A DNA stretch of 53,148 nucleotides from the NCBI GenBank assembly GCA_014338185.1, contig QUBV01000014.1, positions 1 through 53,148 of the forward strand, written 5' to 3'. Both the position numbers and the translations under genes were made by a program. The notes under the pieces were generated by a model. It saw nothing but the letters and a program-made list of their open reading frames with translations. It searched no databases and was not told where the DNA came from. The DNA comes from Lysobacterales bacterium. GTDB lineage: Bacteria > Pseudomonadota > Gammaproteobacteria > Xanthomonadales > Rhodanobacteraceae. Below are positions 1 through 53,148 of this stretch, piece after piece (within the stretch, counting starts at the first letter, position 1; each line of letters opens with the position of its first letter).

Positions 1-1014
1 GCTCAGCAGGGTGTCTCCGAGGTCGAGGGCGCCGTCACTGTTGTTGTCGGCGTAAAGCCGCAGGGCGCCCAGGCTGGCCGTCAGGGTGGCGCCGTTGGTT
101 TCACGCAGCACCATCTGGCTGACTGTTCCCGCCGTGAGGAAACCGTCAAGGCGATACTGCCCAAACACCTGTCCTGTGGCGCCGTAAGTGGCGGGCGTGC
201 CCGGCACGTTGCCCTCGCCCACATTCAGGAACAATTGCGGCGTGGTGATCGGCGTGTACTCCACACGCCAGGACACCAGGTGGCCCACGTCCAGGCCCCA
301 GCCGTCCACCATGATCAATGTCCAGGTTCCGGCGGGGCTGGTGCCGTAGAGCCGGTTGAAGGCGTCCAGGCCTTCCGGGTTGTAACCCGCTGCCGCCGCA
401 AAGGGCGGGGTCGCAGTCGTGATGTTGCCGTTACCGCCCCGCTCGGCACGCATTTTCTGCCAATAGTAGTTACGCAGCTCAGCCGCATAGCGCGCCTCCC
501 CGACGAATGGCCGCAAAAGCTTGGGGGCACCCGCAACAACATCGCTCAATACCCACGGATAGACCACAAGAAGATCGGCCGGCGCACAGGCAGCTGGCGT
601 GATCGTGTAACGAAAGGTCGGTTCGCCCTCCTTGGAGAGGGCGAACCACCCTTTCAGCTCGATTCCCATCAGAATCGGCTCCTCGTCGGGCGCCTCGGTC
701 ACCAAGCGCACGTCAGGAAAGGCTTGCGCTTGGCGCTCGAACCGATACAGCGCGTACTTGCCCTCCGGGTCCCAAACCTCACGAAGCCCATTCAACCCGT
801 TGACCACGGCATCCTCGATCGACGCGCCAAGCGCCGAATTCAGGGTGAAGATGTCGGTGGCTCGAAAGTCCGAAATGCGCAGCGACGTAGAGAACTCCTC
901 CGGCAAGGCATACAGCGTCTTGACGACGTTCTCGTAGAGCTTGCGATGGGGCCAGTTCGCTGGCGGACCACCGGACTTCGTGGGGGCTGTGGGAATCGTC
1001 GGGTTAGGCGGCAT
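1..1014 (-). CDS. Type II restriction endonuclease N-terminus fused in frame to a P-domain/secreted module (partial)
   Basis: The frame is open without a stop from an ATG at 1014 down to position 1, so the 3' end is missing. The first ~195 residues look like a restriction endonuclease. There is a PD-(D/E)xK-like core with FPDV and then GIELKGW about 20 residues later, followed by a region containing YPWVLSDV and NYYWQ. The start overlaps the last 11 bases of the methyltransferase gene, which is typical of a coupled restriction-modification pair. From about residue 200 (near position 400-430) the character changes completely. GTSPAGTWTL and GHLVSW are typical of a proprotein-convertase P-domain, and near the edge ADNNSDGALDLGDTLLS resembles a calcium-binding or dockerin-like repeat of large secreted proteins. 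The second half does not belong to any nuclease family I know. A chimeric contig end or a real fusion are both possible. The nuclease call for the N-terminal half is fairly secure. Confidence 0.7.
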   Translation of the reverse strand, partial: MPPNPTIPTAPTKSGGPPANWPHRKLYENVVKTLYALPEEFSTSLRISDFRATDIFTLNSALGASIEDAVVNGLNGLREVWDPEGKYALYRFERQAQAFPDVRLVTEAPDEEPILMGIELKGWFALSKEGEPTFRYTITPAACAPADLLVVYPWVLSDVVAGAPKLLRPFVGEARYAAELRNYYWQKMRAERGGNGNITTATPPFAAAAGYNPEGLDAFNRLYGTSPAGTWTLIMVDGWGLDVGHLVSWRVEYTPITTPQLFLNVGEGNVPGTPATYGATGQVFGQYRLDGFLTAGTVSQMVLRETNGATLTASLGALRLYADNNSDGALDLGDTLLS

Positions 1015-2104
1015 GCTCGCGATCCATCTCCACGTGCGTGAACGCATCCGCTAGTCTAGCGGCCGCGACCTTGAAGTAGTCGGGATTAATCTCGGCGGCG
1101 TAAGCGCGGCGGTTGGTTTGCATCGCTGCAATTGACGCCGAGCATAAGCCGCCGAATGGCTCCCAGACCACGTCGCCGGCGTCGGTGCTCGCGAGGACTT
1201 GCCGGCGCATTAGCGCAAGCGGCTTCTGGTTCGCATGCAGGTAGCCGACGCTCGCTCGAATGCGCTCGTGGCCGTGAACAGCCGGCTCCTGCCAGACGTT
1301 GGTCAGCCCGTGGGTATGGTTCCATTTCGCGCGCATCTTCATCCAAGCCGCTTCTGTGATGGGAGTATGCCCGTCGAGCGAGAAATAGGGACGATCTGTC
1401 GTCGCGCCGTGCTTGGCGCAATAGGCCGCCATGCGCGTGATCGCCTCTGCGGGTGGGAAGTACCATAGGTGGCACTGCGTCAGGTACTTGCGCGTTGCCG
1501 CGTTGGCCACGCCGCAGGCCTCGTTCGCTTGATTCATCGGCAGGCCGCTGCGCAGCCATTCTGCGCGAACCCAGTCCTTGATCGTCAGAGGCTGCCCGCT
1601 GGGGCCAGGCAACAAGTTGCGCTTGGTGTAACGGACAGCCACTTCGGACACGACGGGCATGCCGCGAATGGTCTTACTGTTGCAGTTACCCGCGATATGG
1701 GCAACGCCCTTATCCCAAATGCAACATTCTTCGTACTGCCAGCCGTGCAGTTCGAGGATCGGATGAACCAGCGCCCAGCCGAGCTCCGTACACCAAAACC
1801 AAAGGGTCGTGTCAGGCTGTGCGCATGCCGACCATGCGGCGACGTGGGGCGCGTACCATTCCGCAAGCTGAGTCGGTGTCTTGGGCTCACCGGGAAATTT
1901 GCCAAGACCATAGGGTCCGTCGGCAATGATGCATGTCGGCGCGGCCCACCGGGAATAGCAGCGCAATGCGTCATCGCGCTCAATGAATACGTTTGCGGCA
2001 CGCGCCACTTTAACTTGGCCGGCGGTCGTCCGCGGCTCGGCGCGGCCTGATGTGACAACGCGCAGACGGGACGCAGCGGACGCCTTGCGCGAGTTAGCGG
2101 CCAT
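1004..2104 (-). CDS. Type II DNA methyltransferase (amino-methyltransferase, beta-class order)
   Basis: A 366-residue S-adenosylmethionine-dependent DNA methyltransferase that would modify adenine N6 or cytosine N4 in the recognition site of the nuclease encoded next. The catalytic motif IV appears as DGPYG at residues 62-66 (DPPY is usual). The AdoMet-binding motif I is near the C-terminus as EPFGG, followed by AAEINPDYF. Motif IV before motif I is the beta-class order. The start ATG at 2104 is preceded by a clear CAGGAGG ribosome site. The gene stops inside the start of the endonuclease frame, so the two are probably translationally coupled, with methylase first. The G in DGPY is a variant worth noting but is compatible with activity. 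Target sequence and N4/N6 specificity cannot be told from sequence. Confidence 0.85.
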   Translation of the reverse strand: MAANSRKASAASRLRVVTSGRAEPRTTAGQVKVARAANVFIERDDALRCYSRWAAPTCIIADGPYGLGKFPGEPKTPTQLAEWYAPHVAAWSACAQPDTTLWFWCTELGWALVHPILELHGWQYEECCIWDKGVAHIAGNCNSKTIRGMPVVSEVAVRYTKRNLLPGPSGQPLTIKDWVRAEWLRSGLPMNQANEACGVANAATRKYLTQCHLWYFPPAEAITRMAAYCAKHGATTDRPYFSLDGHTPITEAAWMKMRAKWNHTHGLTNVWQEPAVHGHERIRASVGYLHANQKPLALMRRQVLASTDAGDVVWEPFGGLCSASIAAMQTNRRAYAAEINPDYFKVAAARLADAFTHVEMDREHAA

Positions 2105-2174
2105 GCTGGGCCTCCTGAGGCGTGGGATGATCTATGTCAGCCATTGCTCGACTCCTTGGGTCGGGTGGTGGTCA

Positions 2175-2208
2175 GGCCGACGCAGCGGTAGCCGCCGCTG
2201 CGTCGGCC
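2175..2208. repeat. Perfect 14-bp inverted repeat between partition and R-M operons
   Basis: Two perfect 14-base arms (GGCCGACGCAGCGG and its complement) are separated by a 6-base loop TAGCCG. It sits in the 173-base gap between the RHH gene stop (2278) and the methyltransferase start (2104). A smaller repeat, TCCAGCC/GGCTGGA at 2218-2238, lies beside it. There is no T-run on either side, so it is not a standard intrinsic terminator. It could be a Rho-assisted terminator, an mRNA-stabilising hairpin or an operator for the R-M operon. Confidence 0.55.
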
Positions 2209-2277
2209 GTCTGTACATCCAGCCTAGTCGCGGCTGGACTGGAAGCTAGCTAGCTAAAGTGGGACTCAGCATCAATG

Positions 2278-2550
2278 TCATCTAGCGGAGAAGATGTCTC
2301 CTTCGAGGGCACGGTACAAGGCCATGTTGATTACGGCAGCGCGCGCCTGCCCTGTACGCTTCGCCACCTCATCGACCTTCCGCAACAGCTCCGGTGCAAT
2401 GGTGAGCGAGATCTGTCGTTTGTTCCCTTTGGGAATGCCCTTGTCGTAGGGGCGCTGCGAGTCCACATCGCCTGCGCAAGCATCAGGCGCGCCGGCAATG
2501 AACTTTTCGGCCTTCGAGTCAACCGCCCGAGGTTTACGCTGAATGGACAT
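2278..2550 (-). CDS. Ribbon-helix-helix DNA-binding protein, probable ParA partner
   Basis: A 90-residue basic protein. Its C-terminal half, beginning KRQISLTIAPELLRKVDEVA, has the pattern of a ribbon-helix-helix (CopG/Arc type) domain: a short beta strand followed by two helices. The gene starts 9 bases after the parA stop and on the same strand. In small plasmids a short RHH protein encoded directly after ParA commonly acts as the centromere-binding adaptor in place of ParB, often also repressing the operon. That role is inferred from position. No classical ParB gene is visible. Its target could be the TTGGATAT-type palindromes seen upstream of several element genes. The ribosome site is weak (TAGAGGTG before the ATG at 2550). 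Confidence 0.7.
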   Translation of the reverse strand: MSIQRKPRAVDSKAEKFIAGAPDACAGDVDSQRPYDKGIPKGNKRQISLTIAPELLRKVDEVAKRTGQARAAVINMALYRALEGDIFSAR

Positions 2551-2559
2551 TCGACACCT

Positions 2560-3222
2560 CTAGGAGGCGATTGTTTGGATATTAAAAGCATAGTCGGCGA
2601 GCGTGGTCAACTCGGAGCAAGCTTTGAGGTCGCGAGGGGCGAGCTCCTGCACGCATAGGCCTTGGCCTCCCGCGTTGGCGAAGGCTTTGCGTCGTCGGAT
2701 GGGAGTAGGCAAGTAGGTGAACTGCGGTACGCCGGCGACCGCTGCGGCCGCTTCGGTGTTGTCGACCGACAGTTCGCCGGGATCGGCGAGATTCAGCACG
2801 GCGAACGCTTGCAGGCCGTCTCGCAAGCTGCGCGCCTCGTCCACGAGCGCTGCGATATCCTCCAGAGCCCACACGTCGTAGCTGCGTGGGGCGAAGGGCA
2901 CGATCAGGACATCAGACAGGATCAGCGCCGCGCGAAGGGCAGAGCTATCGCGGCCGCCAGCGTCGATGATGGTGTCGTCCCACTTCCCGCGCTGCTGCTG
3001 AACCTGCGCGCGGAGCGCACTGCCATCGGGATACTGAGCGCAGGCGATGCCTGGCTCTCTTCCGCGCTCGGCTCGCGCGGCGATTGCCGCGCTCGCCGTA
3101 CCTTGGCGATCGCCGTCGATCAACCAGACTTCGCGGCCCGTTAGCGCGCGAGCGATCGCGAGGTTCACGGCCAACGTGGTCTTGCCGACGCCGCCCTTCG
3201 TGTTTCCGATTGTAAGAATCAT
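2560..3222 (-). CDS. parA: ParA-family partition ATPase
   Basis: A 220-residue MinD/ParA-superfamily ATPase. It has the deviant Walker A motif KGGVGKTT at residues 9-16 with the signature lysine, a LIDGDRQGTAS Walker A' region, and a later Walker B-like stretch DDTIIDAGGRDS. The size and lack of an N-terminal DNA-binding extension fit the short, type Ib-like ParA class that works with a small RHH partner, here encoded just downstream. Its role is active segregation of the replicating form, or stabilisation of the excised element. The start ATG at 3222 is 4 bases after the MFS gene stop. Its ribosome site AAAGGA directly follows a copy of the recurring palindrome, so expression may be controlled there. 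Proline replaces leucine or valine in places (NLADPGELS) but no key residue is missing. Confidence 0.88.
   Translation of the reverse strand: MILTIGNTKGGVGKTTLAVNLAIARALTGREVWLIDGDRQGTASAAIAARAERGREPGIACAQYPDGSALRAQVQQQRGKWDDTIIDAGGRDSSALRAALILSDVLIVPFAPRSYDVWALEDIAALVDEARSLRDGLQAFAVLNLADPGELSVDNTEAAAAVAGVPQFTYLPTPIRRRKAFANAGGQGLCVQELAPRDLKACSELTTLADYAFNIQTIAS
2575..2586 (+). promoter_or_regulatory. Palindromic motif copy 1 (TTGGATATTAAA)
   Basis: A copy of the recurring element palindrome, consensus TTGGATATTCAA. It lies inside the last codons of parA and 24 bases upstream of the RHH gene start. Function is inferred from recurrence only. Confidence 0.45.
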
Positions 3223-3226
3223 GAAT

Positions 3227-4459
3227 TCACGTCCTTTGAATATCCAAGACGGGAGCCGAAGCCCGGATGGAGAACAAGAACCAGCACGCCCCGCCGAGTA
3301 GGAAGAGGCACATCATCGCGAGTGCAAGGTCGACGACGCTGGCGGAGGCCTTGGGCACGACAACGCCGGCGACGAAGGCGAGCAGCAGCCACTGCATGCT
3401 TCCGCGGAGGGCGGCGGCGGTTCCGGCTATCGAGGGGAACAGATCCGAGAGCAGCGATTTCAGTGCAGGACCGGCCAGCCCCTGTCCGATCGCATAGAAA
3501 AACAGTGGCACGATGCTCCAAGGAAGCGACGGCCCCTTTGCATAGGACAACAGCACGTTGACCCCGACGGAGATCGACATGAGTCGAAAACCCCACCATG
3601 TCGTTTCGGATCGCGTCAGTAGCGGTGCCAGCCAGCCGGAAAGGAGCGCGCCAAGCACGTATCCGCTCACCAGCGGCAGGAACAGCCATGCGAACTCTGT
3701 ATTGCCAAGGCCGAGGTGGCGAGTCAGGAACGCAGACGACGCCAGGATGTAGAGGAATCCGGCCGTGAAGCTGAAGGCCACTGTCCCGGTCAGCAGATAG
3801 GTGTCGCGATGCCCTAGCACACGTCGGAAGTTGGCGACGATCGCCTTGGGTTTAGCGGACTGCCGCAAATGATCTGGAAGCGTCTCGGGAAGGCGCCACA
3901 GCACCATCGTCAGCATAGTCAACCCCAAAGCGGCCAGCAGCCCAAATACAGAACGCCAGCCGAAGGCAGTGAGCAGGAGACCGCCAAGCACCGGGGCTAG
4001 GACGGGGGCGATGTTGTAGGTCACCGTTCCGTACGCCATGACCTTCTGCACGGCCGCGCCCTCGAAGCAATCACGCGTGATCGTGTAGAACGCGATCACA
4101 CCGGCGCCGGCGCTCAGTCCCTGTATGGCTCGGAAGAACAGCAATGCGTTGATGCTCTCCGCAAACATGCAGCCGAGCGACGCCACCGTATACACGCTCA
4201 GCGCGATCAGCATGGGTCGCCTGCGTCCAAGCGCGTCCGAAATCGTCCCGTGAAACAGATTCATCAACGCGAATGCGGCGAAGTAGGCCGTCAATGTCTG
4301 CTGCACGTAGGCCGGCGACACGCCGAAGTCGGCAGCCAAGGTTGGGAAGGCCGGTAGATAAGCGTCGATCGAAAACGGGCCGAGCATTGACAGGAATGCG
4401 AGGAAGGCCGCGAACGCGAACGTGGCTTCCGACTTCTTGTCGATGGCAATCATGGTCAT
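3227..4459 (-). CDS. MFS drug-exporter, Bcr/CflA type
   Basis: An inner-membrane major facilitator of 410 residues with about 12 hydrophobic segments. It carries the drug/H+ antiporter motif A, here GTISDALGRRRP between segments 2 and 3, and an early DAYLPAFP, both typical of the Bcr/CflA group (bicyclomycin, chloramphenicol and related exporters). I chose the ATG at 4459 because GAGGAATTGCC is well placed before it. An upstream in-frame ATG at 4495 would add 12 residues without a good ribosome site. It lies between the small basic gene and parA on the same strand, as cargo inserted in the partition operon. The substrate cannot be deduced. A resistance phenotype is possible but unproven. Confidence 0.85.
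   Translation of the reverse strand: MTMIAIDKKSEATFAFAAFLAFLSMLGPFSIDAYLPAFPTLAADFGVSPAYVQQTLTAYFAAFALMNLFHGTISDALGRRRPMLIALSVYTVASLGCMFAESINALLFFRAIQGLSAGAGVIAFYTITRDCFEGAAVQKVMAYGTVTYNIAPVLAPVLGGLLLTAFGWRSVFGLLAALGLTMLTMVLWRLPETLPDHLRQSAKPKAIVANFRRVLGHRDTYLLTGTVAFSFTAGFLYILASSAFLTRHLGLGNTEFAWLFLPLVSGYVLGALLSGWLAPLLTRSETTWWGFRLMSISVGVNVLLSYAKGPSLPWSIVPLFFYAIGQGLAGPALKSLLSDLFPSIAGTAAALRGSMQWLLLAFVAGVVVPKASASVVDLALAMMCLFLLGGACWFLFSIRASAPVLDIQRT
3236..3247 (-). promoter_or_regulatory. Palindromic motif copy 2 (TTGGATATTCAA)
   Basis: This is the best copy of the repeated palindrome when read on the minus strand. It encodes LDIQ at the end of the MFS exporter. It is directly followed by the AAAGGA ribosome site and sits 13 bases before the parA start codon. 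Confidence 0.5.
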
Positions 4460-4479
4460 GGCAATTCCTCGCATCTCCA

Positions 4480-4491
4480 ATGGATATCCAA
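4480..4491 (-). promoter_or_regulatory. Palindromic motif copy 3 (TTGGATATCCAT)
   Basis: A fully palindromic core, GGATATCC, 20 bases upstream of the MFS exporter start. It is one mismatch from a perfect TTGGATATCCAA. A second CAATATCC-like half-site follows at 4493-4500. Confidence 0.45.
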
Positions 4492-4500
4492 GCAATATCC

Positions 4501-4719
4501 TTAGCGCTCGATTCCCGAGCCGCGCTCCAATGCGCTGCGGAATCGTTCGTTGGCCTGCCGCTTGCTGAGCTGCTTTGCTCGGGCTTGGCGCGCCGCTCGA
4601 ACGGCGCCGGCGACAATGCGCTTGGCTTCGGCTGGTGGTAACGAGCGCGTTGCCTGGGTGAAGGCCTTACGCGCCTGCGCCGGTGTCATGTTCCGGGTTG
4701 ACTCGGTCTTGCTGGTCAT
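4501..4719 (-). CDS. Small basic protein of unknown function downstream of traA
   Basis: 72 residues, rich in Arg, Lys, Ala and Gln, with the predicted appearance of two or three amphipathic helices (TPAQARKAFTQATRSLPPAE). No signal peptide or membrane segment. The start ATG at 4719 has a good GAGGAG ribosome site. It lies 41 bases after the relaxase gene on the same strand, so it is probably co-transcribed with traA. I do not recognise a family. The composition would suit a nucleic-acid-binding accessory of DNA transfer, but that is speculation. Confidence 0.6.
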   Translation of the reverse strand: MTSKTESTRNMTPAQARKAFTQATRSLPPAEAKRIVAGAVRAARQARAKQLSKRQANERFRSALERGSGIER

Positions 4720-4760
4720 CGTGATCGCTCCTCATGGAATGGCCGGAACGTCCGGCCCCG

Positions 4761-7700
4761 TTACCGCGTTGGGCCGCGATGCTGGCCTCGATCCCTCTGC
4801 GCGAATTGCTGCTGTGCTTGCTCGCGGATGGCCTTGGCACGCTCGGCCTGTTGCGCCGTGCGGAACGTCTCGACGCGCTGCCACAGTTCCGGCTGCTCGC
4901 GCTGCACCTTTCGCGCCGCCAACCGCTGAGCGTCCATCGGACCGCGTGCGATGTTTCCGGCGATCCGCCGGCGACGCTGGAGGTCGCCAATTCGTCGCAC
5001 CAGATGCTGCTCTTGGCGTTGCCACACGGCTGCGTCCTTTTCGTACTGGCCGCGCCCGAGCATGGCCGCCAGTCCACGCGGCTCCTGCGGTCGCGCGGCC
5101 TGGTGCGTGCGGTAGGCGTGCGTCAAGGCCTCGTCCAGCTTCTCCAGGTGCGCAGTCACGGCTACCGCCCGGCTGCGCCGTTCGGCGGATCGCTGCTCCA
5201 ACAGCTTCAGCAATGCCGCTTCATCGCGGCGACCGCAATCAACCGCTGTGGTGGCGGACATCGCCTTGGCTACCTTCGCGGCCGCGACATGAGCGGCTTT
5301 CGCCTTGGCGTTCTCCGCTGCAATCTCCGATGCCTTCCGCTTCGAGGCTGCTGCTGGGGGCACAGAAACCCGCGCGCCGGTCTTGCCGGCCGCCGTCATC
5401 GTCAGCATCGGGCCATCCCGACCGTCACTTTCCAGAAGACGCCCTATGGTTTGCTCGGCACGCTTCGCCAGCTCCTCCAACTTGATCTGACCGTGCTCGA
5501 TCCGGCGATGGACTACCCGTTCACCATCGAATCCGCGTCGGTTGGCAAAGTCCAGCGTACTTTCCTTTCGCCGCTCGCGACTGAGCGTGCGCGCCAGCCG
5601 CTCCCGTGCGTCGGCTTCATCCTTGCCGCCGAAGTCCTCGACGCCGGCGAACATGGTTGCGTTCTCGCGGTGGCGAGTCATGCCGACATAGGCAAGGCTG
5701 CGATCCATACCAGGCGTCGCCAATAGGTAGGCTTGATCGACCGTCACGCCCTGCGCTTTGTGGATGGTGACGGCGTAGCCATGGTCGACGGCCGCATATT
5801 TCGCGACGTCCACCATTCGGATTTCCCCCGTGTCCAACTTCACCGATAAGCCGGCATGGTCGGCACGTTCGACGGTGCCAAGGGTGCCGTTCTTCACGCC
5901 TAGATCGCGATCGTTCCGCAGGAAAACGATGCGGTCGCCAACGGCGAGTTCGCGCCCGCCACGTTCCGTCTGAAAGCGCACAGCACCGCCCAGCTCACCG
6001 CGCCCTTGCCGGACGTCGCGTACTGCTTCATTCAGCGCCCGAACGTCTTTGTTGCTATGGGCCAAGATGATCTGGCTACCGTTGCCGGCGTCGCCCACGT
6101 AGGCGGATGCGAGCGCCTTACGCGCATCCTCCCGGCTGTTGTGCATCCGGACGTGGCCACGTGAGTCATAGGCACGCAATCCGGCCGTGACCGATCCCCG
6201 CGCGAACTCCTGCCCGGCGTCGCGTGCCCATGCGTGGCGCTGACGACGAACTTCGGTGATTTCCGATGCGCCGACGTGTTGAACGACGGCCCGAAACGAG
6301 GCGCCCGCCTCGATGGCGGCGAGCTGCTTATGGTCGCCCAACAAGACAACTTTCGCGCCGGCCTTCTCGGCCGCATCGAGCACGCGCCCGAGCTGCCGGC
6401 TGCCGATCATCCCGGCCTCGTCGATCACCAGAACATCGTGTTTCGTGAGTTTGTCGCGGCCTTCCTTCCATGCGTATTCAAGGGATGCCAGCGTTCGGCT
6501 TTGGATGCCGCTGCCGGCTTGTAGTTCGTCCGCCGCTTTGCCGGCCAAGGCCGCACCACGCACTGTGAAGCCTTGGGCTTCCCATGCTTCGCGTGCAACC
6601 TTCATGGAGAACGATTTGCCAGTGCCAGCGTCGCCGATCACCACGGCCAGGCTGCCGGCCTTCGTGACGTGGCGAACGGCGGCTTTCTGCTCGTCACTCA
6701 AAGTGCCCGCACCGCCGATCGCCGCCTCGGCGGTCGCCGTCGAAACACCATGCGTAGTGGTGCGCGAAAGGCGCTCAGCCGCGTCCGCCATGCGGCGCTC
6801 GGCTTCCACCATGTCACGGGTCGAATAGCGCGCTGGCGCTCGGCCGGTTGCCGGCTCCATTTCGATCAACGCCGATGAAGTTTCGAGCTTGGTTAGAAGC
6901 TGCTGAAACTGCGTCGCATCGTCGATGTAGCGGTTCAGTTCGGCGGCAATATCTCGACGATCAAAGACCGCCTTGGTCGCCGTCACCTTCTCAAGAATAA
7001 GCTCAGGATGCTCGACGATCTGCCGCGCCTGCTCTTGGCGGTTGGCGTTGTGAATGTCGATCCGCTCGGCAGGGATTCCCTTGCGCTCCATCGACACCGC
7101 ATCCGGTCCGATGTGTCGCGTCGGCGTGAGGCTTACGCCCTGGTCGGCGTAGCTGCGAAAGTCGATCCATTCGGAGTGCCCGCCTCGCTCCAAAGCGGCA
7201 TTGGCGAGAGCAGCCCATTCCCGCCTCAAGTCCCGTATGTCGTCCGCTGTCGTGCCTGCAATCCCGGCCCTCTGACGATCCTTGTTCGCCAGCTCAATCG
7301 TTGCCTTCGCGCCGAGCTTGCCATCGGCTCCGATGGTTCGCGTGGTCGCAAGCATGTGCGCGTGAAAATTGCGCTCGTCGCCTTCCTTGTCCGGTGCGTG
7401 GATACAAACATCCACCGCGACGCCGTAGCGGTCGGCGATGGATTTCGCCATCTCGACAGCGACCGCCTTCCGCTCAGCGTCCGTCAGCTCATGGGGCAGT
7501 GCGATCCGCCATTCGCGTGCGACGCGAGAATCCTTACGCTTCTCGGCGGCTTCCGCTGCGTTCCATAGCGCCTCACGGTCAGGCGTCGGCACGCCCTCGG
7601 GCGTCACGATGTCGGCTGACAGCACGCCGCCCTTCCGGGTGAAGTCGTGAACCTCTCCAGTGCGCTCATCCACCAACTTCGATCCGGAACGGTAGGCAGC

Positions 7701-7766
7701 AGCCGCGACGGCGCTCTGTCCGGATGCGCGCCCCATCGTGTAGGTCGTGAAGTGGTAGATCGCCAC
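4761..7766 (-). CDS. traA: TraA: MOBQ relaxase fused to RecD/TraI-type helicase
   Basis: A 1,001-residue conjugative relaxase-helicase of the Ti-plasmid TraA type. It nicks oriT, stays on the 5' end and unwinds the transferred strand. The N-terminal MobA/MobL domain spans roughly residues 1-220. It has a candidate catalytic Tyr in AAYRSG (Y25) and the metal-binding histidines H123 and the HAH pair at 135-137 (NFHAHML). The helicase part has Walker A GDAGTGKS near residue 377 and Walker B VLVIDEAGM near 443, with further motifs GDHKQLAAI and YAVTIHKAQG, typical of SF1B enzymes. The start is GTG at 7766. The C-terminal ~250 residues are charged and helical. The gene is divergent from traC, and oriT lies in the 231-base gap, as in Ti plasmids. 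Confidence 0.93.
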   Translation of the reverse strand: MAIYHFTTYTMGRASGQSAVAAAAYRSGSKLVDERTGEVHDFTRKGGVLSADIVTPEGVPTPDREALWNAAEAAEKRKDSRVAREWRIALPHELTDAERKAVAVEMAKSIADRYGVAVDVCIHAPDKEGDERNFHAHMLATTRTIGADGKLGAKATIELANKDRQRAGIAGTTADDIRDLRREWAALANAALERGGHSEWIDFRSYADQGVSLTPTRHIGPDAVSMERKGIPAERIDIHNANRQEQARQIVEHPELILEKVTATKAVFDRRDIAAELNRYIDDATQFQQLLTKLETSSALIEMEPATGRAPARYSTRDMVEAERRMADAAERLSRTTTHGVSTATAEAAIGGAGTLSDEQKAAVRHVTKAGSLAVVIGDAGTGKSFSMKVAREAWEAQGFTVRGAALAGKAADELQAGSGIQSRTLASLEYAWKEGRDKLTKHDVLVIDEAGMIGSRQLGRVLDAAEKAGAKVVLLGDHKQLAAIEAGASFRAVVQHVGASEITEVRRQRHAWARDAGQEFARGSVTAGLRAYDSRGHVRMHNSREDARKALASAYVGDAGNGSQIILAHSNKDVRALNEAVRDVRQGRGELGGAVRFQTERGGRELAVGDRIVFLRNDRDLGVKNGTLGTVERADHAGLSVKLDTGEIRMVDVAKYAAVDHGYAVTIHKAQGVTVDQAYLLATPGMDRSLAYVGMTRHRENATMFAGVEDFGGKDEADARERLARTLSRERRKESTLDFANRRGFDGERVVHRRIEHGQIKLEELAKRAEQTIGRLLESDGRDGPMLTMTAAGKTGARVSVPPAAASKRKASEIAAENAKAKAAHVAAAKVAKAMSATTAVDCGRRDEAALLKLLEQRSAERRSRAVAVTAHLEKLDEALTHAYRTHQAARPQEPRGLAAMLGRGQYEKDAAVWQRQEQHLVRRIGDLQRRRRIAGNIARGPMDAQRLAARKVQREQPELWQRVETFRTAQQAERAKAIREQAQQQFAQRDRGQHRGPTR

Positions 7767-7822
7767 CGCTTTCCTCTTTGGCGTTGCCCTTGCTGGGGTG
7801 CCGGGGCATCCCCTGCCGCACG

Positions 7823-7859
7823 GGGTTGGTCGCAGACCAACCCGTAAGTGCGCCCTTGC
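7823..7859 (+). other. oriT: Origin of transfer (oriT), RSF1010/MOBQ-like nic region
   Basis: An inverted repeat, GGGTTGGTC at 7823-7831 and GACCAACCC at 7835-7843, is directly followed by GTAAGTGCGCCCTTGC at 7844-7859. From memory, the RSF1010/R1162 oriT has the same layout: a short inverted repeat followed by GTAAGTGCGCCCT, with the nick inside that core. Placement between divergent traA and traC matches Ti-type systems. The exact nick position cannot be fixed from sequence. Confidence 0.88.
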
Positions 7860-7997
7860 TGCTCGCTCGGGACTTTCTTCGCCGCGACTTCGACGGTCAA
7901 TGGAGCTCGCGCAACGTTTCAGTATTCCCGGACAGTTTTCGGCAAATGCTGCCGAGCGTCGGTCGAGAATCCCAACGCACCCAAGCGAGGAACACAG

Positions 7998-8258
7998 ATG
8001 GCACGCAAGACCTTGGCGGAACGCAGATCGGAAAAGCTCGACGAGCTCGAACGCATCAAGAGCGATCTCGCGCGGATCGAGGAAAGAGCCGCCATGCAGA
8101 TCGGCAAGCTCGCCGTTCGTGCCGGGCTCGCCGATCTCGACATCGAGGACGAACAGCTTGCAAAGGAGTTCGCGGCTGTCGCCGCGAAGTTTCAGTCGAG
8201 GAGCGGGAAGAAGGACAAACCCGCGTCACCGAATGCTGCTTCGGCTTCTCAGAACTGA
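7998..8258 (+). CDS. traC: TraC-like conjugal transfer accessory protein
   Basis: 86 residues beginning MARKTLAERRSEKLDEL. An N-terminal charged coiled-coil-like helix is followed by ERAAMQIGKLAVRAGLADLDIEDEQL, the conserved part of the TraC/MobC-like accessory proteins found between oriT and traG on Ti-type plasmids. These are thought to help relaxosome assembly at oriT. I chose the ATG at 7998 because a GAGGAAC ribosome site precedes it. The longer frame from 7848 would run across the oriT core. It is the first gene of traC-traD-traG. Confidence 0.82.
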   Translation: MARKTLAERRSEKLDELERIKSDLARIEERAAMQIGKLAVRAGLADLDIEDEQLAKEFAAVAAKFQSRSGKKDKPASPNAASASQN

Positions 8259-8280
8259 GCGCGAACTGTCGAGGATTCGC

Positions 8281-8484
8281 ATGAATGCCAGAAAGCAAGA
8301 CACCCGCCACAAGATCGAACTCGGCGGACTCGTTATCAAGGCTGGTTTGGGCGATGAACCCAAGGTTGTCGTTCTCGGTGCATTGGCGCTGGCCGCTGCT
8401 GCCCTACAGGGTCAGAACGCCAATGCGAACCGCGCTCGCTTTGCCGCCGAAGGCGAAGCCTCTTTCCAAGGTGATTCGCCATGA
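8281..8484 (+). CDS. traD: TraD-like conjugal transfer protein
   Basis: 67 residues containing the signature KQDTRHKIELGGLVIKAGL followed by DEPKVVVLGALALAAAAL. This matches the small TraD protein of Ti-type transfer regions, always encoded between traC and traG. Its stop overlaps the start of traG by four bases (ATGA), so translation of the two is coupled. The molecular role is not well known. It is regarded as a relaxosome/coupling accessory. The ATG at 8281 gives the expected family length, while upstream sequence in the same frame has no family resemblance. Confidence 0.85.
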   Translation: MNARKQDTRHKIELGGLVIKAGLGDEPKVVVLGALALAAAALQGQNANANRARFAAEGEASFQGDSP

Positions 8485-10931
8485 CACGGATCACGCTGAT
8501 TGTTGCTCTATGGCTGGCTCCGGCATTCGCCTTCGCACTGTCGGTTCCTATCCTCCCCGATGACTACTCGCCCCAAAGGTGTCGCGAGCTCAAAGCGAAG
8601 CTCGTCACGCAGTCCAACCCACTCAACCCGAAGCGTGTTGACCCAGCGCTGTTGAACGCAAACGGGCGCGGCCTGTATGAGGACTTTTCCTGCGACGCGC
8701 TCGATGTCGGATGGCGCTGGTCGCTGCTGCGAAAGGCGACGCTAGACGCTGCAAATGAATTGCAGAAATCAGGCATCAATCCGGCTGATCCGTCGGCAAC
8801 TGCGAACATTCGTTCGGCGCTCCTGTCTCTTGCCGATTCCGCCGCACGCGTCGATGCCGATTTCGTCGATGTGCACGGCGTGCCGGACGGAAGAATCCAG
8901 TTCCTGGATTGGAGCAAGAAGCTGTTCGCGGAGCATGGCTGGCCGGTGCCCGCTTCCATGCGCGCCGTGTTCACCGAGCTCGCGGACAGGATCGGAAGCG
9001 AATATGTCGACCCGGCCGAGCTGCGCGCCGTGGTTTCGGTCGGAACGGATCGAGCAAGCGGGCTTGTCATGCTGTCCAGCGACGCCGCAGGCAATGCCTT
9101 CCAGGTGGCGCAAGTCGGCTCCATCGAGCGTGACAAAGCGGCCCGCGACAACGCCGAGCATGAGGCGGAGATTGCTTCGCAGTCCTACACGGCGCAAGTG
9201 CGAAAACGCGCGCAACGCTTTCCGGGCTTCTTGAATGTTCTTCTCGGCGCTGCCGGCCTCGCCGGCCTGTCGGTGTTTTTCGCTCGCGGCTATCTGATGA
9301 CGGGTCGGCGACGCCTCATCGCCTTCGTAGCGGGAACGATCGGACTGTTCATCGCGACGATGCTCGTCGGCGCGCTGCAAATCGTGAGCGGCGTTCCTAC
9401 CTGGCTTGCCTTTGTCTTCCTGCTCGCGGCGTTCGCGCTCATCTATGTGCCGTTCCGTGACCGGCTCAATGCTCGTTTCATTGGGGCGTCCACTCTCGCA
9501 ACGCACGGGTCGGCCGCATGGGCAACGTTGCGCGATGCGATCAGCGCGAGCCGGTTGTTCAATCGTGGAATGGTATCTGCTGATTCCTACGGCTTCGCGT
9601 TGGGCCGCTTCCCAGGCGCGCCGGACAATCTCGATCCGCGTCTTCGCTACATGGGGCATGTTCTCACCTGTGCCCCGACCGGCAGCGGCAAAGGCATCGG
9701 TGCGGTGATTCCTACGCTGCTGGAGTATCCAGGCAGCGTCCTTTGCCTCGACATCAAGGGAGAGAACTACGCCGTCACCGCCCGTGCCCGTCGTGCCTTG
9801 GGGCAATCGGTCTATCTGGTCGATCCATTCGGCGTCACGGGCGGCCAAGCTTCGGCGTTCAATCCGCTCGACGTGCTCGACTTGGCGAACCCAGATGTGG
9901 TGGGCCAAGCCTCGACGCTGGTCGAAATGTTAGTCGTGACCGGCGCTAATCAGGACGACAATTCTGCGCACTTCAACGACTCGGCCAAGGATCTGATCAA
10001 GGGGCTGATCGTCTACGCGAAGAGCTTGCCCGATCCGGCAAGTCGATCACTCGGCGAAGTCCGCAGGCTGATTACGCTACCGCTTGCCGTTCCTGCCAAC
10101 TCCGGGCGTGAATCACTAGCCGACCACCTCGCGAACATGTCGGCATCGGATGCTTTGGCGTTCGGCATTCCTGCCCGTGCGGCAAATGCCTTCATGAGCA
10201 AGGACGCCAAGGAAGCCAGCGGCGTCCTGTCTACCGCGCAACGGCATACCGCCTTTCTCGACGATCCCCGTATCGTGACCGCGCTGTCGCGCTCGGATTT
10301 CAGCTTCGCCGATCTCAAGCGTCGGCCCATGACCGTCTACGTCGTCATGCCGCCGGATCGCCTGGCTGCGCAAACGCGCTTCATGCGCGCACTGGTTGGC
10401 GCAGCGCTGTCGGCGATTACGGCCACCAGCGATACGCCGCAGTTCAACACGCTGTTCCTGCTCGACGAGTTCGCCCAACTCGGCCGACTTCAGGCCATCG
10501 AGGACGCGATTTCTCTGGTGCGCGGTTACGGCGCCCGCTTTTGGCTGTTCGTGCAAGACCTCTCGCAGCTCAAGGGCGTGTATCCGAAGTGGCAAACCTT
10601 CCTGGCGAACAGCGCCAAGCAGTTCTATGGCACAGCGGACTTCGAAACGGCGAAGTACGTTTCGGACATGCTGGGCCAGACCACCATTGAGTTCCGGACA
10701 GCGGGCGACTCGTCCTCCACGTCACTGCAAGGCGGCGGCAGCTCCGGCACCAGTACGAATCAGCAGCTCGCAGCCCGTTCGCTTCTGACAACGGATGAGG
10801 TCATGCGGCAAGGGCCAACACGCCCCATCGTGCTGATTCAGGGCGAACGGCCCTACAGCCTGGATCGCCTGAACTACCTCAACGACCCCGAATACGCCGG
10901 CGCGGCCGACTCCAATCCTTTTCATCGGTGA
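8481..10931 (+). CDS. traG: TraG/VirD4-type coupling protein with unusual secreted N-terminal domain
   Basis: An 816-residue type IV coupling protein, the inner-membrane ATPase that hands the relaxosome to a secretion channel. Walker A APTGSGKG is near residue 399 and Walker B TLFLLDEFAQLG near residue 656. Three hydrophobic segments lie at about residues 250-325 (FLNVLLGAAGLAG, FVAGTIGLFIATM, WLAFVFLLAAFAL). The ATPase body from FIGASTLATHGSA onward is standard. The N-terminal ~250 residues are not standard: a signal-peptide-like start (LIVALWLAPAFAFAL) is followed by a hydrophilic domain that should lie in the periplasm. Ti-type TraG is usually around 640 residues. No mating-pair genes follow, so the element must borrow a channel from another plasmid or from genes outside the window. 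Confidence 0.93.
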   Translation: MTRITLIVALWLAPAFAFALSVPILPDDYSPQRCRELKAKLVTQSNPLNPKRVDPALLNANGRGLYEDFSCDALDVGWRWSLLRKATLDAANELQKSGINPADPSATANIRSALLSLADSAARVDADFVDVHGVPDGRIQFLDWSKKLFAEHGWPVPASMRAVFTELADRIGSEYVDPAELRAVVSVGTDRASGLVMLSSDAAGNAFQVAQVGSIERDKAARDNAEHEAEIASQSYTAQVRKRAQRFPGFLNVLLGAAGLAGLSVFFARGYLMTGRRRLIAFVAGTIGLFIATMLVGALQIVSGVPTWLAFVFLLAAFALIYVPFRDRLNARFIGASTLATHGSAAWATLRDAISASRLFNRGMVSADSYGFALGRFPGAPDNLDPRLRYMGHVLTCAPTGSGKGIGAVIPTLLEYPGSVLCLDIKGENYAVTARARRALGQSVYLVDPFGVTGGQASAFNPLDVLDLANPDVVGQASTLVEMLVVTGANQDDNSAHFNDSAKDLIKGLIVYAKSLPDPASRSLGEVRRLITLPLAVPANSGRESLADHLANMSASDALAFGIPARAANAFMSKDAKEASGVLSTAQRHTAFLDDPRIVTALSRSDFSFADLKRRPMTVYVVMPPDRLAAQTRFMRALVGAALSAITATSDTPQFNTLFLLDEFAQLGRLQAIEDAISLVRGYGARFWLFVQDLSQLKGVYPKWQTFLANSAKQFYGTADFETAKYVSDMLGQTTIEFRTAGDSSSTSLQGGGSSGTSTNQQLAARSLLTTDEVMRQGPTRPIVLIQGERPYSLDRLNYLNDPEYAGAADSNPFHR

Positions 10932-10934
10932 CGC

Positions 10935-11069
10935 ATGGCCATCTGGATTTCAGCGGGCGTGATCGTTTTCGTCGCGATGTTCGCTCTGGCGGCCGTAGTT
11001 CGCCTCGCGATCCGCTGTGCGGAATGGTTCTGGCGGCGTCGATCTCTCCGGCGTCAAAACGTGAGGTGA
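10935..11069 (+). CDS. Small single-span membrane protein
   Basis: A 44-residue frame starting 3 bases after traG and ending 3 bases before the next gene. One hydrophobic segment (VIVFVAMFALAAVVRLA, residues 10-26) is followed by an Arg-rich cytoplasmic tail (WFWRRRSLRRQ). Tight spacing on both sides supports a real gene in the traCDG transcript. No family is recognised. Positive-inside charge predicts N-out topology. Confidence 0.5.
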   Translation: MAIWISAGVIVFVAMFALAAVVRLAIRCAEWFWRRRSLRRQNVR

Positions 11070-11072
11070 GAC

Positions 11073-11714
11073 ATGAATGAGTTCGTTGTTTTGAACCTGG
11101 TTCTTCGCAAAGTCGTTCCTGTCGTCGCGACAGGGCTGGATCGGACGTTCCGCCTTGTTGGCCGCGTGCAGCGGAGCTCAAAGCCGGAGAAGAATGACCT
11201 CACCGGCGCAGGTGGCGTACCTGCGATGAGAACTATCGCCATTCCGAGAGCGCAAGCAAGGCAGGCGTCAGCCACGCAGAACGCGGAACCGGATGATGGC
11301 CTACGAGCAGACGCGACTAGTCCTCGCTCCGCTCCATCCTCGTCGGGCGTAGCGAACGAGACCGCAGCGATTGTCGTGGCCGAGTGCTACGCGACCCCTG
11401 AGCATCAAGGCGACGACGGCGATCTACGCCAAGAAGATGATCTCGATTGGGCGGGCAGCCTGGCGCATGCCGCCGCCGCGAGCCTCCACATTGGAAACAT
11501 CCTCGCGATGGTCCGTGCGGGCTGGCTTATTCCGGATGCGGAGCAGCTTGCGGACATCACGGCAGCCTTGGATGCGATGGAAGCCTTCCACACACGTACC
11601 GACAGCGTGATCGCGCCCGTTCTGGCTGCGATGGACGAAGACCAGCAGGCCGATTTCTTCGGCGACTTCGACGCCGACCTCCCGGCCGACCTCCCCGAGC
11701 TCGACGGCGCATGA
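11073..11714 (+). CDS. Hypothetical protein of the transfer operon
   Basis: 213 residues with no recognised domain. The middle (about residues 55-95) is low-complexity, rich in Ala, Ser, Pro and Arg. The C-terminal third is acidic and helical (DWAGSLAHAAAASLHIGNILAMVRAGWLIPD, then AMDEDQQADFFGDFDADLPADLP). The start has a TGAGGTGAG ribosome site. Its stop overlaps the next start (ATGA), so it belongs to a translationally coupled run behind traG. The acidic tail might mimic or bind a basic partner, but nothing firm can be said. Confidence 0.65.
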   Translation: MNEFVVLNLVLRKVVPVVATGLDRTFRLVGRVQRSSKPEKNDLTGAGGVPAMRTIAIPRAQARQASATQNAEPDDGLRADATSPRSAPSSSGVANETAAIVVAECYATPEHQGDDGDLRQEDDLDWAGSLAHAAAASLHIGNILAMVRAGWLIPDAEQLADITAALDAMEAFHTRTDSVIAPVLAAMDEDQQADFFGDFDADLPADLPELDGA

Positions 11715-11977
11715 AACAGCTGAAGCTTCGACTTGCCACGCCGGACTTCAAAGTCCTTGTGGAACTGTCCCGCTCCATCGCGGCATCCGTTGGCCCGTTT
11801 CAGGGCGCGGAGCCGGAGCAACTGGCCGCATTCATCCTGGCTCGCGCACTCCAACTATTCGACTCCGAACCGGGGATGCTCGAGCTGTTCTTTTCGACGC
11901 ATCCGATTTTGAGGCCCGCAAGGCAGGCCGACGCCATCGCCGACAGGCTCGGCGAACACGCTGGCCCGAAGGGCTAG
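11711..11977 (+). CDS. Hypothetical protein, coupled to preceding gene
   Basis: 88 residues from the ATG at 11711, which overlaps the upstream stop by four bases. The sequence is soluble and helical (FKVLVELSRSIAASVG, EQLAAFILARALQLFDSEPGMLELF). No signal peptide, membrane span or familiar motif. It is the last gene of the traC-to-11977 run, followed by a hairpin that could end transcription. Function unknown. Confidence 0.65.
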   Translation: MKQLKLRLATPDFKVLVELSRSIAASVGPFQGAEPEQLAAFILARALQLFDSEPGMLELFFSTHPILRPARQADAIADRLGEHAGPKG

Positions 11978-11989
11978 CGCACCCTCGAA

Positions 11990-12009
11990 AACCGCATTCA
12001 ATGGCGGTT
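11990..12009 (+). terminator. Candidate terminator after the tra run
   Basis: A six-base-pair stem, AACCGC/GCGGTT, with an 8-base loop, preceded by A residues and followed by CTTTA. Weak but well placed 12 bases after a stop codon and before the next transcription unit. Confidence 0.4.
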
Positions 12010-12022
12010 CTTTACCCATCGT

Positions 12023-12034
12023 TTGGATATTAAA
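12023..12034 (+). promoter_or_regulatory. Palindromic motif copy 4 (TTGGATATTAAA)
   Basis: Identical over 12 bases to the copy at 2575-2586. It is immediately followed by an AAGGAGG ribosome site and ends 11 bases before the start codon of the small membrane protein gene at 12046. Confidence 0.5.
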
Positions 12035-12045
12035 AGGAGGCGCAC

Positions 12046-12204
12046 ATGACATCCCAAAGCCCTTGGTTCGACTTTCTCTGGTACGTCGTTCCGCAAATCA
12101 TGGCCTGGCTCCTCACGATCGTCCCGATCCTGAGCGTGTTCCATATCGGCATGCAACGCCTGATCCTAGGCCGGCGGCCGAAGCTCGCCAAACCGCAGCC
12201 GTAG
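12046..12204 (+). CDS. Small membrane protein, 52 residues
   Basis: Begins MTSQSPWFDFLWYVVPQIM and has one long or two short hydrophobic segments (about residues 8-42), ending in a basic tail (LGRRPKLAKPQP). It has the best ribosome site in the element, AAGGAGG, 7 bases before the ATG. The recurring palindrome lies directly upstream. It heads a small run of unknown genes that ends with an XRE regulator. Small membrane proteins beside transfer genes can act in entry exclusion, but no homology supports that here. Confidence 0.6.
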   Translation: MTSQSPWFDFLWYVVPQIMAWLLTIVPILSVFHIGMQRLILGRRPKLAKPQP

Positions 12205-12281
12205 CGGCATCGGGGAATTTCTATGGTCGACGCCGTTGCAGGAGGCGGAGTCGACCCACACTTCTCAATGAGGAAGCGCTC

Positions 12282-12536
12282 GTGCAGGAGCAAGAATTTC
12301 GGCACCTTCTCGGCAAGGTCCGCGACGCGGCCACCGGCGGGAAAGATGCCTGGTCCGTGCAATCCACGGGCGAGAAGCTGGCTGTCGCCGTGACACTCAA
12401 TCGCTTCGACTGGCTGCAAGCGATGGACTACACGATTGCCGAGGCAATCGAACGCATCGGGCCGGAGTGGACTACCATGATCCCGGCGGTTGCGAGGCTC
12501 GTTCTCGACGAAGCCCAGGAGGATGATTTCATATGA
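12282..12536 (+). CDS. Hypothetical protein with GTG start
   Basis: 84 residues. I chose the GTG at 12282 because GAGGAA lies 7-8 bases before it. The longer frame from 12063 overlaps the previous gene and reads as Arg-rich junk. The protein is acidic (RDAATGGKDAWSVQSTGEKLAVAVTLNRFDWLQAMDYTIAEAIERIGPEW). Its last codons overlap the next start (ATGA). No family is recognised. The LAVAVTLNRFDWL stretch suggests a small alpha/beta fold. Confidence 0.6.
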   Translation: MQEQEFRHLLGKVRDAATGGKDAWSVQSTGEKLAVAVTLNRFDWLQAMDYTIAEAIERIGPEWTTMIPAVARLVLDEAQEDDFI

Positions 12537-12742
12537 ACGTCACCAGCGGTAACGATGCTCGATGCTTCACGATGGATCGCGTACTAGCTGCGCTCGCCGG
12601 CAAGCTCGATGCGGCGCTGCTGTCGGACGACGAATCCGTGTACTTCGATGACTTGATCGGCGAGGCGATGGGTTCTGCCATGACGCCGGCCGGGCGTGCC
12701 TTTTGGGCCACGTTCGAAGGCGCTCCGAACACCGACCTGTGA
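12533..12742 (+). CDS. Hypothetical acidic protein, coupled to preceding gene
   Basis: 69 residues, acidic, no signal peptide. It starts within the stop of the previous gene (four-base overlap) and ends 58 bases before the XRE regulator. The sequence AALLSDDESVYFDDLIGEAMGSAMTPAGRAFW recalls small plasmid proteins of unknown role but I cannot place it. An inverted repeat, ATCGCC/GGCGAT at 12751-12774, lies just after it. Confidence 0.6.
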   Translation: MNVTSGNDARCFTMDRVLAALAGKLDAALLSDDESVYFDDLIGEAMGSAMTPAGRAFWATFEGAPNTDL

Positions 12743-12785
12743 GTCAACAATCGCCGGCCGCAAAGCTGGCGATCCGCCAAGTTGA

Positions 12786-12797
12786 AAGGATATTCAA
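12786..12797 (+). promoter_or_regulatory. Palindromic motif copy 5 (AAGGATATTCAA)
   Basis: A degenerate copy of the recurring palindrome, two mismatches at its left end. It ends 3 bases before the start of the XRE-family regulator gene. A regulator that autorepresses through this site would block its own ribosome-binding region. Confidence 0.42.
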
Positions 12798-12800
12798 AGA

Positions 12801-13022
12801 ATGTCTCTCCAATCTTCGCCGGCGCTCGGGCTGTTCGCTCAGAACTTCAAGCGTGCCCGCAAACGTGCCGGACTGTCCCAAGAGGATGTCCACAAGCTAT
12901 GCGGGGTTGCTGCGTCCTACGTCAGCGCCGTCGAGCGCGCCAAACGAAGCGTCACGATTGGATGTGCCGAACGATTGGCAGGTGCCGTCAACGTGCCACT
13001 GAGCGTGCTGCTGACCCCGTAG
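12801..13022 (+). CDS. XRE-family helix-turn-helix regulator
   Basis: 73 residues. The body, FAQNFKRARKRAGLSQEDVHK followed by GVAASYVSAVERAKR, is a standard Cro/C1-type helix-turn-helix with the recognition helix around ASYVSAVER. No extra domain. It lies next to the proposed replication origin and carries a copy of the recurring palindrome over its start, so it is the leading candidate for the factor that reads that palindrome across the element. R-M controller (C) proteins have similar size and fold, but the R-M genes are 11 kb away. What it regulates is inferred. Confidence 0.85.
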   Translation: MSLQSSPALGLFAQNFKRARKRAGLSQEDVHKLCGVAASYVSAVERAKRSVTIGCAERLAGAVNVPLSVLLTP

Positions 13023-13064
13023 GAAGTCGCGTCCGCCACCTCCCGTCCACGCCTACTCTTGGCG

Positions 13065-13282
13065 TTATCCACAGCGGCAGGCCGGCTACTACAGGTTCTT
13101 TCTACAGGGCTTTAATACAGGGGAAGCCCGGAAAGCCGCGCCAGAGCTTGCTCTCCAGGGAATCGCCGCTACCGTTTATGCGTAGAACGGGCCGAAAAGC
13201 GCTACCGTTTATGCGTGAACCTGCGTGAAAAGCGCTACCATTTATGCGTGGATAAGTCAGCGAAAACACAGGCTTTTCCACA
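13065..13282. other. oriV: Origin of vegetative replication (oriV): DnaA boxes and iterons
   Basis: Holds a perfect DnaA box, TTATCCACA, at 13065-13073, three 17-base iterons, a near-match DnaA box on the other strand at 13247-13255 (TTATCCACG) and another at 13274-13282 (TTTTCCACA). It directly follows the 3' end of the convergent rep gene and is the longest gene-free stretch here (13,023-13,306). This is the standard layout of an iteron-controlled plasmid origin. No strongly AT-rich melting region stands out beyond TTTCTACAGGGCTTTAATA near 13100. Confidence 0.82.
13167..13249 (+). repeat. Three direct iterons at 33-bp spacing
   Basis: CGCTACCGTTTATGCGT occurs at 13167-13183 and 13200-13216, and with one change (CATTT for CGTTT) at 13233-13249. 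The repeat distance is exactly 33 bases both times, three helical turns, and the 16-base spacers both end in GAAAAG. These are the expected binding sites of the Rep protein encoded next to them. Confidence 0.85.
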
Positions 13283-13306
13283 GGCTGCGGTGCATTTCGC
13301 GGCAAT

Positions 13307-14299
13307 CTATTTGAGCTGCGGCGGAACGTGCGTCCGGGATGGCAGTAGCACAAGCCCATGCTCGCCTTCGCAAACGCGAAGCGCTGAATAGACCAGCTCC
13401 ACCTTGCGCAGCGCGCCAACGAGCTTAGCCTTGAAGTTTCGCCGTCCGTGCGCGCCTTCCGCATAGTCTGCGCCGAACTGCATAGCGAGGAACTCCCACC
13501 GAATTTCCGTTGGTCGCTTGAGGTAGCTCATGCGATACGTCAGCCAGACGTACAGGTCGAGCGCAAGCGGTGACTTCTTGAGCGCGCTGATGGCGCGAAG
13601 GTCGATCGGGACAGGCCTATCCACGACCTGGTTGAAGAACTTGTCCGACAGCTTCACCCACGAACGGAACAGCGAGACTTGCCCCGCAGACGTATCGCTC
13701 GCGCACCTCGGGCTCCACCACAGATCCCAATCGTCGGCAACGCTGATCCGCGATCCGCGTGATCGGACGCGACCGCCAAGATCGTCGTGGGTTTCGTAGG
13801 CGACGACGGACGATCCGAACAAGCGGTCGGCTTGCTCCTTTAGGCGCGGAATCGTGCCCCAACGGCCGCCAGTAGGAAGCAAGCCGAGCTTGCCCATGAA
13901 CGCCGACAAGCTCTCGCCGAGGTAGAGAGTAGGCGATTGGGTGAGGAACGCCTCGGTGGTTAGCCATGCTAGTAGAAGGCGCGGATAGCTCCCGTAGGGC
14001 AAGCCAATTTCGGATACGGCCGTCATGGCTACGGTTAGGTTCCCGTTCCGACGCACATATTCGTTCGTGTCCGGCTTACTGTGCGGCATGGTCGCCTGCA
14101 CCAGCACTCTGGCCATGTACCCAAGGGCGCCGGCCTCTCTGGCGCTCTCAGCCTCAATGGCGAAGCACTCCGCGATGAATTTGTCGCGATTCGCCCGGAT
14201 TCGTCGCTCACGGGCGTTGCAGCGCTCGGGCGGTGCTTCCTCGCCCTGCAAGGACGATGCGCCAGGCGCTTCCGCCAGCAATCGCGGGACAGCCGACAT
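13307..14299 (-). CDS. Plasmid replication initiator (RepA-type)
   Basis: 330 residues resembling the plasmid-encoded RepA initiators of broad-host-range iteron replicons. Recognisable stretches include GLPYGSYPRLLLAWLTTEA, LGESLSAFMGKLGL, LSDKFFNQVVDRPVPIDLRAISALK and SPLALDLYVWLTYRMSYL, which suggest winged-helix folds. It would bind the iterons just beyond its 3' end, recruit DnaA and helicase, and open the origin. The small HTH gene upstream on the same strand ends 18 bases before it. The presence of an intact rep gene inside a chromosomal element means the excised circle could replicate. Replication while integrated would be harmful, so it is probably repressed. The family name is from memory. 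Confidence 0.85.
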   Translation of the reverse strand: MSAVPRLLAEAPGASSLQGEEAPPERCNARERRIRANRDKFIAECFAIEAESAREAGALGYMARVLVQATMPHSKPDTNEYVRRNGNLTVAMTAVSEIGLPYGSYPRLLLAWLTTEAFLTQSPTLYLGESLSAFMGKLGLLPTGGRWGTIPRLKEQADRLFGSSVVAYETHDDLGGRVRSRGSRISVADDWDLWWSPRCASDTSAGQVSLFRSWVKLSDKFFNQVVDRPVPIDLRAISALKKSPLALDLYVWLTYRMSYLKRPTEIRWEFLAMQFGADYAEGAHGRRNFKAKLVGALRKVELVYSALRVCEGEHGLVLLPSRTHVPPQLK

Positions 14300-14317
14300 G
14301 GAGGCGAGGCCGAAGCG

Positions 14318-14515
14318 TCAGTCGATGCCGAGCAAGAGGTTGGCCACGTCCGGGGTGCGAAAGTAGATCCTGCGGCCGATCCGGACCTTGGCTGCGTTGA
14401 GGCGTTCGGCGTAGGGATTCGCCTCCCGGAGTGCCATGCGGATACCGTCCGTCGAGCGATCCAGCATCTGCGCCAGTTGCGCGAGGGTCAGCAGCGGTCC
14501 GTACTTCTCGAACAT
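14318..14515 (-). CDS. Small HTH DNA-binding protein upstream of rep
   Basis: 65 residues from the ATG at 14515 (MFEKYGPLLTLAQLAQ). A TTG at 14566 would extend it by 17 residues. LTLAQLAQMLDRSTDGIRMALR is a helix-turn-helix, and the rest (GRRIYFRTPDVANLLL) is the type of ending seen in AlpA/excisionase-like and plasmid-related small regulators. It is encoded directly before rep and probably shares its transcript. Likely roles are control of rep or acting as a recombination directionality factor, since no other xis candidate is visible near the integrase. Both are inference. Confidence 0.65.
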   Translation of the reverse strand: MFEKYGPLLTLAQLAQMLDRSTDGIRMALREANPYAERLNAAKVRIGRRIYFRTPDVANLLLGID

Positions 14516-14614
14516 TGATGATGCGAGCGAAGATTGGGCTATATTCACCGACGTATCCGCCAACAATTGGTTGGCATGTACGCTAGTCGGCCGCCGCCGG
14601 AGTGTCCTGAGCGA

Positions 14615-16354
14615 ATGTCCGAAAATACTGAAACGATGGTTGTGGACGCGGTGCCCTTCGATATCGAATGGCCCGAGTTTTCGGATACCTGCGATCGACG
14701 AATCTCGGAAGCCGTGTACACGTTCCTTGCCCTGCTCAGGGCGAGCGAAGCAGTCGCGGATGTCGAGTTAGTGGCGAGCAGTTGGAAGCCGCGCGCAAAG
14801 GACGCAGGCCAAGACCGCGCCCTGTGGGCGGAGCAAAGTCGCTCCTTGATGTCGGCCTACGTCAATCCTGCTCGCGAGAATTTGTTCGACCTTGAGTTGC
14901 GTGATCGCTACTCGGCGGGCTTGGCTCACAGCCTGTTGGATGAAGTACAACAGTACCTGCGACAGCCAGAGTGCGCTCGGGACCTGCCGCGCTGCATGAC
15001 CGGAGTCGAACTCATCGAGTATTACCTACAGCCTGTCTTTGATTCGCTGCAAGATGTGATCGCACCTGACGACTGGTCCAGGCTGCTAGAAGACCAGCAT
15101 GGCGGCGCAGTTCTTCTGGATCGTTTGGCCGTAATGACGCTTCGCCAATGGTTCGAGATGGATGGCGGCCGGGAGCTTGAGCGACTCCTTCAGTATCTGG
15201 TATTGGGCGAATACGAGATCGAGGAATATCAAAGCGGAAACTATCGTAACTTGTTCGAAAGTGCCGAAGATCGATTAGATCTGGAAACGAACAAAGAGCA
15301 CATATGCTGGAACGATGCCGGCGTTGACGCCTTACTTTCTGTGATTCCCGTTGTCCGAAGGCGTTGCCTCAAGGTTGAGCGGATACCTAGCCAGAGAGAG
15401 CCCAAAGGATTCCGGTACTTCTGCGAACTTTGCGATGAGAAGACCGAGCGGATCGCCAATGAGTGCGACCCGTCGAAGTCGGGCATGGGGAATGTCAGAT
15501 ACTGCGCAAAGCACGTAAGCGGAAGGCGAGGCAGTCGATACAAGGTGGATCTTCTCCAAAAAGAAGATTTTGACCGACTCTACATCTTGGTCTTGCAGGA
15601 AGCACGAAGAGATGAAAAATATAGGCGCCGAATATCCAAAATATCTGGAAACTTGTTGACACTGGCGTTCGGGCACACGGAGTGCTGTGAGTGCCGGCTC
15701 TGCGTTGATCGGGCCACGCTTCCATGTGCGTGGGGGGTGTTCTTGAATTTTAGATCAAGGAGCTCTCACTTCTGGATGAGCCCTCAAGGAAGCAGGGAGC
15801 ATATGAGCGCCGCTGATCTATCTAATGACGATTTCCATAGCTTGATGGCTTTTCATGCCAACGCGAGGAAAATGGCTTATCAGCTTGCTCAAAGCGATCT
15901 GCATTCTCTATCTTCCGAGCTTGACGAAGAGTTAAAGAGGCGTGGTGACTTTGCGGCTGCTCTGGACACGTTCCCGTCCATGAATAAGAAACTGCTCGGC
16001 CGACACAACACTATCTCGATCGTCAGGCTGCTGCGCGAGGGATATACGAAATCCGAAGTGGCTGAAAAGGTCAATCTGTCTCCAAGTGCGATTACACAAC
16101 GGGTGGAGAAACTGGAGGGCTGTTTCGACTATGCACCTGAGCGTGACCCACAGCTTAGGGCGTGGCCAATGTGCCTAGGCTGCATCGACGGCCCGCACAT
16201 CGCGAAATTCCGCATCCCTTCTCTGGACTTCGAGTGGCGTCACTCGGAAGACGAATACCGACACCTCGCTCCCTATCGCCGCGCGGTCTCGAATAGTCAA
16301 CGTCGCATGGGAATGTCATCGAGTTTTCCGACCAAATCCTCAGCACGCAGATGA
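14615..16354 (+). CDS. Large orphan protein with Cys-rich centre and C-terminal HTH, unknown function
   Basis: 579 residues from the ATG at 14615 (MSENTETMVVD), with GGAG 11 bases upstream. An in-frame ATG at 14576 is possible. No known domain is recognised over the N-terminal half, which is acidic and helical. The centre has Cys pairs: FCELCDEKTE followed ~25 residues later by RYCAKHV (C-x2-C ... C-x2-H, a possible zinc site), then ECCECRLCVDRATLPC. Near the C-terminus, SIVRLLREGYTKSEVAEKVNLS is a clear helix-turn-helix. The gene is visibly richer in A and T than its neighbours, suggesting separate acquisition. It occupies the cargo slot between rep and integrase and overlaps the integrase 3' end by 58 bases convergently. 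A defence or regulatory role is possible but unsupported. Confidence 0.75.
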   Translation: MSENTETMVVDAVPFDIEWPEFSDTCDRRISEAVYTFLALLRASEAVADVELVASSWKPRAKDAGQDRALWAEQSRSLMSAYVNPARENLFDLELRDRYSAGLAHSLLDEVQQYLRQPECARDLPRCMTGVELIEYYLQPVFDSLQDVIAPDDWSRLLEDQHGGAVLLDRLAVMTLRQWFEMDGGRELERLLQYLVLGEYEIEEYQSGNYRNLFESAEDRLDLETNKEHICWNDAGVDALLSVIPVVRRRCLKVERIPSQREPKGFRYFCELCDEKTERIANECDPSKSGMGNVRYCAKHVSGRRGSRYKVDLLQKEDFDRLYILVLQEARRDEKYRRRISKISGNLLTLAFGHTECCECRLCVDRATLPCAWGVFLNFRSRSSHFWMSPQGSREHMSAADLSNDDFHSLMAFHANARKMAYQLAQSDLHSLSSELDEELKRRGDFAAALDTFPSMNKKLLGRHNTISIVRLLREGYTKSEVAEKVNLSPSAITQRVEKLEGCFDYAPERDPQLRAWPMCLGCIDGPHIAKFRIPSLDFEWRHSEDEYRHLAPYRRAVSNSQRRMGMSSSFPTKSSARR

Positions 16355-17385
16355 GTGTATCGGCGCAGCATCTGCATCGACTTGTGCCCGCTGATCGCTG
16401 CGACTTCTTGATCGCTTAGGCCACCTTCGACCAAGCGGCTCACCGCCTCGTGACGCAGGTCGTGGAAATGCAGGTCGGTTAGGCCGAGCTCTTTCTTGAT
16501 GCCATTCCACACCTTCTTGAAATGATACGGCCGCCGCTGGCCGTCACGCCCAGGTTCGCCGAAGAACACCAGGTCGCAATCCGTAGGGCGGAGCGGGTAT
16601 GCCACTGCTGCCTGAAAGGCCTGCGTTGCGGCGCGAGTCAGGGGGACGGTTCGCGAGGAATCATTCTTGGTGTCCGAGAGCCGGACGATGCGGCGCTTGA
16701 TGTCGACCTGGCGAAGCCGGAGGCCGAGGATTTCGCCGGAGCGCATGCCCGTCTCCATCGCGATTCGGGCAATCCAACCGAGCATCGGGTTCGAGTGGGC
16801 ATCTACCGCGGCGAACAGCGCTCTTTCTTCGGTCGCACTGAGGCGTCGGTCTCGCCCCTCGGCGGGTTTGGGCTTTCGCACTTGCGCGACCGGATTCAGC
16901 GCCAGTCCCAAGCGCCATTCGCGAATCGCAGTGGTGAATAGGTGGCCGAGCAGCGCGAGCTCCAGGCGAACCGTCGACGCGGAGAGTAGGAGCGGCGTCT
17001 TGGAGCGGCCACGGGGCTGCCGGGCATTCGGGGTCGCTAGCCGCAGGTCGCGATAACGTGCCACCAGGTCGGGCGTGATCGCCGCCAAGGCGTACTTGCC
17101 GAAAAACTCGCGCAGGGGCTTAGCCCGTTCAATCTCGGTCTGCTGCGTGGCGGGCTTCTTGGTGGGCGTCACCTCGGAGAGGTAGCGATCCAGCGCTACG
17201 GCAAACGTCAGGCGCTCAGACGCGCCGCGCTCGATGTAGATGCCGCGTACCATCTCGTCTTCGGTGCGGCGCGCCCAGTCCTCGGCGTCGCGTTTGGTGC
17301 GGAACGTCTTGGCCGTGGTGGGCCATCCCTGCTTGCGGATGACCGCCTTCCAGGTCTCGGACGGCGTTCGTACAATCGTTGCCAT
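16297..17385 (-). CDS. int: Tyrosine site-specific integrase
   Basis: 362 residues starting at the ATG at 17385 (MATIVRTPSETW). The longer frame upstream crosses the promoter and the tRNA terminator. It has an N-terminal Arm-type DNA-binding region (KAVIRKQGWPTTAKTFRTKRDAEDWARR), a SAM-like core-binding domain, and a catalytic domain with R in GMRSGEILGLR, HDLRH, GHKSM and the tyrosine in RRYTHL. All four catalytic positions are present, so it should be active. It lies 132 bases past the 3' end of tRNA-Asn and points away from it, the usual arrangement for elements using a tRNA 3' end as attB. Its own coding end overlaps the convergent orphan gene. Confidence 0.95.
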   Translation of the reverse strand: MATIVRTPSETWKAVIRKQGWPTTAKTFRTKRDAEDWARRTEDEMVRGIYIERGASERLTFAVALDRYLSEVTPTKKPATQQTEIERAKPLREFFGKYALAAITPDLVARYRDLRLATPNARQPRGRSKTPLLLSASTVRLELALLGHLFTTAIREWRLGLALNPVAQVRKPKPAEGRDRRLSATEERALFAAVDAHSNPMLGWIARIAMETGMRSGEILGLRLRQVDIKRRIVRLSDTKNDSSRTVPLTRAATQAFQAAVAYPLRPTDCDLVFFGEPGRDGQRRPYHFKKVWNGIKKELGLTDLHFHDLRHEAVSRLVEGGLSDQEVAAISGHKSMQMLRRYTHLRAEDLVGKLDDIPMRR

Positions 17386-17394
17386 GGGGCGCTC

Positions 17395-17423
17395 CGGTAC
17401 CGGCACTGTACCGAAACTGTACC
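17395..17423. promoter_or_regulatory. Phased direct repeats upstream of int
   Basis: ACTGTACC occurs at 17405-17412 and 17416-17423, exactly 11 bases (one helical turn) apart, with a related CGGTACCGG at 17395-17403. They lie 10-38 bases upstream of the integrase start. They may bind a repressor or act as integrase arm-type or excisionase sites. Confidence 0.45.
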
Positions 17424-17484
17424 TCTGGCCGCGGCGGCGAGTCGAACGCCAATCAGGCGTTTCGTTCTCGCTTCCAGAAAAAAC

Positions 17485-17512
17485 AAAGGCCGGCAATCAC
17501 TTGCCGGCCTTT
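17485..17512 (-). terminator. Intrinsic terminator of tRNA-Asn
   Basis: A perfect 12-base-pair stem (AAAGGCCGGCAA and its complement) with a 4-base loop, followed on the minus strand by GTTTTTTC. It lies 5 bases past the tRNA CCA end and shields the integrase gene from tRNA transcription. Confidence 0.92.
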
Positions 17513-17517
17513 GAAGA

Positions 17518-17594
17518 TGGCGCCCGAAGTTGGACTCGAACCAACGACCCCCTGATTAACAGTCAAGTGCTCTAACCGGCTGAGCTATTCGGGC
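17518..17594 (-). tRNA. tRNA-Asn (GTT)
   Basis: 77 bases including encoded CCA. Acceptor arms GCCCGAA/TTCGGGC, D-arm AGCTCAGCCGGTTAGAGC, anticodon loop CTGTTAA giving anticodon GTT, and T-loop GGTTCGAGTCC. The gene is intact. Its 3' end faces the integrase and is the likely attachment site of the element. Confidence 0.96.
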
Positions 17595-17703
17595 GAGCCG
17601 CACATTGTCTTTTCGAGGCGGCTTCGCGTCAAGCCTTGGCGCGGTTCCGGCAGCGATCGCCGCGACCGGAACTCGCCGCCGGCCGCGGGGCCGCCGCGCC
17701 GGG

Positions 17704-18258
17704 TCAGCCGGCCGCCGCCAGGCACTGCGCGATGTGCGCGGGACTGGCGGTGCCATAGCGGACGCGGCCGCTTGCGCTGATCACGAGCGTGCGCGCACTG
17801 GCTGCGCCGCCTGACCGGTCACAGATGGTCAGGGTGGCGTTGCTGCCGCCGGCACTGCCGTCGGGCTGGTAGTTGATACGGCTGCGGGCGCTGCTGCCCA
17901 CCACCGCGGTGCCCTCGGGCAGCGCCTGCTGCAGCGTGAGCACGGTGTCGCCGGAGCCCAGCTCGCGGTCATGGTCGGCGTCGACGAAGGCAACCCAGCC
18001 GTGCTGCCACTGCTCGCCGTCGTCGCAGACCTGCTGGTTGGCGCTCGGGCACAGCACCACGTGGCGGCCTTGCGATACCGCGCTGATGCGCGCGGTATTG
18101 AACGCGCCGGCCAGGGTCAGGCGCGCCGTGGTGCTGCGTGTGTTGCCGACCAGGCTGCCGAACGACGGCAGTGCGACCCCGGCGAGGATCGCGGCGAGCG
18201 CGAGCACGCATATGAGTTCGACCAGGGTGAATCCACGCGGGGGCTGGCGCTGGCACAT
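17704..18258 (-). CDS. Type IV pseudopilin, GspH/FimT family
   Basis: 184 residues from the ATG at 18258. A short basic leader (MCQRQPPRG) is followed by FTLVELICVLALAAILAGVALPSF, the prepilin cleavage site (G/FTLVE) and hydrophobic spine of type IV pilin-like proteins. The rest fits FimT/GspH minor pseudopilins, with conserved cysteines at C-PSANQQVC and at the C-terminal disulfide pair (TICDRSGG ... AQCLA). It would be processed by prepilin peptidase and sit in the inner membrane as part of a pilus tip or priming complex. It stands alone here, divergent from uvrB. FimT-like proteins in related bacteria have been linked to DNA uptake. Confidence 0.88.
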   Translation of the reverse strand: MCQRQPPRGFTLVELICVLALAAILAGVALPSFGSLVGNTRSTTARLTLAGAFNTARISAVSQGRHVVLCPSANQQVCDDGEQWQHGWVAFVDADHDRELGSGDTVLTLQQALPEGTAVVGSSARSRINYQPDGSAGGSNATLTICDRSGGAASARTLVISASGRVRYGTASPAHIAQCLAAAG

Positions 18259-18413
18259 GGCTGCTGCATCCTGCAGGGGTGGGGTGCCCATGCTGCGTGT
18301 AGCGGGTGCCGCGCGACGATGGCGGCGGGCCGTGCCGGCCTGTAGGAAAAGGCCCTGCCGCCGCGCGCGATTCCACTGGTTGGATTGGCCGGCGCCACCC
18401 ATACTTGTCGTGC

Positions 18414-20450
18414 ATGCACCCGGACGACTCCCGCGAACGCTTCCAGCTCGTCGCGCCCTATCGACCGGCCGGTGACCAGCCGGCCGCGATCGATGCCCTC
18501 GTGCGCGGATTCGACGCGGGCGTGGCACAGCAGACGCTGCTGGGCGTGACCGGCTCGGGCAAGACCTACACGATCGCCAACGTGGTCGAGCGCGTGCAGA
18601 AGCCGACCATCGTGATGGCGCCCAACAAGACGCTCGCGGCGCAGTTGTATGGCGAGTTCAAGGAGTTCTTCCCGCACAACGCGGTCGAGTACTTCGTGAG
18701 CTACTACGACTACTACCAGCCCGAGGCCTACGTGCCTGCGAGCGACACCTACATCGAGAAGGATTCCTCGATCAACGACCACATCGAGCAGATGCGGTTG
18801 GCTGCGACCAAGGCGCTGCTGTCGCGTCGCGATGCGCTGATCGTCGCCTCGGTGTCGGCCATCTACGGTCTGGGCGATCCCGAGGATTACCTGCAGATGC
18901 GGCTCATCCTCGCGCGCGGCGAGCGCATCGACCAGCGCCAGCTGCTGCGCCACCTCACCGAACTGCAGTACGTGCGCAACGAGGTGGACCTGCGTCGCGG
19001 CAGCTACCGCGTGCGCGGCGAGGTGATCGACGTGTTTCCGGCCGAATCCGAGACCGAGGCGCTGCGGATCGAACTGTTCGATGGCGAGATCGACAACCTC
19101 TCGCTGTTCGATCCGCTTACCGGCGCGCTGCTGCGGCGCGTGCCGCGCCATGTGGTCTATCCCAAGACCCATTACGCCACCACGCGCCAGGCCACGCTCA
19201 ACGCGATCGAGACGATCAAGGCCGAGCTCAAGGACCGTCTCGACGAGCTGTACCGCGCCAACAGGCTGGTCGAGGCGCAGCGGCTGGAGCAGCGTACGCG
19301 CTTCGATCTGGAGATGATGGCCGAGGTGGGCTACTGCAGCGGCATCGAGAACTACTCGCGCCACCTCACGCGGCGCCAGCCCGGGGAGCCACCGCCGACG
19401 CTGTTCGACTACCTGCCGGCGGACGCGTTGCTGGTGATCGACGAATCGCACGTGACGATCCCGCAGATCGGCGCGATGTACAAGGGTGATCGCTCGCGCA
19501 AGGAGACGCTGGTGGAGTTCGGATTCCGGCTGCCTTCCGCGCTCGACAACCGCCCGCTCAAGTTCCCGGAGTGGGAGCAGCGCGTGCCGCGCGCGATCTG
19601 CGTGTCGGCCACGCCCGGGCCGTACGAACTGGACAGGTCGCGCGGCAACATCGTCGAACTGGTGGTGCGGCCGACCGGCCTGGTCGATCCGCAGGTGGAG
19701 GTGCGCCCCGCGCGCACCCAGGTCGACGATCTGCTCGGCGAGGCCAATGCGCGCATCGCACAGGGCGACCGCGTGCTCGTCACCACGCTCACCAAGCGCA
19801 TGGCCGAGAACCTCACCGAATATCTCGACGAGCACGGCGTGCGCGTGCGCTACCTGCACTCGGACATCGACACCGTCGAGCGGGTCGAGATCATCCGCGA
19901 CCTGCGACTGGGCAAGTTCGACGTGCTGGTGGGCATCAACCTGCTGCGCGAGGGGCTGGACATGCCCGAGGTGTCGCTGGTGGCGGTGCTCGACGCCGAC
20001 AAGGAAGGTTTCCTGCGTTCCACCGGGTCGTTGATCCAGACCATTGGTCGTGCCGCGCGCAACCTGCGCGGCACCGCGATCCTGTACGCCGACAGCGTGA
20101 CGCGCTCGATGCGCGCCGCGATCGACGAGACCGCGCGCCGGCGCGCGCGCCAGCTCGAGTTCAACCGCGCCCATGGCATCACGCCGCGCTCGGTCGAGCG
20201 CCGCATCACCGACATCATGGAAGGCGCGCGCAGCGATGCGGATGCGCCGCGTCGCGGTACCCGCGCCGCGCCGCGCAAGGTGGCCGAGCCCGCCGCCGAC
20301 TACGAAGTGCTCACGCCCGTGCAACTGGCCGCGAAGCTGCGCGAACTGGAGGCGCGCATGTACCAGCATGCGCGCGATCTGGAGTTCGAGGAGGCCGCGC
20401 GACTGCGCGACCGCATCCACGCGCTGCGCGAACAGGAGCTGCGCAGCTGA
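18414..20450 (+). CDS. uvrB: Excinuclease ABC subunit B
   Basis: 678 residues, normal length for UvrB, the damage-verifying helicase-like subunit of nucleotide excision repair. The start is the ATG at 18414 ([26 protein letters not shown]). Walker A is in [13 protein letters not shown] near residue 42, the beta-hairpin region is [32 protein letters not shown] near 95-125, and helicase motifs include DESHVTIPQ and [26 protein letters not shown]. The C-terminal UVR motif (LREQELRS end) that contacts UvrC is present. Divergently arranged from the FimT-like gene and followed by tRNA-Val. No irregularities. Confidence 0.97.
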
Positions 20451-20546
20451 CGTCGGCACGGCCTGCCCGGCCCTGCGCCGGTTGTCCGCGACCGGGTGCT
20501 GTGCTACCTTGCGCGACCCTCGCCGGGCCACCGGATCCGGCGTTGT

Positions 20547-20621
20547 GGGCGCGTAGCTCAGCGGTAGAGCACTACCTTGACATGGTAGGGGTCACAGGTT
20601 CGATCCCTGTCGCGCCCACCA
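20547..20621 (+). tRNA. tRNA-Val (GAC)
   Basis: 75 bases with encoded CCA. Acceptor GGGCGCG/CGCGCCC, D-arm GCTCAGCGGTAGAGC, anticodon loop TTGACAT (anticodon GAC), T-arm CAGGTTCGATCCCTG. It lies between uvrB and thrS. Confidence 0.96.
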
Positions 20622-20712
20622 GCCCATTGGCACCCGCGCGGCCAGTGGCAATGCCTGCGGCGACCGGTGCCGCTCGATGGCGGGAGTTGTAGTTCGAAAG
20701 AACACAATCACG

Positions 20713-20742
20713 ATGACGCGAACCTGGACCAGCCCGAACTGA
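20713..20742 (+). CDS. Candidate Thr-rich leader peptide upstream of thrS
   Basis: A 9-codon mini-ORF encoding MTRTWTSPN, with three Thr codons in its first six. It ends 26 bases before a terminator hairpin and 70 bases before thrS. This layout is what ribosome-mediated attenuation would need. The ribosome site is weak (GAAAGAACA upstream), and a competing antiterminator stem was not worked out. Treat as a hypothesis. Confidence 0.35.
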
Positions 20743-20768
20743 ACGCGCACAAGGTTTGACCGCTGTCG

Positions 20769-20792
20769 AAAGGGCGCCTTGGCGCCCTTTTT
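20769..20792 (+). terminator. Terminator/attenuator hairpin before thrS
   Basis: AAAGGGCG pairs with CGCCCTTT around the loop CCTTGG, followed by TT and GTTTG. It lies 20 bases upstream of the thrS start and could end tRNA-Val transcription or act as an attenuator for thrS. Confidence 0.75.
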
Positions 20793-20812
20793 GTTTGCCC
20801 GAGTATCACGCC

Positions 20813-22720
20813 ATGATCAACATCACGCTTCCCGACGGCAGCCAGCGCCAGTTCGAGCAGCCGCCCACGATCGCCGCCATCGCCGCCTCGATCGGTGCGG
20901 GCCTGGCCAAGGCCGCACTGGCTGGCAAGATCGACGGCCAACTGGTCGACACCAGCCGCATCGTCGACCACGACGCGCGCGTGGAAATCGTCACCGACAA
21001 GTCGCCCGAGGCGCTCGAGGTGATCCGCCATTCGACCGCCCACCTGCTGGCGCAGGCGGTGCAGCGCCTGTTTCCCGGAACACAGGTGACGATCGGGCCG
21101 GTGATCGAGGATGGCTTCTTCTACGACTTCGCGCCCAAGGGCGAGCCGTTCAAGCCCGAGGATCTGCCGGCCATCGAGGCAGAGATGCAGCGGATCGCCA
21201 AGGAGGCGCTGCCGTTGTCGCGCAGTGTCAAGTCGCGTGACGAGGCGGTGGCCTTCTTCCGTGGCCTGGGCGAGGACTACAAGGCCGAAATCATCCAGTC
21301 GATCCCGGCCAACGAGGAGCTGTCGCTGTACAGCCAGGGCGAATTCACCGACCTGTGCCGTGGCCCGCACGTGCCCGACACCGGGCGGCTCAAGTCGTTC
21401 AAGCTCATGAAGACGGCCGGTGCGTACTGGCGCGGCGATTCCAACAACGCGATGCTCAGCCGCATCTACGGCACTGCCTGGCTCAATGACAAGGATCTCA
21501 AGGCCTACCTCACGCGCATCGAGGAGGCCGAGAAGCGCGACCATCGCAAGCTCGGGCGGCAGCTGGACCTGTTCCACATGCAGGAAGAGGCGCCCGGCAT
21601 GGCGTTCTGGCATCCGAAGGGCTGGGCGCTGTGGCAGCAGGTGGAGCAGTACATGCGCCGCGTGTACATCGCCTCGGGCTATGCCGAGGTGCGCTGCCCG
21701 GCGATCCTGGACGTGTCGCTGTGGAAGAAGTCCGGCCACTGGGACAACTACAAGGACAACATGTTCTTCACCGAGTCGGAGAAGCGTACCTACGCGGTGA
21801 AGCCGATGAACTGTCCCGGCCACGTGCAGATCTTCAAGTCCGACCTGCGCAGCTACCGCGACCTGCCGATCCGCATCGGCGAGTTTGGCGGCTGCACGCG
21901 CAACGAACCCTCGGGTGCGCTGCACGGGTTGCTGCGCGTGCGCAGCTTCACCCAGGATGACGGCCACATCTTCTGCACCGAGGACCAGATCGAATCCGAG
22001 GTGGTCGCGTTCCACCAGCAAGCGCTCAAGGTGTATGCGGATTTCGGCTTCCACGACGTCGAGCTCATGCTCGCGCTGCGGCCCACGCCGCGGCTGGGCG
22101 ATGACGCGATCTGGGACAAGGCCGAGGATGCGCTGCGCGCGGCACTGCGCAAGGCCGGAGCGCAGTGGACCGAGTTGCCGGGCGAGGGCGCCTTCTACGG
22201 TCCCAAGATCGAGTACCACCTGCGCGATGCGATCGGCCGCGACTGGCAGCTGGGCACGATGCAGGTGGATTTCTCGATGCCGGGCCGGCTCGGCGCCGAA
22301 TACGTGGGCGAGGACTCGGCGCGGCACGTGCCGGTCATGCTGCACCGGGCCATCGTGGGTTCGATGGAGCGCTTCCTGGGCATCCTCATCGAGCACCATT
22401 CTGGTGCATTTCCGGCCTGGCTCGCGCCGGTCCAGGCGGTGCTCATGAACATCACCGACGCGCAGGCCGGCTTTGCCGCCGAGACCGCGCAAGCCCTTGT
22501 CGCGCAAGGCTTCCGGGTCGAGGCGGATTTGCGCAACGAAAAGATCGGCTATAAAATCCGCGAACACACGCTGGCCAAGGTGCCGTATCTGCTGGTCGTT
22601 GGCGACCGCGAGAGGGATGCGGGAGCCGTCGCCGTGCGCACGCGCGCAGGCGAAGACTTGGGATCGATGCCGATCGCCGACTTCGTGCAGCGTCTGGAGT
22701 CCGAAACGCGCCTGGGCTAA
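20813..22720 (+). CDS. thrS: Threonyl-tRNA synthetase
   Basis: 635 residues, full family length. The N-terminal TGS domain ([17 protein letters not shown]...) runs to about 62. The editing/second additional domain contains [17 protein letters not shown]. The class II catalytic core includes motif 2 and the zinc-binding cysteine in [10 protein letters not shown]. The C-terminal anticodon-binding domain holds [30 protein letters not shown]. It charges tRNA-Thr in the cytoplasm. The start ATG at 20813 is 20 bases past a terminator hairpin, and a Thr-rich mini-ORF precedes that, so expression may respond to threonyl-tRNA level. First gene of the thrS-infC-rpmI-rplT-pheST cluster. Confidence 0.97.
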
Positions 22721-22763
22721 GGCCAGCGCGCTCGGGTGCGTTTTCCTTTTGGAGGGTTGACCT

Positions 22764-23288
22764 ATCGCCATCGAAAGCAAGCCGAATCGCCGCAACCACG
22801 AGATCCGGGTGCCGCGCGTTCGAGTCATTGGCCCGGAAGGTGAGCAGGTCGGCATCCTCAGCCGCGACGAGGCATTGTCGATGGCGCAGGACGCGGGACT
22901 CGACCTCGTCGAAATCCAGCCCAACGGCGATCCGCCGGTGTGCCGCATCATGGATTTCGGCAAGTTCAAGTTCGAGGCGCAGAAGAAGGCGCACGCGGCC
23001 AAGAAGAAGCAGAAGCAGGTCGAGATCAAGGAACTCAAGTTTCGCCCGGTCACCGACGTGGGCGACTACCAGATCAAGATGCGCAACCTGCGCCGCTTCC
23101 TCGAAGACGGCGACAAGGTCAAGATCACGATCCGCTTCCGCGGTCGCGAGATGTCGCACCAGGAACTGGGTCGGGCGATGGTCGACAAGATCACCGCCGA
23201 AATCGCCGAGGAAGCGGTGATCGAACAGTTTCCACGCATGGAAGGGCGCCTCATGGTCATGATGATCGCGCCCAAGAAGAAGCAGTAG
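22764..23288 (+). CDS. infC: Translation initiation factor IF-3, ATC start codon
   Basis: 174 residues. No ATG or GTG fits the N-terminus. The conserved start region ([23 protein letters not shown]) begins with ATC at 22764, 8 bases after GGAGG. IF-3 genes are well known to use rare AUU/AUC/AUA starts, because IF-3 itself rejects non-canonical starts and so limits its own synthesis. The first ATG-free frame without this start would lose the first 15+ residues of the N-domain. The protein has the N-domain, lysine-rich linker ([22 protein letters not shown]) and C-domain ([31 protein letters not shown]). It binds the 30S subunit and governs start-codon and initiator-tRNA selection. An in-frame ATC two codons later (22770) is the alternative. 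Confidence 0.95.
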
Positions 23289-23396
23289 TCAGGAGCCGAC
23301 CCGCGCTCGCGGGTCACACAAGCCGGCATGAGCAGGACGGAAAGCGTGGCCCAGCCACCGCTCGCGCCAGTCACGAAAACACAGGAAGGACATGTC

Positions 23397-25098
<1,702 letters not shown>

Positions 25099-25101
25099 AC
25101 C

Positions 25102-27465
25102 ATGAAGATCTCCGAGAACTGGCTGCGCGCACGCGTGGCTCTGGACGTGGACCAGTCGCTGCTGCTGGAGCGGCTGGACATGATCGGCCACGAGGTCGAG
25201 GGCGTCGAAGCCGTCGGTCACGGCCTGGCCGGTGTGGTGGTGGCGCAGATCGTGGGCTGCGTGCCGCACCCGCAGGCCGATCGACTGCAGGTGTGCGAGG
25301 TCGATGCCGGCGGTGCGCGCCTGCAGGTCGTGTGTGGCGCGCCCAATGCGCGCGCGGGTCTCAAGGCGCCGCTGGCGACGATCGGCACGCGCCTGGGCGA
25401 GGTCACGATCAAGGCGGCCAAGCTGCGTGGCGTGGAGTCTGCAGGCATGTTGTGCTCGGCCCGGGAACTGGGCATCGACGCGGATGCGGGCGGCCTGTTC
25501 GAACTGCCCGTCGATGCGCCAGTGGGCATGCCGCTGGCCCAGTACCTGGGCCTGCCCGATACGAGCATCGACCTGGGCCTGACGCCCAACCGTGCCGATT
25601 GCCTGTCGCTGGAAGGCCTTGCGATCGACGTGGCAGCCGCCTTCGCGCTGCCGCTGGCGCCGCTTGCGATCACGCCCGCCGCGGTGACCGGCACGCGCAC
25701 GATCGAGGTCGCGCTGCAGGCGCCGGCCGATTGCCCGCGCTACTGCGGGCGCTACATCGAAGGTATCGACCTGCAGGCGCAGACGCCAGCGTGGCTGCTG
25801 GCGCGGCTGCGGCGTGCGGGCCTGCGACCGATCAGCCTGCTGGTGGACGTGACCAACTATGTGATGCTCGAACTGGGCCAGCCGCTGCATGCGTTCGATG
25901 CCGACACGCTGCACGGCCCGCTCGGCGTGCGCCGCGCGCGCGCAGGCGAGATGCTCAAGCTGCTCGACGAGCGCGAGGTGCGGCTCGACGAGGATTTCCT
26001 GCTCATCACCGACGCCGACCGCGCGGTCGCGCTGGCCGGACTCATGGGCGGACATGCCACGCGCGTCACCGCCACGACCCGCAGCGTGTTCCTCGAAGCA
26101 GCGCACTTCGCACCGGCGGCGCTGGCCGGGCGTGCGCGTCGGCTCGGCATGCACACCGACGCGGCCCATCGCTTCGAGCGCGGCGTCGATCCCGAACTGC
26201 CGCGCCGCGCGCTCGAGCGCGCCACCGAACTCATCGTCGCCAGCGCCGGCGGCAGCGTCGGCCCGATCGTCGAGGCGGTGAGCACGCCGGACCTGCCGCG
26301 GCGCGGCGCGGTGCCGCTGCGCCGGACGCGCATCGAGCGCGTGCTCGGCATCGCGGTGCCCGATGCCGAGGTCGAGCGCATCTTCGCCGCCCTCGACATG
26401 CGCATCCAGCGCAGGGCCGATGGCTGGCAGGTCACGCCGCCGAGCCGGCGTTTCGACATCGCGATCGAGGAAGACCTGATCGAGGAAGTTGCGCGCATCC
26501 ATGGCTACGAGCGCATCCCTGATCGCGCACCGGGCGGGGCGCTGGCCACGCCGGCGCTGCGCGAGGACCAGGTTGGACTGGCCGCGCTGCGTGACGCATT
26601 GGTCGCGCGCGACTACTTCGAGGCGATCACCTACGCCTTCCTCGCGCCCGAGTTGCTCGCGCACTGGCGGCTCGACCAGGGCGCGCTGGCGCTGGCCAAT
26701 CCGTTGTCGGCCGACCTGGCCGTGATGCGGCCGAGCCTGCTGCCGGGGCTGGTGGCCGCGCTCGAGCGCAATCGCCGCCGCCAGCAGCAGCGCGTGCGCC
26801 TGTTCGAGAGCGGCAACGTGTTCGCGGCCGACGGCAGCGAGACGCTGCGCATCGCCGGCGTCGCCTGTGGCGCCGCGCTGGCCGAGCAATGGGGCAGCGC
26901 GCGGCGCGAGCTCGATTTGTTCGACCTCAAGGGTGATGTGCAGGCGCTGCTGGCGCTCACCAACGAGGTCGATGCGTTCACCTTCGTCGCCGGTTCGCAG
27001 GCCTGGGCCCATCCGGGCCAGTGCGCGCGCATCGAGCGCGCGGGCCGGCCGATCGGCCACGTTGCTGCACTGCACCCGGAGCTGGGCCGCGCACTCGGGC
27101 TGGAGCAGCCCGTGTTCGCGTTCGAGCTGGACCTGGCGCCCGCGACCCTGCGTGCGGTGCCGCGCGCGCAGGCGTTGTCGCGCTTCCCCTCGGTGCGCCG
27201 CGACCTGTCGATCGAGCTGCCGGCCGAGGTGCCGTATGCGGCCGTGGAACGTGCAATCCGTGATGCAGTTGGCGAAACGCTCGCGGATGTCGTACTGTTC
27301 GACCGCTACATGGGGGAAAAGCTCGCCGACGGCACCAAGAGTCTCGCCATCGGCTTGATTTTGCAGGACCATTCCCGCACGCTTGTCGACGAGGACGCAG
27401 ACCGCTGCACGGGCCTCGCGGTTGCCGCACTCGAGTCGGCGTGTCGGGCAAAGTTGCGAGGGTAG
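25102..27465 (+). CDS. pheT: Phenylalanyl-tRNA synthetase beta subunit
   Basis: 787 residues, the expected length. Domain order: an OB-fold tRNA-binding domain ([26 protein letters not shown]) near residues 40-150, the B3/B4 editing domain ([25 protein letters not shown]), the B5 domain, a catalytic-like module ([23 protein letters not shown]), and the C-terminal anticodon-binding FDX-ACB fold ([15 protein letters not shown]). It hydrolyses Tyr-tRNA-Phe and binds the anticodon. Followed after 2 bases by ihfA, the usual gammaproteobacterial arrangement. Confidence 0.97.
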
Positions 27466-27467
27466 TG

Positions 27468-27770
27468 ATGGCGCTTACGAAGGCTGAAATGGCCGAACGC
27501 TTGTTCACCGACGTCGGTTTGAACAAGCGCGAAGCCAAGGAATTCGTCGACGCTTTCTTCGACGTGTTGCGAGATGCGCTTGAGCAAGGGGAGCAGGTGA
27601 AGCTGTCGGGTTTCGGCAACTTCGACCTGCGTCAGAAGAATCAGCGTCCGGGACGCAACCCCAAAACCGGTGTCGAGATCCCGATCTCCGCACGCCGGGT
27701 GGTGACGTTCCGTCCGGGACAGAAACTGAAGGTCCGGGTCGAGGCATATGCTGGATCAGGGCAGCAATAG
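27468..27770 (+). CDS. ihfA: Integration host factor alpha subunit
   Basis: 100 residues of the HU/IHF family ([28 protein letters not shown]). The DNA-contacting arm [25 protein letters not shown] includes the Pro that intercalates DNA. It bends DNA together with IhfB, serving replication, transcription and site-specific recombination, including phage-type integrases such as the one in this window. It begins 2 bases after pheT and its end overlaps the MerR-type gene by 23 bases. Confidence 0.95.
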
Positions 27771-28104
27771 CGAACTGCCGGTCATCCCGGCCAAACGCTA
27801 TTTCACCATCGGTGAGGTCAGCGAGCTGTGCGCGGTCAAGCCGCACGTGCTGCGCTACTGGGAGCAGGAGTTTCCCAACCTCAAGCCGGTGAAGCGGCGT
27901 GGCAACCGGCGTTACTACCAGCGCCACGACGTGCTGATGATCCGCCAGATCCGCTCGCTGCTGTACGAGCAGGGCTTCACCATCACCGGCGCGCGCCAGC
28001 GCCTGGAAGGCACGCAGGCGCGCATGGAATCGAGCATGTCGGCGCAGATCGTGCGCCAGGTGCGGTTGGAGCTGGAAGAAGTGCTGCAACTGCTGCGGCG
28101 CTGA
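27748..28104 (+). CDS. MerR-family transcriptional regulator
   Basis: 118 residues. The MerR winged helix-turn-helix ([51 protein letters not shown]) is followed by a short dimerisation helix. There is no effector domain and no metal-binding cysteines, as in the small orphan MerR proteins regularly found directly after ihfA in gammaproteobacteria. Its 23-base overlap with ihfA implies coupled translation. Its targets are unknown. Followed by tRNA-Pro. Confidence 0.9.
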
Positions 28105-28179
28105 CCATCACACATCCGTGGGTACAGGGTCGGCAAACGGTGCCGACCTGCTACAATCCGCGTCGATCGCAACCCGTGT

Positions 28180-29375
<1,196 letters not shown>

Positions 29376-29397
29376 GGTCGCCACGTGCCGGCTTCGC

Positions 29398-29419
29398 GTC
29401 CGACCCCGTGGGGTCGGAC
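29398..29419. terminator. Palindromic hairpin between convergent genes
   Basis: GTCCGACCCC and GGGGTCGGAC pair perfectly around GT (loop widened by unpairing). Symmetric and placed between the convergent pip and PsiF-like genes, it could end transcription from both sides, though a T-run is lacking. Confidence 0.5.
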
Positions 29420-29443
29420 TGCGAGCCTGGATGCCACATCGGG

Positions 29444-29785
29444 TCAGTGTGCGGGTGCGGTCGCGGTATGGTCGCCGCGCAGGCAGGTGCTCATGAAGGT
29501 CCTGCGGTCGGCACCCTTGAGGTTCTTGCTGCTGGCCTGCGCGTTGCAGGAAGTCATTTTCTCCTGCTGGGTCTGTGTGGCCGGCGCGGCCACCGCCTCG
29601 CCCTTGAGGCAGGCACTCATGAATGACTTGCGCTGCGCGCCGGTCATGTCCGCCGCCTGCTGGTTGCAGTCCGCCATGCGCTGCTGCTGCGGCGTGAGTG
29701 CCTTGGCCGCATCCTTGGCGGTGGCCGTGGTCGCGCCCAGTGCCAGTGCGAGCGCCAGCGCAAACATCGAGGTGTGGGACAACAT
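29444..29785 (-). CDS. PsiF-repeat secreted protein
   Basis: 113 residues. A cleavable signal peptide (MLSHTSMFALALALALGATTATA) is followed by two copies of the PsiF repeat, each with a C-N-x-Q-A ... F-M-S-x-C-L pattern (MADCNQQAADMTGAQRKSF and TSCNAQASSKNLKGADRRTF). Four conserved Cys could form two disulfides in the periplasm. PsiF was named as phosphate-starvation inducible in E. coli. Its function is unknown. Upstream bases 29,786-29,944 have no clear feature. Confidence 0.88.
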   Translation of the reverse strand: MLSHTSMFALALALALGATTATAKDAAKALTPQQQRMADCNQQAADMTGAQRKSFMSACLKGEAVAAPATQTQQEKMTSCNAQASSKNLKGADRRTFMSTCLRGDHTATAPAH

Positions 29786-29944
29786 CGCAACATCCCTCCG
29801 CTGTGGGTCGGCCGTCGTCGGCTGACGGCGGCGGCGCGCAGTCTACGCCGCAGCCGCGACGCAAGTCGCGGCCGACACCGAAGTTGACGTGGGTGTTGTG
29901 GTCGATTCAGGCGCGGCGTGCCCGCCGCGCCGATGCAGATGGCG

Positions 29945-31447
29945 TCAGGCCGCCTCGGCCTGCTGCTTGCGCGGGCCTTCGGTGAGCGCGCGCCGCACGC
30001 CTTCGACCACGAGGTCGACCTCGGCCGAGGTCACGGCGAAATGCGGGGTGAAGCGCAGCGAGTTGGCACCGCCGTGGATCACGCCGAAGCCGTGCTCGCG
30101 CAGCCACTCCTCGGTGCTGCCGGCGCCGTAGCACTTGAAGTTGGCGGCCAGCTCGCACGAGAACAGCAAGCCGGTGCCCTGCACCTTGGTGATGTAGGCG
30201 GGCAGCTCGGCCTTGAGCGCCTCGAGCTTGCGCACGAACTCGGCGCCGCGCTGGCGGATGTTGTCGCGCAGTTCGGGCGTGAGCGACTTGAGCACGCTCA
30301 GCGCCACGTCCAGCGCACGCGGATTGGTGGTCATGGTGTTGCCGTAGATGCCCTTGCGGTACAGCGCGGCGGCGTGCTCGCCCACCGCGAGCACCGACAA
30401 CGGATACTGGCCCGCGTTGAGCGCCTTGGAGTAGGTTTCCATGTCCGGCGGCGGCAGCTGCTCGAAGCCGGGGTAGTCGACGATCGACAGCACGCCGTGG
30501 GCGCGCAGGCCGGCCTGGATCGAGTCGATCAGCAGCAGGCTGCCGTGCGCGCGCGTGAGTTCGCGCGCGGCGGCGTAGAACTCGGGCGTGACGCCGCGGC
30601 CCGGATCGCCTTCGCCCATGACCGGCTCGATGAACATCGCCTCGATGAACCAGCCGTTGCGGTCGGCATCGGCGAACGCCTGGCGCAGCTGGGCGAGGTT
30701 GTAGGGCTCGATCGTGATGACGCTGTGCTCGTCGCGGTAGCTCGCCAGCTCCTTCTGGTAGACCTTGCGCGAGGAATCCGAATACAGCGCCGGCCGCTCG
30801 GTGCGGCCATGGAACGCGCCCTTGACCGCGAGGCGCTTGATCGTGCGGCCGGCATGGCGCGCACCCGGGTCGGTCATGAGCTTGGCGTTGACGTCGATGA
30901 TGCGCGCGGCGAGCGTGACCGACTCCGAACCCGAGTTCAGGCACATGAAATGGCTGTAGGGGCAGCCACCGCGGCTGTGGCCGATTTCCTTCTTCATGGC
31001 CGCGCCAAAGCGCAGTTGCGACAGGTTCGGCGTCATCACGTTGGCCATCACCTGCGGGCGCGACAGCACCTTGAGAATGTCCTTGGGCGCATGGCCGAGG
31101 CCAAGCATGCCGTAGCCGCCCGCGTCGTAGACCACCGCGCCCTTGACCGTGACCAGCCACGGGCCGTGTGCCGCCAGCGCGACATACGGATTGACGCCGT
31201 CGCTCGGGTAGAAGTTGATGAAGTCCGCTTGCACCTGCGCGATCTGGCTGGCCTCGTCCAGGTGCAGGAAGTCGGACATGCAGGAGCGCAGCGCAAGATG
31301 CGCGGCATAGGCCTCGTCGATCGCCTCGCCCAGCGCCGGGTCGGTGGCCAGGAAGCGCTCGATCAGCGCGTCGGGCAGGCCGACCGTGCGCACCGCGCCC
31401 TCGGCAAAGGTCCTCATCTCGACCAGTTTTTCCAGCATTGCGTTCAT
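29945..31447 (-). CDS. Class III PLP-dependent aminotransferase
   Basis: 500 residues of the class III (ornithine/acetylornithine/lysine epsilon) transaminase fold. Visible markers are NLSQLRFGAAMKKE, SGSESVTLAARI (phosphate binding), KGAFHGRTERPAL, the PLP-ring Asp in LLLIDSIQAGLRAHG, and the probable Schiff-base lysine in TYSKALNAGQYPLS. The sequence around the Asp (DSIQAG instead of DEVQTG) and the long N-terminal ~100 residues set it apart from the common subfamilies, so the substrate is left open. Start ATG at 31447, preceded by GAGGAGATG (31,450s on the minus strand). An AT-rich palindrome 72-85 bases upstream may be its operator. Confidence 0.88.
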   Translation of the reverse strand: MNAMLEKLVEMRTFAEGAVRTVGLPDALIERFLATDPALGEAIDEAYAAHLALRSCMSDFLHLDEASQIAQVQADFINFYPSDGVNPYVALAAHGPWLVTVKGAVVYDAGGYGMLGLGHAPKDILKVLSRPQVMANVMTPNLSQLRFGAAMKKEIGHSRGGCPYSHFMCLNSGSESVTLAARIIDVNAKLMTDPGARHAGRTIKRLAVKGAFHGRTERPALYSDSSRKVYQKELASYRDEHSVITIEPYNLAQLRQAFADADRNGWFIEAMFIEPVMGEGDPGRGVTPEFYAAARELTRAHGSLLLIDSIQAGLRAHGVLSIVDYPGFEQLPPPDMETYSKALNAGQYPLSVLAVGEHAAALYRKGIYGNTMTTNPRALDVALSVLKSLTPELRDNIRQRGAEFVRKLEALKAELPAYITKVQGTGLLFSCELAANFKCYGAGSTEEWLREHGFGVIHGGANSLRFTPHFAVTSAEVDLVVEGVRRALTEGPRKQQAEAA

Positions 31448-31518
31448 CTGGGCATCTCCTCAAAAACACGCGCGTGCCCGCCCCGCGACGGGGTGCGAGC
31501 ACGGCGGCTTAGATATTG

Positions 31519-31532
31519 ATTTGCAAGTAAAT
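31519..31532. promoter_or_regulatory. AT-rich palindrome upstream of the aminotransferase
   Basis: ATTTGCAAGTAAAT lies in the only AT-rich island (about 31,511-31,540) of the 234-base divergent gap between the aminotransferase and the ABC operon. Its outer four bases are symmetric (ATTT/AAAT). It could be a promoter or a binding site for an Lrp-like or similar regulator. This is a position-based guess. Confidence 0.35.
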
Positions 31533-31681
31533 ACGATGACGCAAAGTGTAGCACGCGCGGCTGCCGGCCGGTACCCCGCGGCGCATGACAGGCGTCACCT
31601 GCGATGGCTGACGGGCGTGCCTGCCGGCGCGGCGCCGGCTTGCGCACAGTGGCCCCACCAGCCACAGCGGAGTCCGCGCCC

Positions 31682-32578
31682 ATGCCTGCTTCCCTTGCCC
31701 CGGTACTTGCCTACCACGGCGCCACGCGCCGCTATGGCGCCACCACGGCGCTGGACCGGCTCGAGCTGACCGTGCGCCCCGGTGAGTTGTTTGCGCTGCT
31801 CGGGCCCAACGGTGCGGGCAAGACCACCGCGCTCGCGCTCGGGCTTGGGTTGGCCGATCCGGATGAAGGCAGCGTGCAGTTGTTCGGCCAGTCGCCACAC
31901 GCGCTTGCGGCGCGACGCGAAGTCGGGGTCATGCTGCAAAGCGCAGGCCTGCCCGACACGCTCAAGGTCGGCGAGCTGCTGGCGCAAACCCGCGCCGCCT
32001 ACGCGCGGCCGCTCGCGGTCGCGGACTGTGCGCGCATGGCCGGCATCGAGGCGCTCATGTCGCGTCGCTATGGGCGCCTGTCCGGCGGCGAGCAGCGCCG
32101 CGTGCAATTCGCGCTCGCGGTCTGCGGCCGGCCGCGCCTGCTGTTCCTGGACGAGCCGACCGTGGGCCTCGACGTCGAGGCGCGCGGGTTGATGTGGCAG
32201 GCGATCCGCGCACTGGTGGCCGACGGCTGTGCGCTGATCCTCACCACCCATTACCTCGAAGAGGCCGAAGCACTGGCCGACCGCGTCGGCGTGCTCGTCC
32301 ACGGCCGCCTCGTCGCGTGCGGCAGCGTGGCGCAGATCCGCGCGCGGGTGGCGCAGAAACGCATCCGCTGCACCAGCGTGCTCGCGGCCGAGACCATCGC
32401 GGCCTGGCCGCAGGTCGGCAGCGCCAGCCGCGACGGACGCTACCTCGAAATCGTCACCGCCGCGGCCGAACCGGTCGTGCGCCAGCTGCTCGCAGCCGAC
32501 CCCGGCGTCGGCGAACTGGAAGTGCATCGCGCCGGCCTTGCCGAGGCGTTCGTCGAAATCACCCGCGCCGCCGCCTGA
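31682..32578 (+). CDS. ABC-2 transporter ATP-binding protein
   Basis: 298 residues from the ATG at 31682. A CcmA-type ATPase with Walker A LLGPNGAGKTTAL (about residues 38-50), Q-loop VGVMLQSAGLP, signature LSGGEQRRVQFALA, Walker B LLFLDEPTVGLD and H-loop ILTTHYLEEAEALAD. It powers export by the permease encoded 25 bases downstream. The substrate is unknown. First gene of a five-gene set with an amidohydrolase and a DesK/DesR-like two-component pair. Confidence 0.93.
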   Translation: MPASLAPVLAYHGATRRYGATTALDRLELTVRPGELFALLGPNGAGKTTALALGLGLADPDEGSVQLFGQSPHALAARREVGVMLQSAGLPDTLKVGELLAQTRAAYARPLAVADCARMAGIEALMSRRYGRLSGGEQRRVQFALAVCGRPRLLFLDEPTVGLDVEARGLMWQAIRALVADGCALILTTHYLEEAEALADRVGVLVHGRLVACGSVAQIRARVAQKRIRCTSVLAAETIAAWPQVGSASRDGRYLEIVTAAAEPVVRQLLAADPGVGELEVHRAGLAEAFVEITRAAA

Positions 32579-32603
32579 ACACCCTCACCCGGGAGCCAAA
32601 TCC

Positions 32604-33395
32604 ATGTCCATCGTCATCGCCGTCCCCGCCGCTGCACCGACCGCGCCCGCGCCACGCCTGTTGCGCTGCTATGCGCTGGAAGCCTGGCATGAATTCCTGC
32701 GCCTGCTGCGCACCCCGATGTTCGCGTTGCCGACCCTGCTGTTTCCGGCGATGTTCTACGTGCTGTTCGCCTCGCTCACGAGCGGCTCGGCCGGCGGCCG
32801 CATCGACCCGGCCGTGTACATGCTCGCCGGCTACACCGTGTTCGGCGTGATGGCGCCGGGCATGTTCGGCTTTGGCGTGTCGGTCGCGATCGACCGCGAC
32901 AGCGGCTGGCTGCAGTGGCGGCGCGCCTCGCCGCTGCCGCCGGCGGCGTATCTGGTGGCCAAGCTCGCGATGGCGATCGTGTTTGCCGCGCTCGTGTACC
33001 TGACCATGGCGGCGGCGGCCGTGATCGTCGGCGGCGTGCGCATGCCCTGGTCGGACTGGGCTGCGCTCGCGCTGGTCGCCAGCGTCGGCGTGGTGCCGTT
33101 CTGCGCGATCGGCCTGTTCATCGGCAGCTGGTGTCGTGGCCAGGCGGCGCCGGCCATCGTCAACCTCATCTACCTGCCGATGGCGTTCCTGTCGGGCCTG
33201 TGGCTGCCGCTCATGCTGCTGCCGGCGTTCCTGCGCGAAGCGGCGCCGGTGTGGCCGTCCTACCACCTCGTGCAGCTGGCCTACGCCGCGACCGCACAGC
33301 CGTATGCGGGTTCGCTGCTCGGCCACGTCGTGGTGCTGGCCGGTGTCACCGCGCTGTTCCTGCTGCTCGCATGGCGCCGCCTGGCTCGCGCCTGA
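32604..33395 (+). CDS. ABC-2 type transporter permease
   Basis: 263 residues from the ATG at 32604. Six hydrophobic segments are seen (ALPTLLFPAMFYVLFASL, YMLAGYTVFGVMAPGMFGFG, VAKLAMAIVFAALVYLTMAAAAVIVGG, WAALALVASVGVVPFCAIGLFIG, APAIVNLIYLPMAFLSGLWLPLMLL, LGHVVVLAGVTALFLLLAW), the ABC-2 permease topology. Pairs with the preceding ATPase as an exporter half-transporter of unknown substrate. Confidence 0.9.
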   Translation: MSIVIAVPAAAPTAPAPRLLRCYALEAWHEFLRLLRTPMFALPTLLFPAMFYVLFASLTSGSAGGRIDPAVYMLAGYTVFGVMAPGMFGFGVSVAIDRDSGWLQWRRASPLPPAAYLVAKLAMAIVFAALVYLTMAAAAVIVGGVRMPWSDWAALALVASVGVVPFCAIGLFIGSWCRGQAAPAIVNLIYLPMAFLSGLWLPLMLLPAFLREAAPVWPSYHLVQLAYAATAQPYAGSLLGHVVVLAGVTALFLLLAWRRLARA

Positions 33396-33433
33396 CCCGT
33401 CCGCACATCCTGTCCAAGCATCGAGAGTGCATC

Positions 33434-35443
33434 ATGTCCTTCACGAACTTCGCAACCTGGCTGCTGGGCGCTGCGCTGTGGGTGTCCACGGGTACCGCCG
33501 TGGCCCGGTCGCACGCCACCCAGCACGAACTCGAAGCCGCGAGCTACCGCGGCGACCTTGCGCTGCTGGAGCAGCGCCATGGCCAGCTGCAGGCCGCCGC
33601 GCGTGCCGCTGCGGGCAACGCCCAGGCCGTCTACGACTACGCGCTGTCCGGCTACCTGCTGGCGATGACCAGCACCGATCGCAGCCGCTCCAAGGCCGTG
33701 CTCGGCGAAGCCACCGATGCGCTGCAGGCGGTGACAGCCGCGGCCGATGATGTCGAGACGCCGGTATTGCATGCGCTCGTGCTCGGCGCGCGGATCGGCC
33801 TGAACCCGCTGCAGGGCATGATGCTCGGGCCGCGTGCAAGCGCGCTGCTGGAGCGTGCCGGCGCGGTTGCCGCCGGCAACCCGCGCCTGCTGCTCGCGCG
33901 CGGCATCTTCAGCTGTACCACGCCGCAGGCTTTCGGTGGCGATCCTGCACGTGCCCGCGGCGAACTGGCGGCGGCGCTGGCGGCGTTTGCGCAGTATGCG
34001 GCGCAGGGTCCGGTGCAGGCCGACTGGGGCCTGCCGTTGACCCACGCCTGGTCCGGCCTGTGCCTGGCCATGGCCAAGGACAAGGACGGCGCGCGTGAGC
34101 AGTACCGGCTCGCCCTTGCCGCGGCGCCCGACTTCGCATGGGTGCGCGACCAGTTGCTGCCCGCGCTCGATCCTGCCACCAAGCCGGCCGAGCCTGCGCC
34201 GGCGACGCGCCCGCGGCCAGGGCAGGGTGCCTCGTTCGCGTTGCGCGCGGTGCGGGTGTTCGACGGCGAGCGGGTCCAGCCGCGCGTCAACGTCGTGGTC
34301 CGCGATGGTCGAATCGCGGCCGTGGGGCCGGATGTCGTGATCCCGCGCGGCAGCCACGTGGTCGACGGCAACGGCGCGACCTTGCTGCCCGGCCTCATCG
34401 ATGCCCACGTGCATGCCTGGGGCGATGCACGCCGCGATGCGCTGCGCTTCGGTGTTACCACCGAACTGGACATGTTTGGCGACGTGCACGCGTTGGCCGC
34501 CGCCCGCCACGAGCGCAACGAGCCTGCGCGCACCGACCTTGCCGACCTGTGGTCGGCCGGCACCCTCGTCACCGCGCCCGCCGGCCACGGCACCGAATAC
34601 GGCATGCCGATCCCGACCCTGGCCGATGCCGCGGCCGCGGACGACTTCGTGCGCGCGCGCATCGATGAAGGTTCCGACTACATCAAGCTCATCCGCGATG
34701 ACGGTTCGGCCTATGGCGGCCAGCACCACATGGCCACGCTCGATGACGCCACGGTCAAGGCGGTCATCGCCGCTGCCCATGCCAACGGCAAGCTCGCGAT
34801 CATCCATGCGGTCAAGGCCGACGATGCCGAGTTTGCGCTCGCCAACGGCGTCGACGGGCTCGCCCATGGCTTCTTCGACCGCGCCGCGAGCCCGGCGCTG
34901 ATTGCGCTCGCGCGCGAGCGTCATGCGTTCATGGTGCCGACCCTGGTCGTGTTCGCGAGCATGTCCGGCAGCGACGCCGCGCGCACGCTGCGCGAGGATC
35001 CGCGCATCGCGCCGCAACTGGGCGAACTGCAGCGCACCATGCTCGACCAGGTCGCGAGTGTGCTGCCGCCGCAGGCATTGGCCACGGTGATGGCCAACGT
35101 GCGCGCGTTCCATGTCGCGGGCGTGCCGATCCTGGCCGGCACCGATGCGGGCAATCCCGGCACGGCGCATGGCGCGAGCCTGCACGGTGAGCTCGCGTTG
35201 CTGGTCAAGGCCGGCCTCACGCCGGTGGCGGCGTTGCGCGCAGCCACGGCGGCGCCATCCGATGCATTCGGGCTCAAGGACCGTGGCCGCATCGCCGCGG
35301 GCCTGCGCGCCGACCTCGTGCTGGTGGACGGCGACCCGACCGCGGACATCACGCGCACGCGCGCGATCCGCCAGGTGTGGAAGAATGGGTATGTGGTCGA
35401 CCGCGCCGCGCCGCCGGATGCGCCGGCAGTGGGGCAGCAATGA
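33434..35443 (+). CDS. Secreted amidohydrolase with helical N-terminal domain
   Basis: 669 residues. A signal peptide-like start (MSFTNFATWLLGAALWVSTGTAVA) leads into ~240 helical residues with TPR-like spacing (QHELEAASYRGDLALLEQRHGQL, then ARAAAGNAQAVYDYALSGYL). From about residue 260 an amidohydrolase of the imidazolonepropionase/prolidase-like group follows. It shows DAHVHAWGD (metal HxH, near 324), KLIRDDGSAYGG, LAIIHAVKADDAEFA, LAHGFFD and GTDAGNPG (near 569). The predicted location is the periplasm. The two-domain architecture is uncommon. It sits between an ABC exporter and a histidine kinase in a co-directional set, 38 bases after the permease. Substrate unknown. Confidence 0.88.
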   Translation: MSFTNFATWLLGAALWVSTGTAVARSHATQHELEAASYRGDLALLEQRHGQLQAAARAAAGNAQAVYDYALSGYLLAMTSTDRSRSKAVLGEATDALQAVTAAADDVETPVLHALVLGARIGLNPLQGMMLGPRASALLERAGAVAAGNPRLLLARGIFSCTTPQAFGGDPARARGELAAALAAFAQYAAQGPVQADWGLPLTHAWSGLCLAMAKDKDGAREQYRLALAAAPDFAWVRDQLLPALDPATKPAEPAPATRPRPGQGASFALRAVRVFDGERVQPRVNVVVRDGRIAAVGPDVVIPRGSHVVDGNGATLLPGLIDAHVHAWGDARRDALRFGVTTELDMFGDVHALAAARHERNEPARTDLADLWSAGTLVTAPAGHGTEYGMPIPTLADAAAADDFVRARIDEGSDYIKLIRDDGSAYGGQHHMATLDDATVKAVIAAAHANGKLAIIHAVKADDAEFALANGVDGLAHGFFDRAASPALIALARERHAFMVPTLVVFASMSGSDAARTLREDPRIAPQLGELQRTMLDQVASVLPPQALATVMANVRAFHVAGVPILAGTDAGNPGTAHGASLHGELALLVKAGLTPVAALRAATAAPSDAFGLKDRGRIAAGLRADLVLVDGDPTADITRTRAIRQVWKNGYVVDRAAPPDAPAVGQQ

Positions 35444-35454
35444 TGCGACCGCAG

Positions 35455-35480
35455 GTCGCGCCCGCGCATGCGGGCGCGAC
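35455..35480. repeat. Perfect 11-bp inverted repeat, REP-like
   Basis: GTCGCGCCCGC and its complement flank GCAT, between the amidohydrolase stop and the kinase gene. No T-run. Resembles the intergenic GC-rich palindromes scattered through Xanthomonadales genomes. May stabilise upstream mRNA or attenuate. Confidence 0.55.
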
Positions 35481-35514
35481 GGAAGGCGAGGGGCGATGGG
35501 CGGAGCAGGCGGCG

Positions 35515-36681
35515 ATGCGGCACAGTGACGAGCGACCCCAACAGGCAGCGACACCCGCGCGGGATCCGGACCGGATGGCGGTATGGAGCCTGCTGTACCT
35601 CGGCTTCCTGTTCGTCAACTGGGAGCAGGCGCCGCTGTCACGCTGGCTGGCGCCGACGCTGGTCACGCTGGCGCTGTTCGTGGCCGGCTACCTGTACGCG
35701 CTGCGCCATGTGCGTGGCCACCGCCTGCTGTGGTTTGCCAACCTGTTCGCGCTGCTCGGCTATGTGCTGCTGCCGTACAACGTGTCGGCCAATACCTACC
35801 TGATCTACGCTGCGGCGCTGGTGCCGCTGAGCGGGCTCGCGGTTCCGCGCGCACTGGGCTGGATCTTCGCAAGCATCGCGCTGCTCGGCCTGGAATCGAT
35901 GTGGCTGGGATGGCCGCTGCGCTTCCAGCTCATGGTGATGGCGATCACCGTGATCCTTGCCACCGCGGTCTACGCGGCCAACTATTTCGAGCGCGAACGC
36001 AACATGCGCCAGGCCGAGCTCAAGCTCAGCAACGACGAGGTGCGTCGGCTCGGCGGGTTGGCCGAGCGCGAACGCATCAGTCGTGACCTGCACGACCTGC
36101 TCGGCCACACCCTGTCGCTGATCGCGATCAAGTCCGAATTGGCGGCGCGCCTGCTCGACCGCGATCCGATCGCGGCACGGCGCGAACTCGCCGACGTCGA
36201 GCGCGTGGCGCGCGATGCCCTGGGCCAGGTGCGCCAGGCCGTCAGCGGCATCCGTGCCGCCGGCCTCGGCGCCGAACTCGCGGCGGCGCGGTTGTTGCTG
36301 GAGAGCGCCGACGTGCGGCTCGACTACCAGCTGGGTGATGTCGCCCTGCCTGCGCCGGTCGAGACCGTGCTGGCGCTGGTCGTGCGCGAAGCGGTGACCA
36401 ACATCCAGCGCCATGCCCGTGCCAGCCACGCCCACATCGTGCTGGAGCAGCACGACGACGAGGCGCGTCTGCTCATCGAGGACGATGGCCGTGGTGGTGT
36501 GATCGAGCCTGGCAATGGCCTGGCCGGCATGCGCGAGCGGCTGGCCGCATGCGGCGGCCGGCTCGAGATCGACTCGGTGCGCGCGGCCGGCACGCGCCTG
36601 CGCATCAGCGTGCCGCTGTCGCCCGCTTCGAACGGCGCGGCGCGCGGCGACCTGCTGCCGGGTGGGGCGGCGCACGCATGA
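35515..36681 (+). CDS. Sensor histidine kinase, DesK-like (HisKA_3)
   Basis: 388 residues if the ATG at 35515 is used. An upstream ATG at 35440 overlaps the previous stop (ATGA) but would translate the REP-like hairpin. The N-terminal half has about five hydrophobic segments (MAVWSLLYLGFLFV to MAITVILATAVYAANYF) without a large external sensor domain, like DesK. The dimerisation box ERERISRDLHDLLGHTLSLIAIKSE holds the phospho-accepting His. The ATPase domain has VVREAVTNIQRHARA and DDGRGG, GNGLAGMRERL. Its partner regulator follows. DesK senses membrane properties in Bacillus. Here the signal is unknown. Confidence 0.9.
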   Translation: MRHSDERPQQAATPARDPDRMAVWSLLYLGFLFVNWEQAPLSRWLAPTLVTLALFVAGYLYALRHVRGHRLLWFANLFALLGYVLLPYNVSANTYLIYAAALVPLSGLAVPRALGWIFASIALLGLESMWLGWPLRFQLMVMAITVILATAVYAANYFERERNMRQAELKLSNDEVRRLGGLAERERISRDLHDLLGHTLSLIAIKSELAARLLDRDPIAARRELADVERVARDALGQVRQAVSGIRAAGLGAELAAARLLLESADVRLDYQLGDVALPAPVETVLALVVREAVTNIQRHARASHAHIVLEQHDDEARLLIEDDGRGGVIEPGNGLAGMRERLAACGGRLEIDSVRAAGTRLRISVPLSPASNGAARGDLLPGGAAHA

Positions 36682-36730
36682 TCCGGTCGCGCACGCGCGT
36701 TGCACCAGCCGCCGGCGAGGAATGCGGGCG

Positions 36731-37333
36731 ATGATGCGCGTGTTGCTGGCCGAGGATCAGGCACTCGTGCGCGGCGCCCTGTCGGCCCTGCTCGGGCTCG
36801 AATCCGACATCGAAGTGGCCGGCACGGCCGCCGACGGCGAGGAAGCATGGCGGCTCGTGCAGTCGCTCAAGCCCGACCTGCTGGTGACCGACATCGAGAT
36901 GCCGGGCCTGACCGGCCTGGAACTGGCCCAGCGCGTGCAGCGCCACGCGCTGCCCTGCAAGGTCGTGATCGTGACCACGTTCGCGCGCGCGGGTTTCCTG
37001 CGGCGCGCGCTCGATGCGGGCGTGGGCGGCTACCTACTCAAGGACGCACCGGCCGAGCAGTTGGCCGAAGCGTTGCGCACGGTGCATCGCGGTGGTCGCG
37101 CGATCGATCCGCAGCTGGCGCTGGAAGCCTGGTCCGAGGCGGACCCGCTCAGCGACCGCGAGCGGCAGGTGCTGCGGCTTGCGGGCGAGGGCCTGGGCGC
37201 GGGCGACATCGCACAGCGGCTCAATCTGTCCCATGGCACCGTGCGCAACTACCTGTCCGAAGCGATCAGCAAGCTCGGCGTGAGCAACCGCATCGAGGCC
37301 TATCGGCTCGCGCGCCAGAAGGGGTGGCTGTAG
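36731..37333 (+). CDS. LuxR/NarL-type response regulator (DesR-like)
   Basis: 200 residues. The receiver domain has [16 protein letters not shown], the phosphorylated Asp in [13 protein letters not shown] (near residue 54), the Thr in [11 protein letters not shown] and the Lys in [10 protein letters not shown]. The C-terminal LuxR helix-turn-helix is [44 protein letters not shown]. It pairs with the DesK-like kinase encoded 49 bases upstream and probably controls the adjoining ABC exporter genes. The start is one of two adjacent ATGs (36731 or 36734). An internal ATG at 36754 is not favoured. Confidence 0.92.
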
Positions 37334-37478
37334 CCACAGCGCAGTGTTGTTGCGGGCCATGGTCGCGGCGGGCGGCCGCCGGGTAGCGCCGGGCATGCAG
37401 CCTGTCGCGGGCCACCGGCAGGTAGTGCTGGCGTCACGGAGTGCCTACCATGCGCTTCCGCGCCGCGGTGACACCGCA

Positions 37479-38513
37479 TTGAAGAAGTCCGATTTCCACT
37501 ACGAATTGCCCCGCGAGCTGATCGCGCAGGTGCCGTTGGCGCAGCGCTCGGCCAGCCGCCTGCTGCTGGCCGATGCGCGCAGCCAGGCCCTGTCCGATCA
37601 CCGGTTCGAGGACTTGCCCGGACTGTTGCGGCCGGGTGACCTGCTCGTGTTCAACGACACGCGCGTGCTGCCGGCGCGCCTGTTCGGACGCAAGGACAGC
37701 GGTGGCGCGGTCGAGATCCTCATCGAACGCATCACCTCGGCGCGCGAGGCGCGTGCCCAGTTGGGCGTGAGCAAGAAACCCAAGGCCGGCGGCCGCATCG
37801 TGCTCGACGATGGCAGCATCGTGACCGTGTGCGGCCGCGAGGGCGAGTTCTTCCTGTTGCGCTTCGAGGGCGAGGAACCGCTCGAACGCCTGCTCGGCCG
37901 GCTCGGCCGCATGCCGCTGCCGCCCTACATCGAGCGCGCCGCCGACCAGGCCGACGCCGCGCGCTACCAGACCGTGTTCGCGCGCCAGCCCGGCGCGGTG
38001 GCGGCACCGACCGCGGGCCTGCATTTCGATGCGGCGCTGCTCGCGCGCCTGCGCGCGCAGGACATCGAGTTCGGCCACGTCACGTTGCACGTGGGTGCGG
38101 GCACCTTCCAGCCGCTGCGCAGCGAACGCATCGAGGATCATGTGATGCATCGCGAGTGGCTCAATGTCGGCGCCGAACTGGTCGAACAGATCCGCCGCGC
38201 CCGCGCGCGCGGCGGCCGCGTGGTCGCGGTGGGCACCACCGTGGTGCGCGCGCTGGAGTCCTCGCTGCAGGATGGCGCAGTGGCGCCGTTCGCGGGCGAG
38301 ACGCAGATCTTCATCTTCCCCGGCTACCGCATCCGCAGCGTCGATGCGCTGGTGACCAATTTCCACCTGCCCGAGTCGACCTTGCTCATGCTGGTGTCGG
38401 CCTTCGCCGGGCGCGAGTTCGTACTGCGCGCGTATCGCCATGCGGTCGCGCAGCGCTACCGCTTCTTCTCCTACGGGGACGCGATGTTGCTGTGGCCGCC
38501 GCGCGGCGCGTGA
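37479..38513 (+). CDS. queA: S-adenosylmethionine:tRNA ribosyltransferase-isomerase
   Basis: 344 residues. It transfers the ribosyl part of AdoMet to preQ1 in tRNA to make epoxyqueuosine. The conserved N-terminus ([16 protein letters not shown], compare xxTDFSFELPxxLIA in E. coli) begins directly after a TTG at 37479. No in-frame ATG/GTG gives that N-terminus, so TTG is the start. Other family blocks are [54 protein letters not shown] and [19 protein letters not shown]. It lies before tgt, the transglycosylase of the same queuosine pathway. Confidence 0.95.
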
Positions 38514-38566
38514 TGGCAATGGCCATGGCCGCGCCGTAGCATCGGGGCGGGACCGTTGGGCGAGGC

Positions 38567-39052
38567 ATGCCGATGACGCGCTGGCTGGGTTGGACGAGCA
38601 TCGCGCTTGCGTGCGGCGCCAGCGCGCTGGTGGGTGCGCTGGTCGGCGTGGCGCTCGTGGTCAATGCCTATGGCGGGGTGCGCGAGCGCGCGATCGAGCG
38701 CCTGGCCGAGCAGGCGCGTGTACTCGAACTGGCCCAGCGCGACGGCGCGAGCGCGCAGGGCGAACTCGTGCGCACCATGCTGCCCGCGGTGCAGCAGGCC
38801 ACGGCCGAAGCAGTGCTGTTGGGCAGCGCCGGGCTTGGCGCCACCTATGCCGCGCTGTTGCGTGCAAGCCTGGCCAAGCTCGACGCCAACCCGCTGGTGC
38901 GTGGCGATGCCGGCGCGTGGGCCGCTGCGGCGCAGGCCGCGCGCAGCTGCGCGCTCACGCACGTCGATGCGCAGTGGGGCGCCTGCATCGTGCCGGTCAA
39001 GGCCGCGCAGCCGCGGCGTTCGCCCCATGGGCAGGCCGCCGCGGGCGGCTAG
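38567..39052 (+). CDS. Hypothetical inner-membrane-anchored protein between queA and tgt
   Basis: 161 residues. One hydrophobic N-terminal segment (TSIALACGASALVGALVGVALVV, residues 9-32) anchors a helical, Ala-rich domain. Two cysteines (ARSCALTHVDAQWGACIVPV) near the end could form a disulfide outside the cytoplasm. No family recognised. Its position inside queA-tgt is unusual; it would be co-transcribed with them. Possible sensor-like periplasmic portion is a guess. Confidence 0.7.
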   Translation: MPMTRWLGWTSIALACGASALVGALVGVALVVNAYGGVRERAIERLAEQARVLELAQRDGASAQGELVRTMLPAVQQATAEAVLLGSAGLGATYAALLRASLAKLDANPLVRGDAGAWAAAAQAARSCALTHVDAQWGACIVPVKAAQPRRSPHGQAAAGG

Positions 39053-40225
<1,173 letters not shown>

Positions 40226-40379
40226 GGCGCGTCCGCGCTCGCAGGCGGGCACAGGCACTGGCCGGCACGGGCCCGGCGATGCACCCGCGTGCCCGTGGCA
40301 GATGCCGCCGCTATGGCATAATCGGCGATCTTTTTCGCCACGACCGGGGTCCCGGCCCCGACGTCCATCCGGAGCATCC

Positions 40380-40715
40380 ATGGATTTCCTCATCAACAGT
40401 GCCCACGCCCAGGCCGCTGGCGACGCCGCCGCGGCGCCCAACCCGCTGATGTCGTTCCTGCCGCTCATCATCCTGTTCGGCATCTTCTATTTCATGCTGA
40501 TCCGGCCGCAGATGAAGCGGGCCAAGGAGCAGCGCGCGATGATCGCGGCGCTGGCCAAGGGCGACGAGGTGCTCACCAACGGTGGCCTGCTCGGCCGCGT
40601 CGAGGAGATCGGCGACCAGTTCGTCGTGCTCGAGGTGGCCGACAAGGTGTCGGTGAAGATGCAGAAGCAGGCGATCGCCGCGGTGCTGCCCAAGGGCACC
40701 TTGAAATCGGCCTGA
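40380..40715 (+). CDS. yajC: Preprotein translocase subunit YajC
   Basis: 111 residues with a single membrane span (LMSFLPLIILFGIFYFMLI, around residue 24-42) followed by the typical cytoplasmic tail (RPQMKRAKEQRAMIAALAKGDEVLTNGGLLGRV). It assists SecDF in the holo-translocon. A TATGGCATAATC sequence at 40313-40324 could be its promoter -10 region. Conserved neighbour of tgt upstream and secD downstream. Confidence 0.95.
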   Translation: MDFLINSAHAQAAGDAAAAPNPLMSFLPLIILFGIFYFMLIRPQMKRAKEQRAMIAALAKGDEVLTNGGLLGRVEEIGDQFVVLEVADKVSVKMQKQAIAAVLPKGTLKSA

Positions 40716-40780
40716 GAGGATCGACCTGACACCCTTCCGTCGCGGCCGCATCCGGTCGCGGCAGCGCAACGGATCTCACC

Positions 40781-42700
40781 ATGAACGATTTTCCACGCTG
40801 GAAGTCCGCGCTCGTCGTCGTCGTGCTGCTGCTCGGCATTCTCTACGGCGTACCCAACCTGTTCGTGCAGCAACCGGCCGTGCAGGTCACCGCCAACCGC
40901 GGCGCGACCATCGATGAGGCGCTCAAGGAGCGCGTGCAGGGCGTGCTGGAGAAGGACAAGATCACCTTCCAGGGCATCGAGTTCGACAAGGACCACATGC
41001 TGGTGCGCCTGCCGATCGGCGCGAGCGACGATCAGAACAAGGCGCTCGAGGCGATGAAGGCCGAACTGGGCGAGCAGTACGTGGTTGCGCCCAACCTGGC
41101 CTCGACCGTGCCGTCGTGGATGCTGGCGATCGGGGCACGCGAAATGCCCAAGGGACTGGACCTGCAGGGCGGCGTGCACTTCCTCATGGAAGTGGATGAC
41201 AAGGACGTGATGGACAAGCAGGTGCAGCGCTATGCCGACGACATCCGCGGCGTGCTGCGCGAGAAGAACATCCGCTACCAGTCGGTCAACCGCGGTGCCA
41301 AGGGCGTGGTGGTGCAGTTGCGCTCGGCCGAGGAGCGCGATGCCGCCCGCGCCGCGATCCAGGTCAAGGTGCCCGACGTGGTGGTCAGCGACGGCCCCGG
41401 CACCGCCGACGCCTTCGTGCTCAATGCGAGCGTCAAGCCCGACAAGGTGCGCGAGGTCGCGCTCAACACCATCCGTCAGAACCAGGCCACGCTGTCCAAC
41501 CGCATCAATGCGCTCGGCGTGGCCGAGCCGCTGATCCAGCAGCAGGGTGAGACGCGCATCGTGGTCGAGTTGCCCGGCGTGCAGGACACCGCCGCCGCCA
41601 AGCGCGTGCTCGGTGCGCAGGCCACGCTCGAATACCACGCGGTGGACCAGGACGCCGACGCGTTCAACGCGATGCGCACGGGCAACGTGCCGCCCGACGA
41701 CAAGCTCTACTACATGCGCAACCTCGGCGCCGACGGGCGCAAGGTGCCGGTGCTGCTCAAGAAGAAGATCATCGTCAGCGGCGACGAGATGGTCAATGCG
41801 ACCAGCGAACTCGACCAGCAGTCGGGCACGCCGTCGGTGTCGGTGCAGCTCAACGCGACCGGCGGCCGCAAGATGCTCGATTTCACCACCCAGAGCGTGG
41901 GCAAGCCGATGGCGGTGCTGTATGTGGAGCGCACGCCCGAGGTCAAGGTCGTCGACGGCAAGGAAGTGCGCAGCACCAAGATCACCGAGGAAGTGATCAG
42001 CGTGGCGACGATCCGTGGCGTGTTCTCCACGCGCTTCCAGACCACCGGCCTGGACAGCATGAAGGAAGCCTCCGATCTCGCGCTGCTGCTGCGTTCGGGT
42101 TCACTGGCTGCGCCGATCGACATCGTCGAGGAGCGCGTGATCGGCCCCAGCCTGGGCGCCGACAACATCAAGAAGGGCGTGTACGCGGTCGCGATCGGCC
42201 TGGCCGCCGTGCTCGTGTTCATGGCGTTCTACTACTGGTTGTTCGGCCTCATCGCCGACATCGCGCTGTTCTTCAACCTGGTGTTGCTGCTGGCGGTGAT
42301 GAGCGCGATCGGGGTCACGCTCACGATGCCCGGCATCGCCGGCATCGTGCTGACGCTGGGCATGGCGATCGACGCCAACGTGCTCATCTGCGAGCGCGTG
42401 CGCGAGGAATTGCGCCACGGCTCGACGCCGCTGGCGGCGATCCGCGCGGGCTATGACAAGGCCTGGGCCACGATTCTCGACGCCAACGTGACGCACCTGC
42501 TCGCGGCGCTGGCGCTGATGACGCTCGGTTCGGGCGCGATCCGCGGCTTTGGCGTGACGCTGTTCATCGGCATCCTGACCTCGATGTTCACCTCGGTCAC
42601 GGTCACCCACGCGATCACGCACTTCATCCACAGTGGCCGGCGCAAGCTCAAGGGCTTGTCGATCGGCAGCGGTTACAGCAACCGCGTTGCGACGGCCTGA
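40781..42700 (+). CDS. secD: Protein translocase subunit SecD
   Basis: 639 residues, typical of gammaproteobacterial SecD. One N-terminal span (ALVVVVLLLGILYGVPNLFV), large periplasmic domains (with LDLQGGVHFLMEV, RINALGVAEPLIQQQGETRIVVELPGV), and five spans at the C-terminus, including the conserved GMAIDANVLICERVREEL that carries the proton-coupling Asp. It uses the proton gradient to pull preproteins through SecYEG from the outside. Followed after 11 bases by secF. Confidence 0.96.
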   Translation: MNDFPRWKSALVVVVLLLGILYGVPNLFVQQPAVQVTANRGATIDEALKERVQGVLEKDKITFQGIEFDKDHMLVRLPIGASDDQNKALEAMKAELGEQYVVAPNLASTVPSWMLAIGAREMPKGLDLQGGVHFLMEVDDKDVMDKQVQRYADDIRGVLREKNIRYQSVNRGAKGVVVQLRSAEERDAARAAIQVKVPDVVVSDGPGTADAFVLNASVKPDKVREVALNTIRQNQATLSNRINALGVAEPLIQQQGETRIVVELPGVQDTAAAKRVLGAQATLEYHAVDQDADAFNAMRTGNVPPDDKLYYMRNLGADGRKVPVLLKKKIIVSGDEMVNATSELDQQSGTPSVSVQLNATGGRKMLDFTTQSVGKPMAVLYVERTPEVKVVDGKEVRSTKITEEVISVATIRGVFSTRFQTTGLDSMKEASDLALLLRSGSLAAPIDIVEERVIGPSLGADNIKKGVYAVAIGLAAVLVFMAFYYWLFGLIADIALFFNLVLLLAVMSAIGVTLTMPGIAGIVLTLGMAIDANVLICERVREELRHGSTPLAAIRAGYDKAWATILDANVTHLLAALALMTLGSGAIRGFGVTLFIGILTSMFTSVTVTHAITHFIHSGRRKLKGLSIGSGYSNRVATA

Positions 42701-42711
42701 GGACGCACGCC

Positions 42712-43653
42712 ATGGAACTGTTCAATTCCAACAGCAACATCGACTTCCTGGGCATGCGCAAGGTCAGCCTGGTGATCTCGCTCGTGCTGGTCGTGGCCTC
42801 GATCGCGCTGGTGGCCACGCGTGGCCTCAACTACGCGCTGGACTTCACCGGCGGCGTGCTGGTCGAGGCGCAGTACGCGCAGCCGGTCGCGGTCGACCAG
42901 GTGCGTGCGGCGCTCGAGCAGGGCGGGTTCGACCACGCGCAGGTGCAGAGCCTGGGCGGCACGCGCGACGTGTCGATCCGCCTGCAGCCGCGCGAGGACC
43001 AGAAGGATGCCGCCGAGGTCGGGCGCGCGGTGATGGCAGCGCTGCAGAAGCAGCGTGCCGATGCCTCGCTCAAGCGGCCCCCTGACCTGGTGGGCTCGTC
43101 GGTCGGCGCCGAACTCAAGGCCGACGGCATCGTGGCCGCGGTGTTCGTGATGATCGGCATCATGATCTACATCGGCATCCGCTTCGAGAAGCGCTTTGCG
43201 ATCGCGGCGATCGCCAGCGAGTTCCACGACGCGATCCTCACGGTCGGGTTCTTCGCCGCGACGCAGCTCGAGTTCGACCTCACCGTGCTCGCCTCGCTGC
43301 TGGCCGTGATCGGTTACTCGATCAACGACAAGGTGGTGGTGTTCGACCGCGTGCGCGAGCTGTTCCGCCTCACCCGCAAGGCCGAGACCTACGACATCCT
43401 CAACAAGTCGATCAACCAGACGCTGTCGCGCACGATCATGACCTCGCTGACCACCGCGCTGGCGATGTTCGCGCTGTACTTCTTCGGCGGTCCGTCGGTG
43501 CATGGCTTCGCGCTGACGATGCTGGTCGGCATCGTGATCGGCACCTTGTCGTCGATCTTCTTCGCCAACCCGATCCTGCTGTGGCTGCATGTGTCCAAGG
43601 CCGACCTCATGCCCGTCACCAAGGAAAATCCCGAACTCGCGCGGCGGCCGTGA
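42712..43653 (+). CDS. secF: Protein translocase subunit SecF
   Basis: 313 residues. First span after LGMRKVSLVISLVLVVASIAL, a small periplasmic domain with GLNYALDFTGGVLVEAQY, and C-terminal spans with VIGYSINDKVVVFDRVRE, the conserved counterpart of the SecD proton-coupling helix. Works with SecD and YajC. Its stop is 9 bases from the end of the convergent ppk2 gene, with no obvious terminator between. Confidence 0.96.
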   Translation: MELFNSNSNIDFLGMRKVSLVISLVLVVASIALVATRGLNYALDFTGGVLVEAQYAQPVAVDQVRAALEQGGFDHAQVQSLGGTRDVSIRLQPREDQKDAAEVGRAVMAALQKQRADASLKRPPDLVGSSVGAELKADGIVAAVFVMIGIMIYIGIRFEKRFAIAAIASEFHDAILTVGFFAATQLEFDLTVLASLLAVIGYSINDKVVVFDRVRELFRLTRKAETYDILNKSINQTLSRTIMTSLTTALAMFALYFFGGPSVHGFALTMLVGIVIGTLSSIFFANPILLWLHVSKADLMPVTKENPELARRP

Positions 43654-43662
43654 GCCGCCGTC

Positions 43663-44439
43663 TCAGCGTGGTGGCTTGATCCAGCGGCCGGGGTCGGCCA
43701 GCTCCTCGCGTGCGGGCGCGGTGCGCAGGCGCGGCAGGCGCAACGGCTTGTCGGCGGGCAGGCGTTCGGGCAGTTGCCGCAGCAGGTGCGCGATGAGGTC
43801 GAGCCGGCCGCGACGCTGGTCGTTGAAGTCGGCCACGAACCATGGCGCCGACGGCTGGTGGGTGGCCGCGATCATCGCATCGCGCGCCTGGCCGTACGCC
43901 GCGTAGCGTTCGCGTGCCTTGAGGTCGACCGGTGAGATCTTCCAGCGCTTGAGCGGATCGCTCGCGCGCTCGGCGAAACGCTCCTCCTGCTGCGCCTGGT
44001 CGACCGCGAGCCAGTACTTGAGCAGGAGGATGCCGTCATCCACCAGCATCTGCTCGAACCGCGGGCAGGCGACAAGGAACTCGCGGTACTGCGCCGGACT
44101 GCAGAATCCCATGACATGCTCGACGCCGGCGCGGTTGTACCAGCTGCGATCGAGCAGCACGAGTTCGCCGGCGGCGGGCAGGTGGGCAACGTAACGCTGG
44201 AAGTACCACTGGCCGGCCTCGCGCTCGCTGGGCTTGGGCAGCGCGACCGCGCGCGCGTGGCGCGGATTGAGCGGCGCAAGGATCGCATTGATGACGCCAC
44301 CCTTGCCGGCAGCGTCGCGACCTTCGAACACCACCACCACGCGCTGGCCACGGGCGATGATCCAGCGCTGCAACGCGACCAGGTCCTCGTGCAACTTGTC
44401 CAGCGCGTGGCTGTAGGGCTTGCGTTTGAGCGCCTTCAT
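43663..44439 (-). CDS. ppk2: Polyphosphate kinase 2 family protein
   Basis: 258 residues, a single-domain PPK2. Walker A FEGRDAAGKGGVIN (about residues 39-52), followed by NPRHARAVALPKPSERE, LDRSWYNRAGVEHVMGFC (Walker B and lid), and RWKISPVDLKARERYAAYGQARDAM. It uses polyphosphate to phosphorylate nucleoside di- or monophosphates (or the reverse). The class cannot be fixed by eye, but a full-length single domain argues for class I or III over the fused class II. It overlaps the upstream glycosyltransferase by 4 bases, so the two are translated together. Confidence 0.93.
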   Translation of the reverse strand: MKALKRKPYSHALDKLHEDLVALQRWIIARGQRVVVVFEGRDAAGKGGVINAILAPLNPRHARAVALPKPSEREAGQWYFQRYVAHLPAAGELVLLDRSWYNRAGVEHVMGFCSPAQYREFLVACPRFEQMLVDDGILLLKYWLAVDQAQQEERFAERASDPLKRWKISPVDLKARERYAAYGQARDAMIAATHQPSAPWFVADFNDQRRGRLDLIAHLLRQLPERLPADKPLRLPRLRTAPAREELADPGRWIKPPR

Positions 44440-46574
44440 GTGGACTCCTGCGCTGCCGCGGGGTGATCAGCATACGCGGGTGCGGCGGCGTCGAGGTCGG
44501 TCGGGGCGAGGCCGGAGCGCTGGCGCGCGACCATGCGTTGCAGCAGCGCGACCAGGTCGCGCGCGAGCGCGGGCATGTCGAACAGGTCGGCGTGGGCGCG
44601 TTGCTCCGCCACACGTGTGCGCAGCGCCGTGCGCGTGTCCTCGTTGCGGCCGAGTTCGATCGCCCGCGCGATGAAGGCATCGTCGTCGGCGCAGTTGAGT
44701 TCGGGCAGGCCCAGGTGCTGGTTGAGGCTCGCCGCCACACGCGCAGCGAAGGTGTCGCCGGCCACCGTGAGCACGGGGCAGCCGGCCCAGATCGCATCGG
44801 AAGCGGTGGTGTGCGCACCGTAGGGCCGGGTGTCGAGGAACAGGTCGGCGTGGCGATACAGCGCGAGGTACTGCGCATGCGGCAGGCGCGGCTGGAACAC
44901 CAGACGCTGTGGCGCGACGCCGCGCCGGCGTGCCTGTTCGCGCAGGCGCGCATCGGCGCCTTCGGGCCCGCCCAGCAGCCACAGCACCGCGTCGGGGACC
45001 CCGCGCAGTACCGCGAGCAGGCGCTCGAGGCTGTCCGGGTTGAACTTGTAGCTGTTGTTGAAGCAGGCGTAGACCATGCCGCGAGCGGGCAGGCCGAGCG
45101 CCGTGCGTGGCGGGGGCTGGCCGACCACGCGCGTGGTGTCCGATGGCTGGAAGCAGCGGGGCAAGTACGCGATCGCTTCGGAGAACTGGCCGCGCAGCGA
45201 CGCCGGCAACACCACCGGGTCGGTGATGAGGTAGTCGATCCATGCGGCGCCCGAGGTACCCGGATAGGCGAACCACGCCGCCTGCAGCGGCGCCGGGCGC
45301 AGCGCGAGCGTGGCCGCGACGCTGCCGCCGCCGTAGCCGCGCAGGTCGATGAGCACGTCCAGTGCCTGCGCACGGATCGCCTGCGCGAGCGCGAGTGGAG
45401 CGAGCCGCTCGCACGGGTGCAGGCGCGCGGCCACGTGCAGCCGCGCGCGGATCGGGCCGCCGTCATCGGCCTGGGTGGCGAACAGGTGGGTATCCACTGG
45501 CTGCGCGCGCAGCGCCTCCACCAACGCCACGCACAGCAGGCCGGTCGGATGCTCGCCAAAGCCGTTGGACACCAGCCCCACGCGCAAGCGCGCGGCATCG
45601 GTGCGCGGTGGTGGCGGCACGAGTTGGCGCCGCAGCGGTGCCATGCGGGCCTCGATCGCGGCGGCGGCCGTGCGCGCGCACTGCAATTGCTCGGCCGCGC
45701 TCGCCGGTTCGGCAAGGAAGCCGAATGGCGCGATGCCGCCCGCGCCCGCGGCCACGCGCTCGCGCAGTGCCCGCGACAGACCGTCGAGGTCGGTCCAGTC
45801 GCATAGCTGCCGGCGCAGGAACACGAGCTGGCCCAGCGCCGCGTGCAGCGTCGGGTCGAGCTGCAGGGCGCGTGCCTGGGCCTGGACGGCGAGCACGAGC
45901 TGCTTGCGCTGCTCGGCGATGAGGCCGAACTCGTAGGCCGGGCGCGCATCGGCCGGTGCGAGCCGCTGCGCCTGCGCGTAGACCTGCATCGCCTCCTCTT
46001 CGGCGCCGCGTGCGCCAAGCACGTGGCCGAGCAGCAGCCATGCGTCGGGATGCTGCGGCGACAGCGCCAGCGCACGACGTGCGGCCAGCTCGGCCGCGTC
46101 CAGCTGCCCGGCCTCGAACTGCAGCGCACCGAGGTTGAGCCACGCCGGCACGTGGCCGGGCATCTGCGCGGTCGCGCGCTGGTAGGCGACGAGTGCGGCG
46201 TCATGCTCGCCCGCGGCGCGGCAGGCATTGCCCAGGCCGTTGAGGGCGACGGCGTGGTCGGGTTCGAGTGCGAGGGCGCGGTGGTAGGCGTCGATCGCGG
46301 CCTTGGTATCGCCCGCGGCCAGCAGGATGCTGCCCAGGTTGCACAGCACCGGCAGCGAGCGCGGTGCGCGTGCCTGCGCGGCCCGCACCGCATCGAGGGC
46401 GGCCTGGAACTGTTGCAGTTGCAGCAGCGCAAGCGCGCGCAGGCGCAGCGGTTCGGCTTCGTGCGGAAAGCGCGCATGCAGTTCGGCAGCCTGCGCCGCG
46501 GCGCCTGCCGCTTCACCGCGTGCGAGCAGGTCGGCCAGTGCGTCGAGCTGGCGGGCGAGCGCAGCCTGGTTCAT
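44436..46574 (-). CDS. TPR protein with SPINDLY/OGT-like glycosyltransferase (GT41) domain
   Basis: 712 residues from the ATG at 46574 (MNQAALARQLDALADLL). A 90-base upstream extension is not favoured. The N-terminal ~290 residues are TPR repeats (LPVLCNLGSILLAAGDTKAAIDAYHRALALEPDHAVALNGLGNACRAAGEHDAALVAYQRATA in part). The C-terminal half is the O-GlcNAc transferase-like catalytic domain. It shows LRVGLVSNGFGEHPTGLL, DVLIDLRGYGGGS, QAAWFAYPGTSGAAWIDYLITDP, YACFNNSYKFNPDSLERLLAVL, RLVFQPRLPHAQYLALYRHADLFLDTRPYGAHTTASDAIWAG. This resembles the bacterial SPINDLY family, thought to glycosylate proteins or lipids. Target unknown. Coupled to ppk2. Confidence 0.9.
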   Translation of the reverse strand: MNQAALARQLDALADLLARGEAAGAAAQAAELHARFPHEAEPLRLRALALLQLQQFQAALDAVRAAQARAPRSLPVLCNLGSILLAAGDTKAAIDAYHRALALEPDHAVALNGLGNACRAAGEHDAALVAYQRATAQMPGHVPAWLNLGALQFEAGQLDAAELAARRALALSPQHPDAWLLLGHVLGARGAEEEAMQVYAQAQRLAPADARPAYEFGLIAEQRKQLVLAVQAQARALQLDPTLHAALGQLVFLRRQLCDWTDLDGLSRALRERVAAGAGGIAPFGFLAEPASAAEQLQCARTAAAAIEARMAPLRRQLVPPPPRTDAARLRVGLVSNGFGEHPTGLLCVALVEALRAQPVDTHLFATQADDGGPIRARLHVAARLHPCERLAPLALAQAIRAQALDVLIDLRGYGGGSVAATLALRPAPLQAAWFAYPGTSGAAWIDYLITDPVVLPASLRGQFSEAIAYLPRCFQPSDTTRVVGQPPPRTALGLPARGMVYACFNNSYKFNPDSLERLLAVLRGVPDAVLWLLGGPEGADARLREQARRRGVAPQRLVFQPRLPHAQYLALYRHADLFLDTRPYGAHTTASDAIWAGCPVLTVAGDTFAARVAASLNQHLGLPELNCADDDAFIARAIELGRNEDTRTALRTRVAEQRAHADLFDMPALARDLVALLQRMVARQRSGLAPTDLDAAAPAYADHPAAAQEST

Positions 46575-46833
46575 GGCGTGGCGCCGCGGTGGCGGCAGGC
46601 CGGGACGCCGGTACGGGAAGCGATCATCGGGACGGGGCATGCCGTGGGTGACTTGGAACGGCATTTTTACCTAGACTCGTGGCTTCAGGGTGCGGGGGGC
46701 GCCCCATCGATCGCGGCGGCGGCCGCTGCCATGGGTGGTGGCGGCGCGGCGCGTTCGCTGTGGCAGGTGCACGGTGCGGCACGCCCGCTCACGCGGCGCG
46801 CCCAGGCATGATTCCGCAACCGGAACGTTCGTC

Positions 46834-48783
46834 ATGATGATGCGTGTGTGTCGTTGGCTCTCCATCCTGCTGCTCGCAGGCGCCGCTGCCTTGGTCACGC
46901 GGGACGCGGCTGCGGGCGACTGGCTGCGGGTGGCGCAGCGCCTTGCGGGCGGCGGCGTGGACTTCACGCCGCACGGCACCCAGCCAGGACTCGCCTATCC
47001 GCTGTACAGCCCCGACGACTGTGCCGCCTGCCACGGCGTGGCCAGCACCAGTCCGACCGACCCCACGCTGCGCTACCGGCCGCATGCGGCCTGGGCCGGC
47101 TCGATGATGGCCAACGCGATGCGCGACCCGCTGTTCATGGCCGCGCTCGACGTGGCCAACCACGATGTGCCGGGCGTCGGTGACTTCTGCCTGCGCTGCC
47201 ACACCTCCAACGGCTGGTATGCGGGGCACGTGGTCAAACAGGGCTTCGGCCTGCCGGACAACGACGCGGCACTGGGCGCCGCGGCCTGCCTGCTCGAGGG
47301 CAGTTACGACACGCCCGACGCCTACAGCGACTACAGCGGCCTCACCTGCCATTTCTGCCATCGCAACCTGGCGCAGGGGCCGGGCGGCGCAGCCATGCCC
47401 GGCAACGGCGCGGCCTGGCTCGATGACAGCGACTGCAATGGCGCGGGCGAGCCATGCCGGCGCGGACCGTACACCTATGCCGCCCTGCAGCCGCCGCATG
47501 CGTGGGCATATTCGCCGCTGCACACGCAAAGTGCGATGTGCGGCCAGTGCCACGACGTGACCTCGCCCGATACCGGCAGCGGTCCGCTCAAGACGCTGCG
47601 CCTGGCCGACGGCACCGACACCGGCGTGCCGTTTCCGATCGAACGCACCTACAGCGAGTGGCAGCGCAGCGCGTTCGCCGATGCGGCCAATGGCCAGACC
47701 TGCCAGGACTGCCACATGCCGATGAGCGATGACCCGGCAGCCACGGCCTGCAGCTCACCCGGTTTCCACTCGGGCCCGGGCGTGGTCGCGGTGCATTCCT
47801 TCGTCGGTGGCAACACCTGGATCCCGGGCGTGCTCAAGGGTGAGTACAGCGATACCTCGGGCGTTGCGGGATCGTGGGGCGGCATCGGCCGTGAGGCGTC
47901 GTTCGACCAGACCATCGAGTGGGCACGGCAGCTGCTGCAGCAGGCGGCGACGCTGCAGGCGACCATCACCCAGCTGAGCGAGCCGGGTGCATCCACTGCC
48001 GGCAACATCGAGTTGCAGGTCAAGGTGACCAATCACAGCGGACACAAGTTGCCCAGCGGCTACAGCGAGGGGCGGCGCGCCTGGCTCAACGTGCGCGTGT
48101 ATGACCGCAACGGCACCCTGGTCGGTGAAAGCGCGGCCTACGATCCTGCCACCGCGCTGCTCACGCGCGATGCGCAGGCGCGCGTGTACGAGGTGCTGCA
48201 GGGCATCTGGAACCATCGCGGCACCGGCGCCTGCGACACCACCGATGCGGCCAGCCGGCCGATGTTCCATTTCGCATTGGGCGACTGCATCGCCAAGGAC
48301 AACCGGATTCCGCCGCTGGGCTTCAGGCCGGCCACGGTGGCCGATCCGCAGGGCTACGAAGTGCGCCCGGTCGGCGCCACCTATCCGGAAACCGCGCCCG
48401 GCTCGGGCATTCTCGTCAACCACGACCTCGTGCCCTACCAGTTCAGCCTGCCGGCCGGTGCGCCCGGCCCGTTCACGGTACAGGCACGCCTGTACTACCA
48501 GACCGCGAGCCGCGAATATGTCGAGTTCCTGCGTCGCGAGGCCCAGGACCATGCCTTCCAGGGCGAGAACCAGCTGTGCGCGGCCGGACCCGGGCGACCG
48601 TACGTGGTCGGTCCCAAGGACCGCACGCGCGGTGAATACCTGTACCAGCTGTGGAACAACGCCGCCAACGATCCGCAGCAGCCCGGCTACGGCAAGTCGC
48701 CGCCCGAGGTGATCGCATTCGACAATGCGATCAGCAACGACGACCGCATCTTCCGCAGCGGCTTCGAGGCGGCGGGCCGCTGA
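46834..48783 (+). CDS. Secreted pentaheme cytochrome c-like protein
   Basis: 649 residues from the ATG at 46834. A signal peptide (MMMRVCRWLSILLLAGAAALVTRDAAA) is followed by five heme-binding CxxCH motifs: CAACH, CLRCH, CHFCH, CGQCH and CQDCH, all within the first ~300 residues. The remaining ~350 residues have none and contain beta-rich segments (ELQVKVTNHSGHKLPSGYSEGRRAWLNVRVYDRNG), typical of multiheme proteins related to nitrite/hydroxylamine-handling or 'cytochrome c554-like' proteins, but none fits exactly. The C-terminus ends in RIFRSGFEAAGR, a tail I associate with secreted proteins of this order. The 259 bases upstream hold no recognised gene. It should act in the periplasm or cell surface. 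Redox partner unknown. Confidence 0.88.
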   Translation: MMMRVCRWLSILLLAGAAALVTRDAAAGDWLRVAQRLAGGGVDFTPHGTQPGLAYPLYSPDDCAACHGVASTSPTDPTLRYRPHAAWAGSMMANAMRDPLFMAALDVANHDVPGVGDFCLRCHTSNGWYAGHVVKQGFGLPDNDAALGAAACLLEGSYDTPDAYSDYSGLTCHFCHRNLAQGPGGAAMPGNGAAWLDDSDCNGAGEPCRRGPYTYAALQPPHAWAYSPLHTQSAMCGQCHDVTSPDTGSGPLKTLRLADGTDTGVPFPIERTYSEWQRSAFADAANGQTCQDCHMPMSDDPAATACSSPGFHSGPGVVAVHSFVGGNTWIPGVLKGEYSDTSGVAGSWGGIGREASFDQTIEWARQLLQQAATLQATITQLSEPGASTAGNIELQVKVTNHSGHKLPSGYSEGRRAWLNVRVYDRNGTLVGESAAYDPATALLTRDAQARVYEVLQGIWNHRGTGACDTTDAASRPMFHFALGDCIAKDNRIPPLGFRPATVADPQGYEVRPVGATYPETAPGSGILVNHDLVPYQFSLPAGAPGPFTVQARLYYQTASREYVEFLRREAQDHAFQGENQLCAAGPGRPYVVGPKDRTRGEYLYQLWNNAANDPQQPGYGKSPPEVIAFDNAISNDDRIFRSGFEAAGR

Positions 48784-49003
48784 CCGCGGCACGGCTCGGG
48801 CGTGGCCGACCGTGCGGGGACGTGCCGGCCCACCGCTGCCGCAAGATGGCGCGACGCAACAACACGTCAATGTGGCCAAGTGCTATTTTCCACCGCTTGT
48901 CTGTCGTGCACGCGGCCTTGGGCGGCCACGCGCCGCGATCACCGGCAACCAGTTCGTGCGAGCGGGATCTCGAACGCCAATCCACTTGGGGGTAGTCAAT
49001 CCA

Positions 49004-51001
49004 ATGAAGACACATGTACTTGCCGCAGCGCTCGCCGCGGTCCTCCTGACGTCCGTCGCCAGCGCGGCCGATACCCGGCGCAGCGACGAGGCGCGAGCGC
49101 CCGCGGTGGCGCAACAGCAGTTGTGGGCGGCCTGGGGCGGCACGCTTGAAGTGCGCTGGAACCGGGACCTGGCCAAGGACCTCGGCCTGACGATTTCGGC
49201 TCCGGGCGATGCGCTGCCGGGATTGAGCCAGCGCGGCCGCGACCGCTTTGCGGTGCGCAAGAACGGCGGTATCGAGTTCCACGTGGTGGGTGGCTACTTC
49301 CGCGGTTTCGATGGCGGCAAGCTGCAGGCCAGCGGCGGCTACACCATGCGCCTGCCCAATGGCGAGGTGATCGACTACACCGACTTCCGCCTCGTGCCCA
49401 ATGGCAAGGATCCGCTGGTGCTGGATTTCGTCGGACGCGACGACCAGGCCTGGTTCTATGTCGACCGCATGATGTACGAACTGCTCGACCACGACAGTGT
49501 GCTGTCGGTCGGCACGATGGACATGCGCATCGCCCCCGCATTGGCCAAGCGCATCGGCCATCCGGAGGCGGCCGATTGGCCGATCGCCGACCTCGCGATG
49601 ACCACCGACGTACAGACCCAGGGCAGCGGCGCGATGCCGTTGGCCGCCTCGCCGCACTGGCACGGCACGCCGGCGCCCAATGGCGGCACCTGGCAGGCCG
49701 ACCTGTTCATGAAGGTGTTCAGCATGAGCTATACGCGCTGCCAGGACTGCAGCGGCAACGGCGGCAACGGCAAGGTCGTGTTCACGCCCAGTTCGACCCT
49801 GAGGAACAACGTCAACGCCGGCACGCTCGAAACCACGATCCCGGGCCAAGGCGATCTGGGCACGAGCACTGCGCAGTGGGCCGCAAGCGTGCCGTGGTAT
49901 GCGAAGTTCAGCGGCGCCCACCCGCCACATGGCAACGACCAGCATCCGTTCCTGATCTGGAACATGTACCGCATCAATGCCGACGGCAGCATCGAGCAGA
50001 TCGGCCGCTCCGGCGTCAAGCACGCCTGGCTCACCACCAACGGGGGTTGCATGGATGCGGGTGACCACGACTCGCACATCCTCGGTCGCGGCTGCTCGGA
50101 CACCTACAGCACCGGCAACAACGACACCAACTCCGACCTCGGCCCGCGTTCGGAGATCGTCCCGGCCGCAGGCATCTGGGGACGCTGCGGTTCGATCTAC
50201 GATCCCGGCTGCGTGGGCAGCCTGACGGCCAGCCCGAACGGCAACTGGGACCAGCGCCTGATCGTGCGAGAGCGCCAGATCAGCGCCACGCGCAATCCCG
50301 GTGCGAGCTACCTGTTCGAGTCCTGGTACATCGCGCGCGACGACATCAACCCGTACAACTCTATGGCGACCGTGATCGGTACGCCGTCATGGACCGGTTC
50401 GACCTGGGCACCCGGCAGCAGCGGTGGCTACAAGCTTGGACCCGCGATCGATCGCTGGGTCGATCCGGCCAATCCGCCGGCCAACGCCAGGAACACCGAA
50501 CTGGCCACGAGCGAAGGTCGCGTCAAGGTCGCGGTCAAGGTCACCGATCTCGGCAACAGCCGCTGGCGCTACGACTATGCGGTGATGAACGTGGATTTCG
50601 CGCGCGCGGTGACCTCGGGCAGCAATCCCAATATCCGCGTGGAGAGCAACAAGGGTTTCGATGCGTTCCGCGTGCCGGTGCCTGCGGGCGCACGGGCCAA
50701 TGTGTTCCCCGGCCGCGTGGGCGAGCTGGATCCGGGCTACTTCTGGCGCGCCGGGGTGGCCGATGGCGTGGCGAGCTGGACCACGAGCACGAGCGCGATC
50801 GGCGTCGGTTCGGGCAGTTCCGATCCGGCGGCGGTGCCGCGCACGCTGGACTGGGGCACGATGTATTCGTTCTCGATGATCGCCAACCGCGCGCCGGTCG
50901 AAGGCAGCGCCACCTTGCACGTGGCCACGGCCGGGTCACCGGCTGCGTACGACGTCACCACGCTGGTGCCGGGCAGCAGCACCCTGCGCCTGCGCAAGTG
51001 A
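49004..51001 (+). CDS. Large secreted protein of unknown function next to the pentaheme protein
   Basis: 665 residues from the ATG at 49004. Signal peptide MKTHVLAAALAAVLLTSVASA. No domain is recognised, but blocks are distinctive: RCQDCSGNGGNGK, HAWLTTNGGCMDAGDHDSH, GRGCSDTYSTGNND and LGPRSEIVPAAGIWGRCGS, with paired cysteines and many Gly/Asn/Thr, suggesting a disulfide-stabilised, possibly metal-binding extracellular protein. It follows the multiheme gene by 220 bases on the same strand, so a shared pathway is plausible. I recall similar proteins only as uncharacterised secreted ORFs. Function unknown. Confidence 0.85.
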   Translation: MKTHVLAAALAAVLLTSVASAADTRRSDEARAPAVAQQQLWAAWGGTLEVRWNRDLAKDLGLTISAPGDALPGLSQRGRDRFAVRKNGGIEFHVVGGYFRGFDGGKLQASGGYTMRLPNGEVIDYTDFRLVPNGKDPLVLDFVGRDDQAWFYVDRMMYELLDHDSVLSVGTMDMRIAPALAKRIGHPEAADWPIADLAMTTDVQTQGSGAMPLAASPHWHGTPAPNGGTWQADLFMKVFSMSYTRCQDCSGNGGNGKVVFTPSSTLRNNVNAGTLETTIPGQGDLGTSTAQWAASVPWYAKFSGAHPPHGNDQHPFLIWNMYRINADGSIEQIGRSGVKHAWLTTNGGCMDAGDHDSHILGRGCSDTYSTGNNDTNSDLGPRSEIVPAAGIWGRCGSIYDPGCVGSLTASPNGNWDQRLIVRERQISATRNPGASYLFESWYIARDDINPYNSMATVIGTPSWTGSTWAPGSSGGYKLGPAIDRWVDPANPPANARNTELATSEGRVKVAVKVTDLGNSRWRYDYAVMNVDFARAVTSGSNPNIRVESNKGFDAFRVPVPAGARANVFPGRVGELDPGYFWRAGVADGVASWTTSTSAIGVGSGSSDPAAVPRTLDWGTMYSFSMIANRAPVEGSATLHVATAGSPAAYDVTTLVPGSSTLRLRK

Positions 51002-51153
51002 GCGGGTGACGGCCTGCGGCTTCCCTGCGCCCGGCATCGGGTCGGGGAGGCCGCCCGTGCCGCGCGCGCCGGGTTGTTGGCGCAAGGCAGGCGTAGCGCC
51101 TGCTGCGCGTCCGAGCGCCAGGGACGTGCTTCCAGCTCGAACATGGTCCGCCC

Positions 51154-53148
51154 TCATGGCGAGAACCTGAGCACGTGTTGTGTGGGGCCGGGCAGGAACG
51201 GCGTGGGTGTGCCACGCACCCAGTCGGCGTGACCTGCGCCGTACCACGGTGACAGCGGGTGGCCGCCCTGGCCGCCGGGCATCATGAAGTAGCCCTGCGC
51301 CTCGCGGCCGGGCATCACCGCAAAGCGTTCGGAGGCGCCGAAATCCGCCGACTGCACGCGCGGCATGTTGGAGTCGCCCGGCAATGGATCGGGTGGCATG
51401 TCGAGCCAGCGGGCGACGAATGCGGGTACCGCGCGTGAGATCGGATGGGCGATGCGTGCGCTGTTGCGCTCGCCCCAGCTGCGTGCGGCGATGCCGCCGG
51501 GCTGGGACTGCAGTTCCGTGCCGACCTGGTCGAGCGTCGCCACCAGCAACTCATCCCAGTTGTTGAAGCCGGGCGGCAACAGGTGCGCCGGGCGCTGCTG
51601 CAGCAGGCTCCAGGCAAGGTACTCGGCCTGCAGCAGGCGCGGTGGTGTGAAGTCGGGAAAGCGCGCCCGTGCGGGCGCGAACCACGCATCGAGGACCCGG
51701 TCGACCAGTGCGGCGCGCCAGGCGCGCACGAGACGGTAGCTCACCACTTGGGTGGCGGCGTGGCCGTTCCAGTCGCCCAACGCGCGTTGCAGCGAGGCGT
51801 GCAGCGGCGTGGTGGGCGCCTGGGCAAGCGTGTGGTCGAGCAGGTCCTTCCAGTGCTGCAGGAACAGTGCGCGGTCGTCGAGCTGGATCGCGAGCATGTC
51901 CTCGGGCGTGAAGTGTTCGCGCGCACGCAGGCCATCACGGATCTGGCCGGCACGCGCACCCAGGTCGTAACCCGCGTCGCCCAGCAGCGCGAGCAGCGGC
52001 GGCGCCACGGTGCGCTGGTTGGCGGTCCACAACCGGCCCTCGGCGGGATCGATCACGGCCGGATAAGCGGCGTCCGCCAGCCAGCCGTGCCAGCCCGTGC
52101 CTGGCGCCGACCAGTCGGCCGGCAGTTGCGGGTCGTAGTCGCCGCTGCGCGCGGGAATGCGCCCCGCGATGGTCCATGCGATGTGACCGTCGCGATCACC
52201 GACCACGAGGTTCTGTGCGGGCAGGCCGCTGTCGTGCGCGATCGCCAACGCCGCCGCGATCGAGCCTGCGGTTTCCAGGCGGCCGATCCCGACATCGATG
52301 CCGCCCGGCTGGTGCGCGCTCCATGCCAGCGCGAGCGGCGTGCCGTCGGCATCCTGCGCGAGGATCGGCCCCCAGCGCGTTTCCTCGACCTGCAGGTGCT
52401 CGTCGGGTCCACGCGCGACCTTGATCACCTCCTCGTGCTTGCGCACGCTGTCCCAGCCCTGCGGCGTGCGATAGCGACCGGGGTCGTGCGGGTCGCGCTG
52501 GATGCGCACCCAGTCGAGCGCGTCGATCTCGCTGTTGGTGAAACCCCATGCGATGGCGCCATTGCTGCCGACCACGATCGCGGGCGCACCAGGCAGGCTC
52601 GCGCCGCTCACATCGACCGTGCGCGCGGCATCGGCCGGGTCGGGATAGACCAGGCGGGCACGGAACCAGATGTTGGGCACGCGCAGCTTGAGGTGCATGT
52701 CGTTGGCGACCAGCGCACCCGCACCGGTCAATGTCCCTGCGACCGCAAAGCTGTTGCTGCCGGGCACGAGTCCGTCGCCCGGATGCTCGCGCGCGTCATC
52801 CGGCAGGGCCGGCGCCGATGCGGCGACCGCGCGCGGTGGCACTGGTGCGGCTGGCGCGGCGCCGCCCGGCGTGCGCAGGTCGAACTGCGCTGGGTTCGGC
52901 AGCGCGGGCGCGGGCAGTGCGGTGCCCAGCAGCGGTGCGTCCCACGGGCCGCCTGCGGCGGTGAGGACGCGGTAGGCAGCCTCGGGCAGGGTGGCATGGA
53001 GTTGCGCCAGTGCGAGCTCACGCCGGTTGTCGGCATCATTGAGCGTGAATGCCATCGCCGCGACCACCAGCAGCGTGTCCTCGCTGCGCCATGGCGTGGG
53101 CCGGGCACGCAGCAACAGATACTCGAACGGGCGCACCGCGAGGTCATC
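51154..53148 (-). CDS. Penicillin acylase (Ntn-hydrolase) family protein, 5' end cut by window
   Basis: The frame is open to position 53148 (it continues DDLAVRPFEYLLL upstream of a GTG at 53136), so the N-terminus is missing. At least 664 residues remain. The autocatalytic cleavage site that creates the N-terminal nucleophile Ser of the beta subunit is seen as VPGSNSFAVAG (Ser codon near 52,758). Further family blocks are ALVANDMHLKLRVPNIWF, AIAWGFTNSEIDALDW and TANQRTV. It is likely periplasmic and cleaves amide bonds of penicillins, acyl-homoserine lactones or other acyl amides. Substrate not inferable. The 152 bases beyond its stop hold nothing recognised. Confidence 0.93.
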   Translation of the reverse strand, partial: DDLAVRPFEYLLLRARPTPWRSEDTLLVVAAMAFTLNDADNRRELALAQLHATLPEAAYRVLTAAGGPWDAPLLGTALPAPALPNPAQFDLRTPGGAAPAAPVPPRAVAASAPALPDDAREHPGDGLVPGSNSFAVAGTLTGAGALVANDMHLKLRVPNIWFRARLVYPDPADAARTVDVSGASLPGAPAIVVGSNGAIAWGFTNSEIDALDWVRIQRDPHDPGRYRTPQGWDSVRKHEEVIKVARGPDEHLQVEETRWGPILAQDADGTPLALAWSAHQPGGIDVGIGRLETAGSIAAALAIAHDSGLPAQNLVVGDRDGHIAWTIAGRIPARSGDYDPQLPADWSAPGTGWHGWLADAAYPAVIDPAEGRLWTANQRTVAPPLLALLGDAGYDLGARAGQIRDGLRAREHFTPEDMLAIQLDDRALFLQHWKDLLDHTLAQAPTTPLHASLQRALGDWNGHAATQVVSYRLVRAWRAALVDRVLDAWFAPARARFPDFTPPRLLQAEYLAWSLLQQRPAHLLPPGFNNWDELLVATLDQVGTELQSQPGGIAARSWGERNSARIAHPISRAVPAFVARWLDMPPDPLPGDSNMPRVQSADFGASERFAVMPGREAQGYFMMPGGQGGHPLSPWYGAGHADWVRGTPTPFLPGPTQHVLRFSP

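What the first reader, a model, noticed from the sequence alone, without database searches (positions are those of the whole stretch)
2575..12797. Five copies of a TTGGATATTCAA-like palindrome, each just before a start codon
Copies lie at 2575-2586, 3236-3247, 4480-4491, 12023-12034 and 12786-12797, ending 3 to 24 bases before the starts of the RHH gene, parA, the MFS gene, a small membrane protein and the XRE regulator. Two copies are embedded in coding ends of the preceding gene, so they are conserved despite coding constraints. They may be operators of one regulon or a distributed centromere. A similar string at 15628-15639 inside the orphan gene may be chance.
Basis: partly seen in the sequence, partly recalled or inferred. 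Interest (0 to 1): 0.72.

Follow-up and report, generated by a model that had tools for sequence, protein, structure and literature searches.

The report
Plasmid-partition operators shared with cargo genes
The repeated 12-letter palindrome looks like the docking site of a small DNA-binding protein from a plasmid-segregation gene pair found in many bacteria, and in this integrated element copies of it also stand in front of an efflux-type transporter gene and a small membrane-protein gene, so the segregation protein may control them too.

Summary
Four copies (2575, 3236, 4480, 12023) are beyond chance; the fifth (12786) is weak, and 15628 is chance-like. TTKRATATYMAA occurs 3 times in the whole 3.17-Mb genome, all in this integrated plasmid-like element.

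The palindrome belongs to the parA-RHH gene pair. In 36 of 36 related cassettes it sits at the parA/RHH junction, whether coding, overlapping the stop codon or after it. In 25 of 36 a close match also lies just before parA. RATATY cores in the par segments favour 11-bp multiples (53 of 82 pairs; shuffles 0.54). The RHH protein, predicted CopG-like, is the probable binder. The XRE protein is not: none of the 35 other cassettes has an XRE homologue in the DNA held, and 13 XRE homologue loci lack close matches.

Best reading: operators and probable centromere sites of a type Ib-like (ParA plus RHH) partition system, working like pSM19035 omega or pMF1 ParB. Here the site also reaches cargo: an efflux-type MFS gene lies between what looks like the ancestral par operator and parA, and a small membrane-protein gene carries a further copy. 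Binding, repression and partition are inferred, not shown. New member of a known kind.

The parts
2278..2550 (-). RHH (CopG-like) gene, 90 aa, proposed ParB-type binder of the palindromes
   Evidence: no Pfam hit at E 0.01
2560..3222 (-). parA, 220 aa, small Walker-type partition ATPase without N-terminal extension
2575..2586 (.). Site at the parA/RHH junction, inside the coding end of parA (TTTAATATCCAA on the coding strand, encodes F-N-I-Q); conserved in 36 of 36 cassettes
3236..3247 (.). Site 25 bases before the parA start (first base to ATG), inside the coding end of the MFS gene
3227..4459 (-). MFS gene (Bcr/CflA efflux type), lies between the 4480 site and parA; absent at this place in L018 and L019
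4480..4502 (.). Tandem site: palindrome 4480-4491 plus second core AATATC at 4494, 11 bp apart, reaching the stop codon of the 72-aa gene; probably the ancestral par operator, now before MFS
4501..4719 (-). 72-aa gene that lies next to parA in L019 (and near it in L018)
12023..12034 (.). Extra full site, 11 bases before the start of the small membrane-protein gene
12046..12204 (+). Small membrane-protein gene (52 aa, hydrophobic by eye)
12786..12797 (.). Weak candidate site before the XRE gene, overlapping its likely ribosome-binding sequence; not above chance on score
12801..13022 (+). XRE regulator gene, 73 aa; not the likely binder

Best explanation
The palindromes are binding sites of the small RHH protein (2278-2550), the ParB-type partner of ParA, in a type Ib-like partition system carried by a plasmid-like integrated element. 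The protein would bind RATATY cores flanked by TTK/MAA, cooperatively with an 11-bp period, just upstream of the ribosome site of parA and at the parA/RHH junction. That would repress the par operon, and clustered bound sites would be the loading points for ParA (parS). In this element an efflux-type MFS gene has come to lie between the ancestral operator (4480-4502) and parA, so it starts under that operator while parA has a site of its own in the MFS 3' end. A further full site stands before the small membrane-protein gene (12023), and perhaps a weak one before XRE. The RHH protein would therefore act as an element-wide regulator, as omega does on pSM19035. Shown here: the sites, their conservation, position and phasing, and the company of RHH. 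Inferred: binding, repression, ParA loading and control of cargo.
For: Junction site in 36 of 36 cassettes (best match in the stretch: 0 mismatches 19, 1 mismatch 16, 2 mismatches 1) although its end lies anywhere from 21 bases before to 14 bases after the end of the parA stop codon, so it is read in different frames or overlaps TAA or TGA. Where it encodes F-N-I in frame the codons are TTT AAT in 20 of 20, against 22 of 80 Phe and 26 of 94 Asn codons in the same parA bodies. Sites of 14 bits or more: junction 35 in 2.4 kb, 70 bases before parA 27 in 2.5 kb, after RHH 16 in 4.4 kb, 71-600 bases upstream 21 in 19.0 kb, parA bodies 0 in 21.9 kb, elsewhere 32 in 558 kb; the after-RHH and distal zones were not used in training. 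RATATY pairs at 11/22/33/44 bp: 53 of 82 pairs in the par segments of 47 cassettes, shuffles 0.54 on average, largest 5 of 200. Of 11 more distant cassettes 8 keep a site of 14 bits or more 17 to 28 bases before parA, with ParA identity down to 52% and RHH down to 46%. Two Thauera cassettes (L070, L075) with ParA 74-75% identical but RHH strand KKLISLKI instead of KRQISLTI have no site of 14 bits or more; L070 has another repeat at the same two places. RHH profile matches CopG (E 1.9e-4). L019 shows TAAGGATATT at the end of the 72-aa gene directly before parA.
Against: No binding data. No sigma-70-like promoter match near the window's sites. Single palindromes are short for a parS: pSM19035 needs four or more contiguous heptads for full activity (PMC9499535, passages), so 12023 may be operator only. 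L076 keeps a KQQITLTI strand but has no site of 12 bits or more, so the strand does not explain everything. 11 of 36 cassettes have only matches with 2 to 4 mismatches in the 70 bases before parA. L018 and L019 have no homologue of the 12046 gene in the DNA held and no such site there, so control of that gene is not shown to be conserved. Cassettes are related, not independent, and were chosen to have an RHH gene. The RHH model is weak (pLDDT 70.3, pTM 0.41) and no PDB fold match reaches E 0.001 (best CopG, E 0.05).
Confidence: 0.82

Rival explanations
1. The XRE protein (12801-13022) binds the palindromes and represses the five genes, including its own; RHH is unrelated to the sites.
For: A small XRE regulator is encoded in the element and a weak copy lies 3 bases before its start.
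Against: No XRE homologue (E 1e-4) in the DNA held for the 35 other cassettes that carry the sites; 13 XRE homologue loci have no match within one mismatch; the copy at XRE is the weakest of the five.
Confidence: 0.06
2. The sites are only local autoregulatory operators of the par operon; the MFS, 12023 and 12786 copies are leftovers or chance and regulate nothing.
For: Most strong sites of relatives lie in the par region; L018 and L019 lack the 12023 type; no promoter match is seen near the window's sites.
Against: 12023 is one of only three exact motifs in 3.17 Mb and sits 11 bases before a start codon; a few relatives also have remote exact sites (L008 two, L017 one, L023 one).
Confidence: 0.3
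3. The sites are mainly a distributed centromere (parS) with little role in transcription.
For: pMF1 ParB sites are spread along the plasmid (PMC3235114, abstract and passages); 11-bp phased clusters suit a nucleoprotein assembly.
Against: All window sites, and the par sites of relatives, lie just before start codons or at the parA/RHH junction, which suits operators; the window has only one phased pair. The two roles do not exclude each other.
Confidence: 0.12
4. The repeats are ribosome-binding or other translation-start signals, or coding coincidence.
For: They lie near start codons and 12786 contains AAGGA.
Against: Separate ribosome-type sequences follow most sites; the junction site is kept whether coding, overlapping a stop or after it, and parA bodies hold none; the chromosome has no exact copy.
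Confidence: 0.02

Closest known systems
pSM19035 delta/omega (ParA / RHH-ParB) partition system
   Same: Small ParA plus RHH ParB; parS sites overlap the promoter regions of several genes (copS, delta, omega); RHH protein also controls partition and copy-number genes (PMC9499535, passages)
   Different: omega sites are arrays of 7-10 non-palindromic heptads WATCACW; here discrete 12-bp palindromes with 11-bp phased RATATY cores; PDB sequence searches up to E 1 do not list omega
Myxococcus pMF1 parCAB (type Ib)
   Same: 75-aa ParB binds repeats near the par genes and along the plasmid, also in ORFs, and represses the operon (PMC3235114, abstract and passages)
   Different: Repeat motif AGATGTCT; has an extra ParC; no sequence comparison was made here
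CopG plasmid copy-number repressor
   Same: Nearest solved RHH protein by profile (E 1.9e-4) and first in the fold list
   Different: 45-aa chain without the N-terminal segment; not known to me as a ParA partner (recalled)
pNECK1 and related MOBQ plasmids
   Same: TraA, TraG, parA and RHH genes as here, with a site at the same junction
   Different: Free plasmids; no match within one mismatch in the 70 bases before parA of pNECK1 itself. The authors noted no parB and a copG-like gene possibly for replication control (PMC6409357, passages)

Membership tests
Type Ib partition system (small ParA, small ParB, repeats) | ParA of 192-308 aa without N-terminal DNA-binding domain (definition from PMC3235114, passages) | tested here: met
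   220 aa; ATPase domain matches start at residues 2-4
Type Ib partition system (small ParA, small ParB, repeats) | ParB of 46-131 aa encoded next to parA | tested here: met
   90-aa gene 9 bases after parA; RHH by profile match to CopG; no Pfam family
Type Ib partition system (small ParA, small ParB, repeats) | Repeat sites at or near the par genes | tested here: met
Type Ib partition system (small ParA, small ParB, repeats) | ParB binds the repeats and represses the operon | not testable with these tools
   needs gel shift and reporter assays
Type Ib partition system (small ParA, small ParB, repeats) | Stabilises a low-copy plasmid | not testable with these tools
   needs a stability assay
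pSM19035 omega family | Sequence relation of the RHH protein to omega | tested here: not met
   PDB sequence searches up to E 1 list CopG, an antitoxin and, in the single-sequence search, designed proteins, not omega; a more remote relation is not excluded
NCBIfam NF041546 ParA_partition | Score above the curated cut-off (180 bits) | tested here: not met
   142.4 bits, best family for this ParA
XRE-controlled regulon | Regulator gene present wherever the sites are | tested here: not met
   0 of 35 other cassettes at E 1e-4 in the DNA held

The most novel reading that the evidence does not exclude
A partition protein acts as element-wide regulator of cargo in an integrated element: par operators stand before an efflux gene, a membrane-protein gene and perhaps an XRE regulator, so that cargo expression reads the dose of the partition protein. 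The same RHH family, with one operator code (RATATY cores, 11-bp phased), serves proteobacterial plasmids widely, and the code changes when the RHH strand changes.
Probability: 0.3. Interest if true: 0.6.

Novelty: new member of a known kind. Interest (0 to 1): 0.45.

Why it matters
It gives a family-wide site for a ParA-RHH gene pair carried by many proteobacterial plasmids, whose RHH gene is annotated in the records seen here as CopG family, ribbon-helix-helix or hypothetical protein. It also suggests how a cargo gene can come under partition control, by lying between operator and parA. The test is easy: one 12-bp site and one 90-aa protein. The site was not found described in the searches made here, which cover open-licence papers only.

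Tried and rejected
XRE as binder: rejected as main reading. Chance: rejected for four copies, not for 12786, accepted for 15628. Translation signal: rejected. The literal motif strings gave 0 papers and 17 papers, none on plasmid partition by title (listing only). pZM3H1 (PMC3606827, passages) predicts 7-bp inverted repeats as parS for its PAR module; its quoted ParA start looks different by eye, so it was not used as a precedent and no sequence comparison was made. Searching 233 family and 398 order genomes with the RHH protein gave the own genome and one other (G147) in the first and the own genome only in the second, so variation inside the genus could not be studied. MFS homologues on plasmids are all below 60% identity; the plasmid of the best one has no motif within one mismatch, so the origin of the MFS gene is open. 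My own simple promoter score in relatives reached 9 or more (of 12, half a point off for a 16- or 18-base spacer) with the -10 box 38 to 44 bases before parA in 15 of 36 cassettes, the window scoring 5.5; no shuffle control was run.

Rows dropped before counts: of 26 loci, L039 (parA cut), L041 (fragment), L040, L042 and L043 (distant or partial) were left out of the 36. L040, ParA 53% and RHH 43% identical, has no site of 14 bits or more (one of 12.6). The 14 plasmids were picked for diversity from the 40 rows shown of at least 5,000 matching records. The 11 distant cassettes were picked from 40 and 25 rows shown of 144 and 124 matching records. All cassettes counted had to have an RHH match. 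In one search sites were chosen as the best match in a short stretch, and the matrix was trained on those with one mismatch or fewer (58 sites, 49 distinct), so densities in the junction and near-parA zones are partly circular; the other zones are not.
Full report
What was checked. All five strings are at the stated places and end 24, 13, 20, 11 and 3 bases before the starts of the RHH, parA, MFS, small membrane-protein and XRE genes. One search gives 8 strand-wise matches (2 mismatches or fewer) against 0.55 expected. In the whole own genome the degenerate palindrome TTKRATATYMAA occurs exactly three times, all in this element: 2575, 3236 and 12023.

Context. The first 17.6 kb of the window look like an integrated plasmid-like element: integrase next to a tRNA-Asn gene, a RepA_C gene and three 33-bp repeats, a Ti-type/MobQ TraA relaxase, a TraG-type coupling protein, parA and a 90-aa RHH gene. 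A 92% match to the tRNA end on contig C48 is the likely other attachment site; C48 ends about 1 kb further on.

The motif belongs to the parA-RHH pair. ParA searches gave relatives on many plasmids and 26 loci in genomes. In 36 cassettes (window, 14 plasmids, 21 genome loci) the best match at the parA/RHH junction has no mismatch to the consensus set in 19, one in 16 and two in 1. The end of the site lies from 21 bases before to 14 bases after the end of the parA stop codon. In 20 cassettes it encodes F-N-I in frame, always with TTT AAT, while the same genes otherwise use TTC and AAC about 72% of the time; in others it overlaps TAA or TGA or follows the stop. So the DNA, not only the protein, is what is kept. 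In the 70 bases before parA a match with one mismatch or fewer is found in 25 of 36; the other 11 have 2 to 4 mismatches.

Matrix scan. A matrix trained on the 35 other cassettes ranks 12023, 2575, 3236 and 4480 as the four best places of the window (23.7, 23.7, 22.6, 16.9 bits; mean best of 200 shuffles 9.5, largest 20.5). 12786 (12.2) and 15628 (8.5) do not stand out, and 15222 in the orphan gene scores 12.4. Over the 36 cassettes, sites of 14 bits or more number 35 at the junction, 27 in the 70 bases before parA, 21 in the 71 to 600 bases upstream, 16 after RHH, 0 in the parA bodies (21.9 kb), 1 assigned to an RHH body (L038, where the start codon chosen lies in the junction) and 32 in 558 kb elsewhere, two of these being the window's 4480 and 12023. 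Exact motifs outside the masked cassettes number 9 against 0.2 expected in 575 kb: the window's 12023, four at 277 to 337 bases before parA (L003, L007, L029, L037) and four remote ones (L008 two, L017, L023). With one mismatch allowed there are 21 against 3.85.

Phasing. In 47 cassettes (the 36 plus 11 more distant ones) the RATATY cores in the par segments are 11, 22, 33 or 44 bp apart in 53 of 82 pairs; shuffles give 0.54 on average and at most 5. 27 of 47 cassettes have a pair at 11, 22 or 33. In 566 kb outside, 7 of 32 pairs fall there. In the element the only 11-bp pair is 4483/4494, at the MFS site. One protein unit per helical turn is the natural reading (inference).

Which protein. 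The RHH gene lies beside parA in the cassettes counted (a condition of counting), and its strand (KRQISLTI in the window) is strongly conserved: in an alignment of 18, K44, Q46, T50 and I51 are invariant, R45 and I47 nearly so. Its nearest solved relative is CopG (profile E 1.9e-4; fold match E 0.05 with a weak model). XRE has no homologue at E 1e-4 in the DNA held for the 35 other cassettes, and 13 XRE homologue loci (two plasmid, eleven genomic) have no match within one mismatch. Of 11 distant cassettes, eight keep a site of 14 bits or more 17 to 28 bases before parA (L067, L068, L069, L071, L072, L073, L074, L077). Three do not: L070 and L075, whose RHH strand reads KKLISLKI, and L076, which keeps KQQITLTI and is a counterexample to a simple code. 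In L070 a different repeat stands before parA and at the junction, with copies offset by 11; in L075 GATATC-type cores recur in both places.

How the window came to be so. In L019 the 72-aa gene is followed directly by TAAGGATATTAAAAGCATATC and then parA; in L018 a small ORF stands between. In the window the same gene end (TAAGGATATTGCTTGGATATCCA) is followed by the MFS gene, whose last codons form the next palindrome before parA. So the MFS gene lies between what looks like the ancestral operator and parA (inference). The small membrane-protein gene after the 12023 site has no homologue in L018 or L019, and no site stands there.

Mechanism. Most likely RHH binds these sites, represses parA-RHH and, at clustered sites, stimulates ParA. 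This is what related kinds do: in pSM19035 the RHH sites overlap promoter regions of copS, delta and omega (PMC9499535, passages), and pMF1 ParB has sites spread over the plasmid and represses its operon (PMC3235114, abstract and passages). On this view the MFS, small membrane-protein and perhaps XRE genes belong to a par regulon. pSM19035 parS needs four contiguous repeats for full activity, so the single 12023 copy is more likely an operator than a centromere. No sigma-70-like promoter match was found near the window's sites, which leaves the regulatory reading open.

Verdict. It is a new member of a known kind, a type Ib-like partition pair with an RHH regulator; the family-wide site and the cargo genes under it are the new parts. 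Papers were searched without finding this site described. Of PMC9499535, PMC3606827, PMC6409357, PMC12421886, PMC9501424 and PMC9178275 only passages (and for some the abstract lines shown in listings) were seen.

Noticed in passing
G000:C48:59105-59168 (L061, L066): Likely second attachment site of the element (92% match to the tRNA-Asn end); contig C48 ends 1.0 kb beyond, so the element probably continues there and may join the left end of this contig.
   Followed up: partly
window 1-1050 (-): An open frame runs off the contig start; its two halves look unrelated by eye, so the contig end may be a chimaera or a real fusion. The first 470 bases occur only here in the genome.
   Followed up: partly
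L070:1731-1771 and 2456-2496; L075 upstream of 1724 and 2366-2428: Two Thauera plasmids with closely related parA but RHH strand KKLISLKI carry other repeats, with GATATC-type cores, where the palindrome normally lies.
   Followed up: partly
L003:24692, L006:713, L007:19542: Inverted repeats ATGCACTG...TTTAACATTAAA or TTTAATGTTAAA...CAGTGCAT, a near-copy of the motif in the middle of a longer palindrome, between convergent genes.
   Followed up: no
L003:20672-20941 (pNECK1): The gene its authors call copG-like, in a plasmid said to lack parB, is by this comparison the partner of ParA and a likely ParB.
   Followed up: partly
window 15222-15233: A 12.4-bit match inside the orphan gene, scoring slightly higher than the XRE site; probably chance.
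   Followed up: no
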